64,000 nucleotides of DNA from Glandiceps talaboti (lineage: Eukaryota > Hemichordata > Enteropneusta > Spengelidae). The stretch lies in contig NC_135564.1 in NCBI RefSeq assembly GCF_964340395.1, forward strand, positions 13,272,391-13,336,390. Reading direction: 5' to 3'. Positions 1 to 64,000 of the stretch are shown here, piece after piece; position 1 is the stretch's first letter; every line of letters starts with the position of its first letter. A program made the position numbers and the translations under genes. A model generated the notes under the pieces. The model was not told the origin of the DNA, ran no database searches, and saw only the letters and a program-made list of their open reading frames with translations.

Positions 1-1426
1 CTCAATCTTAAATATTCTGGCGTAAAGTTCAGTCTGTCTTCTAGAACAATAAATCTAGGTGAAAAATAATTTATTTATACCAGACTATATTTACAATAAT
101 GACATCACCACAATTTCAAGGTGACAACTAGAACTTATATGTGAGGGACATGGAGAAATAAAGTTTACTCTAAGATTTTGATTACAACGCAACTGTTGGT
201 GTGCGGTGTCTCTCTCTGTCTGAGTGTAAGAGCATACGTGTATGTGACGATACCTGTGTGGCTAATTCCTAACTTAGACAAGCTCGTAGATCCTGGTACC
301 CGGAAAGATGGTTAGAGTGGAGAATCGTTTAAGTTCTACTGATCCACCTACAACAGTTACTACAGAACTTTAGACACTGAAAAGTTATACTAAACAACCC
401 CAGAAGGTAATACTTTTGTACCAAATTGTATGGAGTTTAAAGAGTTAAGATTTAGCCTAATTATTGAAAATCATGAAGTATGTTAATGACTCATTAAAAC
501 TAAAAGCTATATCTGCAAACGTTTATGGACTTGTGTGCTTTGTTATGGTTGATATATGTACCAAATAATATGGAATTTTAAGTTTGTATTCTTAAAATAT
601 AGCCTAATTACTGAAACTCATGAATTATGTAAATTACTCATTAGGATTAAAGACTACATCAACAAGCTTTATAGAACACACACGGTCTGTTAACATCAAT
701 GAATTTATAAACAGACATGGAATTTAAAGCATGCATTGTTAAGATATGGCCCAATTACCGAAAATCGTTATTTATGCAAATGAATTATTAATATTCATAG
801 GATTTTTACCAAAACTTAATCACTTCTAGCCATCACCCTAAAATCTATGTGCACTAAACTTCCTTAGAATTGAGTCAGTCGTTTTTGAGAAAACAATGGC
901 ACAGACAGAAAGACAGACAGACAGAGACATCACTAAAACACCTTCCCATACTGAAGGTAAAAAGTACAAGCATGTTTGAATTAATCAAGAATGAAATGTC
1001 ATTGTATGTATTACTATTATTGAGGGTATTTTCTGAAAATGTGCACCGGTACTGAAGTATATTGGTCAATGCTTAAACTGACCATATGTTTAATCATAAC
1101 CCCCCCCCCCCCCACACACACACACACACAGACATATATATATATACACACACATACACATAAACTCCCATATAGCTAAAACTATGCAATCTTTTATCTT
1201 TTCAATAAACTGGAATATATATAATGTATTCTTTTTTTTTTCGTCTTTACAGATTTGGATGTTGACTTTCTATATAAGTGATGTTGTCTCATGTACTGAT
1301 CTTGGAACTGAAAAATCTACCATACATAAGAAAAACGTTGCACACAGACACACACGCACAGACACACACAGCTTTTGATATCATGATAAATTGACTATTT
1401 ATTAATTATGACAGCTTCATCATATT
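1..1426. other. Intergenic left end: diverged repeats
   Basis: No gene was found. About three diverged copies of a 140-158 bp unit lie at 416-830, starting near 418, 556 and 714, each with an AGCCYAATTA and ACTCATTA core. After them GTTTTTGAGAAAACAATGGC leads into a short CAGA run at 900-930, a tail style that recurs at 28200-28290. A C-run plus (CA)n/(TA)n lies at 1099-1160. Confidence 0.5.
1398..1403 (-). terminator. RBFA poly(A) signal AATAAA
   Basis: On the minus strand AATAAA lies about 24 bases after the RBFA stop codon (TAA at 1429-1427), implying a very short 3' UTR. It is the nearest canonical signal. No cDNA is available to confirm cleavage here. Confidence 0.5.
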
Positions 1427-4400
1427 TTACACCTCTTCATATTGACTTGTTTCATCTTCATACTGTGTATCATCGGCATCAGATTCATCATCCCAATTTG
1501 ATTCATACTCTACACCTGCACTGGATTTTCTTTTGTTGAATTTTTTAATCTTAAACTCTTCATAGTTTTTCCTTTCTGCTGACTGTAATGAAATGTCTTT
1601 TTTATTCTTTTTAAATTTATTGATCTGTTTGTGGAGTTCTGAGTGATTGAGGCTAAATAAATCATAATCTGTATGGCTGGATGATTCCTTTAAATCAATG
1701 TATTCATCAATAGCGTCCTCTTCAGTATTTGATAACTGAACATCAGATAACAGTCTTTCAACTTCTGCCAGATTAGCGGCTCCTTTGTCTTTCACAAAAG
1801 ACAGTTTGGGAAGGAAACCAACCAGTCGTAACTGAGTCAGGTAATGCCTGCAAAAAAAGAAATTGGAAGAACAAGTTTTGGTTACAAACAAAAAATACAA
1901 CAAAAAGTTGGTGGTAGACACTTGAACCACATTCAAAAATCTGATTATCAATTCAAGCCAATACTACAATAACCCTTACTGAGGCTTTTTGGTGGTAGAC
2001 ACTTGAACCACATCCAAAAATCTTATTAACAATTCGATCTAATACTACAATAACCCTTACTTAGGCTTTTTGGTGGTAGACACTTGAACCACATCCGAAT
2101 ATCTGATTATCAATTCAATCTAATACCACAATAACCCTTACTTAGGCTTTTTGGTGGTAGACACTTGAACCACATCCAAATATCTGATTATCAATTCAAT
2201 CCAATACTACAATAACCCTTACTTAGGCTTTTTGGAGCTACATCAGCATATCTTAGTTTGTAAACAAGATCAAAGAATGATTTATACCGAATGCCAAACA
2301 ACATATTTCAGGTAGTTTAAAACATATGTTTATAAATGTCAGCATAGATTTCCCATGTCAATGGTTTTAGCTTAGCACATATTGGAAAATTTTGTTTATA
2401 CATACACACATCGGGGGATGGGGTGGGTGGGTTTTAAAAGAAATTACTGCATATTAAAAGGTACTTGTAGTATACTAGTATTACTTACTGAAGTATACTT
2501 CAACATAACAATAACATTATGTCATCAACAGTATTTGTACTAACAAGACCAGAAAATTATTTTTATAACATTGAAGATATGCATCAAAAGTAACATTATA
2601 CAGGGTTTAATTGGGTTTTTAGTTGGTCTGTCTTTTCTGAGAACAAATAAGCTTACAAACATGGCTTGTGCCACTTTCGTCAGTACGACATACCTCACAG
2701 ATCCAGCATGTTTATCCAGTATTTGTTGTATGTTGTCATCTTCAGCTAACGTACCAGTAGCTTGCCAAAATACCAGACATACACTGAAATCATTTGCCAT
2801 TTTTACCTGTATGAAAAATAACAATAATGTTGATACATAACCAGTGTTTTTGCTAAGGGCAATTAGTTGGTACATTCTACCTGATTTCCCTTCACCTGAG
2901 TTCCCCCTATTATGGTTCAACATTCTCAGTCTATGCAAGTTTTACTGTATTTCATCCCTCTACTACCAGGGTTCCAAAACCCTTAGCAGCTTATTAGCAA
3001 AAAAAAACACTGCATAAAACTGACTCATGACATGGCTTGAAATCTCCAAGTTATTGGTTTAAATGATTCAACCCAGCCATACGAATGGGTACCTGGTAGG
3101 ATAGAGGTTGCTATGTGTAGGATTTTATCCTACTATGCACTTACAGAGGCTGAGATGGATCGTATACTCCCAAGTCCCCAGAGAATTAAGGAAGTAAGAA
3201 GAGCCATTATGTCACTATATAGTTCCATACTTGGGGTAATATCGGTAGTTGTGAGCACATTTGGGGGAAAGTACAGTACTACTATGTAAAAAAGTTACAT
3301 TGTCATTTTGAATAAATGAATTGAATTGACCTAGTACAACAGAACATTTGAACAGCTGCTCAAAACATTCAATGTGTTGTTTGACATCACCTAAGAGAAG
3401 GAAGATAAAGAGTTGAACTTGAAAGGATAATAGTACCTTGATAGCGTCAGTGGAGAAAATTTCTCTCTACTGCTTATGGTAGAATAGATCGAATGCAATA
3501 ACTTACACTCAACACTTCTACATTGAGTTCACCTAATTCACTGCTGACAACACTGGACTGTACCAAATCTACAATGTTCTTATAAAGCACTGTGTTGATA
3601 ACATGCAATCTGGAAGTGTGACCTGGCTTTGTTCTTACTCTGGGACCTTGATCCAAGTTCTGTGAATATAAATAACAATTATCAGTAAATCAATTGTTAT
3701 AGAGGAAAAGATCAACTTTAAATGATGTTACCCACGTTTGATTTGAGTATGTAAATTATACCATCTGCAAGCCAAGTTCTGCCTGTTTGGACAGAAAGTA
3801 TGGGATTCATGCCCTAGTTGTTCTACATCACTACAACAAGAGTCTAGTCATTGATTCTGAGGTGCTCAAACTAGTAACACTAAAAGTATTCAGAAGTACC
3901 ATTATTTCTCCCAATTTTTTCTTACAATTGTGTCTGTGCTGAAGGCTTGTGTTACTACTGAAAAAAAAGTACCTTTAAGACATGGAATGGTATTTGGCAA
4001 ATAACATGACGCACATGCACGATGCACACATGCATGTATGCATACACACACATGCACAAACATGTAGACACAGACACAGATAGACTGTCAACAGTCATCT
4101 TGACTTTTTTGTAATTTAGCTTTAATACTATTGTTACTGAAATTAATAGAATTAAACATAACATGTATGGTGTGCGTTGGACGTTCCATGAAGTCAAGAC
4201 AACGCTAGATTATATTTTATGTGTTCAAATCCTCAGTGATCAGAGTAGCATGTGTTCTGTACGTGCATTGTACATGCTGACTATTATAGGTTATGTATTT
4301 GCATACAATTAATATTTAAATAAAACATATTTCAGAAGTTTTTTTTTAGAAATACAACAAAATATAATCTGCATCTGAATACAGACTAAGACACAGACAC

Positions 4401-5225
4401 ACACACACAGACAGACACACAGACAGACAGACAGACAGACAGACACAGACACACACACACAGACACACATAATTGTTTCCATACTCCTGGTACTTACTAA
4501 GCCTAGCTGTGGTGCTGTTGATCCAGGTAAATAAAATTTCCTCCTGTGAAAAAAAATTAAGGCTATATTACTACACAGAAACGCATAGCATAAAAGACCA
4601 TTTTCTCAAAATTCTACCAATGGCTAAACTGTACTTTTACAATAACTGTTCACTACTAACTAGTGCTATAGTAGGTTTTGAAAGGAAAACACATTGTCCT
4701 CATGGTTTTTGTCATGACATCCACAATTTCTGCATGGATGTGCCGCACTGTTACAGTGACACTAATACGTCCACGATTTATGTATTGTAACTAACAATAT
4801 AATTTGCTATAAAAACTAAAGAACAACAAGACTGTAGAACACTGTAAATATGATATGCAGTTCATCCAAAGACTTGCACATGAACTGTTTTGGTGAAACT
4901 GTTAGTTTATGTCTGGTTGATAAAATTGGTTGTTTCATGCTTTACGACTGAGGTACATAATTGTGAGGCCGAATCAGTATCCTTAAAGTGTGTCCCATCC
5001 AAAACAACTTCACGATTACAGTGAGACAATACTTCATAATCAAACCTACTTCGTCTTTTTGAAGAGTTTCTGCAGCGTCTTTCTCTTCATGCACACCGGT
5101 GAGCTGTTGCTGAAATTCCGAATTGCATGTTTTTCTGCCAAAGATAATACATGTAAACGTGTGGGCACGTTGATTCTAAGTAGGCTTAAGTGCCGCAAGC
5201 ACATACATCTTATGATCGACGTCAT
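1427..5225 (-). CDS. RBFA: RBFA, mitochondrial ribosome-binding factor A (5 coding exons)
   Basis: Coding exons in transcript order are 5225-5050, 4543-4498, 3659-3507, 2806-2694 and 1847-1427. All junctions are GT-AG with matching phases and give 302 aa. The protein resembles animal RBFA: KKTKRKFY near residue 58, then TSRLHVINTVLYKNIVDLV and ELGELNVEVLSV as the start of the KH-like fold. These are followed by DFSVCLVFW, a second helix ending in AGSVRHYL, and FVKDKG, which matches the human FVQDKG segment. The tail is acidic, ending YEDETSQYEEV. The first 40 residues are basic and lack acidic residues until about residue 33, as expected for a mitochondrial targeting peptide. The known family role is binding the small-subunit rRNA during mitochondrial ribosome assembly. 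The start is the first ATG of exon 1. Exon 1 uses the donor GTAGGT; reading three bases further would meet a TAG. It is head to head with TCF25. Confidence 0.9.
1910..2240. repeat. 81-bp tandem array in the last RBFA intron
   Basis: Four units start with GGTGGTAGACACTTGAACCA at 1910, 1991, 2072 and 2153, plus a partial unit ending near 2233. Units are highly similar, so the array is young. It sits within 65 bp of the acceptor of the last RBFA exon. Confidence 0.85.
2843..3013. mobile_element. Short MITE-like element with CAGTG ends
   Basis: The ends are inverted: CAGTGTTTTTGCTAAG at the left and the complement of TTAGCAAAAAAAAACACTG at the right, about 170 bp apart. Flanks show a weak 8-bp similarity. 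The terminal CAGTG and the size suggest a non-autonomous hAT-like element. Related GCTAAGGTTTGGTAACC-like motifs occur near 25875, 30500 and 58090. Confidence 0.45.
3063..3315 (+). mobile_element. SINE-like element body
   Basis: AATGGGTACCTGGTAGGATA and the following GAGGTTGCTATG, plus GTATACTCCCAAG downstream, recur with divergence at 28335-28470. The segment ends in a TTGAATAAATGAATTGAATT tail, typical of retroposed elements. No tRNA-like head was found at this copy, so it is 5'-truncated or a LINE tail. Confidence 0.45.
4385..4470. repeat. (CAGA)/(CA) microsatellite in an RBFA intron
   Basis: Simple CA and CAGA runs lie directly upstream (in plus coordinates) of the 46-nt RBFA exon 2. Confidence 0.9.
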
Positions 5226-5466
5226 TTCTAAAGTCTAGCGAGATGGAAAGTTGTCATTTGGATCGATCAGCGTGCGTGTTGTGATGGCTGTGTTTTGTGA
5301 CCTCCGTTGACCCCGTTGACTTTCAAGAACCCGGAAGTGGCAAGTCATGGTAGAGGGCGCTATCAAAAAAGGGATTGCACTGAACGGAGAAACTTCTTTC
5401 CATCTGCAACCAGATGGATACCTTCTAAAAGTTTTTCGCGTGATTATACGTTAGTAGACTCCCAAG
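5226..5466. promoter_or_regulatory. Bidirectional promoter of RBFA and TCF25
   Basis: Only about 240 bp separate the two start codons, so the two genes must share or abut promoters and 5' UTRs. The stretch contains CCGGAAGTGG at 5331-5340, a consensus ETS-family (GABPA/ELK type) site common in bidirectional housekeeping promoters. It also has several CG dinucleotides, which are rare elsewhere in the window. No TATA box is seen. Transcription start sites are not visible from sequence alone. Confidence 0.6.
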
Positions 5467-8400
5467 ATGTCGTCAAGGGCTTTGCGAAAGCTGCATGGAA
5501 TCCAGGATAGTTTACCAACCGTAGACTTAGAAAGAGAGAGTAGTTCAGACGAAGAACCAGAGTTAGTGGATCGACCATCCAAAACTCCATTTGCGAATCC
5601 TTTCCTTGCAGTAAGAATAATGTCTTTTATTGTTTGGCTAAAAGTTTGTAAACAAGTAAAAAAATACATCTTAACGTTCTGTAAGAGATCAGTGGTGCTT
5701 CAAACTCTGATAAACAGTGGTCTGAACTTGTAATCTTCTTAACCAGGAACTATGTCAAATGATATCACTATTGCTTGTTGGCTGTGATTGTAATTGTCTG
5801 GATGCCAACGTGGTCGCTTGTAAAGATTCGATGATGGGATAGGATGGAAGTAATCTATATTAAAGTAATTTAACCAAAATCTAGCATGTACTATCGATTT
5901 TAAATATGCTACTTAGTTCTTACTTTTTTAATTATATCAAAATATATACTCACTGCCAGCTATGACCCTTATCACCTATGATGTACTCTCTTGCCCAGAA
6001 TTATATGAATCCAATTATGGATTAATGAATAAAGCCTTGAGCCATGGAAGTATTACAGACTTCCATGCTGGAGCCAACCGATCAATGTCGATATTGCCAA
6101 CCACTTTTGGAACTCCCCCCCCCCCCCCAACATTCTATGCCACCTCATATTGTACTAAAATCAAGAATAAATAGTCCAGGAGAAATGCTAAATCATCATC
6201 ATCATCATCTGCAACATGTGTATTTGTAATGTAATATTACATATGAGCATACAGGCAAGCAAGGTTACATGTCCCAGTGGTACATGAGAAACACTAAACT
6301 AAATCTAGCCAGGTTACATGTCCCTGTGGTACATGAGAAACACTAAACTAAATTATCATAATCTATCTGTTCAGCTAACTGAAGACAATGAAGAATCAAC
6401 TCATCAAGATGAAATGGACAAAGAAGAAGTTGAAGTACAACAAAGTGACGAAGTCAAACCAATAAAAAATGAACACACTGGTGCAAGGAAGAAAAAGAAG
6501 AAAAAGAAAAAGAAAAAGGAACAAAAAGAAATGAATAAGACTCCAGTAAGTACATAACTGATCAAGAAATTGTCAACAGTATTTTCATAATGTACCTGAG
6601 TTGTGAGAACCGACATGTATGTAATGTCTCTTGCACATTGAACAGATTTTTGTCTGGTTGACAAGTCTGTGTGTTGAACCAACGCTAAACTAAAGCATAA
6701 TTTTGCGATTGTCTGTTTGATGCAGTTTTGGTTGTAAATGAGATGTTATGCTGTTGGTCAATATTTATTGATTCATATGAATGGGGGAATGCAATAGGGA
6801 ACTTGCAAACCTGCCATGTTGAATGTTGCATCATGGGAAATGTGATAATAATAATCAAATAGCATTGTAAACAATAATGTTACATTGTTTTTAACTGTAA
6901 ATAATCAATTCACAGTCACCCTGACCATTGTGGAAGGTTTATTTTATCGGTAGCTCCAGATTAGGTATTACGATAACCACAGATAATCCCATAGTCCTTT
7001 GCGTCTGAGCATGCTCAGTCTGGATTGCAAGTTCCCTATTGAAATATTATTCATTTTAAGAGTTAGGGACACATCTATCCTGCACCTGTACCTTCTAAAT
7101 TCTCACTCTCTCAACTTGCTGTGAAATGCAGAGAGTGAAAGAATATGGATGCAACTAGTGATGTTAAAGTTATTATATTTATAGTAATGATAATAATTTA
7201 TTGCAAGAAATTATAAACATATAAAATATTATAAAATTATTTACAATTGTACAAAAGTATCAAAATTTACAAATCAAGTGTGAGTCAATTATTGATGGTA
7301 GTATAATAAACAATTACAAATCAGATTTCTGACCAGGGCCACCAAAAGTAATTCTTCAGAACTGATCAAGCTTGTGGCTGCAAAGAATAACTCATTGTGA
7401 TACACGATGTGTTTGTGTGTCAGACTGATAGACTGGATATTGATGAGTATGCTAGATACACAAATAGAAAGTAAGCGAGAATGAAAGGATGTACAAATCA
7501 AGTAGAACAGGGTACATACCAATGTCTGTTGGTGATTATTTTCGAACCATATACATTATACAATACAGGTCCATGATGAGGATGAGATTGATGCCAGTAT
7601 TAGAGAAGTCAACGTTTTACTCGGAGAAATCCCAAGGAATGATGACAGTGAACTTAGTAACTATCCAGTTGCTATGGATACCAAAGCAGTACTTTGGGTT
7701 GAACACAAACACTTGAATCCAGATAATGAAATGAGACGAATATTTGGATCTCAGATTGTACGCACAGAAGGGAGGTAAGAGACATAGTGTTTGGTTCTCA
7801 GAGTGTGGTGGTGGTGCTGTTTTTCTACTGGGCATTCACTCACTTCGCTCATGAAGTCCACTTCAAACAATCATATAAATACCCAGAGTACACCACAATG
7901 GTATCCATGAATCATGGAGTGCTGTCAAATTACTTGTATGACCATATTAGTTACGTACACACCTTAGAAGACCACTTATCTTAGTATTTGGTCAGTTTAA
8001 TATTTAACTTACTGTCTTCCGTACCAACAGTTGCAATGGGTAACTTCTACCCCAAAGTGAACAATCTTCATGCTTATCCACCTAACAGCACTTTCTCTAT
8101 GTGCTACACTCATTTATAGCATTCGTATCAAGTGTAAAAGTATACTGTTTCAATTGGTTTATTTGCAAGCCTAGCATGTGCCCTTTGTAATGTGGTCAAT
8201 TAATAAATGAAACAGCATACTTGTACACTTGATATGGATGCTATAAATGATTGTGGTACATACAGAAAATGCTTTACTTTGGTGTTATGGGTTGTAAAGT
8301 TTTGGTCAGTTTAATGTTTAACTTACAATCTTCTGTACTACCAATTAAGAAAATTATGTAAGCTTTTTTTCATGTCTATGATATATATATATAGTATACT

Positions 8401-11400
8401 GTATTAGTAAAGAATGTCACTCATTTTAAAATAATTTTACATTGAGATGTTGTTTTCAATTTAGTATGTTGGTTTTGTTTGATTACAGACGTCGAGGGCA
8501 AGGCAGTAGACATCACAGAACGACATGGCTAGTTACTCCAAAATCAACATGGCCACCACTGGCAAAGTCAGGTATTACACTCTTTCAATCTTTCTTAAAT
8601 AACGTTTTTTTACCTCTCTGAAATCAGCATGGCCACCACCTGGACCTCTGTGTTACATATTAACATTAAATTTGTTTATGATGATACACAACTTACTGCA
8701 TTTAATACATAAAACATATTTTCCTTCATCTGTTTTCATTTTAAAGGTCTTTCAATGAAGTACATCTCCAAAGTCAAAGGGTGAGTACATTAATAATTTT
8801 ATTCAGAAAAACAATTAAAACACATACACACTCAAAAAAGGGACAGTATTGGTAAGGCCTATGCCTGATGTACAGTAACTTAGTGCTAACATCTATCATG
8901 TAAAACAAACCTGTGCCTCATGTTAATTGTTATTGGTTGGAATGTTCTAGACTAGCTTGCTTTGCCAGTGCCATCCTGAGATAGATAAATTACTGATAGT
9001 AAATCACCATTGTGATGATGTTTATTCTGTTCACTGTTTGTCAGCCTAGGAATATCGTTATCTGCTTATGTCGATTATGTAGTGCTCTTCACAACTGCAG
9101 TACATGCCATATTAGGTAATTTCTCAACATTGTTGCAAATCTAGTAATGTTATGACATACAAACATTGCTACTATAGTAAAAGCCCTGTATTATGCATAG
9201 GATTATTTTGCACTGTATCCAAATGTATGTATATTATTACATTTATATATTATTACAAAATATTTATTATTAAGTTTCCCTCAGTGCATCCATTGTTACA
9301 ATCATATTTTACAACTACTAGCTGATTTGTCCTTGAGTTGGTGTAAGTAATATAACTATTATTTCTATTTGGTACAGCTGTGAATGTTTTACATTTGAAC
9401 ACTCCAAGGACTACCAACAAGTACAGTTTAAATTTCTTGATGCTGTCGAGTCTCTTAATCCAAATAACATAGTTGTAAGTACTTTGTACAAGTATCTCTG
9501 CACGTCTTGAAATCCATATAACATTTCCCAATCTAGCCTCCAACTGTCACAAACTTCTAGTATTTGTTCATAAATGAACAACCGATGACAATTCATGTTT
9601 TAGATTTAACAATGAACTTTAACGATAACAAAACAACATATTTTTTGATGATTTTTTTCATAAACACAATGAACACAGATAATCAAATATGTTTGACATA
9701 GTTTCCTTGATGACTATATGAATGGACAAAGTCAACAGAAATACACATTTTTGTTGATGTGTCAATAAACACACAGAATGGTATGTGTACTAGCAATCTT
9801 TGTATACAGGTGACACAGTATAGTATTTATATTTTGAACCGTAGTTGGCTTAATCTAAAGTTGACTAATTCAAAACTATGTTTTCTTTTTCTTTGTAGGA
9901 AATATTGAATATGCATCCCTATCATATTGATAGTTTAATACAACTAAGTGAAGTTTGTAAAATGAGTGAAGATATACAGATGGCTACCGAACTCATAGGT
10001 TAGTATATATACTTGGTAGATAAATGAGAAACAGAGTGGCAAATTAAGTTTTAAAAAAAAATAGTTTTGCTTACTATTATTATGAATTAAGGTCTTTGAA
10101 TAAAATTGAAATCCCTTGTGTGACTGCATGAGTTTAAGGACAGAATTGTTAAATTTGTCTATTTTCTGTTTTTCAGAATGGGCGCTGTTTTGTTTTGAGT
10201 GTAATTTTGTAGTGTGGTTTAGAAAAAGTGATATGGGGAGGAGTGTGTGTGTTCAAGAAAACTTGTTCATTTCTAGAATTGTCTTTACATTATCTTTCAT
10301 GAGAATGGACCCTGGTTTGCTTTGAGTGTCAATTTCACAGATAGCTTGGCATATAATTGTGAAAACTTTGAAAGTGATCACTTCAGATATCTAGTGATGA
10401 TAGTAGTCGGGGGGGGGGGGGGGACTCTTCAAAGAAGACTTGTCAAATTTCTATTATATTCCTTCCATTGTTTTTTAGAATAGGCACTGTTTTTTGCTTT
10501 GAGCTTAGTCTGGTAGATATCGTAGCACGTAATCACAGAAAACTTGAAAAGTGATGCATCTAGTTAGGGGTCACTATCATCAAAGAAGACTTGTTAAATT
10601 TCTATTATTGACTTTCTATTGTCTTTCAGAGAGGGCGCTGTTTTGTTTTGAGTGTAATTTTCATGTGTTGTTCAACCTGACACAATCTAGTTGTAGACTG
10701 GACTACAGACGACAAGAGAATAGAGCATTCTTTTTAGCATTATTTAAACATTTGATGTTTGTTGGTCAGAGAGGATGTTATCGTACATCCTTAGAGTACT
10801 GTAAATTATTACTAAGGTAAGTAGTTACTGTTTTATATTACCTTGGTTTCAGATGAAAAGATAAAAAAAGAAAATGTGTTCCCACTTTTTTATTTAAATA
10901 TATACACGCACAGACACACCAATGCAGTGCTACAGATTTCCATTCAGGTTTGGGACTACATGACAGGGCTATAATTATTGCATGCTCACTATCATGTCAC
11001 TGTGGAACTGTCAAGGCTTTGCCTGTCAGTCCATACTCTATCCCAGTGTCATCCAGACAAGGTATAGCACTCGAGGGCTCCGTGTGAGTAATTGTCTACA
11101 ACTGTCCAAGTCATTACTCCAGGAGTATCTCCAAATGCACACATATCAAATCTCAATTGATCATAGACCAGTTATCTGGTCATTCTATGAATTTACACAG
11201 GTAGAGATTTAGACATGGGAACCGCATACAGCCTACCCATCAAGTCTGTAGAACACACACCCAGGGTATAAGTCGGTCTCAGAAAATCCTCAGGGATGAA
11301 AGTTAGCATTGACCAAGACATGTTGATCTCCAAGTGATGGCCTGATTTACAATACTTTGTGACATACTTTCTTTTGCAATGGGTGGCAATAAAGGACATT

Positions 11401-14400
11401 TTATAAATTTGTGACAAACTGTTGTTGTTGTTGTTGTTGTTACAGTTTGGATGCAGACCATGATCCTCTGTGTGTTTTATTAATGATAGACTTCTACGCC
11501 ATCAGATCTAAACAGTATGAGTTTTTAATTAGACTTTATAATGAATGGGAGGTGAGTTCATTTGTCACTCTTTTATAGAATTATCGAAGAAACTGTGTTT
11601 GAAACAGATGTATACCACTTATTGGGATTTATCATTACTAAAACATATAGCCTACGTTTGTTTTACTGATATTGCCCACTTCATTAATATTCATGAACTA
11701 GTTTCTGTGAATGTTGATTGACTAAATTCATTGGTTCATTTACATTAATGAATATTCATGAACAATATGCAAATACTGAATGACAAAATTCATTGGTTCA
11801 TTTAAATTAATGAATATTCATGAACAATATGCAAATGCTGAATGACAAAATTCATTGGTTCATGTAAATTAATGAATATTCATGAACAATATACAAATGT
11901 AGAATTCATAGACTCATATTTGTAAATGAACATTTCTAGTCACAAGTCAAATAAGTCAAGGGAGCATAAATCAATTTTCTACTCGTTCCATTTATTAACC
12001 TTCAATAATTTATCTCAATGTTTCAGAGTCAGAGGAATTTATCACAGTTGCCTAACTTTGCCTTCTCTGTGGCATTGGCTAAATTTCATCTCGGTCAAGA
12101 AAATGCAGATGCAATGCTTCAAGATGCTTTGCTGAAGTTTCCCTCAGTAAGTATTGACATGAAAATGTCCAAGTATACAATGTTTTTGAAATCAAAGGTT
12201 GAATAAGTTAGTGATAGAAATACAGCACAACTCTTCCTTACAAGTAATTAAACATGACCGGAAAAGAGAAAAATTATTGTGAATTTGGACATACTTCAAA
12301 TAATGCCCTAGTCTTGAAATGAGATCTTGAATCTGCAGCTTTGAGGATTTGCCAAATAAAACTGAATACGCTGAAAAGTGATGTGTACCTCTGTCTAGGT
12401 GCAGCGCCCTCTGTGGCAACCTTAAGCAGAATAGCCCGAGGAGCCCGGGGGTAGTAGGTAGACTAATGATACCCAAACTTGAGGAAAAGGAGTAATCTGT
12501 GTTTACGATTTCATTTACAAAACACAAATTTTCTTGGTGATATTGTGATTATTTTTATCCTCTTTACAGATATTACAACCATTGCTGGATAAGTGTAGTA
12601 TACAGCCTGATCAGACAGTCAGTAAACATTCATTTTACACCAGTGCACCATTGAGGTAGGTTATAAATTATTTTTTATTTCTTTCAAAATTAACTCCGTT
12701 CATACATTCAAAACATTGACATTCAAAAACACAATTGAAAATGAGACAGTGTGACAAACTCCAACTCGAAAGGTTTCCAGAAATTGTGACTATATTTCAC
12801 CCTGTTAAACACGGCATCATCAAGTCTGCCAATTTGTCATTCAAATTTAATTTTGAAAGAACGTATATGTTTAATATAGCGACAGTTTAGATTAGCTTCA
12901 TTTCATTTTCACACAACAATGTGAGACATGGTATATCTAGCTGTAATTGCAGTGGCTAAGTTTGACATGAATTTTGATGTACTAACATTGGACATGTGAA
13001 TGATCAATCTACCGATGTTGCTGTTGTGAAATTCCACTTTCATTACCAAATGGTATTAGTGAAAATTAGCCACAGATTTTATCATGTGTGGATGTAATGA
13101 GACTCATCAAATTTGAAACATGGCAAAATTTGGTGTCCATATTAAATGATTATCCATATAAAGAACCACAAACAACAGCAAAGTACAAACTCGTCTATGA
13201 ACTGTAAACTTGAAATTTATTTCTGTTTTGTACCGTAGTCAACCAGCTGGTTTGCAGCATTTAGTGTCTCTGTACATAGGCAGATCATTCTCTGTGTGGA
13301 AGGAACCAGAGGTAGTGACATGGTTGGAATCTAATGTCCTGAAAGTCCTACAAAGAGTTGACGATAAGGATCCATTGGTGGAACAATATGCTAAAAAGTA
13401 AGTAGATTTTGAGATATCAGTTGTACAGTCAGATGCCTAGGTGTGTGTATGTATGTGAGGTTGGAGGGGTAGGATGGGAAGGAGGGGGGGGGGGGGCTAA
13501 CCCAGTGGTAGTCAAATTTGAAACCAATATACATTGTAATCTAGGTTGAGTGAAATGATATGGATGGGGATTTGGGGTTTGGAGTTTGGTGGGTGGTGAT
13601 GAGGGTGCCCCTAAAATGGACAACTTTGGTGAAGTTTTGGGGTTTCTGCACATAATTGACGGCACTGGAAAAGACTAGGGATTTCTCCCCATAACTAACT
13701 ATGCTGAGTTGGGTTGGGTTACTTTCATAGTTTTCATTTCTAGGCATCATCATAAAACCATCTTCCTTGCTGTGACAATGGTACCATGTAGTTCTCCTGC
13801 TGCAGGAAAATGATGCTCAGAATGATTTCTGTGTTTAGGTTGGGTTTCTCCCCACCATTGACAGTAGGGATAAGATGGAGACAGTTCGTTTACTGTGATC
13901 TACCTATATTCTACTTCAGTAAATCAGTGGAACATTTTCCAATTAGCAAGTATCTCAAGATGTGTTTTTTTGTATGTTTTCTAGGAGACATTTAAGATAC
14001 CAAGGAACACCTACCAATATACTGCGTCATATTATGTTATCAGAAATACAAGATGCCAATGTTACACTACCAGCTGAGTTAGCACAATCACCTATGATGT
14101 CATATGATCCATTGCCACCTGACGATAACATTGTATCTTATACTAGACCTCCTAGGTGAGTCATTACTTCAAAATACTAGACCTTCTAGGTGAGTCATTA
14201 CTTCCAAATACTTGACCTCCTAGCTGAGTCATTACTTCCAAATACTAGACCACCTAGGTGAGTCATTACTTCCAAATACTAGACCTCCTAGGTGAGTCAT
14301 TACTACCAAATACTAGGCCTTGGTGAGTCATTACTTCCAAATACTAGACCTCCTAGGTGAGTCATTACTTCCAAATACTAGACCTAGGTGAGTTGTTACT

Positions 14401-15294
14401 TTCAAAAACTAGGCCACCTAGGTAAGTGTGTAACTTCATATATGAGGCCTCCTTGTGAGTTTACTTCAAATACTTTGCCTCTTGGGTGAGGCTTTACTCT
14501 CAAAACCTTATTTTGAATAATGACTGTCCTAGCCCATTTATTCAATTTCAAACGTTTCATCTTTTGTTTTCAAGGTCAAGGTTAGCAACTCATCCTGATA
14601 ATGGTCCTCTTGCTGCATTCTTTAGGTCTTTATTGCCAACATATAATTTAAGGGTAAGTATTCAAATCCAACTATTTAATTAGGAGAATTAGTATGTGAA
14701 TATGTAGTAGTGATTACTAATATGAATTAGAATATGAATGTGAATCTAAGACTAAGAGGGAATGCATAATGTGAACATGGATAATCAGGTGTATATTTAA
14801 GTGGGGAAATGAACTATAAAACAGGATAACCAGGTGTATATTTAAATGGGAAAATGGACTATAAAACAGGATAATCATGCGTTAATTATTTCTGAAATTT
14901 CTCAATCTATTAAACAACCAATCCAAGTTCTCAATCTAACTACCAATCAAATTTATCAGTCTAACTACCAATCAAATTTATCAGTCTAACTACCAATCAA
15001 ATTTATCAGTCTAACTACCAATCAAATTCTTCAATCTAACTAAATACGTATTAAATGTATATTTTACCTGTTATCCCATCCCAGGGTGCAGGAGAAGGTG
15101 ATCGTGCTGTCGTAGCTGTAAACAACGATGAACAAGAAGGTGCAGTAGGTGGCCCTGCAGGACTAGCAGCAACACCTGATTTAGGGCGTAGTATTGAAAC
15201 ATTGATGGATGCAATGAGAAACTTACTGTCAACGTTAAACCCACAACAACAGAATGAAAATGAACAAGATGAAGAACAGAATGAAGAGAACTGA
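5467..15294 (+). CDS. TCF25: TCF25 / NULP1, Rqc1-family ribosome quality-control factor (15 coding exons)
   Basis: Exons are 5467-5610, 6375-6545, 7569-7774, 8489-8571, 8747-8780, 9378-9474, 9899-9998, 10630-10816, 11446-11551, 12027-12146, 12570-12655, 13239-13397, 13985-14155, 14575-14653 and 15085-15294. Phases agree throughout and give 650 aa (human about 676). The N-terminus [11 protein letters not shown] matches vertebrate MSRRALRRLRG. Next come an acidic stretch and a Lys-rich run from exon 2, then [29 protein letters not shown] and [65 protein letters not shown] and the C-terminal [12 protein letters not shown] follow. TCF25 is the animal counterpart of yeast Rqc1, which works with listerin on stalled 60S subunits; older work calls it a bHLH-like repressor. 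The acidic tail ends NEEN. Introns after exon 13 and before exon 8 carry copies of exon edges (see separate entries). Confidence 0.95.
7785..7925. mobile_element. Dispersed repeat, related to 15524-15662
   Basis: Just after TCF25 exon 3, the block containing CACTTCGCTCATGAAGTC, AATACCCAGAGTACACCACA and GGTATCCATGAATCATGGAG matches the second copy in the TCF25 3' flank. The better copy at 15524 folds back on itself, suggesting a MITE. Confidence 0.4.
8037..8298. mobile_element. Foldback element in TCF25 intron 3
   Basis: The left arm (TTATAGCATTCGTATCAAG at 8114 and TGTAAAAGTATACTGTTTC) pairs with the right arm (GAAACAGCATACTTGTACAC and CTTGATATGGATGCTATAAA). Arms are roughly 110 bp. Directly repeated flanks of about 45 bp (TTTGGTCAGTTTAATATTTA at 7988, TTTGGTCAGTTTAATGTTTA at 8302) bracket it. 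A half copy lies at 39774-39912. Confidence 0.6.
10145..10629 (+). repeat. Tandem copies of the TCF25 exon 8 acceptor and exon start
   Basis: The true exon 8 begins at 10630 after TCTTTCAG with GAGGGCGCTG and TTTTGTTTTGAGTGTAATTT. Copies of the same acceptor and exon start lie at about 10177 (TTTTTCAG then AATGGGCGCTG), 10301 (CTTTCATGAGAATGGACC) and 10479 (TTTTTTAG then AATAGGCACTG), with shared upstream CAAAGAAGACTTGTNAAATT. Spacing is about 125-180 bp. Copies at 10177 and 10479 keep an AG acceptor. Confidence 0.8.
11690..11912. repeat. ~70-bp array with octamer and TTAATGAATATTCATGAA motifs
   Basis: Three to four units in TCF25 intron 9 contain the imperfect palindrome TTAATGAATATTCATGAA followed by CAATATGCAAAT and then AAATTCATTGGTTCAT. 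ATGCAAAT is the POU-domain octamer; ATTGG is an inverted CCAAT box. Confidence 0.75.
14142..14490 (+). repeat. 34-bp array that copies the TCF25 exon 13 end and its donor
   Basis: The real exon ends ACTAGACCTCCTAG at 14155 followed by GTGAGTCATTACTTC. This 34-bp unit, exon tail plus donor, is repeated about nine more times to 14490. At least seven copies keep GTGAGT or GTAAGT after a CTAG or similar exon tail, and one has CTGAGT. Later units are more diverged. Confidence 0.9.
14915..15045. repeat. 25-bp array upstream of TCF25 exon 15
   Basis: Five units of CTAACTACCAATCAAATTTA with TCAGT lie 40 bp before the last TCF25 exon. The preceding segment 14780-14880 also has a two-copy repeat (GATAATCAGGTGTATATTTA). 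Confidence 0.8.
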
Positions 15295-15523
15295 TTATAA
15301 TAATAATGACAATAGTTGGAAGATGTATGCCAGTGATTATTTGCATTAGTGTGTACCTATACTATTGAATTTGCTCTGCAGCATAAAATCAAAAACATTG
15401 ATACGTACCTGTATGGAAATAAGTGTGCAAGTATTCCATGATGATGGACATGAAATCGTCTGAACACAGAGTTATATTTTAATGAAATTTGGCAGTTTTC
15501 AGATAAAGATAACAAAATTCCAT

Positions 15524-15662
15524 AACATGTGAGTGCCAGTGTGGTGTACTTGGGGCATTTGCTGTGTGTTCTGATACACTTCACTCGTCAAATTGCTGTT
15601 GCAGAGAACACTGCAAGGACATGCACAAATACCTAGAGTATACCACACTGGTGTCCATGCAT
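15524..15662. mobile_element. Foldback MITE-like element
   Basis: The left arm AGTGCCAGTGTGGTGTACTT pairs imperfectly with the complement of the right arm, CTAGAGTATACCACACTGGT. A related copy is at 7785-7925. Confidence 0.4.
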
Positions 15663-16483
15663 CAGGAGTTCTTTACATTTGTAATAGTCTACACCAGGGC
15701 GGCTGACATGAAATTACCATATATACACCATGTGGGTTGACATGAAGTATTTGCAAGGTTCTCACTGATTGGAAAGCATATACACTAATATATGCAAAGA
15801 TCATTAGATGTCAATCTTTTCTACTGCTTTCTAACCAATCACAGTCATTTTTTTTTTTCATTTCTCACTATAGTCCACTATAGTTTTATTGCAATCACAG
15901 TAAACCTTTAGAAAAAAGCTTCATGTTTTAACCACTGCATTTGACGTTTACTGCTATTATAGTACTCAGTTATTGAGATTGTTGTTACATTCTAGCAAGG
16001 CCACAAATGATTTCAATCAGAGAATAAGTGAGTTTGTATCTGTGGTACATTGACATTGATAGGTTTTTTTCAGAATCAGATTCAGAACCAGAATCACTTT
16101 GTTCATCCACTTCAGGATATTTTATAATGGCAGCTGTCACAGACAAAACACAAAAGCATTATATTATGTACCAGACTACTGTAACAGTAACATTACTACT
16201 ATAAAATAAAACCCAAATACACTACAAAGAGTGATTGTGAGTAACTATTGAAAAGAGAGATAGTGGACTGTACAATGGATATTGTAATGGTTTGTTAACT
16301 TTTATCTGTTGTTGGAACAGAATCTACTAGTAATTTGCCTGCTGTCAAATCAATTGTGAAGGGTGGGAAGGTGCTTTTAAAATATGTGTGGATCACTGAT
16401 TGTTGCTGTTTGTTTTTGAGTGTGTGTTTGTATGTGTCAGTGTGTGTGAGAAAGAGATTGCTAGTGCATTTTGTGAGGATGTA

Positions 16484-16594
16484 TCTGTATGTATGTATGT
16501 ATGTATGTATGTATGTATGTATGTATGTATGTATGTATGTATGTATGTATGTATGTATGTATGGTACGTACGTACGTACGTACGTACATACGTA
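16484..16594. repeat. (GTAT)n followed by (GTAC)n microsatellite
   Basis: About 80 bp of GTAT units switch to self-complementary GTAC units at about 16565-16588. The GTAC part can form a hairpin. Confidence 0.95.
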
Positions 16595-16959
16595 GTCATG
16601 CCCATTTGAATATTGGTTCTTGTATCATGATTTTCACATTTTAGTGCAATGTCTTACCAATGTAATTATTGACAACTAGTGACTGACAACTATAAAAAAA
16701 GTAATGATTGCTAGATAAGATCCTGATGATGCAATAAAGTTATGATTTATCAATTCTTTGGATTGAGTGATTGATTTGCCAGAGTCTAAGTTTATCAATT
16801 CTTTGTCAAAGAACTGGAATTCTTGGCAGGCTTTGTATAGCTGGAGAAAGTGATGACAATTGTGAATAATTTGGCTTCTAACCAGCCATGTATACAGTGA
16901 GGTACACATCCAGGGTATGGCCACACAGCAGGACGAATGTACAGAATCTACCTGTTGAC

Positions 16960-17050
16960 ATGCTGGCTCAGCTGGTCAGAGCACTCTGACTTCAATTCAG
17001 GAGAGCTAGCTATGTTTAACTCCTACTACCGTGTCAGTTTTCTTTCCTCA
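16960..17050 (+). mobile_element. tRNA-derived SINE head
   Basis: TGGCTCAGCTGG at 16963-16974 is a perfect RNA polymerase III A box. About 37 bases on, TGTTTAACTCC is a degenerate B box, followed by TACTACCGTGTCAGTTTTC. Order and spacing are those of a tRNA-derived SINE. The decayed B box suggests it is old. Confidence 0.65.
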
Positions 17051-17589
17051 ACTTCATACATTTACTGTTCCAAAGTATTAACTATATTTTACTGTCACAC
17101 TTACATCAGTTGAAGATAGGATCTCAGTTACATACTATAGCACTTTTAATGATGTGATAAATAACACAAAGACACTGAAGTGTGTAATGGCAAACTTTAT
17201 ACATTTTGATTTATTTCCAAAGTGAATTTAGAGATATACAAATCATAGTTCAAGTTTTCTGTATTTACATCAGATTCTAGAAAAGACTGCAGTGGGTTGG
17301 TTTTACAAAGCATATTTATACAAAATAGTTCTCAAGTTATAATAATTTCCAATGTTCAAGGTTAATTACTCATTGTACTCAATCTGAAAAGTATCTATAA
17401 TCATCAACATCTTCATTTATACAATCATTTTTCAAGTCAATTATCATGTTTTATTCTGGATGGTGTTGATAAATATTAGTTAGATACAGTATGTAAGTCT
17501 GTGTTGTAGATGTGTAGTTGACAGGACAATGAGTAAATATTGGTACAGATGTATGAATTACCTAATAGATAACATCATGTCTAGACTAG

Positions 17590-18060
17590 GTAGTGTCATG
17601 TCTCTATCTGATATGATGTCCATATCATTTGATATTATGTCTCTACCATCTGATATTATGTAACCCCCATCTGATATGATGTCCATATCATTTGATATTG
17701 TGTCTCTACCATCTGACATTATATCTACCATCTCTGATATCTTACATCTACCATTTGATATTATGTTGTCACCATCTGTATGTGTGTACCATCTGATATT
17801 ATGTTTATACCATATGATATCATACATATATCATCCGATATCCTGCCTCTACCATCTGATATGTTTCTAACATCTGATATCTTGTTTCTACCACCTGATA
17901 TTACATTTCTCCCATCTGATATGATGCCCATATCATCTGATAACCTGCTTCTAACACCTGATATCTTGTTTCTACCACCTGATATTACATTTCTCCCATC
18001 TGATATGATGCCCATGTCATCTGATACCTTGTTTCTACCATCTGATATTTACATTGTTGC
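17590..18060. repeat. Degenerate array of ATCTGATAT units
   Basis: About 20-bp units of the form TACCATCTGATATTATGT fill the segment, with longer shared blocks (CACCTGATATTACATTTCTC appears twice, near 17891 and 17977), showing higher-order duplication. It lies between TCF25 and RPGRIP1L. Confidence 0.85.
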
Positions 18061-19239
18061 TATCTTACATCACATATCTAGAAATATTAGCTGCCAAGTA
18101 CTGCACGTTATATTAATTTACTAAGTAATTTCTCCATAGCCAGTCAACACAGCCAAAATAAATAGCTCATGATATACTTTTAACAGAAACCATTGAGTGG
18201 ACATAACCGGTGATTTTCAAGACCACCAGTCCCAAAATGTTACCATTTTAAAAGCAACATTAATCTACATAACAATACTGACTATTGTTATGTAAATAGG
18301 TCAATAAAAATATGACAATAAAAATATGATAATTTTCAAGGCTGCAGCTATTGATCTTCGCGGGCAAGAATATTTACTACATTATATAGTCTAATAACAA
18401 AATCATAACATCAATCACAAATTCTCAATTACATAATCAAATATATCGCTGGTTTAAATATTCATTGCACTGTTATCTCATTTGAACTTTTTCCTGCTAC
18501 TTTCAAGTTTTAAACATTCAACAAAAAACTACAAAACATTACACAAAGTAATTTAAGTAATTTACTGCCACTGTTGATGGTGAATTAAATATCTAAGTAC
18601 ATAATTGAATTCTTAGTTTTAGTTTCAAATGACAAATAAATAGGGACAGAAAATAAAATATTTTGTGCAAGTTTTGTATGTGTGCGTGCGTGTGTGTGTG
18701 TGTGTGTTTTTAGAAGTTGTTTTGAAAGCATTACAATCTCAGGAAATTATCAAAGTTCTCATTTGGTTGTCATGACAACGTTAAGTAGTCAGCAATTGAC
18801 ATTATCAGTATGCCCATGGAAGGTTCTACTTCCATGGTATGCCTAAGTAGATCATTAACAGCTGAGTTGAAGTTACACAAACAAGTCTTCTATGTTCAAA
18901 GACATAGCCCCCAACATTAGCAGTTGTTTTGAAAGCATCAATCTCAGGAAATATCAAAGTACTTGATCTGTTATGTTGTCATGACAGCAATAGACATCAT
19001 CAGTATTTACTATGGAGATATAACAGCTGAGCTGAAGTTACACAAACAAGTCTTCTACATTTAAAGACACAGCCCCCAACATTTATGTGATATTAATCAG
19101 ACATGTACATCCTTAACATTCTATTCATAGACAACTAAAATAAAAAGTAAACTCATAGTGCTGGCCAAATTATGAAATCTTCTTGCAAAGACTATATCAT
19201 CTCAGTCTGTGATTATTGTAATAACTGTATACAGTAGCT
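18061..19239. other. Intergenic, 3' flank of RPGRIP1L
   Basis: No gene is seen. A (TG)n run lies at 18682-18707. A duplicated block, GTTGTTTTGAAAGCAT with TCTCAGGAAAT and GAAGTTACACAAACAAGTCT, occurs near 18716-18892 and again near 18923-19052. Confidence 0.4.
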
Positions 19240-19242
19240 TTA
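19237..19242 (-). terminator. AATAAA overlapping the RPGRIP1L stop codon
   Basis: On the minus strand the last codons read GAA TAA followed by AGC, so an AATAAA hexamer spans the stop codon itself. If used, the message would have almost no 3' UTR. Other signals further downstream could be used instead. Confidence 0.35.
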
Positions 19243-20840
19243 TTCAATGACATCTCCTGGAGCTGGTAGTTCTTTTTCAACGGCTTGAAGAGCAGCCAGA
19301 CATTCTGTTGTTACGTTCAGTGTACCAATGATTGCATCATCATCAGCATCATAAACTAAAATGAAAGAAAATATTTGAATAGTGTTACAGAGAAAAATTA
19401 TCAAGAATAGTGAAAGTGCAGTAAAAGGTAGTAATTCAGTAGCCATGTACATTTATGAATTCTATGGTGTTCAAATATATTGACAACCCTGATTGAAATC
19501 ATAGGTCATTTCTTGTTCAAACCACATCACACTTATTTCAGAAATGTCTACCCCTCCCCGTTCATCCCTACCACACTACCCCTCCCAGTTCAACCCTACC
19601 ACACTACCCCTCCCCGTTCATCCCTACCACTCTACCCCTCTCAGTTCATCCCTACCACACTACCCCTCCCCGTTCATCCCTACCACTCTACCCCTCTCAG
19701 TTCATTCCTACCACACTACCCCTCCCCGTTCATCCCTACCACTCTACCCCTCTCAGTTCATTCCTACCACACTACCCCTCCCAGTTCATCCCTACCACAC
19801 TACCCCTCCCAGTTCATCCCTACCACACTACCCCTCTCAGTTCATTTCTACCACTCTACCCCTCCTTGTTCACCCCTATCACCGTACCCCTCCCAGTTCA
19901 TTCCTACCACCGTACCCCTCCCAGTTCACCCCTACCACCATACCCCTCCCAGTTCATTCCTACCTCCGTACCCCTCCCAGTTCACCCCTACCACCATACC
20001 CCTCCCAGTTCAACCCTATCACACTACTCCTCTCAGTTCATTCCTACCACTCTACCCCTCCTTGTTCACCCCTATCACCGTACCCCTCCCAGTTCATTCC
20101 TACCACCCTACCCCTCCCTACCACCCTATACTTACCATCAATATCTTGTTCAATGACATCCTTGCCATCTTGTAGTATCTGTTTAACATCTACATAGGCA
20201 TACCCTACATCCTCACAATCCAGACTTTGATGGTCTTCAGGTGGCTCACTCACCACTGTAAAGCGAATCCTACAAAACAAACCAGTCAAAAATATTTAAA
20301 GGTTTGACAAATTGCTGTACAAAGTTTAAACAGGCAAAAGGACCAAGTGGTAAGAATGTAGAACAGTGAATCAAAATGTACAATTGATACACTTTTTGTT
20401 CATGCTAGGGAGTAGAATTTAGAACTAGTTTTGGGATGCAAATAGGGTAAGGCTCCCTAACTTAAAACTGATTTGTATTGTTGGCGTATCATCTGTTCTG
20501 CACATTTCCTGATCAAGTATTTGAACTACAGAAATCATATAGAAAGAGACTCCATAACAAATGCTTCTTACACAACGGGTTTTTCAATTGTAACATCTAT
20601 TCCAGTTTTTACTTGGCACATTACATGATCAGAAACAAGACTTAGGTTGGGTTGCTATGACAACATTGACTTACTTTCCCTCGGTAGGATCCTCTGGTAA
20701 TAACATGCTGGCTAGATAATCTCTTCTTAGCTTATTATTGTCTGGATCAATGTGGAACACTGTTGATAGAATTCAACATAATGTTAAATTTACCCTCACT
20801 AAGTAAATATTGAAGCTGCTTATTTATGCATAGATCGATC

Positions 20841-20898
<58 letters not shown>

Positions 20899-23387
20899 GA
20901 TAGATAGATAGATAGATAGATCGATAGATAGATAGATAGATCGATAGATAGATAGATAGATAGACAGATGGACAAAGGGACGGAAAGATAGATAGATACA
21001 TACATACATACATATAGATGCATGCATGCATGCATACATACATACATACATACATACAGACAGACAGACAGACAGACAGTCATACATACAGATAGACAGA
21101 CAGATAGATAGACAGACATGCATACACAGACACAGACACAGACACAGACACACAAACACACAGAGTTATATCTGGTTTACTTCATCAAAACATGATATAT
21201 AGGATATACATGATACTTACACTTCTTAAAATTGAAATAGATGGCCTGATTCTGTTTAGGTTTAGGTAATGAGAATGGAGTCTCTAATTCTTGTGGTTCA
21301 ACTCCAAGGAATCTATATTCCACATATAGTCTTTCTATCTTGTTGTCTTGCATCACTGAACTATCCTCATCAAGAACGAGTGAAAATATCGTCACGGTAA
21401 CAACATTTTCATTCTGAAAAAAAACAAGCAAAGAAATTTTTCCTTTATATCTAAAGATCACCAGCTAGTAATCATATGTTCTACTGACAATGTGGTATGC
21501 ATGCAAACTATACTTTTACTACTCTTGTGTGTTAGCATATCAGACACAATAGTTACTGGGGTGGAGTGCGCCCTCTAATGATAGCCAGATTTTTGGTGTT
21601 GTGAGTCAATATGATTAAAATTGGGGACTTCTTGTATGAAATAGCAGAGTCTTGGTGCACCAGTAGGAATCATGCTTTAGTTCAAATTGACTTAGAGGGC
21701 AGTCACACACTGCTGGAGTCCTTTGGCCATTGCTTGGTGTACATTTCTAGAAATCTCCATTAAAATCAGATTAGATAACTGTCTGGCTTTCCAGAAGATC
21801 CAAAATCCACTAATTGTTAGCGAAAGTTTTATGCGTCAACCAACAGTTACATAATTTTATGTATGGCAATGTGATGTCAATCCTATTTCTACACAAAATC
21901 TACAATTTGTCCACAGACTATCAAATGTGTGTCAAATTCTGTCAGGTGAGTGAAGGTACATGTATATCTAAACTTGACAGAAATTAGACCGGTATGTAAA
22001 TTTAGCTAGTTTTGTATGCAAATTCAGACATTGTGTGCAAATTTAGACTTGTATGCAAATTCAGACATTGTATGCAAATTTAGACATTGTATGCAAATTT
22101 AGACATTGTATGCAAATTTAGACATCGCATGCAAATTCAGACATTGTATGCAAATTCAGACATCATATGCAAATTCAGACATTGTACGCAAATTTAGAAA
22201 AGTTTTTATGAGTCAACCAACAGTTACATAATTTTATGTATGGCAATGTGATGTTAATCCTCTTTGTACACAAAATCTACAATTTGGGAAAAACAAGTAA
22301 ATAGTAACCTTGACATCTCTGTACACAAAGTAAGTGAAATACTTACAGCAATAGTAGAGGCAGGTCTATTTGCTGCTGGTGTCATGACAACGCTCTCACT
22401 ATCGTCTTGTGATTCCAATTCTTCATCAGTACGTATCTCATCCCCAGTGTCTTGTCCATCTTCTGTATCACCAGTACCAACAGGTACATCCACTTCTTCT
22501 TGAATGCTGGTGTCAGTTTCTATGACAACAGAATAAACGAAATGAACTCATCTACTGGTCATATATATTGTGATTTCTGTGTTTTCTATAGTCTTGTAGT
22601 AGGGCCCAGATCTCAAAAGGTTGCCAAACAAAAGTCGAGGATGACAGTACCTCTTACTCCAAGCACTATGTGACCAATGGTTGCTTTCAAAGTGAGCAGA
22701 ATCACCAGAAGGGCCACATTTTCTATGAAACACCATTGGTTATAATAATTTCTGATTTGTCTAATAACCATAGCACTACTTCTCATCAGCCACATCAAAA
22801 AGACGAATACACCTCTGTAATTAATTTATATGAAAATTGAAGGAGCTTGCATCACCTAAAACTGTGTCATATGAAAGCTTGTTCCTTGTCTCGTTGAAAA
22901 AATTCAAAAAATTTGGTTGTCCACCATTTTGTTTTCAAGGAAATCTTCAATCTATTATCTGCCCTATGTTTGGGTGGCCATTTTGAAATGTACAATATTG
23001 GTAAAATTTGTAGACTATTTTGTTCTCAATGTTAAGCATCATCAAATGAAATTTTGGCATTTTGAATGCACCCCTCCCTCCCCCCCAATGAATTGTTGTT
23101 ATGGCAACTTACCACCATCTATATCATCATCCTCATCATAATCATTCCGTTCTTCTTCAAACATAGTGTCTTCTCCAGGCTGTACAAACAACAAGTAAAC
23201 AATAACAATTATCAGGTACTCCCAAGTCATATGTGTCAGCAAAGTTACGTCATGAAGTATGTCGTAAAATTTCACAACTGTCTACCATTTTAGACTAAGC
23301 ACACCTTAAACAATGTGCATGGATTTTAAGGTATACCAAAGTAACTGCAAGTTGGCAATGACTTCTCGAATGTATGTACTAATGTAC

Positions 23388-23460
<73 letters not shown>

Positions 23461-25239
23461 GACACACACACAGGCACACACACGTGCACGTGTTGACACA
23501 ATGCACATGCACACACACATGTATATACATGTGCATGTGCACTCTTGCACACATGTAGACACAATGCACATGCATACACACAAACACACACACACACATA
23601 CACACACGCAACGGGCACATACACACAGATATCACAAATCACAACACCTCTCTTTTTAAGATTTACAGCCACATGGAGGTTAAATTACAATTGTCAAAAA
23701 TAGAGGACTAAAAAACTGACCTTAGGTTCCTGTTCTGTTATTGTATCATCATCACTGTCCGTACGTCTGTCTTCTGGAGCTGATGACATTTCTGAATTTG
23801 TTTCTTCAATAGTAGGCGTCGCTACATGCATGGTACTCTCAGATATTGATTGCTGGTTACCATAGTTACAACGAAAGAGAACAATACAAAAATTATTTTT
23901 TGTGGAAATCACATATAATTTCATGCTATATCATTTTCTATAGAAGGCTTGTTATAATGCAAAAGATCATTACAAATATGCAAAAATTAGAATGATATAG
24001 AACTTGTATTTGTGTCAAGCTCATGTGATTGCAATAGGTCTTTTGAGTAATGGCCCATAACGTCAAATGAGATAAACAAATTAAATATTATTACCTGTGT
24101 CAAGCTACGAGGTTCAGCATGTCTGGATTCTCTCTCCTATAAATACATAAAAACAGAATATTATAATTGTGTGATTTCAGCCATCAAGGCTACAAAATAT
24201 ATATTTGGACAAACCTATAAATATATTGTAATTATTTATGTTATACTATACTGTTACCCATCTATTTCTACTATAATAGAAGAAACTCTTTCTCCACACT
24301 GTAACCTTTTCTCTACACTAACCTTTTCTCTACCACTGTAACCTTTTCTCTACCACTGTGACCTTTTCTCTACCACTGTAACCTTTTCTCTACCACTGTA
24401 ACCTTTCTCTACCACTGTAACCTTTTCTCTACCACTGTAACCTTTTCTCTACGCTAATTCTTTTTCTTCCACTGAACTAAATGGTCTACACTGTAACCTT
24501 TTCTCTACCACTGTGACCTTTTCTCTACCACTGTGACCTTTTCTCTACCACTGTAACCTTTTCTCTACCACTGTGACCTTTTCTCTACCACTGTAACCTT
24601 TTCTCTACCACTGTAACCTTTTCTCTACTACTGTAAACTTTTCTGTACGCTAATTCTTTTTCTTCCACTGAACTACTTTCTCTACACTGAAACCTTTTCT
24701 CTACACCACCGGTAATTCTTTTTCTTCCACTGTAACTACTTTCTCTACCACTGTACCTCCAATCAATCAATCAATATTAGCTAGACAGCACATTACATAG
24801 AATAGCTAAATATGATATCAGATATCCTACCTTCTTGAGTTCAGGTTCTAGTACTTTTCTTCTTCTCTGTTCTCTGACAGGTTTATCAGCTGGTACAGCA
24901 AGGGGTGTAGATGTAGCCACAGGATCGACCTTGACATGACCTTTGACCGGTGTCTGCATTGCTGGTTTACGAATAGCGGACTTGATTGGAGTTGTAGCGG
25001 CAGCTATTGCTTCCTGGGAAATCAACAAACATACAGTAATAATTACACACTGTACTTATTGTGACAGAGACAACCTTCGACAAATAAACCACTTGTTATG
25101 TGGTAACATAAATTCAAACAAGTTTGTGAAAATAAGGTGCATGCAGATGTCTACTTGGTATGTAACCTTTGTTCCTTATTTGAATGAAATTGGTGTATGC
25201 ATGTCAGAGATATACCTGGTCACAAACCTACACATTCAA

Positions 25240-25289
<50 letters not shown>

Positions 25290-25359
25290 ACATACACATA
25301 CATACATACATACATACATACATACATACATACATACATACATACATACATACATACAT

Positions 25360-25396
<37 letters not shown>

Positions 25397-25501
25397 GATG
25401 CATACATACATGTAGACAGACAGGCAAACAGGCACAGACACAAACAAGCAGACATGCACAAAAATATGCTGACAGACAGAGACAGTACAGACAGTACAGA
25501 C

Positions 25502-25548
<47 letters not shown>

Positions 25549-28227
25549 TGCAATTATAGAAAGCACATGGTGTAATAATTACCTTTTCTGGTTTTGTAGC
25601 TGCAGGTGCCGGTGCAGGACCAGCCTTTGGTGGCATGTAACTATACTGCCATTTCAACTGTATGTCTATTGTACCATTACTTTCACCTGTAGACTAAATA
25701 ATAACATCATACAAACAATAAGTTTTATCCCTTTGGAGCAGAACAAATAGTTGCATTTACAAAGTCACTACTTGGTTGTCATGGCAATCCATGTTATAGA
25801 GAAAATCTGATATAATGGACTGAAGTTAATTGCTGATGAGGTAATAGCTATGAGATGCCTACTTTCTGTCACGTTTTTTTTTGTTAAGGTCTGGTAACCC
25901 TGGTAACAAAAATGAGGAAATCTTATGAAAATTTGATACATTTCCACACTTTCAGTTTTGTTAGAATGTTAGTGGGAATCTTGATAAAATACCTAGAGAA
26001 TACAGGTAGATTTTACCTCCTAACCATACTTTAAAAAAAAAATTGTATGAGAGCTCTAAGAGTAGTAAAATGATTAGGGAATGCAGGTAGATTTTACCAA
26101 CTGGTAGGCCTTAAAATAAACACTATCTGAATTAGCTACCCATAATCACATGTCTTGTTTACTGACAATATGGTAAATTGCTATATCCATAAAAAGGGTT
26201 TTCTAATCAAATTTTTTCATTGGCTATATTTACCATTTTCAGGTCAAATGTTCCTTTGATGGCCTTGTCATGTGCCAAACTAATCAATGGTACCTTGGCA
26301 ACACCAAGATATGCTGTTTCTTCTGGGTCAGTGTCATCAAATACATAGACAGAAATGCTCTGTGAAAAAACACAAGAATATATATTTATATGAAGGTATT
26401 GGTTATGAGTCATGAAACCTGATTGGTGGACAGATTCTACACCGTATAGACTACATCAATGTATCTTATTGGTTGACATCAATTGCACTGTAACATACAC
26501 ACAAAACATTGTCTATCTGATTGGTAGGCAGTTAGCACTGTGACAAATGTTAGAAGAACAAATGTATGCTACTTTTGAAGAGCACTCCTAGTGGCAGAAC
26601 TAGACATTCTTTTGTCTTTCTAATGACCCATATATAGTGTATAATCATAGTGGTTGTTTGCCAATATTTTAATACCTCAATCCTATCAAAACACTGATTC
26701 CAAACAGCACCTCCTAGTGGCTAAACTATACACACTTTTATTATTCTAATAATTCTAATAATCAGAGAATGACATATTCTTCTTGGTAAAATTACCTCAG
26801 TCCTAAGATACCTGTCCAGGTCAACATTGACAGGTACAGGGTAGAGTTTACTGTCGTTGAACTCTGGGTTGTTACTATTTGGTATGATAACAGTGTCATG
26901 GTCATTAAAGTCAAAGAACCGATACACACAGTATGGACTTGGTTGAACATCTGTAAATAACAACAACAACAACATCATTAAGTAACATCATCTTTGTTTA
27001 CAGTACCTCCTACACAGTACTATGAAGCACATGTATTGCAATGCACACATCATTTTTTTAATTGCAGCTTTAGCTGTTTCAGAAATTTACACCATTGTAT
27101 ATCACCAGTAAGATGGTTTATTTTATCTTTGTTTTATTCACAAAAAATCCAACAGGCCTACCATTGTAACAGGTTGAGTGTTCTGAGTTAGCCTGCAGTA
27201 AGAAACCAGAGTGCCCAGGGAAAACATGCGTTGTTCAGTACGACACTCTTCTTACTTACAGCATTGCAAATGTATAATGAAACCCAGAGTAGGGCTTGAA
27301 CCCTGACGGCAGTGGTACGAGGCAAGTGATTGACCACTCAACCACCACTGACAGCCTATATCTACTGCAGCATTCATACGTGTCAGGAATTTGTGCAACC
27401 AAGCCAACCATACATCATTTTTAGTTAAAATGTTAGTGAAAGTCTCTCCTGAACTTTTACAGTGCTGACAATAAGATTGTTGCATTTGTTCTACATCTTC
27501 ATAGCAAACACTATACCCTCTTTGCTGGTGTTGTATTACATTCTGTCTAAAACATACCTGTTCTTCTGGCCTGCACATTCTTAGCTCTGACAATCTTCAT
27601 TACGAGTTCATTCATAGATTTATCTCTTCTTGATACATCTTCCTGTGTTTCCAGTGCTTTCAGTGCCTCCTGTGTAGCTTTAGAGTTAGCTGTCATGTAT
27701 CCGAGGGCTTTAATTCTCTCCTGTAATCAAAACAAGTAAGTTATTGTGTTAACATTACTGTCAGACCAAACCTAGCTGCTGTTGATTCTGGCCAAAATGT
27801 TAGTGCTGAACAGTGCCCCCAGTGGTTGATTTTTTATGATTCTTTTGTTTTTTGATACGGTCTCATGTATCCCCAGGGCTTTAATTCTCTCCTATAATCA
27901 AAACAAATAAGTTGTTGAGACCAAGCTGCTGTGGTTCTAACATTACAACAGCAACAGATAAGACCTACCCTGAATAATCTCAACGCCTGGTCCATAGGTA
28001 CTCTGAGTCTCACCCAGTACTCCACAATCCCAAAGTTTGTACCAATATGACGACCATCAACTCCTGTAACGCAAAGTGATACCTTTATGTAAGTTTCAAA
28101 CCAATCATTGTGTCACCTTACACACCATGCAAGTTATAAATATTGCCGGATTTCACTCTAAAAACTCATCAGCTCTAGCGGTTACTGTGAAGAATACTGG
28201 AGCAAGCATTTTTGAGATAATGATGAC

Positions 28228-28286
<59 letters not shown>

Positions 28287-31200
28287 GCCTGCACAAGTCC
28301 TTGAACCATCAACGTACTTCAGTCAACCTAGCTGTATAAATGGAGACCTGGTAGGACAGAGGTTGCTATGTTTTTTTCCTAGGCAGCGATGGACTGTATA
28401 CTCCCAAGGGTGCTGAAGAAATTATATATATAAGGCCATTGTGCTCACTGCAGTTTTAAGTTGGTCCTAAAATTCATTATGTAAGGTGCTAAAAAAAATA
28501 TGTATCTTTACATACACATAATTTGATGTAAAAACGGCAACTCTAAGACAATGTCCATGATTGGTTCAAACTCATATAAGAAATGTTAATGTCTTCCATA
28601 GTACCAATGAGACAACCTGTTATATATATATATATACATATTGGGAAAACAGCTACATACCTGTAAGTTGACCTGTGCCATGGAGTCTACCGTGTGGTTT
28701 CTCTAACAGATCTCTGAACTTCAACTGACAGGCAGCTACAGTTTTGTACTCAGTACCTAAGGCTTGGTGGATTTCTAACGTTGTTGATTCCTTCATTAGA
28801 TGATGTAGGAAGAAGTCATCCACTGTCACAATGTACTGTGATGTGAATTCAAAGCCTGGCCTGTAAATATAGACAACACAAAGATATATATCAAAGCTGT
28901 GAGAATGAATGTTTCTGGATCCTAGGTTTATGTTAATCATAATAATTTTGCTACTCACAGAGTAACAAAATTATGGAGAATAATCACAATTTTTTTTGCT
29001 GACAAGATAAGGAAGATAGTTGCATAGTCCAAATTATGATATTGCCTTTTTTTTTAAATCTGAATAAATTCTCAAATAAAAAACATCTAGTATTGTATAT
29101 ATGTTGATTTGAGTGGTGAAATGAATATTAAATTACTCTACAGTATAGTTTGATTAATGCAAATTTACTTTCTCTATGATCTTAATGTCAGTGACTATTC
29201 TGGAAGCACCAAAAAATAGTTAATTTATAAAATATATCATTTTTTCTAAATGCAACTTACTTGTCTCCCTTGACAACAGGGGTAGACTGAACTTCAAATT
29301 CAAAGAATTCATAGGTCACAAACGACGATGGTTCATTGTCTCCCATTTCTTTGAGGGCTTCTCGACTATAGTTGATCTGTTAAAAGTAAATACAATGTGA
29401 ATATCAGTATCAAACCTGTACTAGCTGTAACTGGGATAATTTCTTTTTGATCAGACAACCAACAATATATACACTGAAAATTGTTAAAATATCAGTAATT
29501 ACACATTGTACATTTTACATTGTAATTAGAGGTCCATTTTATCCATATGTGTAGTACAGTAACACAGGTTAAATTCATGATTGTATTGGGGCATGTTGAT
29601 TTTAGGGTGAGGACCTGAAAATCAATTTAATTGGATTTATTGCACCATACTATGTGTACTGCTACACAAATATGTATCTCCACAGGGGATTCAATACAGT
29701 TCAGGGTGTACTGTATTTACAAGCATGTCAATTATATCTAAGAAAACGGTTCAAACAAAATAATCCAGTTGCAGCTAGTACACCTTCAAGTGCATTTATT
29801 CACTTTGCTGCTATAAATATTATAATGAAGTCATTTGTTTTAATCTTTACTGTATGTCCATGTATGGTTTATCACCACAACATGTCCATATATGGTTAAT
29901 CATCATAACATGTCCATATATGGTTTATCACTACAATATGTCCATATATGATTAATCATTATAACATGTCCATAATATGGTTTATCACCGCAACATGTCC
30001 ATATACGGTTAATCATCATAACATGTCCATAATATGGTTTATCACTACAATATGTCCATATATGGTTAATCATTATAACATGTCCATATATGGTTTATCA
30101 CTACAATATGTCCATATATGGTTAATCATCATAACATGTCCATAATATGGTTTATCACCACAATGTCCATATATGGTCATCTCTACAATAAATGCCCATA
30201 TATGTACATATATGTCTAAATATGGTATCAAACTGCCAGTGAATACCATCTGATATCAGAAATGACAAAAACTGTATGTTTTACCTGTTTGACATGGATC
30301 TCAAATACATTCTGTCCTCTCTCCAGTTTTATACTTTCATCAATCTCATCATATTGATCATCATGCTGTAATGAGAAAGGAAAATGTGTCTAAAATGTCA
30401 GATTTATTGTCAAAATGAAAGGTTCGGTAAACTTTTAAAACTGCAGCCAACAATTCGTGATAGGGTTCACTTTGAGCAAATCATAATTATTTACTGTACT
30501 TTTTGCTAAGGTTTTTGGAACCCAGGTAACAGAGAGTAGCAATCTTGTAAAGCATTTATAGATTTTCAAACCAATAAAAAACTTTGTAAACTCAGGTAGA
30601 TTTTACTCTCTACCCTGACTTGTACTATTCTGGGTTAATACTAAAAATCAGCATATTTTCCCACATTTACCTCATCAATGAAATCTTTCATCTTGATCTG
30701 TTTGGTACCATAGGCCACATCTCTGAGTTGATGTTCCAATTTCTGAAAAGTCAAAAAAAACATGTTTATCACAAAAAGGATGTGAAATGACATCTACATA
30801 AATAATATTCATGTTTTGCTGACAACTTGTAATATAGTACACTGGAATGAATTTTTAATAGTGTACAAAAAGCTAAAATATATTCCCAGCAGTAGTAAGT
30901 ATTCCACAGTACTTATTTTTATCTATACTGAAGGTGTATTTATAACCCTACCTTGATTCTAGCAGCTCTGATGTCCAATAACTGGGCATATTCTTCTAAT
31001 TTAGTGTCATATTCCTTCTTGTAGTCCTCCAACCGTTGTGTAGCACTCTCTACTTCCTGTTGATAATCTCGGTTTATCTTATGTTGTAATATCAGCATAT
31101 TTCTAGTTTTCTCTAACTCTTCAACAGTTTCAGCGTGTTCTGCTTGTAACCCTACAATTTGTTGCTTCAGATCTGTTGAAATGCAAAAAATAATGTATTA

Positions 31201-34200
31201 AAATGTGATAAACAAAATACTTACCTAGGTAATAATGGTATGTGCCAGTAAATCCATGCTTACAGCAAGAGCCCAATGCATTTGATTGAACGCATATGCT
31301 AATATTTGTTGGGCAATACCATTATTACTCAGGGGTTTAGAGCATTATATACTCATAGGCTCATACATGATGAATTCTTCTGAAAGTGTATGTTGTAATT
31401 TACAATTCAAACTCTGGCAGTGGATTTAATTTGCAATTGCAGAAACAATGGATATTATATTACCGGTACACTACCATTCTGACCAGCTATGAAACAATGG
31501 TTCGATCTAAGGAAAGATGCATCACCACTCTCACTGATTTCAAATTATCTACAACATACCATTGCTATAAAACCATTAGCCACTCTATGGCAATGCTTAA
31601 CACATGCCCCCTCAGAGATTCAAGTAGAAAAACACACTGATTTTCATATCAAAATGCAAAATGCAACAAAAACAGTAATAGTTGGTGTAAGTCTTAGCTT
31701 GTCAGAACTAAAACTCCCCACTATCTTACAAAAAGTAAATTTATGTGTCATAGCATTGTATTCTTACCCTTGTTCAATTCTTCATCCACTTTCTCTAAGA
31801 ACTCTAGTTCTTGACTTCCCTTCTCCTTTCGTTTCTGAGATAAAAAAAAAAGAAGGAAATTATGAAAAATAATGCTTACAATGGTTCATAGTATTTTACT
31901 GTCAAATTTATCATATTTAAGTATGTGTAAATCCATAGTGGCAAAATTGAACTGAATATCATACACCAGGATATTCCAGCTACCTACTTTGTAACTAGTT
32001 TTACAAGACTTGTCACATACATGTGAGGTGTATGTGAGGTGCCCAAGATAAACGAAAAGTCTGATGAATTTTTTTTTTTCATCATTTATACCTTGACTAA
32101 GATCAATGCTTCCTCTAATTCCTGGAAGTCGACAGCACTTTCCTTGGTGAAGAATTTCATCTTTTCCTGTAGCTCATCCAACTGTTGTTTTGTGGAATAG
32201 TACCGGATTTGTATCTCCCTGTGTTCCTTCTCCAGCTTCTCTCTGGTGTCTATGGTGATGAAAAGACAAGAAGTAAAAGTAAAGAGGCAATGAGTTGAAC
32301 TACGACTGAAAGATGACTTGGGAAGAACTTTGTGAATTTCACATACCTATTTTTGTTGTACATTGCATATATGTACATAAAATACCATCACTAAGTGATT
32401 AAGGTCATTCTGTTAGCTGTGATGGTATTATGCCACACACCACAACAAGAGAAAAAGGTGACAGCTAAGTGATATACATTATCTAGAAGTATCAGGTAGT
32501 CACATAAAGACATATCCATTGTCAAAATTCTCTCATAGTTCACTGATCTGCCCAAGTGTGAACAATTTTCTTACTATTTAATTTTTCATGACAAAATTCA
32601 TTCACAATTTTTATTTTTTATTTATTTTTTTGATCTTTTTAAATTTTTTTTAAATTATTATTTTTTTTTTAAGGGGGGGGGGGGGCGGTCTAGAGAACAA
32701 TATAAAGGACAGTTAATATTCTGATGTTAGTTAAGAATTCATACGATTTTGCCTGTGAACTTGAACTCTGCCTAGTGCATAGTTCACATATTATTAGTTA
32801 TATAACATCATGCAATTGATGAATATCCAATACAATTTACCTCTTTCATCTGTCAGTTTATCCAGAATGGTATTTTTGTCATTCAGATCTCCTTTCAGAG
32901 TGGCCTCTAGTTGTGCTATCTGCAATTTCAACTGTTTATCATTGGCTCTGTACTGTCGTTCTCTCTCTGCATCAAATGCACTGTAAAACAAACATTTCAA
33001 ACAAAACACTGTATTAAAACCCATAATTTCTGTCAAAAAGTTAAATTATACCATGCACAAGCACAGTTGAACACATTTGAACAAAAAATATGGGATTAAT
33101 ACCAAGTTCATTCAATCTCATGAAAACATGTATCTACATCACCGGTTCTGCAGAGCTCGACAACTTTTGTACCCTACGAAGGGCTACATTTTGATCCAAG
33201 GTTCTCACATTAGAGTTACCTTTATATATCGGAATCAGTGCAGACATAAGGACTACATTGGACCAACTTGTTCTATCGCTCTGTCAGACAAGTTGTCCTT
33301 TATAGATCTGGCCATTTACTATTCATTTCATCAACTTACCTGTTCAGCAGTTTTTCATTAGCCTCTTTCAGGATTTCCTTCTCTCTATCCAAATCAGCAA
33401 TTCTTTCCTGAAACTGTAGCAGAAATAAATTTGTATCATTTGAGAGAGTATTTTGATAACTTACTTTTAAAAACAATAAACTTTTGTTACATTTATATTT
33501 TCTCTCCAGACATTGCAACTTAAACTGATGGGGCAGTTGATTGTCAGTATTGGCACATAGCAACTCAATATTAGCACATGGCAACATAGTGGCAGAACAG
33601 CAACACAGTAATACCACATAGCAACAAAGTGTTGGTACACAGCAACATGGTGGCAATATATGGCAGGAAATGGCTATCTGTATAACATAACATAGCATAA
33701 CATAACATACACCATAACATAACAACATAACAAAATAACATAACATAACATAACATATCATAACATTATGATTATATATACCTCAATGAGTTGTCTCTGT
33801 GTGATAGTTCCACTCTTCAATTCACTCTGTAAACCCATAGATCTGTTTTGTTCCATCTGTAGTTGTCTGTTTAGTTTATCCATTTCAATCAACACAGCAT
33901 CATGGCTTCCTTTCACTGTCCTCAGGTTCTGAATAAAGCAAACATATAAAGTCATATCATTCAAGATAAACTCCATACAAATCAGTTCTCATGGAAAGCT
34001 AAGATGATATTTGACCTGTGACCTACCAATATATAAGTAACATAGACACAATATTCTGAACCTAAAAATGGGTGAGGAAACATGTACTTTATAATGTAAA
34101 CAATGTTATCAGTAACAGAATGTAGCCTGACTCAATGACAATCTCACTACTATATTACTTGCTGTAAGTGTAACAGAGGGCTACTTGGCTCAACAATTAA

Positions 34201-34577
34201 ATTACCGTACAATATTGTTACATTTAATTCACGATGTCTGGATTGATACATCTTAGTGATATTGGTACAGTTCGTGGTCTAGCTATACAAATAGTTACAG
34301 ATCTTGCTATTTTCATTGTGCGGAATGTCATTATCTTAGAAGATTGTCACTTTAAAAATAGATTGGTGGCACTCTGTCTTGGTAATCAGGTAGGATAATG
34401 ATATACACACAAAGAACGTGTAGTAGAAATCTTAGTTAGATTTAGCCAGATGAGGAAATGTAGAAATGTTGGAAATATTTTTGTCAAGACAGTCAATTAA
34501 ATGAAGCAATGTTACTAATATAAGACTTCTGTTAGATGGCACTCTGTTCAGGTGAAATACTTTTTTTACTGTAATTA

Positions 34578-34652
<75 letters not shown>

Positions 34653-34684
34653 AGGCAGACAGACAGACAGATGGATGGAGAGGC

Positions 34685-34716
<32 letters not shown>

Positions 34717-37700
34717 GGAATCCATTAATATACATAGTCTCTCTAGACAGTTCCCATCAAGGCTAATAAATTGATTAATCTCCATCAATACTTACATCTT
34801 CCAGACTTTGGTACTGAGCTTCCATTCCAGTCAATTTAGTAGATTTCTCTTTTAGTTCTCTCTGTAGTCTAATCAACTCTACATTCTCTTGTATATTAGA
34901 CCTTAGGTAGAAAACAAATCACATCATATCACATCACTGGTAATCAACGCTGGGGTTATAATTAGTGGGTACTGCATAAACACTGACATTAGTTGTATCT
35001 ATACCGATAGTCAACAAACACATGCAATGATTTCATAATGTTAGTTTTTATGTAAACATTCGATGCAGATTACAACTACAGACATCAGACCATGGACAAA
35101 CAGAACCTGTTACAAACAGGGAAAGTAAACAACTGAATTGGATTAATAACACTTGGCACATCATGTTGGAAATATAGAGACTTGTATTACATTCCATCAT
35201 TTGATATGAACAGTTTTATGGCCACTTTACGCAAATTTTCAGTTCCCCTGGCATTTCATGTACACATACATAGACCATAAAACTGTTCTTATCAAACTAT
35301 GATATGTAATACAAGTCTCTGTTGTTCCAACATGTTGTGTCAAGTTATTAATCCAATTCAGTTGTTTACTTTCCCTTTTTGTAACAGGTTCCGTTCATCC
35401 ATGATCTGATGTCGGCAGTTATAAGTGAAAAAAGGTATCTCTGGTTTGCCATCATTCAAAACCCATTTACAACTTAATCAGTATTTGCATGGGTTAAGTT
35501 GATTATGCTGGTGATATACTTCAAACTATACATTGTGAACTAAGCAGCACTGTACCACATACAATATAATGTGGTATGTACTAAACAAAATATTAACCAA
35601 AAGTGCTCACCAACTCACATTATGCGCTCATTAAATTACCATATACTAGTACCATGAAAACCAGCATAATTGATAAATTATGAGACCACCAAGTAATTTA
35701 GCAATCAAAACAAGTAGTGTTTTCTATTACAGTAACAGCACAGTCCAAAATAGGCTAACAAAGTCAGTGACATAAAACCAGCACAGTGGATATTGTGCTC
35801 ACCAAGTCACATTATGGCATGAAACCAGCACAGTCGATAATGTGCTCACCAGGTCACATTATGACATGAAACCAGCACAGTGGATAATGTGCTCACCAAG
35901 CGACATTATGACATGAAACCAGCACAGTGTATATTGTGCTCACCAAGTCACACTGTGACATAAAACCAGCACAGTCAATAATGTGCTCAATAAGTCACAT
36001 CATGACATGAACCCAGCACAGTGGAATAATGTGCTCACCAAGTCACATTATGACATGAAACCAGCACAGTGGATATTGTGCTCACCAAGTCACACTGTGA
36101 CATGAAACCAGCACAGTGGAATATGTGCTCACCAAGTCACACTGTGACATGAAACCAGCACAGTGTATATTGTGCTCACTAAGTCACATCATGACATGAA
36201 CCCAGCACAGTGGAATAATGTGCTCACCAAGTCACATTATGACATGAAACCAGCACAGTGGATATTGTGCTCACCAAGTCACACTGTGACATGAAACCAG
36301 CACAGTGGATATTGTGCTCACCAAGTCACATTATGACATGAAACCAGCACAGTGGATATTGTGCTCACCAAGTCACACTGTGACATGAAACCAGCACAGT
36401 GGATATTGTGCTCACCAAGTCACACTGTGACATAAAACTAACTCGGTGCAATTATTCTCAGTACCATGGTATTACCTGAGATTAAGACGTTGGTATTCTA
36501 CATAGTCAAAACTACTGAAGGTACATAAAAACATTAACATACAGTTACATACATACATACAACATGACAACATACAAAGCCCTAAGCCAAAAGACCAAGA
36601 CAAAGAAAACTGTTTCTCATTCTGCAGTCCAAATTCTGTTACCTATAAGTTCAGAACTGTAGTTAAGTCTTATATATCCTATGAACTAATAAACATTGAG
36701 AAGGTAATCAACAATTTGAAATGAAATGAGATAACAGATTTCTGTCTTCAGTCTTGAAACTTGACAAATATGGTTTCATTCAAGATGCAAGCATTACATG
36801 TAGATCATGCATGTACAATTGTATGTAAACATGAAACATAAACAATACAACAAGAATGGTGGGTACTTGGGTAACAGGAACTAAAACACAAGATTTAGAT
36901 GATTCTTTTTTTTACAAAACTAAGCCAATCTGTCTGTCTCTGCTACATGTGCAAATCTAAGTCTCTACTATACTAGGTGCATGCATACCAATTGTACATA
37001 CAGTTTGGCTTTGGGTTGTGTCTAAATTTTGAAATCTGTTTATTGTAAAGTACACTATAATTGTACGTGAACAGAGTATCTAGTAATTACACATTATGTT
37101 TGAATAAATTCATCTAAACCTGTGAGGATTGAGTGATGGGAAGAAACACACGGTGTACCAGGGTGCAGCAATCCTTGCAACAATGTTGCTTGTAATTATC
37201 ACTCAGTGTACAGGGACTTAGAACTTTGTCTTGACATGCAGTGACAGCGGACTCCACACACGGTGTACAGGGGCATAGCATTTTGTACATCTTTGGTTGT
37301 GACAGGGTAATTATTACGTGGAATTTGTACAGCCAACTAGCCATGCAGTGACAGAGGAATCTACACACGGTGTACAGGGGCATTGCATTTCGTACAACTT
37401 TGGTTGTGGCTGGGTAATTATCACTCAGTGTAAAGGGATGTGGGATTTTGGACATGTAGATCTATGTAGCCATGCAGTGACTGAGGAATCAACACAAAGT
37501 GTATAGAGATGAAGTATTTTGTTCAACTTCACTTGTGACAGGGTAATTGTCATGTGAGTGTTCAGGGACTTTAACAGAATTTTGTTTTACCATGCAGTGA
37601 CATAGGAATTATCACTCTGTGTACAGGGGCATAGTATTTTGTAGATCTAGTCATGGAGTGACAGAGGTATCAACACACGGTGGAACAGGGGCATAGCATT

Positions 37701-40700
37701 TTGTACGACAACTTCATTTGCGACAGGGACATGGGATTTTGTACATCAATCTAGGCATGCAGTGACAGAGGAATCAACACACTGTGTACTGGGAACGTAA
37801 CACTCAATACAGGAACATCACACACTGTACAGGAACATAACACTGTACAGAAACATCACACTGCACAAAAGCGAAACATGTACTGTATGTGTACAGCACA
37901 TCACAAGTAGACAAGGACATGTAGGAAGGAACGCTAACTTACTGTGCCTTGTGTCTATAGGAAGGAAAATCATGCATAGGAAAAGAGAAAAAAACTAGTC
38001 AATACTTTACTGATAGCGTTCACACATTTATCACCCTAGACATATATAAGGCTACTGGATAATGAAACAGGATCACTATGTCACCAACGATTACATTTTA
38101 CAAGATGAGCTAAAAAGTAAGTTTATTCTACATAATTACACAGAAGCAGAACGCTGTAGTACTTGTAGGTTATATTAGAAGTCACAGTAACAATAAAGAC
38201 CCCCTAGTCTTATGGGTTTGTATCTGTCTTACAGACCAATTATTCGATCACTTGTTCTTCAATGAGTGCTTTGCACACTCTATGAAGTGTAAATTTGTTT
38301 GATTTCATTCTTAGAATGTATAATATCTCTCCCAACATGATGATCTTAAATTCTAGTTTGCCCATCTTCTATCACTTTGTGTGCAAATAAATAAATACCC
38401 CTCTGGTAGAGAGAGGGTCAATATAAAGAAAACATGGTATTGCAGGTCCAGGTATGGCTTTTTATTGACTTATTTCAATGATAGATAATCTCAGCTGTAT
38501 GATGTCATCTGAGGTCAGTCACATATTTTCTGATACATAATTTACAGTCAAACTCTGTTGGAACAAACTCAGGTTAACTCGAACACTAGTCAAAGGTACA
38601 ATCTTATTTCATTGTTACCAAAGTAAAGCACAATGTCAGAACGAACTCACTCATAGCCAACATTTGTTGACAACGAACAGATTTTCCATTGTGATGTATG
38701 TTATATTACATGTAAGTAATTCATTTGTACTGTAGTGACACAGTGTGAAAATTGTGAAGGCTCAGTTTTTTTTTTGAAACTACTTCTTACATTATCAACA
38801 ATTGTATCATTATGAAATAAACAGCTATACATTAATTTCTATAGCGTTACAGAGTATTGCCTTACCTCTGACCTGCTGACATCTGTTCTCGTAACCGTAG
38901 CAACTCATCATCATGTTCCCTGTTGCGTACATCCATCTGTAGAAATATGAGTGTTAAATAGACAGCAGTCAATTTCTGAAACAATTGAAACTCATTTGCA
39001 TAAAACATGAATATATTATCATGTAAATGAGTCCTGCTGAGGATGAAAACTTGGTGAGAACACTGCATTATTTATTGTCTATTTGTGTTCTATGATAAAA
39101 TGTTGAGATTGATTTGTAATCTAAACAATACCTGTTCTTTCATCATATCAGTATCGTGTTCCATGATTTGTATCTGGTCTTGTAGTTGTCGGATGTAGTC
39201 ATCTCTGAAAAGACAATACAAAATTATAGTAATGTGAAAAAGTTGGTATTTACAAGATTGGGTTAACAGATCTATGCCAGGAGTATATGAAGTCAGAAAT
39301 CTGCAGTCAAACACTTACAGCTGTTTGTTTTCAGCTCTGGCTTCTTCCAGTAAACTGTGTCCGTATCTGGGCAAGACATCATTTCTGAATGCACGGGGGG
39401 TGGCAGACCTAGAATACAGTAAGACAGTAAGATAAACAGTTATCATGTGATTATGGTGAACATGGGGTGGCAGACCTAGTGATACATGATAATGAAGACA
39501 GTAGGATAACAGTAGGTTAAACTGTTATCACATGATTTGGTGTGAACAGGGGGTGGCAGACCTAGAGATACAGTAAGAAAGTAACATAAACAGTTATCAT
39601 GTGAATATGGTGAACAGGGGGTGGCAGACCTAGAGACATAAGGAAGAAAGTACTAGGATAACCAATCATCGTATACTTGTATATGTGATATGTAAAGTTC
39701 ATAGTGACAGCAATTTGGTGATTTCTACATGCTAAGCAGTTTACAATCCATTTGAGTTACACATATAGTAGTGTGAACCATACCCTTTGGCTTTTCTAAT
39801 GTAGTCAATTAGCAAATGAAACAGTATACTTTTACACTTGATATGAATGCTATAAATGATTGTGGTACAAACAGAAAATGCTTTACTTTGGTGTTATGGG
39901 TTGTAATTTGTTGAATTCATCAAACATCAGACTTACTTAGCACCTTCTCCCTGCACTCTCAATCCTTTCTTCAGTCTGTCTGATTGTGGTGGTGGTTTGG
40001 GACCTCTTCCCTATGGTCAAAGAAGATGAAATGGTTATTATCAATCCAACTACTATACAGGTATAACTTGCAACATAGCTCTGTTACATATTCTCAAATC
40101 TGAATGTAATTCTGTAGAAGTGTGTGGTTGTGTTTATGTGTGTATTCAACTGTATGAAAAAATCACATGGCGCAATTCCAAATAAAATCAATCAATATAC
40201 ATAATCAAAAATGAATATACTTACTGTGTCAACCCTGGAATGTACATATGTGTATGGATCATTTCGCTTGCCCTGTGTTACAAGTTGTTGCTTGGTTACC
40301 ATCAGCTGTAGAGAAAAGAACAAATTATAGCAGTGATATAGATGTTTGTGATCAGAGCGATCATCAGACACATAGACAGACAGACAGACACACAGGTGGA
40401 CTGAGCCAATTGTATTATGCAAATGTCCTCTCAGGGGAATTTATAATGATATCGCTAGCAACAATGTATCAGTAAGTAACATATGACTCCACAAGATGGT
40501 GATCATTACACTAGATTTCATATTATCTCTTTCTTGACTAACTTAAGTGGGCTGTCAAATCTAGCTTTACATCTGAAGTTAAAACAAATATAAACAACTT
40601 TGCCCAGAACAGAAAGTTGCTGAGTTTGAAAACACTGAGTATTGACTAGATACTGTACCTTGTTTTTCAGTTGTTCATTTTGTTTTTCAAGTTCTCTGAT

Positions 40701-42469
40701 TTTACCATGCATATCTTCTAACATTTCCTCAGTTTCCACATCTCTCACTTTGCCACCAACGTCAAGGTGATGGGCTTTCTTCTTATCATTCACAAGACGT
40801 AACAGCTTAGTTGCCATTCTACATAAAACCACAAGAAAATATGATAAGTTTGCCATAAATTTTTGGAGGTAAGAGGCAAAATGTGCATTTTAAAGACACT
40901 TGTAGTCACCATTTTGTCATAACACTCAATGTTTGCAAATTAAAAGGAAAACGCCAGTAAAGCTTATTTCTACCTTTAGTACACTTGCATTGAGTACTGC
41001 TATCAACTTACCAATACACATGATTTTTAGTGATATAGTACCTCATAGACTGTAAGATACATCTTGTCATTCCGCCCTCACTGGCCTCCTCTCTCAGAGA
41101 AGTGAGAGGGGTTGACCAATGTGTGTGAGGGTGCCCCATCAAGGTGTACCTGCCAGACTAAGTATCAACTTGTACAGAAACACTACTGCACTATACTCAA
41201 TTCTCGCTATCTGCAATACAATTCTATGCATCGCTAAGGAGTCAAATGGAACGCAGTCTCGCGACCGCGCTTGCATTTGTCAACACCTACACTTCCGGTC
41301 GCCTATGTCAATACATGTGAATGTTTCTTCCCAACAGTTTAATTTGTAACAAATAAGATAAACGCAAGTTTTAAGCTCATATAATTATAGAGGTGGGAAA
41401 TTTGAATATGTACAGTATCTTTCAAGAGCAAAATTACAAGAGATGTCTACAACTGAAAATGGGAAAGAAACATTCCTGTGTATTAGCATAGCCAACCGGA
41501 AGTGTAGTTGTCGACATTAGAACGCGTTGTCGCACAACTTCGTTCCATTTGACCCCACAGTGATGTGTAGAATTGTATTGCAGGTAGCGAGAATTGTATT
41601 CCAACTCATCAAAATAACTTATACGTAATCTTAGTTTTACATACCGTTTGATCTTGTCTTCTTGTTTTCTTGCATGTTTCTTTAGCACCAAGTTTTCTTC
41701 ATATAATCTGAGATACTTGTCTTCCAACTCATCTCTACCCAACTTAGATATAGCTCTTCTTTGCTGCCCTTGCTTGTGTTCACCATCAACTACAACATAA
41801 CAATAACAATGAAACATATATCCAGTAGGGGGGTATAATGAATAATGCACATAAGTATTGATATAATGAACAATGCACATAAGTATTGATATAATGAACA
41901 ATGCACATAAGTATTGATATAATGAACAATGCACATAACTTGATAAGTAATGGTGGATGAACAATGCACACATACTGTATTGGTACTGTAGAATGAACAA
42001 TACATAAATACAGCATCGGCACTATGATGAATACAGTACTGACAGACTTGATAAATAGTCAATGCACATACACCATTGTAACAAATGATTCGCATATTAC
42101 AATGCAATACAATTATAAGATTGACAAAAGTAAATTTGGATTTGGACTTAGATTGCAATGTGATATCATATCATACGCTAAGTTTTACTTGCTGTTTGAT
42201 TTCTGAAGTTTTATTTAATAGTTTGTTGTTCAATAAAGCAAGCAGAATCGATTATAAACAACCTTGAAAATTATGCAAACTTATAACATGTCTTCCCATA
42301 CACACATAATCCCAACATTATTGCTATTTTTTGTGCACAATAAAAATGTAGAACTGATTTAACCATACTTACTTCCTTCGTCATCATAGCCACCTCCATA
42401 TTTGGATGGTGTGTCTCTTACTGGTAAATCATACGCTGTTTCATCGGTGATGTAGGGAGGACCAGGCAT
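19240..42469 (-). CDS. RPGRIP1L: RPGRIP1L, ciliary transition-zone protein (33 coding exons)
   Basis: Exons (high to low): 42469-42373, 41789-41645, 40818-40659, 40305-40225, 40010-39937, 39408-39319, 39204-39132, 38936-38866, 34901-34796, 33928-33782, 33413-33340, 32980-32841, 32249-32092, 31834-31768, 31172-30952, 30742-30671, 30365-30285, 29376-29261, 28860-28661, 28063-27969, 27720-27558, 26950-26796, 26359-26234, 25693-25583, 25013-24831, 24136-24095, 23852-23721, 23179-23113, 22519-22347, 21413-21221, 20759-20675, 20269-20136, 19355-19240. Every junction is GT-AG and in phase, giving 1315 aa. The start [17 protein letters not shown] and [20 protein letters not shown] match vertebrate RPGRIP1L. 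Residues about 35-590 are coiled coil. C2 domains lie near 610-730 and 790-930 ([19 protein letters not shown]). A Pro/Asp/Glu-rich linker follows. The C-terminal C2-like RPGR-interaction region is about 1141-1315 ([25 protein letters not shown]). In vertebrates it scaffolds the transition zone with NPHP and MKS proteins. Domain content alone cannot separate RPGRIP1L from a pre-duplication RPGRIP1/1L ancestor. Confidence 0.95.
19541..20130. repeat. 28-bp C-rich array filling the last RPGRIP1L intron
   Basis: About 21 units of TACCACACTACCCCTCCCAG plus TTCATCCC occupy most of the intron between CDS exons 33 and 32. They stop only a few bases from the donor of exon 32 (20131-20135). On the transcribed RNA each unit has GGG, GGG and GGGG runs. 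Confidence 0.95.
20823..21165. repeat. (GATA)n/(CATA)n/(CAGA)n compound microsatellite
   Basis: Long GATA blocks interrupted by GATC, then CATA with GCAT steps, then CAGA and CACAGA. They fill nearly all of the RPGRIP1L intron between exons 31 and 30. Confidence 0.95.
21822..22265. repeat. 19-bp octamer array flanked by an 88-bp direct repeat
   Basis: Ten or so units of ATTGTATGCAAATTTAGAC lie at about 21995-22195; about eight carry an exact ATGCAAAT. A direct repeat (GTCAACCAACAGTTACATAA and ATGTATGGCAATGTGATG) brackets the array at 21822-21909 and 22177-22265. Intron of RPGRIP1L. Confidence 0.8.
23389..23610. repeat. (CA)n microsatellite with CA/CG variants
   Basis: An uninterrupted CA run at 23392-23456 followed by degenerate CACA/TGCA sequence, in an RPGRIP1L intron. 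Confidence 0.95.
24290..24760. repeat. 20-bp array CTACCACTGTAACCTTTTCT
   Basis: More than 20 units lie between RPGRIP1L exons 26 and 25. Two longer blocks (TAATTCTTTTTCTTCCACTG) recur at about 24455, 24650 and 24713, showing later block duplication. Confidence 0.9.
25240..25555. repeat. (CA)n/(CATA)n/(CAGA)n compound microsatellite
   Basis: CA, then about 80 bp of CATA, CA again, then CAGA. It ends about 28 bp from the donor side of RPGRIP1L exon 24. Confidence 0.95.
25870..26115. mobile_element. Degenerate dispersed element (TTAAGGTCTGGTAACC family)
   Basis: TTGTTAAGGTCTGGTAACCC and two copies of ACAGGTAGATTTTACC-like sequence match segments near 30495-30620 and 58090-58240. This suggests remnants of one non-autonomous DNA element family. 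Confidence 0.35.
27275..27360 (-). mobile_element. tRNA-derived SINE fragment
   Basis: On the minus strand TGGTTGAGTGG (A box) is followed about 28 bases later by GGTTCAAGCCC (B box). It lies in the RPGRIP1L intron between CDS exons 21 and 22. Confidence 0.6.
27852..27940 (-). repeat. Intronic copy of the RPGRIP1L exon 21 acceptor and exon start
   Basis: TCATGTATCCCCAGGGCTTT and AATTCTCTCCTATAATCAAA here match the true exon edge at 27694-27733 (TCATGTATCCGAGGGCTTTA, ATTCTCTCCTGTAATCAAAA). In the copy the acceptor AG reads as TATAG. Confidence 0.8.
28335..28480 (+). mobile_element. Second copy of the 3063-3315 SINE-like element
   Basis: ATGGAGACCTGGTAGGACAG, GAGGTTGCTATG and TGTATACTCCCAAGG match the copy at 3063. 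It lies in an RPGRIP1L intron just after a (CAGA)n run (28225-28288). Confidence 0.45.
29855..30235. repeat. 28-bp array of CArG boxes in an RPGRIP1L intron
   Basis: Two alternating 28-bp subunits (GTTTATCACTACAATATGTC and GTTAATCATCATAACATGTC) each lead into CCATATATGG or a close variant. Exact CCATATATGG lies at 29886, 29914, 30056, 30084, 30112 and 30167. Four CCATAATATGG variants and single-base variants fill the rest. Confidence 0.9.
33570..33775. repeat. AACATAGCA and (ATAAC) repeats
   Basis: GCAACATAGTGGCAGAACAG-like units grade into CATAACATAA pentamers that end at the donor of RPGRIP1L exon 10. Confidence 0.8.
34567..34720. repeat. (CA)n then (CAGA)n microsatellite
   Basis: About 75 bp of CA followed by CAGA units, in the RPGRIP1L intron between exons 9 and 10. 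Confidence 0.95.
35070..35427. mobile_element. Foldback element with ~150-bp arms
   Basis: The left arm (AACCTGTTACAAACAGGGAA, GTAAACAACTGAATTGGATT, GAGACTTGTATTACAT, GAACAGTTTTATGG) recurs inverted at 35275-35427. About 54 bp of loop separate the arms and the mismatches are few. It lies in the 4-kb RPGRIP1L intron between exons 8 and 9. No coding capacity. MITE-like. Confidence 0.75.
35760..36440. repeat. 47-bp array with GTCACACTGTGAC palindromes
   Basis: About 14 units of GTGCTCACCAAGTCACACTG followed by TGACATGAAACCAGCACAGT and GGATATT. Units alternate between GTCACACTGTGAC and GTCACATTATGAC forms. Confidence 0.9.
37100..37860. repeat. Degenerate long-period repeat with GGTGTACAGGGGCATAGC
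   Basis: Blocks CATGCAGTGACAGAGGAATC, ACACACGGTGTACAGGGGCA and GTGACAGGGTAATTATCAC recur about five times with variable spacing. Same intron as the previous two arrays. Confidence 0.7.
39395..39640 (-). repeat. Tandem copies of the RPGRIP1L exon 6 acceptor and exon start
   Basis: The true edge, TGGCAGACCTAG in plus orientation at 39401-39412 (acceptor CTAG then GTCTGCCA), is repeated at 39468, 39554 and 39622. Each is followed by a shared intron block (AGTAAGATAAACAGTTATCA). Spacing is 67, 86 and 68 bp. All four copies keep the CTAG acceptor. Confidence 0.9.
39774..39912. mobile_element. Half copy of the 8037-8298 foldback element
   Basis: GAAACAGTATACTTTTACAC, CTTGATATGAATGCTATAAA and GCTTTACTTTGGTGTTATGG match the right arm at 8205-8298. 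It is in an RPGRIP1L intron, close to the exon 6 edge copies. Confidence 0.6.
41041..41155. repeat. Dispersed repeat, inverted copy at 45845-45950
   Basis: GCCCTCACTGGCCTCCTCTC and GACTGTAAGATACATCTTGT match the complement of the copy in FTO intron 3. Both are GC-rich compared with their surroundings. Family unknown. Confidence 0.6.
41198..41596. mobile_element. MITE with ~136-bp terminal inverted repeats
   Basis: The left arm 41198-41333 (CAATTCTCGCTATCTGCAAT, AGTCAAATGGAACG, CTACACTTCCGGT, GAATGTTTCTTCCC) pairs with the right arm 41460-41596 in reverse complement. Internal sequence is about 126 bp. No ORF. It lies in RPGRIP1L intron 2, immediately left of exon 2 (41645). Confidence 0.8.
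41820..42060. repeat. 28-bp array in RPGRIP1L intron 1
   Basis: Units of AATGAACAATGCACATAAGT and ATTGATAT: four near-identical, then diverged, starting about 30 bp from the acceptor of exon 2. Confidence 0.85.
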
Positions 42470-43010
42470 GGTGGTAACTCTGTTCAACCTCCTTATCTTC
42501 TAAATGAGTCTGTGAGAATTAACACAATATTGATTGTGATTATTATATGAAGAACTGGATTTTATTCCTATTAATCTTTATGTAAAGGGGCATAGTCTAG
42601 ATATGAACATTTTTTCTACGTTATTTGTATTTCCCATGAAAAATGTTATTCTTCTCCCTGAAATATTGACTTTGATATGCCTTTGAAAGATGTTATTTGA
42701 CTGGCTGTAACTGTTCCACTTAATATTGAACTATGGGCCAACCTTATATCTGATTCTAAACAAATCGAAGCCATATACTCACTCAGTCTGGCTTAGTTCA
42801 CTTGAAAAGGCTGTATGGAAAAAATTAGATTCTTAATGATCATGCATGTACATGTAGGATCCACACTGGAGTTATTGACACAAACAACAAGCACAAAACC
42901 CTACTATAAAATAGCTCTGCTTACAAATGGCTTGCTGAGGTGGGTCAGTGACTTAATTCTGTACCAGCTATTGTAACAGTTTCTCTGTTTTCATTTGAGT
43001 ACATTGTGAC

Positions 43011-43065
43011 CCCCCCCCCACCACCACCACCACCACCACCACCACCACCACCACCACCACCACAA
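43011..43065. repeat. (CCA)n microsatellite
   Basis: A C-run followed by about 16 CAC/CCA triplets in the first RPGRIP1L intron. Confidence 0.95.
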
Positions 43066-43770
43066 AAATTGTATTTTGATATACTATTAGCAAATCTTCT
43101 ACTTCAATGCAGCAGGAGTTTCATCTACTGTATCTTCAGCAGTATCACAATGGTATCTAACAAACTTTCATTGAGACTTTGAAACCATACCCTTTTATCA
43201 GATGAATCACAACCTGGTATAACAATATACACAATGAAGACTTACTATTTGAATTTACTGAGATAGCCATTTTTAAATTTTCAACACAGGATTATTTTTT
43301 TGCTTCACTTTAATATTAGATCCTAAAAATCATTGATTATTAAATCATGTCGTAGACATGAGTTATCAATGCATGGTATATAATTTTTATGATATTACGT
43401 GTATTAGCGGAACTAGGCAGACCTTCAGTTAGAAAATTTGCATAAACTTGTTGGCACTGTGCCTAGCAACTTTTGAGCAGGCAGTAGTTGCCAATGGAAA
43501 GACAAATTAGAGCTGTTTGCAGCGCAATTTTACATAGACAATTATACAATAATGCACACTAGTATTTATAAAAATACATTTACGAGATAGCTGACGCGAA
43601 CTCCTGTATGAAAATAATTTCTATAGAGTCAGAGGCTACTGTATCGATACCATTCATAACGTTACTGCAGTGCATGCCATAGCCTCATAGGTTGAACATT
43701 TAAATCACCGAGTAACGGATCCGTGATATCGATTCCTGTATACCGAACAAAATGCAATGGCAATACTCAC

Positions 43771-43850
43771 ATGTAATCTGAACAAGTTACCATAAATATA
43801 GTGAGGTTGTGGGCGCTCAGCTTGCAAATCAATCTGTCTTGTCTGATATG
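43771..43850 (-). other. RPGRIP1L: Probable RPGRIP1L 5' UTR exon (left edge is the donor)
   Basis: A strong donor, CAGATTACAT followed by GTGAGTATTG on the minus strand, sits at 43771/43770, about 1.3 kb upstream of the RPGRIP1L ATG. Matching acceptors lie just before the ATG: CTCATTTAG at 42500 or TTCTCACAG at 42510. This implies a noncoding first exon spliced to 42499 or 42509. The right end (start of transcription) is a guess. Confidence 0.45.
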
Positions 43851-44040
43851 AGTTTACAAATCAGTTTATGAACACTTATAACGACCACAACAAAAATTTC
43901 AGGTCGCGAGCATGCGCAGATATTCGAAGCGACCAACATGCATTTCGTGACCCGGAAAGAGATTATCAGCTGAAAGTTCATCGGAGGTAAACAAACGTAA
44001 ACACGCATCGTGTTGTAAACAGGGTTTTCGTGTGATCGTA

Positions 44041-44064
44041 ATGCGATTGCAAGTTGATTTCTGA
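44041..44064 (+). CDS. Possible 7-codon upstream ORF in the FTO 5' leader
   Basis: ATGCGATTGCAAGTTGATTT starts at 44041 and the frame reaches TGA at 44062-44064. The next base but one starts the FTO ATG (TGA-A-ATG). It would be a short reading frame ending directly before the main start if transcription begins upstream. Whether it lies in the mRNA is unknown. Confidence 0.3.
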   Translation: MRLQVDF

Positions 44065-44065
44065 A

Positions 44066-47000
44066 ATGTCAAAACGGGAATATGAAAACCAGGAGGTTCA
44101 GAAGAAAGCAAAGGTGAGATTACGAGTAATCATATGTATTTTTTCAGACATGTGAGCCATTTCGATATGCATGCAATATGTGATCCCGGGTATGTGATGT
44201 CCCATTACAATTTACATGTAGTGATAAAAACACAATAATTTACTCTGGTGTGTGGAAAATGTTTTTATTTTTATTTCTTCTTTTTTTAACAGAAAAATAA
44301 GTTACTTGATGATTTGAAGGAAAAGGGTGCAAAGTTTTTGACCCCATTGGACGAAGAATATAAGAAAGTGGTAAATAGAGATGATTGTAATGTATATTTA
44401 CACCCAACATGCTCAATATATCTTTATTTATAGATAGACACAATTTTATTTTCTTCCTCTTGTGATTTAGAAACAGAAATATTTCGAACAAATCCCTTGT
44501 CCTTCAGTAATAGAGTGGAAGAACAACTATGTGTTCATAACTGAAAACTACTTTCACACCTAAATTTACATATTAAAGCTAATTTTCACAGATGATAAAC
44601 TTCCCTTTGCAAAATTCCTTTCTGATACATGTACATTAAGAGATACCTTTCCAGTGCATAATGTATGTTGTTACTTGTAATGTTGTTACATTTTGTCTTA
44701 GTATGTACCATACTCAACTGTAACTACCATGGTTTCCATAGCATGGTGTAATGTGATGAAGTGTGGGTAACTGGCAATTGGTATTAGTAATATGATATTA
44801 TTTCAAGTTATTACAGATGTTTTCAGTCATGGCTCATCATCAGTGTAAAAACTGCACATTACCATAGATGGATGAAATGTCATGTTTTCCTTCATTTGCA
44901 TCTTTATTCTATGTATGCCAGTTATCATATATACAATGTTGTTTTTCAGGTTGAGGAAAGCTATGCAAATTTATCACTTCAACAGAGTAATGAAATATGT
45001 CGTGACTTACGTGACAGAGTTGAGTGGGCTTTTCAAGTTCTACTCTCGGAAGGTTACCTGTATCAGGATAGGGTCAAACTAAAATCCAGGACAGTTATCA
45101 CACCTGTATCAAGAACACTGATCGGTCAACCAGGCCTTACCTACAAATATCTCAATCTGAGACTGTTTACACTCCCATGGTGCTTTGGTGAAAGACCACC
45201 CAGGAATGAGGTAGAAGAAGCATGTGCTGTGTTCAAGGATTTAAATGACTATTTTTGTCAACATGTGAAAGACTTGATAATCAAGAAATGTGCAAAACTA
45301 AAAATTGAAGACAGCAAAAGTGTAGATTTACATCAGGATGATATAGGAAAGGAAACACGGCAAGACAATATAGACCAGTTGATTGAAAGGAATTCAAAGT
45401 TTACGGTGACTTTGTTGAATTATATGGATCCATCTTCTGTACATATGAGATGTGAACCATACTATAGTATGGGTAGATTGGCTGTCAGTTGGCATAAAGA
45501 TGAAAATTTGATGACTGGATCAACAGTTGCTGTGTACAACCATTCATGTCAGGAGGGTGAGTGTTATATATATATCAAACATTCTCATATGAACTCACTG
45601 GGTCTATGCAGTGTTCTTGTGTAGTCAAGGAAGAGGAAAACTGTGTAGTGTTCGTGTTTTGTTACATGTAAGAAGAAGAAAAGCTGACCAGAGCAGGGAC
45701 TTTAACCCAGGCACTCCTCTGATCACTAGATGGATGCACTACTAAGAATGCTATGTCCAATGAATTGTTGCTAACATACAAACAGTGGGGTACACCTACA
45801 TGTACCATGCTCGTCATCTCACTTACCATGCTGTAGTCTGTAAAGTAAGCCATGACGGGGCGCCCTCACACATCAGCCAGTGTGAGAGGAGGCCAGTGAG
45901 GGCAGAACGTCACGACGTACCTTACAGTCTAACCATGCGGCAGCGTACCTTTTGCTTGCCTGTTTATTGTCTATAGCATCTTTCAAATTTTGGCCTAAAA
46001 CCTCAGCTCTTAGACTAGTACTTACTAGAGTAGCCCTTCCAGTTGTCAACGCATGCTGGGGAGGTTTTAGTGCCAGCCCTGTGATAGCCTAGTCTTAAAT
46101 CATTCTTGTGAGTTGTGCTGAGCTGTTAATTATTGTCAACAATTGTATGTTCTGAAGCGGAAGTTTATGCCGTCTACATGTACATGTACATAGACTTTTT
46201 ACTAAGTAATCTTGTTTGTTTCTATTTATTGATATCAGAATCTCTAGCATGTCAAGATGATGCATGGAAAGTTGGTTTGAAAGTAGCCTGGGATACTGAA
46301 ACCCCAGCCATTGCTGTACCATTGTATAATGGTGATTGTTACTGTATGTTAGATGGAATGAATGATACCCATCAACACTGCGTTGTGGCAGGGACAGCAC
46401 CACGGTTTAGTTCAACGCATAGAGTTACAGAGGTAGGTACATACGTGTGTAGCACCACAGTTTAGTTCAACGCATAGAGTTACAGAGGTAGGTACACAGT
46501 AAGCCAAGATATTCCCTCTCCTACCAAGTCAAGTGGGTGTGAAACAGGACCATAACCTGTAGTGTTGATAGTATCATTTCTTGTTTAATTGATTTTGTTG
46601 GGTGTTCTAGATCTGTGACTATATGAGGCTCAATATGAGACAAGCCTCAGATTGCCCTCCAATCTGAATCTGATTCTGAATCTGAGACAAACTTCTATGA
46701 GTTATAAAATTTTATTCACCGTTAACATTCCTGTGGATGTGTACAAAATTTAAATGTCGTTGTTCTATGTAGTTTCCACTACCTAAAGTTTGTACTTCTG
46801 TGTTTCAGAGTTCAACAAGTACATTATCATATATACAAAGACAGGTTGAAGAAGCACTTCAGAATATGAATCAAGACAATGATGGTGAAGAAGAACTCAA
46901 GTCACTTAATGTGGAAATACTACAGTTGACGGAAGAAGTTCACAATGAGGTAAAGATTATCAAATTTATTTTGTTTTCAAACAAACCCTTTAACTTTGGT

Positions 47001-48977
47001 TGGAAGAAAATAAAAATGTAAATCTTTTGTCCTTGGAAGATATATTTTGGTAATTAGGAAGATAGCAGTTGGATGGCAAGCTTATAATGATGTAAATTTA
47101 TTCAAAAATGACACCTAAGTGACATACTAGTCCTGGGTCACAAAAAGATCATGAAAGTCGACGTTTGCACACAAATTATCCACCTTTCAGTTGCCATCTG
47201 TTGACAAAGGTTGTTTGATGCAGGGATGGATTTCTTTCATTCAGAGTTACACCTGCATATATCATAATGTTATTCTTTTGGAAACAGTTAAGTTTTGTCG
47301 AGACCATTCAGTTTTCATTTGTATGTTTATACTGTATATCTACATTACTACTGCTAGGTTGAGTTTGAATGGATTCGTCAGTTCTGGATGCAAGGTGTAC
47401 AACATGCTACAGAGAGAGAATACTGGATAAAACCAATGGAGGATTTAGAAAGAGATTGGAAAAAATTAGAATTAATGGTGAGTACTAACCATTTCTATGT
47501 TGGCTATGATAAGATGACAGTTGCACATATCTGTTGGAGCCAACCCAACAACATCACATTTTAGTCTCCATATGCTATGACACCCTCTAGTGGCAGTGAA
47601 TGAACAAGGCTAGAGGTTCTAGTCGAAAACTTCCATAAATGCTTTCATATTTGTAGTTGTGTGACATGTTTCAGAATGCGTATATATGTATCTTTGTACA
47701 CACTGGCAATCAAACACAGGAGATTACTTGACATTCTTTCCTAGTCATTGCATAGTTTTCACAATTTCTTGATAAAGTCTGCTGATGTGTAAAACTAGTC
47801 ACAGATTCAATCCATATTTGTACTTTTACTGCTGATAGTTTTCACATCTGACAGATTGTAAATTTGTTAATATGATACATAATAATGGGATCACTTTTCA
47901 TTGATTCACTGCCTGTACTCAGAATCCTATCCAGAATCACCCATAGGAAATGAAAATGACAGAAAGATACCTCTTACTATTATAGCATTGAGCTCATTAA
48001 CATTGTTGTACTGATATTGGGTGGTGTTTGTGTTATTTCCAGACTAAACTAGCCATTGATGTAGTGCTAGGAGAGAACAATGACAAGGAAGAAATAGTTG
48101 CAGCAATTTTACCAGAAATAACCGAACGACAAGAATTACGAAATCAATGGATGGCAAGGTTAGTTGGGGTCTATGTTACAGATCATATGTAAGCTTTGCT
48201 CTGATGTAAGAATGTACCTAAAGGCACTTGTCAGGATCTCATTATCCTGTGAAATACATAAATATTTAATGGTATTTTGATTGTAGGTAAGATCTGGAGA
48301 GTGGTGGTTATACTTGCTTTTAGTGAACTTAATACTGAATACACCTGTCCAGGGATGTACATATAAAGCTGATAGCCAGCAAAAACAACCAGCCACTCCA
48401 CAATTTTTAACCGGCTACTTTTTCAAGGATTTGTGTTTAAAAACCGATATATACCCATTGCAAGGCAAATTCATGCATCTCCCTTGTAGGTATAAACCAC
48501 CTACTTTTCCAATTGTACCTGTTACCTTTAGAAATAGCTACATTCATGCAGCTGTTGTGAATGTGCATGAATCCAATATACGCGACATCTGGTAAAATGT
48601 TGTATCACACTTCCCACTGACGTTATTTTCTTGGACTTTACACACAATACTGCCATGATGACAGCCAATATATGTATTGGAAAACTATGTAGTGAATCTT
48701 AGCCTCATAAACAATAGAGTTGCTTGTGTGAGATAGTTGAACACAATTACTAATTTCTTTCCCTGTAGCTTTATTTCTCACGTTGATAAGTTGTTATCTC
48801 TTTTCTGTTTGCTATAATTTGTATAGGTTTACTGGAGAGGAGCTGTGTAGAATACCAGTTGAACACACACCTGATTACAGACCACATTGGACAAAGATAG
48901 ATTCATCTCTACCGTTACCATTTGATTTGACTGATGTAATTGTACAGTTACAAAGTATTTCAGAACCGACCTCATAG
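44066..48977 (+). CDS. FTO: FTO, Fe(II)/2-oxoglutarate RNA demethylase (8 coding exons)
   Basis: Exons are 44066-44113, 44293-44370, 44950-45556, 46239-46432, 46809-46949, 47358-47477, 48043-48158 and 48827-48977. They are phase-consistent and give 484 aa (human 505). Diagnostic motifs are [19 protein letters not shown] (Arg97 and Tyr109, equal to human R96 and Y108 of the substrate pocket) and [16 protein letters not shown] supplies the iron ligands His224 and Asp226, with Glu227 as human E234. [20 protein letters not shown] supplies the third iron ligand His291 plus Arg300, Ser302 and Arg306 (human H307, R316, S318, R322). The C-terminal helical domain starts near residue 310 ([13 protein letters not shown]) and ends [10 protein letters not shown] near the C-terminus. 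All catalytic residues are present, so activity on m6A or m6Am is expected by homology. The acidic loop of human FTO after the first HxD strand is shortened here. It is head to head with RPGRIP1L. Confidence 0.95.
45655..45765 (-). mobile_element. Possible tRNA-derived SINE fragment
   Basis: On the minus strand GGGTTAAAGTCCCTGC resembles a B box and CATCTAGTGATCAGAGGAG a diverged A box region. It lies in FTO intron 3, next to the dispersed repeat at 45845. Confidence 0.35.
45845..45950. repeat. Dispersed repeat, inverted copy of 41041-41155
   Basis: GAGGAGGCCAGTGAGGGCAG and GACGTACCTTACAGTCTAAC are the reverse complement of the copy at 41041, with several CG to CA/TG differences. Confidence 0.6.
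46397..46498 (+). repeat. Duplication of the FTO exon 4 end and donor
   Basis: The exon end AGCACCACGGTTTAGTTCAA, then ...AGAGTTACAGAG and the donor GTAGGTAC, is repeated 55 bp on at 46451-46495 with one difference (CACAGTTT). The second donor at 46488 is as good as the first. Confidence 0.95.
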
Positions 48978-50061
48978 CACATATAACTACCGACACTACT
49001 AGTGTGTTTTGTAGGTGCTACAAGTGAAACATACAATGTGTGTAAACCTAGAATGATTATCTTTACAAGCTATACCGATCTAAGAGAGTCAAGTAGTTCA
49101 TTCCATGTCATCTTGGTGGCTAAATTTGATGAGTGGATGAATAATAAAAAGTTTTATCAAAATCATAAATCTGTATGATAATGTCACCAATCCTTGGCTG
49201 ACTCCATTGATTCTGGTTTCTCTGACCTGTATCTATCTATGATTATCACAGTAATACATGCAGTTCTTCAGTTATTTGCAGTATGCTGATGGTCCAAATG
49301 GTATAGTTTACGTTACAAATAACTTTTCCTTTACACTCCAAAGGACAGATGGGTAGTCTTTTGATGTCAGTCATTGACATTGTACAGAATAGGACACTCT
49401 AAAAAGAATTCAGTAAACTCATACAAATTGCAAATAATTCTGTGAACAATAATTCCAATGAGCACACATCGTAAGTTTTCAAGAATGTCCACCTAGCTGC
49501 ATGCCAGCTTGATTACATCACAAAATATAGTTTGTGTCAGGGTCACTGTAGAACAATACTTGGACTACAATGAAATTAATGTTTTCAAAGAAAAACCGAG
49601 TTTGTAGTTGCTATGGACCATTATTGTAGTTGCTAAAAGATTTTAGTGAAGACTTTGGAACATTTATTTTCCACTATGACCATTAGTCTTTTTTAATTGC
49701 CAAAACACACTGTAGTATAGCCCCTGGCTACTGTATTAATAACTATATCATGATTTTATAAAATAAATTTATTGATTTATTGGCAATAGTCATATTTGTC
49801 TTTACTGTGCAATTCACCTCATGTATGTAGTTGCTATGGGCATGATATTGGTTGCTACCCACATAAATATAGATAAACACACATCTAATGTACATATGTA
49901 ACCACACTTTGGTACATGTAGAACCACACATACATGCTTACTTACTTGCTCATAGGTACATAAAATAAACCCCCACTTTCCGTGCACATGTACCCAAATA
50001 TATGTACATGTTAAATGTACCCATACATGTACCCATGCATAGGCCTTTCTTGCTATTGCTG

Positions 50062-50092
<31 letters not shown>

Positions 50093-51225
50093 AAAAACGC
50101 TACATAATCATCTCCTTGACAAAGTGGTTTATTTACCTTTTTCATTACTGAAAAATACAACGTCATAATACAATGTCAAACTTTGCTCAAGTTTTGAAAT
50201 CTTAAGTTAACAAATTCTGTATAATAAACATTATGCATTATATGCTAGTACATGTAATAATTTTTTTAAAGTGCTAAGCTATGAAGGTTTCTATTAACTG
50301 CCTTTCATAAATACACAAGCAAGGCGTATAAGTACTAAAAAATATAAATAGATTATAAAACCCTATCCCTTATAAATAAACTATGTTAGGTCCTCCCTTG
50401 CTTAGCACCTGCCATTGAAATCCTTTAAGTTTTCAAAGTACATGAATTTATAAACTATAGTGTATACTAGCACAGAGTCTGAGGTACTATATACCTTACT
50501 GTAAATCCACTGTTTTGTACTTCCTCACCAAATACTACACAAACAACTTACAATGTTGAGCATTGCAAAGTAAAACACTGGCACCCAGATAATTCTATAT
50601 TTCAGGTAATATTATTACCTGTATATAACAACAACACTTTGAAGCATACAGAGTCAAATTTGATGGAAGATGAAATTCTAACAAAAGTGTGTGCATTTAT
50701 AAAACACAATTCGTGGTCACTGCAATGTCGTCATTTAAATTACATCTTTTCTATCTTTACAGTTTAATTCTGTACATTTACCTCTTTCTGACTGAGTTAA
50801 CAGATTACTAAATCATGTGTGATCCACCTCAGTCTTAATTAAGTTAATGCGGGTTTATTTACAGTCCATGTACCCATATTTCACAAAAGTGGTTTGCACT
50901 GCAGTATCTACAGTCACAAAAATCTATTCTAGAGCTATGGTTTACATTGGTCAGAAATTCTACGGCTATCAGTATGTCATATTTTGTATAACACCTTGTT
51001 TCAACCTCCACCTATTACACGGCATGCTTTCATGTAAAATAGAAATTTGACCCAATATTGAAGATGGATGGGTTGAGTTGTACACCAAAAATTATACAGA
51101 AAGTACCAACAGTACTGATCTGCTAGGCAGTTCAATGCAGTTCTCAGTCTATCTATTAAAGGCCATCTTTTGGCCAGCGTAACACAGTTTATTAGTCTTT
51201 GGCAGCATAACATAGATAAACATAA
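48978..51225. other. Intergenic between FTO and the unrecognised gene
   Basis: FTO 3' UTR is followed by AT-rich sequence with no coding exon recognised on either strand. There is a (CA)n plus A-run at 50062-50097. Confidence 0.5.
49143..49148 (+). terminator. FTO poly(A) signal AATAAA
   Basis: The first canonical AATAAA downstream of the FTO stop codon lies about 165 bases after it and is followed by a T-rich stretch (GTTTTATC). It is a plausible 3' end, not confirmed. Confidence 0.45.
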
Positions 51226-51741
51226 CTAATCTGCTGTGCACAAAAGAATAGTTTTTAAGTATAATAGCTCAGAAGCAAAACAGTTCTCTGTCTGCTGGGC
51301 AGCATAACATAACTTCTCTGTCTGCTGGGCAGCATAACATAAGTTCTTTGTCTGCTGGGCAGCATAACATAAGTTCTTTGTCTGCTGGGCAGCATAACAT
51401 AACTTCTCTGTCTGCTGGGCAGCATAACATAAGTTCTTTGTCTGCTGGGCAGCATAACATAAGTTCTTTGTCTGCTTGGCAGCATAACATAAGTTCTCTG
51501 TCTGCTGGGCAGCATAACATAAGTTCTCTGTCTGCTGGGCAGCATAACATAATTTCTCTGTCTGCTGGACAGCATAACATAAGTTCTCTGTCTGCTGGGC
51601 AGCATAACATAAGTTCTCTGTCTGTTTGGCAGCATAACATAAGTTCTCTGTCTGCTGGGCAGCATAACATAAGTTCTCTGTCTGCTGGGCAGCAAAACAT
51701 AGTTTGTGTGTATGCTGGACAGACCAGTCACCTGTCACCAT
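51226..51741. repeat. 30-bp tandem array, open in several frames
   Basis: About 15 units of AGCATAACATAAGTTCTCTG plus TCTGCTGGGC. The period is a multiple of three, so three minus-strand frames and one plus-strand frame stay open by chance. Confidence 0.95.
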
Positions 51742-51756
51742 CTAATATACTCTTGC

Positions 51757-51762
51757 TTTATT
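51757..51762 (-). terminator. Possible poly(A) signal for the unrecognised gene
   Basis: AATAAA on the minus strand lies about 105 bases after the TGA at 51866. It falls before the 30-bp array at 51226-51741, which would therefore lie outside the message. Confidence 0.35.
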
Positions 51763-51865
51763 TATATGAATCTGTAAATGGTCCTTATTTGAGCAGTGCT
51801 AGCTAGGATATTGCATTGAAGTAGTAGTTGGGATATGTAATAGAGCCACCATACATTAATTCTGA

Positions 51866-54412
51866 TCATGACGTAAGGTCTGGTTCAGATTCAGCCCTCC
51901 TAATTTCAGATTCCCTGGAATAAACATCAATAAACAATGGTAAGTACACAGTTGAAATATTGAAAATAGCACACATGACATTGAAGAACAATCGTTTACT
52001 ATGAACAATTTTCTTACCACCCAAGTATCATTGTACTCCTGCCCAACTGTTTTTGACTTCAAGTGTTTTGACTCACCTAATTTGCATATTAACTTATACA
52101 AGGAACATTACGACGTCCATACCCAAAGGAGTAAAATATAGTTTTTGACTAGTCTTCCCAGCATACAGAAAACTATGTGTTGCTGCCCAGCTGAGTTTTG
52201 ACTTCTTGATCACAAGTCACATTTTTGGACCTAGTTTTGCATATCATTAGTTTGGTTGCTTTGTCTTGAATGATCTTTCATTCAAGACAAATACAGACAC
52301 ATCTCAACCAAATTTCAGACCAATCTGCCCGGTTATGTTGAATGTTTTTTTTTTTACCCCCAAAAAATCACATTTTAAAACTACTTTGCACACCAGCAAT
52401 GGATGGTGTCCATTGTTGGCTAACAATACACCAGTTACTATGGAAACAAGACACTGTCATCATGATGACAAGACACCACACAGTAGCCATGACAACAAGA
52501 CATCACACAGTACTAGAGATGACAGCCTTTACCTGGCTTCTTCTTTCTTCTTTCTTTTACTCCTCTTACCTGGTACTAATTTTGGTGGTGGCATCAACTG
52601 CAAGTGAAATAGAGATTATAAAAATAAGGTGACATAAGGAGTCATTTCTGGGGCTTATGTGAAGTCCTTGGAAAGGTCCCAATGACTGGAAAGCATTCAC
52701 AACTTTACTTTCTTATCATACTCATCAATAAATTTACAGATGTCTCTCTCCCCCTGCCAACCCACCTATAGTTTTCTAAACTAATACGAGTGAACATTTT
52801 GAAATACTTCATGTTATACCCTTGCTGCATTGAGCTAAAGTGAACTGAACTACAAGTAACGTAACAAGTCTTCGCACGGCCAACTTCAGTTGAGTGGAAA
52901 TACAAGTATTATAGGGGGCTTTGTTGTTTCAAATTGAAGTGAGACAAGGGGTATTTTTTTGTAACCAGTCACAGATGAGTTGTAACAAGGCTCCTGTCAT
53001 CAGTATTTTTCAGTCGAATAACCAGAAATATTTGTGAGCATTATATACTTTGCTTGACTCCAAGAGCCATAAAACTAAAGATGTTGAAAGAAAAGAGACT
53101 ACATGGTTTACCTTTTCACAAGCATGCACATGAAATACATTAAAGTGATCATGTGATACTGATAAAATAATTCAAATGATGTATACCTTAGCATGGTCAT
53201 GTGATGGCCATGTGACAACTGAAAATATGTATACCTTCTAGTGATAGCTGAAGACATTTTACATTTTAGCTTTGTCATGTGATGGTCACCTGGTGGTCAT
53301 GTGACAATTGAGCTGCACCTACCTCTTTGTCTGAGATTGCCGTTAATGACGAATGTCTATTGATATTAGGCGACTCTGGTGGTGTTATTGGAGGTGTCTT
53401 GTCTTTCTTGGATTGACTCACATTCTCTGCTGAACCCCATTTCAATGGTTTATTGAAGAACGGGACGCTGGATCTTTTCTTTTCCATAGACTCTGATCTC
53501 TGACCACGTCTCACTGTGTAAACTATAGCAGACATGTTAAAAGTGGAAAATGGTTACTTCACCCAGCTGGCTAGTTTGACAGATAAAGGTATCATAGGTA
53601 TAAACCAGAAACCTTGTGATGGTATACTCTTATTGGAAATACTGTTTCTTTCATTTCTTTGTATAGGTACATCTGTATATAAATCAGCAAGCCTAAGAAT
53701 GGTGTAGGTTGTTCATGGTGACACATTGGTTAAAACCATACCACAATAGTTGTGTTACACAACAACTTACAGTTACTTTGTCCAATTTTCAGAAATGTTA
53801 TCTACATCATTTCATTAATTCACTAAGTGTTAAATTCATGGTAATTAGTACAGTGAAGTATGTATAAAGACATTCCACAGATTTGACAGGTTTATGTATC
53901 TGCAATTTCTCTACAATCCTGATGAGAATGATAAGTGTTTGGGAACACAGAAAAATAGTGCCAATGGCGTTATAGCACAACTGTACAGTTTATGCATTAT
54001 TTATCCACATGCTGATCTAGCTCTATTCTTACCTACACACCATTTCTGTTGTGTTGTTATCTTTGCAAAATATGTCATCATTTCACAATTTCTGTGGGCA
54101 TGATCTAGTTGCTAGGCATAAATGTTTTTTTTTTTTTTTAATGTTTGTCGATTTGCCTATCTTGAAATCTTTACCATAGATATCATAATTTGGCTGTTGC
54201 TATGGGTGTGGTCTTGTTTATAGGTATATGTGCATCTAATTGTCTCACCACTCCTGTTTTTATCTTTGCTATATACACATTTTTTACCCAACATCACACA
54301 CCTGTATTGCGATAACTTTCGTTAGAACAATTTCTCATCTACACACTGTAAATTATACCCCATAAGGCCACCAGTCCAGCATCTTTTGACTAAGCAGCGG
54401 TCTTTGACTGTC

Positions 54413-54475
<63 letters not shown>

Positions 54476-54660
54476 AACAAACAAACACGCACACAAACAT
54501 ACACACAGACGGACGGACAGACACTTTGCCATGCCTATGGCACTACTGAACCTCAGTTCAGTTGTGCTAAAAACTTCTCCATTGAATTGTTTATTTTAGT
54601 AGTTCTCCAAAGTGCAACATAAGAGACGGTTCTTACCTTTAGTGGCACCCTGCAACATCC
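51866..54660 (-). CDS. Unrecognised gene, C-terminal coding exons
   Basis: Four exons join in phase on the minus strand: 54660-54637 (24 nt), 53522-53323, 52597-52533 and 51914-51866 with a TGA stop. The protein reads MLQGATKVYTVRRGQRSES, then a Lys/Ser-rich segment with FFNKPLKWGSAENVSQ and TPPITPPESPNINRHS. It ends LMPPPKLVPGKRSKRKK and EIRRAESEPDLTS. All four donor and acceptor pairs are good GT-AG sites. The ATG in the 24-nt exon could start a protein of about 111 aa, but that exon has an acceptor, so this may be only the C-terminus of a larger protein whose upstream exons I could not find. It is low-complexity, basic and probably disordered. RRAESEP resembles a basophilic kinase or 14-3-3 type site. 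I do not recognise the family. Confidence 0.55.
54414..54520. repeat. (CA)n/(CAAA)n microsatellite
   Basis: A CA run then CAAA units and a short GACG stretch, just left of the 24-nt exon of the unrecognised gene. Confidence 0.95.
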
Positions 54661-56040
54661 CTGCTCAGAATCAATAGAAGACAGAAAAACAATATTGTGA
54701 GATTATATATACTGTGTAGTCTAACTGCTAGACCTCAGGCTTTCTTCTTAACACTCTGTTTCTGAAGGTGGCACATAATCGAAGGTGAATGCCTGTTTGG
54801 GCTGTCGCCCTCACTAGCGATCTTCGGTCGCCTTGACAGTGAGCAGAAAAGCCGAGGGGTCTAGCAGCAAGACTATATACTGTGTTGCTTAGTAACACTT
54901 TCCACATTTGGTATTGTATAGTACATTTCATGGCTTTAAATGCTCTGCTAATATGGAACTCACACAGAATGGATATTGTCATTTCATAGGAAAATACATT
55001 TCATTGCTGTTAACCTGGGGTATCAAACCTCACACTAGAACAAATCCTTGTAAAATCTATATTATATCTGGAACTAACATAGCCTCCTTATTGTCAAGTT
55101 TCACGGAACAAGACTACAAGCAGTTCATCAACAATTTGGTAGGGTAAATTACAAATTGCCAGATGAGGACAGCCATCAATCATTTTGCCATTTTGTTTGC
55201 ATGCAGGATAGCAATGCATTGTGGGTAGCCATCCTCGAAAAGAGCAATGCATTGTGGGTAATACTTGCCACCTAGAGAGAGAGAGAGAGAATGTGGGGAA
55301 GCCTTTCTTTCACCAATGCCCAGTTTTATCTGCCATTAGGTGTTTATGAAACTTTACTTTATCTGTGTGAACTATATGTTGTGACAGAGTTTGATACGCA
55401 AAGTGGAGGACTTGTGTGACGGGATAGGATAGAGTTTTGATATACACATGGTGACACTCTGAGAAACACATTTCTTAGCTTCTCAAAATACATTATGAAT
55501 TATCATCCATAATCTAGGTATTAAAAGAGTTTTTCTTACAAAAGACCACGTTATAGTAGTATATACAGGTTTGATAAGAAAGCACGTTGTTGGGGGCGGG
55601 GAATCATGTGGGTAGAAAGCCCCACACTGATTAAAATCTGATTATGAAATGAACGTCATAATCTTTCTAACACAAAAATGGATTATGAAAGTTGATAATT
55701 ATGAATGTTGGATTCCATATTTTTCAAACAAGGCATTTCAGAAATTAGTGTCTATCTGTGGAAGATATATTTTACACCAATTTTTAAGGTCAATTTTTGT
55801 ACATTTTTTTGAAAAAAATAAGTAAATGGTCAAAATTACACAACAAATCACAGTCTATGAAATGAAGTCACTCAAGGGGTCTATGAATACATACAGCTGA
55901 CAAACACAGTGTGACTAAATGTACACCAGGTCTGTGTTTTCACATCAAATTGTAAATCAGATTGGGCTAGCCCTGGAATGGGAATGGGAATGGGATTCAC
56001 ACTTGCACGATTATTAGTACGGTCAAATGCAACATGAAAG
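54661..56040. other. No gene recognised
   Basis: A GC-richer patch at 54780-54870 (GGGCTGTCGCCCTCACTAGC) looks like a repeat fragment. A direct repeat, GCAATGCATTGTGGGTA, occurs near 55211 and 55244, followed by a (GA)n run at 55275. Upstream exons of the minus-strand gene could be hidden here but none was convincing. Confidence 0.35.
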
Positions 56041-56935
56041 GAAAGAATATCAGCCATTGTATCAGCGTCTATAACATCAAACTATAAGTGTCTATTATAT
56101 AAAGCTATCTATAACATCAAACTATCAGTGTCTATTATATAAAGCTATCTATAACATCAAACTATCAGACTGTCTACATGTATTACAGAAAACTATCAAT
56201 GTCTATAACATCAAACTATTAGACTGTCTCAATCTCTATAACATCAAACTATCAAACTGTCTATTGCATAAAGCTAGCAATGTCTATTGCATAAAGCTAT
56301 CAGTGTCTATTACATAAAGCTACCAGTATCTATTGCAGTTATCAATGTCTATAACATCAAACTATAAGTGTCTATTTATAAGGCTATCAATGTCTATAAC
56401 ATCAAACTATCAGACTGTCTATTGCATAAAGCTATTGATGTCTATAACATCAAACTATCAGTGTATATTACATAAAGCTATCAATGTCTATAACATCAAA
56501 CTATCAGTGTCTATTACATAAAGCTATCAATGTCTATAACATCAAACTATCAGTGTCTATTACATAAAGCTATCAATGTCTATAACATCAAACTTTAAGT
56601 GTCTATTACATAAAGCTATCCATGTCTATAACATCAAACTATAAGTGTCTATTATATAAAGCTATCAATGTCTATAACATCAAACTATCAGTGTCTATTA
56701 CATAAAGCTATCAATGTCTATAACATCAAACTATCAGTGTCTATTACATAAAGCTATCAATGTCTATAACATCAAATTATCAGTGTCTATTACATAAAGC
56801 TATCAATGTCTATAACATCAAACTATAAGTGTCTATTGCATAAAGCTATCAATGTCTATAACATCAAACTATAAGTGTCTATATCCATGTCTATAACATC
56901 AAACTATCAAACTGTCTGTTGCATAAAGTTATCTG
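56040..56935. repeat. 46-bp dimeric array
   Basis: Two 23-bp half units, TCTATAACATCAAACTATCA and TCTATTACATAAAGCTATCA (each plus GTG/ATG), alternate about 19 times. The order is more irregular towards the left end. Confidence 0.9.
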
Positions 56936-59040
56936 CACTTATTACCTCTGAGTATCACACATACTGTTTTATGTCATATAAAATCTGTACAAAGCAACTA
57001 AAACTAGACACTCAAACTGATATCTCACTACAAATATTTATACATTGTATATTTATCATAAGTATTATTGAAATTGTGTCATAACAAGTCTTATGGGGTA
57101 GTGTGCCAAGGTTTTATTACTCTACAATAAATAACATTTTGGTCAAATCTTTGTATGAATCATTGCAAAAAAATAACCATTTACAGAACAGTACTGGGTG
57201 CGATATATAAATCATTACATTTGTGTCTGGATGAACAGAAGGACCATCTTAGAGGGCCTAAGATTACAAGCGACTCCAAGTAGCAGTTTTCAGGTTAAAG
57301 TAAGTAACTTTCAGTTTGTAAATTAACTATTGTACGAAGCTTCCATGGGACAACTTTAATTGTGGCTAAAAGCTAAACTTCATGTCTTGTGCAACATATC
57401 TTGTTTATCACAGTCAGACACAAGAGAATGTGCAACAGTTTGTTAGCAGAAAAAAATATGCAATATTGGGCTAGCAGTAAAAAAGTGAATGAACATGGCA
57501 ATGCTGAGTGTTGAGAATTAGCAAATGCAGATAATCGTTTAAGTTGTGTATTAAAAGTGACATTACGATTTTCTTGTTGCCTAAAAATGTATTTCATAAT
57601 TCATAGTGGTATTAATATCATTCCTATGATGTACTAATCTGCTATTGCCCTATCAGTAAAAAATATGTATCAAAAACTAATATTGTGATAAAATCTATTT
57701 ATTTAATTCATGTATATTTATCGATACTGATATTCTATTCCATGCATGATTGCAATGCTATCACAGTATTAGTAAATTTACAGGTGGGTGGGGTAGGGTG
57801 ACAGTGAGGGGTGGGTGGGGGTGGGGATAGAACACCCATGCAATCACCATTTACAGCTACAACCACAAATGAAGAACTAGGTATCTCATAAGGTGTATAT
57901 TTTATTTTGTTAATTTTGACACACTAAAAGGAAAACACATATAATGGAACTAGTATGGTGAACAGGGCTCCCTCTATGGTCTTGTTTGTACACTTGTACA
58001 AGGAAAGAGCTTATCAACTTTGGCAGTGTGATTTGATGTAATTCTTGTATTTTGAGTAACCCGTAAAAGTTTCGAAATTTTTGACTACAGAAAATAATCA
58101 GTGTTTTGACTAAGGTTTGGTAATCGGTCTTAGTAAGAGAAATTTTAAAATCTGGTAAAATTTTCACAGATTTTCATATCTTACACCAGAATTTTGGTGA
58201 CAAACCCATCCAAAATATTTGGAATGCAGGGAAATTTTATCAACCCTTAAATTGTGACAAAAACATAATCTATAATTAATTGATAGAATGTATACAAACG
58301 AATGACCACTGTGTCCTCTAAGACAATTTAATATGTCACTGAGACATAGCAATTTCTCCTAACCCACCAAAATCTTCTGTGTGCAGAAATCAAGGTTTTT
58401 TTTTATCATTTTGACCAAAAACAAAAAACTTTATCTTTCATTAGAAGACACACTGCAGATGATCGTTAACTTTGCTATATTTTGCCAAACTGATAAGATA
58501 TGATACTGATTACTTTTGGAATTTTGAACCAATACCACTTTATCAGTCCTAAAAGCTACTGTATAATTATGATTGTCATATCACCATCTATGGTTGCTAA
58601 AATTTTGCCCAGTGTCAAAAAAACCTACAGTCTGGCACAGAGGGAACCCTGTACGTAAATGAGCTTACAACAATAAAACTATTGATAAAAATATCAATTT
58701 GGGAGAAGGAATTAAAAACCAACTGTTAAACATGAAAATCTAAAAATGAGACATCAAACATTAAGAATTCAAGAACAATTAAAACACAAACTATCAAACA
58801 TACATAGAGTGAAAAAACAAACTAACAAACACGAACTAGACACAAACAACTAAACATAAAGTACACCTATGTGTCTCTCTCCATTATCTGTATATACAAT
58901 ATTTCTATATTAATTAATTACGCACACAAAAATATAACTGCATAATATCATTTTATCGATATCATTGTCAATACTGTTCTGCATATTTGATTATCTAATA
59001 GTGCAGTGTGTCATGTTACTTTAAAAAAATTACTTTCTTG
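56936..59040. other. Gene-free; DNA-element remnant inside
   Basis: No exon is recognised. A G-rich patch lies at 57783-57826. The segment 57964-58653 is bounded by ACAGGGCTCCCTCTATG and the complement of CACAGAGGGAACCCTGT, possible terminal inverted repeats of a roughly 690-bp non-autonomous DNA element. An inner CAGTGTTTTGACTAAGG at 58090 resembles the element at 2843. Confidence 0.4.
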
Positions 59041-59082
59041 TTGCAGTGCTTTATGTATTCACACTCTGTTACAGCAAAGGTG

Positions 59083-59490
59083 CTGCACTAATTATTCAGA
59101 TAGGTGAATCCTTCATCAAATTACTTCCCATTATAATATACATACTATCCTGTCCAATCAAATGACAGGGGTGTGAAAGCTGCTGCACTTATTATTCAGA
59201 TTTGTGAAAATATATTCATTTATGCAAATTACTTCTCATTATAATATAGGTAATATCCAATAAAATGACAGGATTGTGAAAGCTGGTGCACTAATTATTC
59301 AGATTTGTGAAAATATATTCATTTATGCAAATTACTTCTCATTGTAATATAGGTACTATCCAATCAAATGACAGGATCATGAAAGCTGCTTTACTAATTA
59401 TGCAGATTCATGAAAAGTATATTCATTTATGCAAATTACTATTTGATATACTACAGGCACCATCCAATCAAATGACAGGATCATGAATAT
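59083..59490. repeat. ~115-bp array with octamer and CCAAT motifs
   Basis: Four units of GCTGCACTAATTATTCAGAT, then TTCATTTATGCAAATTACTT, then CTATCCAATCAAATGACAGG. Three units carry exact ATGCAAAT and most carry CCAAT. Confidence 0.85.
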
Positions 59491-60373
59491 TCATTCCAAA
59501 TCAAACTAAACGAGATTAATTTCTTGTCAAGATATTTCTTAACTATTTAAAATCTTTAACAACATCAACTTTCATTACTTTTTATAGATGGTTGTGAAAA
59601 TATACATATGATACTCCAAGATTTTGACAAACATTGTGGAATGATTTCAATAATATTTGTATTGCACATGGTATGGTAAAACAGCCATAAAGAAATGGCA
59701 TGCAATTCGGCAAAGTAGTTTATCTCACGTTAGGCAAAACTTTGGTCCAATATACCTTCAGTAACACGAGACAACCAAAGAAATACTGAAGGTATTATAA
59801 AAAGCTATACCCAAATTCCGTTTGAAAATTTTTAGTACAATGCAAAATAAAACAATACCCGTGGTGTCAACAATGTGTAGGTTTCATATACCGTCCTGCC
59901 GAAGTTATAGCACCCCCTCCCCTCTAAAAAGCTTCTATAACTACGTAACAGCCGACTAAAATTTGTTCTCTGCTTGCATGCATAGAATAGCAGTATCAGT
60001 ATACTACACGTCGACACTATACTAACACAGTGTTCAAATTGTACACATTCAAACTCAAAACATGACGGATTGCTGATTTACTTTACTTATAATACTCATA
60101 ATCTAATTTTTCATTCTACCCTTTTAGTTGGAATCACAGAGTTTTAATATCATTATTAACAGTTTTGCATACACATATTTCAAATGAAATTTGATTTCAA
60201 TATGTACATTTGATTGCGTAACTGAAGGTTATTTTATCACAAGCAGGAAATGTCCAAATATTTTGCCTAGACTCGATTGACTTCTTCAGTGGACTGAATG
60301 TTCTCACCAGGTGTTAATGACATCACATGACAGTCACATGGTAATTGACAAGTGCTTTGAGTCTAGATGAAAT

Positions 60374-60543
60374 CTACGGATGATGTAATATTCCCTGCTT
60401 GAGACATTCTCGCAAACCAGAGCCCATATTACTGCTGACGCAACCTCTGGGACGGTGATTGCGTCTTGGACAGTGCCGTAAACGAGGCTGTGGTTTACGA
60501 CGATGGTTTGCCATAAAATAACCGTCATTGCTGATGAATCTGT
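60374..60543 (-). other. Candidate exon or short ORF, Arg/His-rich
   Basis: A minus-strand frame of about 56 codons with unusually high GC for this window reads FISNDGYFMANHRRKP, then arginine-rich sequence with RHCPRRNHRPRGC, ending LHHP and TAG. An AG acceptor-like site (AAACAG) precedes it. No family is recognised and no partner exon was found. It could be coding, part of a UTR, or neither. Confidence 0.25.
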
Positions 60544-60934
60544 TTGGATCTACACATTTGATTGTAATTCAAAAGATTGACATCACTGTTGTACTGAACA
60601 TCTATATTCACGGTTATATTTGAATGTGCATCATTTGAACACTTCTACATACTAACACTAAAAACTACAAGCACAGTACAGTATAACAGAATTTGAAATA
60701 CATAACATGCAGGGTAAAACAATAAATAAAAGGAATCAGTGAGAAATCTACAAGGCAAATCATAGCATGCTATACAATACAATAAAACACATATATGCAT
60801 CTGTTAAATTACCAGTACCATATCTATATAATTTAAAGCTTCAACCATGTTATAAAATAACTTAAGTACAATCTAATTGACATGAACGAAGCTGTTACAA
60901 CAACTGTAAATGTTATATTGCCATTAAGGTGTTC

Positions 60935-61320
60935 TAAATCTACATCGTTAACTACTAATACAGTACATAGCGACCGTTACCATGACAACCTTGCCACTAC
61001 AATGCCACTACAGTGCGTAAGACTTATCTACCTATATCGCTAGCTACTCAAATCAGAATGTTTGGTCACGCCATAGCGATAGTTTCCTTGACAACCCCGG
61101 CACTACATTACCACCAAGGTGCTCTAATCTATATCATTAAACTATTCAAATCAGAATGATTGGTCACGCCATAGCGATAGTTTCCTTGACAACATCGGTA
61201 TTACATTGCCATCAAGGTGCTCTAATCTACATCGAATCACTAAACTATTCAAATCAGAATCAGTGATTATCTTGTATCCTAGCAACTGTTTCTATAACAA
61301 CCTCTGTTAGCCATCGCATG
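60935..61320. repeat. ~115-bp array 3' of the SOWAH-type gene
   Basis: Three to four units of CATCAAGGTGCTCTAATCTA, ACTATTCAAATCAGAAT, GGTCACGCCATAGCGATAGT and TTCCTTGACAAC, with the outer units diverged. Confidence 0.8.
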
Positions 61321-61637
61321 TGTACAACTGTAACGACTGGTTTTACCTTCACGTAATTCCAATGTTATAGTATACATGTTGTTGTGTGATTATATTTATC
61401 CTATCAGTAACACTAACAGGTGTAAATGACAAATATTACAAGTTCCCTAAATTCTGTTTCTTTGCCCAAGCAAGTGGAAATCCTGTACACAGGTATACAG
61501 ACAATCAAGCTACTACAGCAGAAAGACTAGTTGTCATGCAACAGAAGTAAGATTAAAATTCCTCCTGAATATAACGGAATACGTTTGGGGTGAACACAAT
61601 AACACCTTGTGATTGGGGAGTAAGACAGGTACATTAT

Positions 61638-64000
61638 CTAGTTTGCAAGATTGGATTTCTTTCGTCTGAAGGAGTCTTTACTTGAGCCGTCTCTACGAAA
61701 TGAGAACCGCTGAGTCAAAGCTCTGACAAAGCCACTGACTCCTTTGTCTTCTACATCAAAGCCACCGTGATGTGGCCCTGTACTCACGTCTTGCACCCCA
61801 ATACTAGGTATAGAGTTATCTAGCTTACGTTGTATGTAATTAGATGCATTCTTCTTTAAGTGCTGCTTGGCCTTCTTACCACTGTAGTCACGGATATTCA
61901 CGTCCGCTTCTGAAAAATTGTAACAAGAGAGGAAGCGATGAGGAGACTTTTTTTCAGAGTATCACAAAACATATCGTCGCGTCAGTGCATAAAGGTCGTA
62001 TCTGTCTATACCATTGCAGAGCAGATACGACCTTTCTGCACTGACGCGACGATATGCATATTCCATACACATAAAAGTTAGTTCCATAATAACACAAAAG
62101 TCCCTTTCACCTCCTCTGCATCATGTGACTTCCCTAAAGAAATAAAATTATTCAAATCAGCTATGAACAGACCAGCAATACATTGTGGTGAGGAATTCTG
62201 GGTATGCAAACAATGGAGGTGCTTCAAGACAATGGCCTATGTCACCAGTGCCATGCCAGTATCTATCAATCTGTCTAATGTTTCTACCTAAGCGGTATAG
62301 AGATGAGGACTACAATGTCATGTGTGCAGAAGGTAGAAACAACAGATATGAGCACTAAAGGTCTTGATGATGTAAGCATACATAATGAAGCACCTCAATA
62401 CCCAGAATTCCTTACCCCAGTATACATGTACAGTGGTGTCTGTTCATGGCTGCCTCAAATAATTTCATTTCTTTTATTTTTAGAGAAGTAGTGGAATGCA
62501 TAGGTGGTGGAAGTGATTTTTCATCAAAGCAGCTAGGACAAAATCAGGCTCATCTCTGTTCCCCTTCAATGGAAATATGAGGGTAAACGTAAAGTTCATT
62601 ATTCTCAAATGAAATCATCTCTGATAATATGGTCACACATTTATATTAATATGTTTCTTTGTGTTATAATTACAGGATTATTGTACAAATTAAAGATTGT
62701 TGCAATATAAATAACTACCATTAAATTCTATTTGATATGCAAATTAGCAGCATGTTATGTCTGACCTCTACACCAAGTTTGAATGAAATCTACTTACTGT
62801 AATCACTGATTAGACTCTGTACAATGGCTTCCTGGCCTTGCATGGCAGCTATGTGTAATGGTGTGTAACCCTGCAAAACAAACATATAGACTTTAGGTTA
62901 GACCTGGCCTTGCATGGCAGCTATGTGTAATGGTGTGTAACCCTGTAAATATATATATATAGACTAAGTTAGACCTGGCCTTGCATGGCAGCTATGTGTA
63001 ATGGTGTATAACAAAATAGCAAAATAATGCACTGATGAAGTTAGAGATAAAAATATCTTTATTTCTAAGTACTTGTATATCCTAGACTTAAGAGGGTAAA
63101 ACCCTGTATTAAGTAGATAGATATGTAAATCAGACAAGAGTACATGTTCATGGCCTCAGGGTTCATAGTTACAAATTCAATCAGGGATCTGTTTCGTGAG
63201 TAGAAATTTTTTTTTGTTACTAAATACCAAGTATTGACTTTCAGATGCAACTTTCTAAACAAAATAATGTTAATGTTAAATTGTGTGATCTCAAGATTAG
63301 GCTTTGTATTATCATACTGAGCTCTGTTAGCGCCCTCACACAGGCAAGGACCCAGCACTTTTGTTTTAGCAAGCTTTGTCTTTTGAAAAGATTCGTTGTC
63401 ACCCTTCCTATTGTGTATATACCAACAACACAGGAAGTGTGACAAGCTGGTAATAGTGGATTACAGTTTTTGACTATTGTACTACCACGTGAAGCAAGTT
63501 TGAAACAAGTATTTGCAAAATAACAGTACTTTGCTTCATTCCTTGGTAATTGAAGTGTTTGTAACTATAGAATACTAAATAGATTACGTACCCCATGCTG
63601 TGTATATCATTAATGTCAGTCATCCATTGGTAGAAGAGGAAAAAAACAAGAAAATCATATTTAGTTCAGTAACTATGCCTGGTATGTCTTGCATTAAAAT
63701 TAGAATATAGAAAAAATAACAACCATGGTCCCTATGGCGATCAATTAACTTCAATCACTTATTGTGAGTTTTTAGGTTCAAATCATGTTACTGTTAACTT
63801 TCAACATCAAGTATATTTTGTAAAGTTTACATGAATTGACAGTAAATACAATTAAAATCACAAGACCTGAAATGAAAAGTTGTCTAGCTTGACAAAATCT
63901 TACTCTTACTATTAACACTACTTTATATGAAAGTCTTCCTCAATGAAAGTCTAACAGTGCTAAATTTTATCATCTGGCTCAACAAAAAACTTACGAACTG
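61638..64000 (-). CDS. SOWAH-type ankyrin-repeat protein, 3' end (partial)
   Basis: The last exon is 61909-61638 and the previous one 62870-62798, joined in phase through the donor at 62797. They encode an ankyrin repeat, GYTPLHIAAMQGQEAIVQ, followed by ADVNIRDYSGKKAKQHLKK. The NIRDYSGKKA motif after the last ankyrin repeat is typical of the sosondowah (SOWAH A-D, formerly ANKRD56/57/58) family. The tail is basic and Ser-rich (RALTQRFSFRRDGSSKDSFR) and ends KKSNLAN. A donor (CAGTTC then GTAAGT) at 64000-63995 marks the next upstream exon, cut by the window edge. A possible 6-nt microexon at 63597-63592 would add His-Gly. Function of the family is poorly known. Confidence 0.7.
61970..62056. 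ncRNA. Long near-perfect hairpin in the SOWAH-type intron
   Basis: The 35-nt arm 61970-62004 (starts CATATCGTCGCGTCAGTGCA) is the reverse complement of 62022-62056 with a single mismatch, around a 17-nt loop. The arms are GC-rich and contain CGTCGCG in an AT-rich intron. It could be a small-RNA precursor, a very short palindromic transposon, or an inverted-duplication scar. The ncRNA label is tentative. Confidence 0.35.
62180..62415. repeat. Imperfect inverted repeat
   Basis: AGGAATTCTGGGTAT with GAGGTGCTTCA near 62192-62228 and AATGTTTCTACC at 62277 are mirrored by GGTAGAAACAACAG (62331), TGAAGCACCTC and AATACCCAGAATTCCTTA (62396-62414). This is a foldback of about 230 bp, MITE-like. Confidence 0.5.
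62831..63015 (-). repeat. Tandem copies of the ankyrin exon acceptor and exon start
   Basis: The exon block CCTGGCCTTGCATGGCAGCT followed by ATGTGTAATGGTGTGTAACC and the acceptor (CTG) recurs at about 62904-62950 with its acceptor intact, and at about 62970-63010 with the acceptor lost. Spacing is about 70 bp. Confidence 0.9.
63020..63990. other. Intron of the SOWAH-type gene
   Basis: Apart from the candidate microexon at 63592-63597, nothing coding or repetitive stands out. Confidence 0.4.
63592..63597 (-). other. Candidate 6-nt microexon of the SOWAH-type gene
   Basis: On the minus strand CATGGG is bounded by ATACACAG and GTACGT. Insertion between CAGTTC (63995) and GGTTAC (62870) keeps the frame and gives QFHGGYTPL, close to the GGYT seen in SOWAH ankyrin repeats. 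The acceptor lacks a good pyrimidine tract and skipping it also keeps the frame, so support is modest. Confidence 0.3.

Follow-up and report, generated by a model that had tools for sequence, protein, structure and literature searches.

Does the arrangement of FTO beside RPGRIP1L and Iroquois genes belong to vertebrates alone, or is it older? The best-known human common-variant obesity locus lies in an intron of FTO and reportedly acts on distant IRX genes, and a divergent FTO and RPGRIP1L pair in the hemichordate Glandiceps talaboti brings this question to a non-vertebrate. We analysed one locus with its flanks in this one genome, starting from a stretch of 64,000 nucleotides of even composition (the window) within a 24.1-Mb contig (C17). 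The mitochondrial codons mark the genome as hemichordate-like. The comparison sequences (human FTO, human RPGRIP1L, partial RPGRIP1, human TCF25, human-type IRX and a Drosophila Sowah fragment) are not database copies. Codon-based exon scanning proved a weak instrument: at a score of ~15, hits were mostly simple repeats, and a reversed control gave about two-thirds as many as the real sequence. We therefore relied solely on pieces whose homology or context could be recognised (Table 1).

Table 1 Features of the Glandiceps locus, in window positions unless a contig or locus is named.
Feature	Position	Strand	Basis or remark
TCF25	5464..15288	+	Pfam Tcf25 E=1e-26; ends by eye; edge of block
RPGRIP1L, pro-orthologue of RPGRIP1L/RPGRIP1	19252..42469	-	tblastn, C2-C2_1, RPGR1_C
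RPGRIP1L last recognised coding piece	19252-19350	-	weak RPGR1_C match, E=0.061
RPGRIP1L coding exon 1	42373-42469	-	read by eye
CpG-rich patch, candidate shared bidirectional promoter	43500..44250	.	between start codons, covers FTO start
FTO	44066..48977	+	8 exons, 484 aa; splice sites, translation, Pfam
FTO exons 1-4	44066-44113, 44293-44370, 44950-45556, 46239-46432	+	
FTO exons 5-8	46809-46949, 47358-47477, 48043-48158, 48827-48977	+	
SOWAH 3' part	61641..64000	-	runs on past window to ~C17:13411669
SOWAH last recognised piece	61641-61961	-	
SOWAH ankyrin exon	62793-62897	-	Ank E=3.4e-6
SOWAH second Ank match	L015:1599-1703		E=2.5e-5
SOWAH winged-helix-like piece	C17:13411556-13411669		E=2.8e-8 to Drosophila Sowah fragment; no Pfam match
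IRX homeodomain	C17:13431895-13432140	+	87% identity to human-type IRX, E=3e-41

The window encodes an intact invertebrate FTO, as the original prediction had it. The gene is compact (4.9 kb), with GT-AG borders at 7/7 introns, which measure 179-682 bp each and ~3.5 kb in total. Both the N-terminal catalytic domain (Pfam FTO_NTD, E=1.3e-84, profile positions 1-274 of 275) and the FTO-specific C-terminal domain (FTO_CTD, E=7.6e-41, positions 2-169 of 170) are present at nearly full length. In the PDB, 12 distinct sequences matched at E<=0.001, with a best E of 7e-117, and every one of them carries the name FTO; NCBIfam gave no family for FTO. Identity to human FTO is 45.2% (215 of 476 aligned residues). 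The genome search gave no second FTO copy, both FTO_NTD matches (2/2) falling within this gene. Two other candidates were set aside: a short exon at 44471-44530, between exons 2 and 3, is spurious by collinear alignment with human FTO, and a 102-aa open reading frame at 48287-48595 is intronic in FTO and has no Pfam match.

Every iron, 2-oxoglutarate and substrate-pocket residue had been claimed to be present. Using human residue numbering, we found that this holds for the iron ligands (human H231, D233 and H307 are H224, D226 and H291 here) and for the 2-oxoglutarate contacts (human N205, Y295, R316, S318 and R322 are N199, Y279, R300, S302 and R306), but not for the entire pocket. There, human R96, Y106, Y108, L109, V228, S229, W230 and E234 are conserved, whereas human H232 is replaced by lysine (K225) and human I85 by leucine (L86). 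Because its active site is conserved, the protein is expected to be an Fe(II)/2-oxoglutarate-dependent m6A/m6Am demethylase, a prediction made from its sequence.

Contamination with FTO sequence from a vertebrate, or a chimeric assembly, would also put an FTO gene in this contig. We found nothing in favour of either. Identity to the human protein is only 45%, and the neighbouring genes have diverged from human to about the same degree. Since this gene is the sole FTO match in the genome and lies in the interior of the 24-Mb contig, in sequence of even composition, contamination is unlikely, and we rate its probability as negligible. A hemichordate FTO is, in addition, listed in Salzberg 2017 (PMC5422933), where Saccoglossus kowalevskii ALR88588 matches human FTO with a bit score of 342 (Table 2 of that paper). 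Hemichordate FTO itself is thus already published, and a restriction of the gene to vertebrates and some marine algae, which the original prediction had cited, is outdated. Both hemichordate proteins match human FTO well; in Table 2 the Saccoglossus sequence is given as a protein match, whereas the Glandiceps gene comes with its neighbourhood.

That neighbourhood begins with RPGRIP1L. With the human protein as tblastn query, 17 of 18 rows are collinear, running through human residues 39-1278 as window positions fall from 41760 to 20137, and the eighteenth (E=0.19) is a cross-match of one C2 domain to the other; residues 160-258, 295-364 and 900-1148 had no tblastn match. A coiled coil, the C2 domains and RPGR1_C follow one another in the expected order, with C2-C2_1 matches at 28656-28970 (E=4.6e-20) and, under the cut-off, at 26724-26987 (E=8.5e-5), and RPGR1_C matches at 21180-21464 (E=1.3e-18) and 20137-20268 (E=1.1e-16). 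RPGRIP1L outscores partial RPGRIP1 in the nine main pieces matched by both, and a genome-wide search gave no second copy, with 2/2 RPGR1_C matches inside this gene. Its start codon and that of FTO lie 1,596 bp apart on opposite strands, bearing out the head-to-head arrangement first placed at 42373..48977. The right-hand end of that interval is the FTO stop, but the left-hand end is only the inner edge of the first coding exon of RPGRIP1L. As FTO is intact and divergent from RPGRIP1L in a non-vertebrate's own chromosome-scale contig, the pair probably predates vertebrates, in line with the earlier proposal.

Divergent genes whose transcription starts lie less than ~1 kb apart form a bidirectional promoter pair. 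In the CpG-rich patch between the two start codons, 250-bp segments have observed/expected CpG ratios of 1.07-1.31, whereas the median for 500-bp segments of the window is 0.27. The highest-scoring splice donor on the minus strand in the gap, which follows 43771, marks a candidate 5' non-coding exon of RPGRIP1L, at a score with a chance expectation of 0.4 per kb, or ~0.6 per gap. Sequence composition suggests that FTO and RPGRIP1L share one putative bidirectional promoter at this patch. Further CpG-rich spots occur in the window, one of them at 41250-41750 within RPGRIP1L. Ciliary X-box (RFX) sites in the gap were rejected as too weak and not clearly over expectation (10/12 at 43487, with 0.2 expected per gap; 9/12 at 43458, with 1.1 expected).

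Two genes downstream extend the pair into a conserved neighbourhood, with the order RPGRIP1L(-) FTO(+) SOWAH(-) IRX(+). SOWAH is spread over ~78 kb and adjoins IRX in cis and divergently, with ~19 kb from its winged-helix-like piece to the first IRX piece. IRX starts ~114 kb downstream of FTO, outside the window, and is the sole IRX among the 12 Homeobox_KN matches with loci, read by eye, of 14 in the genome; the codon-based scan gave scant coding signal otherwise around it. The chance of one IRX lying so near FTO is ~4e-4 genome-wide and ~1% given the same contig. On the opposite flank, TCF25 is the convergent neighbour of RPGRIP1L, and its tblastn rows are collinear with human residues 175-600. 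AKTIP, the neighbour of RPGRIP1L in vertebrates, has 3/3 matches on contig C8, and the seven matches to RB-type pocket proteins fall at two loci, on C8 and C12. Neither gave a match on C17, and conserved order therefore stops at RPGRIP1L on that flank.

The vertebrate locus, RPGRIP1L-FTO-IRX3/5/6 (16q12.2 in humans), likewise has RPGRIP1L divergent from FTO, with a human gap of a few hundred bases. All of these genes lie together there, within one human TAD (chr16:53,562,500-55,442,500; PMC4671217). Glandiceps differs from that locus in having one IRX rather than three and a compact FTO, in keeping SOWAH between FTO and IRX, and in having AKTIP apart from RPGRIP1L. The bilaterian Iroquois-Sowah genomic regulatory block, reported across bilaterians except tetrapods in PMC5585340 and PMC8767184, resembles the hemichordate locus in its long SOWAH adjacent to and divergent from IRX; in Glandiceps, FTO and RPGRIP1L are joined on. 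RPGRIP1L-FTO-SOWAH-IRX joins the vertebrate RPGRIP1L-FTO-IRX locus with this block. Our partial coverage of the literature yielded neither FTO-IRX linkage outside vertebrates nor the FTO-RPGRIP1L pair in invertebrates. Word searches may miss papers, since the main text of Salzberg 2017 never writes 'FTO' and uses the full name instead.

Crisp 2015 proposed that FTO passed between algae and vertebrates, in which case the Glandiceps copy would be a separate transfer. We consider this very improbable: the gene has the same head-to-head partner and IRX neighbourhood as in vertebrates, and a scan of viral contigs for FTO gave no relatives among 41 pattern matches. Salzberg 2017 also rejects the claim (PMC5422933). 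The position of FTO is evidence for vertical descent and against gain by transfer from algae. With a probability of about 0.65, we favour a vertically inherited FTO, divergent with RPGRIP1L and probably sharing with it one putative CpG-rich bidirectional promoter, within an ancient Iroquois neighbourhood.

On this favoured reading, the RPGRIP1L-FTO-SOWAH-IRX block would already have existed in the deuterostome ancestor. Putative IRX enhancers acting at long range, probably within SOWAH and perhaps also in the introns of RPGRIP1L, would make breaking the neighbourhood costly by residing in bystander genes. In vertebrates the neighbourhood would have become the RPGRIP1L-FTO-IRX locus, tetrapods having presumably lost SOWAH from it. 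Slow rearrangement would instead have kept the order by inertia, with the linkage unselected and no shared promoter. FTO introns are too small for many IRX enhancers, as this alternative would have it; the ~1% chance of such FTO-IRX proximity on a given contig, though low, still counts when many gene pairs are considered; and hemichordates and other bilaterians have widely conserved gene content at the scale of chromosomes (PMC11175523). Breaks nonetheless occurred beside the block in one lineage or the other, with AKTIP and the RB-type genes elsewhere and TCF25 adjoining instead. The Irx-Sowah linkage has, moreover, reportedly been put down to regulatory constraint (by Maeso in 2012). Inertia without selection appears the less likely explanation. 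With little room for IRX enhancers in its introns, FTO itself may therefore have been retained for another cause.

The layout of the human FTO-RPGRIP1L-IRX locus may predate vertebrates. We would give even odds to a stronger version, in which the human FTO-IRX obesity locus is the remnant of an RPGRIP1L-FTO-SOWAH-IRX regulatory domain complete in the deuterostome ancestor, FTO was a captive Iroquois bystander before vertebrates arose, and the boundary of the human TAD next to RPGRIP1L is the ancient edge of the block. With RPGRIP1L, FTO and IRX linked in an invertebrate and SOWAH still among them, the FTO-IRX geography of the obesity locus would have been inherited, not put together in vertebrates.

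We read this block as a vertically inherited FTO paired divergently with RPGRIP1L, probably across a bidirectional promoter, inside an ancient Iroquois neighbourhood, and we put the chance of this reading as a whole at roughly two in three. FTO_NTD (E=1.3e-84) and FTO_CTD (E=7.6e-41) in Pfam each match the gene nearly full length, and all 12 distinct PDB sequences found by phmmer at E<=0.001 carry the name FTO (the query included a spurious short exon, which lay beyond the aligned region). The gene product is identical to human FTO at 215/476 aligned residues. Across the genome (590 Mb in 47 contigs), both FTO_NTD matches (n=2) are exons of this gene. Adopting human residue numbering and residue roles, we found that the Fe ligands H231, D233 and H307, the 2-oxoglutarate contacts N205, Y295, R316, S318 and R322, and the substrate-pocket residues R96, Y106, Y108, L109, V228, S229, W230 and E234 are retained. 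The pocket has two substitutions, human I85 to Leu and human H232 to Lys. The original prediction that all of these residues are present therefore stands for iron and 2-oxoglutarate and is slightly overstated for the pocket. Judged from the retained residues, the enzyme looks functional. The 3' end of exon 4, including its splice donor, is tandemly duplicated (46396-46441 and 46451-46496; 46 nt, 98% identical, spacing 55), possibly creating a second splice donor.

Features of the block, in window coordinates; "region" coordinates are counted from the window start (position on contig C17, NC_135564.1 = region + 13,272,390; the window covers C17 13,272,391-13,336,390)
Feature	Position	Strand	Details
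RPGRIP1L, first coding exon	42373-42469	-	start codon at 42469
RPGRIP1L, pieces onward from first exon	down to 19252-19350	-	tblastn, Pfam, codon-based exon scan
FTO, 8 exons	44066-48977	+	484 residues, uninterrupted; GT-AG at 7/7 introns
SOWAH, last recognised piece	61641-61961	-	by eye; no Pfam match
SOWAH, ankyrin exon	62793-62897	-	Pfam Ank; further ankyrin exon just beyond window end, also Ank
SOWAH, tentative piece	region 121217-121372	-	
SOWAH piece	region 128618-128749	-	no Pfam match
SOWAH, winged-helix-like piece	region 139166-139279	-	no Pfam match
IRX, first piece	from region 158539	+	weak match, E=0.002
IRX, homeodomain	region 159505-159750	+	87% identity, E=3e-41
IRX, Iro-box-like motif	3' of homeodomain	+	

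The proposed head-to-head arrangement with RPGRIP1L was borne out: the genes are divergent, with start codons 1,596 bp apart. Using human RPGRIP1L as query, 17/18 tblastn rows were collinear, while the remaining weak row pairs one C2 domain with the other; the human protein has three segments for which tblastn gave no match. Pfam C2-C2_1 and RPGR1_C both match this gene, which also holds both RPGR1_C matches genome-wide (n=2). RPGRIP1L outscores a partial RPGRIP1 query in the nine main pieces matched by both, as expected for a gene predating the RPGRIP1L/RPGRIP1 duplication.

CpG observed/expected reaches 1.07-1.31 per 250 bp at 43500-44250, against a window median of 0.27 per 500 bp. This patch spans the FTO start, with the RPGRIP1L start codon ~1 kb away; spots of like rank occur at ~4750-5750, 41250-41750 and 59750-62000, so it is notable, not unique. 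By eye, a good splice acceptor sits before the RPGRIP1L start codon; the top minus-strand donor between the start codons, after base 43771, has a score that chance would produce 0.4 times per kb. Going by these signals, a non-coding first exon of RPGRIP1L may lie within the patch, in which case the two genes would share a promoter. Near the window start, in the interval 1430-5577, a minus-strand gene (piece 1430-1795 without Pfam match) is seemingly divergent from TCF25, and the patch at ~4750-5750 is a possible second bidirectional promoter.

SOWAH pieces extend from 61641 to region 139279, giving a span of ~78 kb. The start of one of its ankyrin exons (GYTPLHIAAMQGQ-like) is present three times in close succession at 62793-63040 (minus strand), and only one copy continues into a longer repeat. 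Between FTO and SOWAH, a protein-like minus-strand open frame without Pfam match (53278-53553) could belong to SOWAH as a 3' exon or represent a gene of its own. The minisatellite at 51226-51806 has several open frames, on either strand, and is not a gene.

IRX lies ~19 kb past SOWAH and is divergent from it. Homeobox_KN has 14 matches genome-wide; among the 12 whose loci were read by eye, this copy is the only IRX, and the other two, outside that reading, score ~29 bits versus 71. From the FTO start to the first IRX piece is 114,473 bp, a distance that one randomly placed IRX would reach with a chance of ~4e-4 genome-wide, or ~1% given the contig. Direct RPGRIP1L-FTO adjacency in the vertebrate orientation should be far less likely by chance than this proximity. 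A two-layer mechanism is likely: RPGRIP1L and FTO would be held together by a shared promoter, and the pair would be tied to SOWAH-IRX by the regulatory landscape of IRX. A large enhancer array has been described in mammals, but the FTO introns here sum to ~3.5 kb, too small for such an array; enhancers would therefore have to sit in the gaps or within introns of SOWAH or RPGRIP1L. This is a real difficulty for the landscape layer, and slow rearrangement alone, without selection on linkage or shared promoter, is a serious rival.

The left flank differs from that of vertebrates, where AKTIP and RBL2 flank RPGRIP1L: AKTIP (3/3 genome matches) is on another contig, C8, not beside RPGRIP1L, and RB-type genes (seven genome matches) are on C8 and a further contig, C12. 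On C8, 6 Mb separate AKTIP from a gene for an RB-type pocket protein (21.56 Mb and 27.56 Mb). Since these two share C8 and RPGRIP1L is on C17, two ancestral chromosomes may have been brought together in the vertebrate region.

Hemichordate FTO is already in print, since Salzberg 2017 (PMC5422933), which rejects a transfer origin, tabulates an FTO from Saccoglossus (ALR88588) with a bit score of 342. PMC5585340 and PMC8767184 mention Irx-Sowah linkage across bilaterians. We found no report of FTO or RPGRIP1L joined to the Irx-Sowah block outside vertebrates, within incomplete literature coverage that leaves priority unproven; the words FTO and Irx are absent from the main text of the hemichordate chromosome paper (PMC11175523).

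The mitochondrial contig (C40; 51,222 bp) repeats a 15,435-bp unit head to tail slightly more than three times, which probably reflects a circular molecule misassembled as a linear array. TGA reads as Trp, and ATA falls where Ile is the usual residue, as in cytochrome b. Nine trimmed gene bodies, a set without ND4, the ATP genes and ND6, contain AAA twice (both in ND5) versus 42 AAG and 90 AAC/AAT. With ATA read as Ile and hardly any AAA, the code is a better match for an enteropneust hemichordate than for amphioxus or echinoderms.
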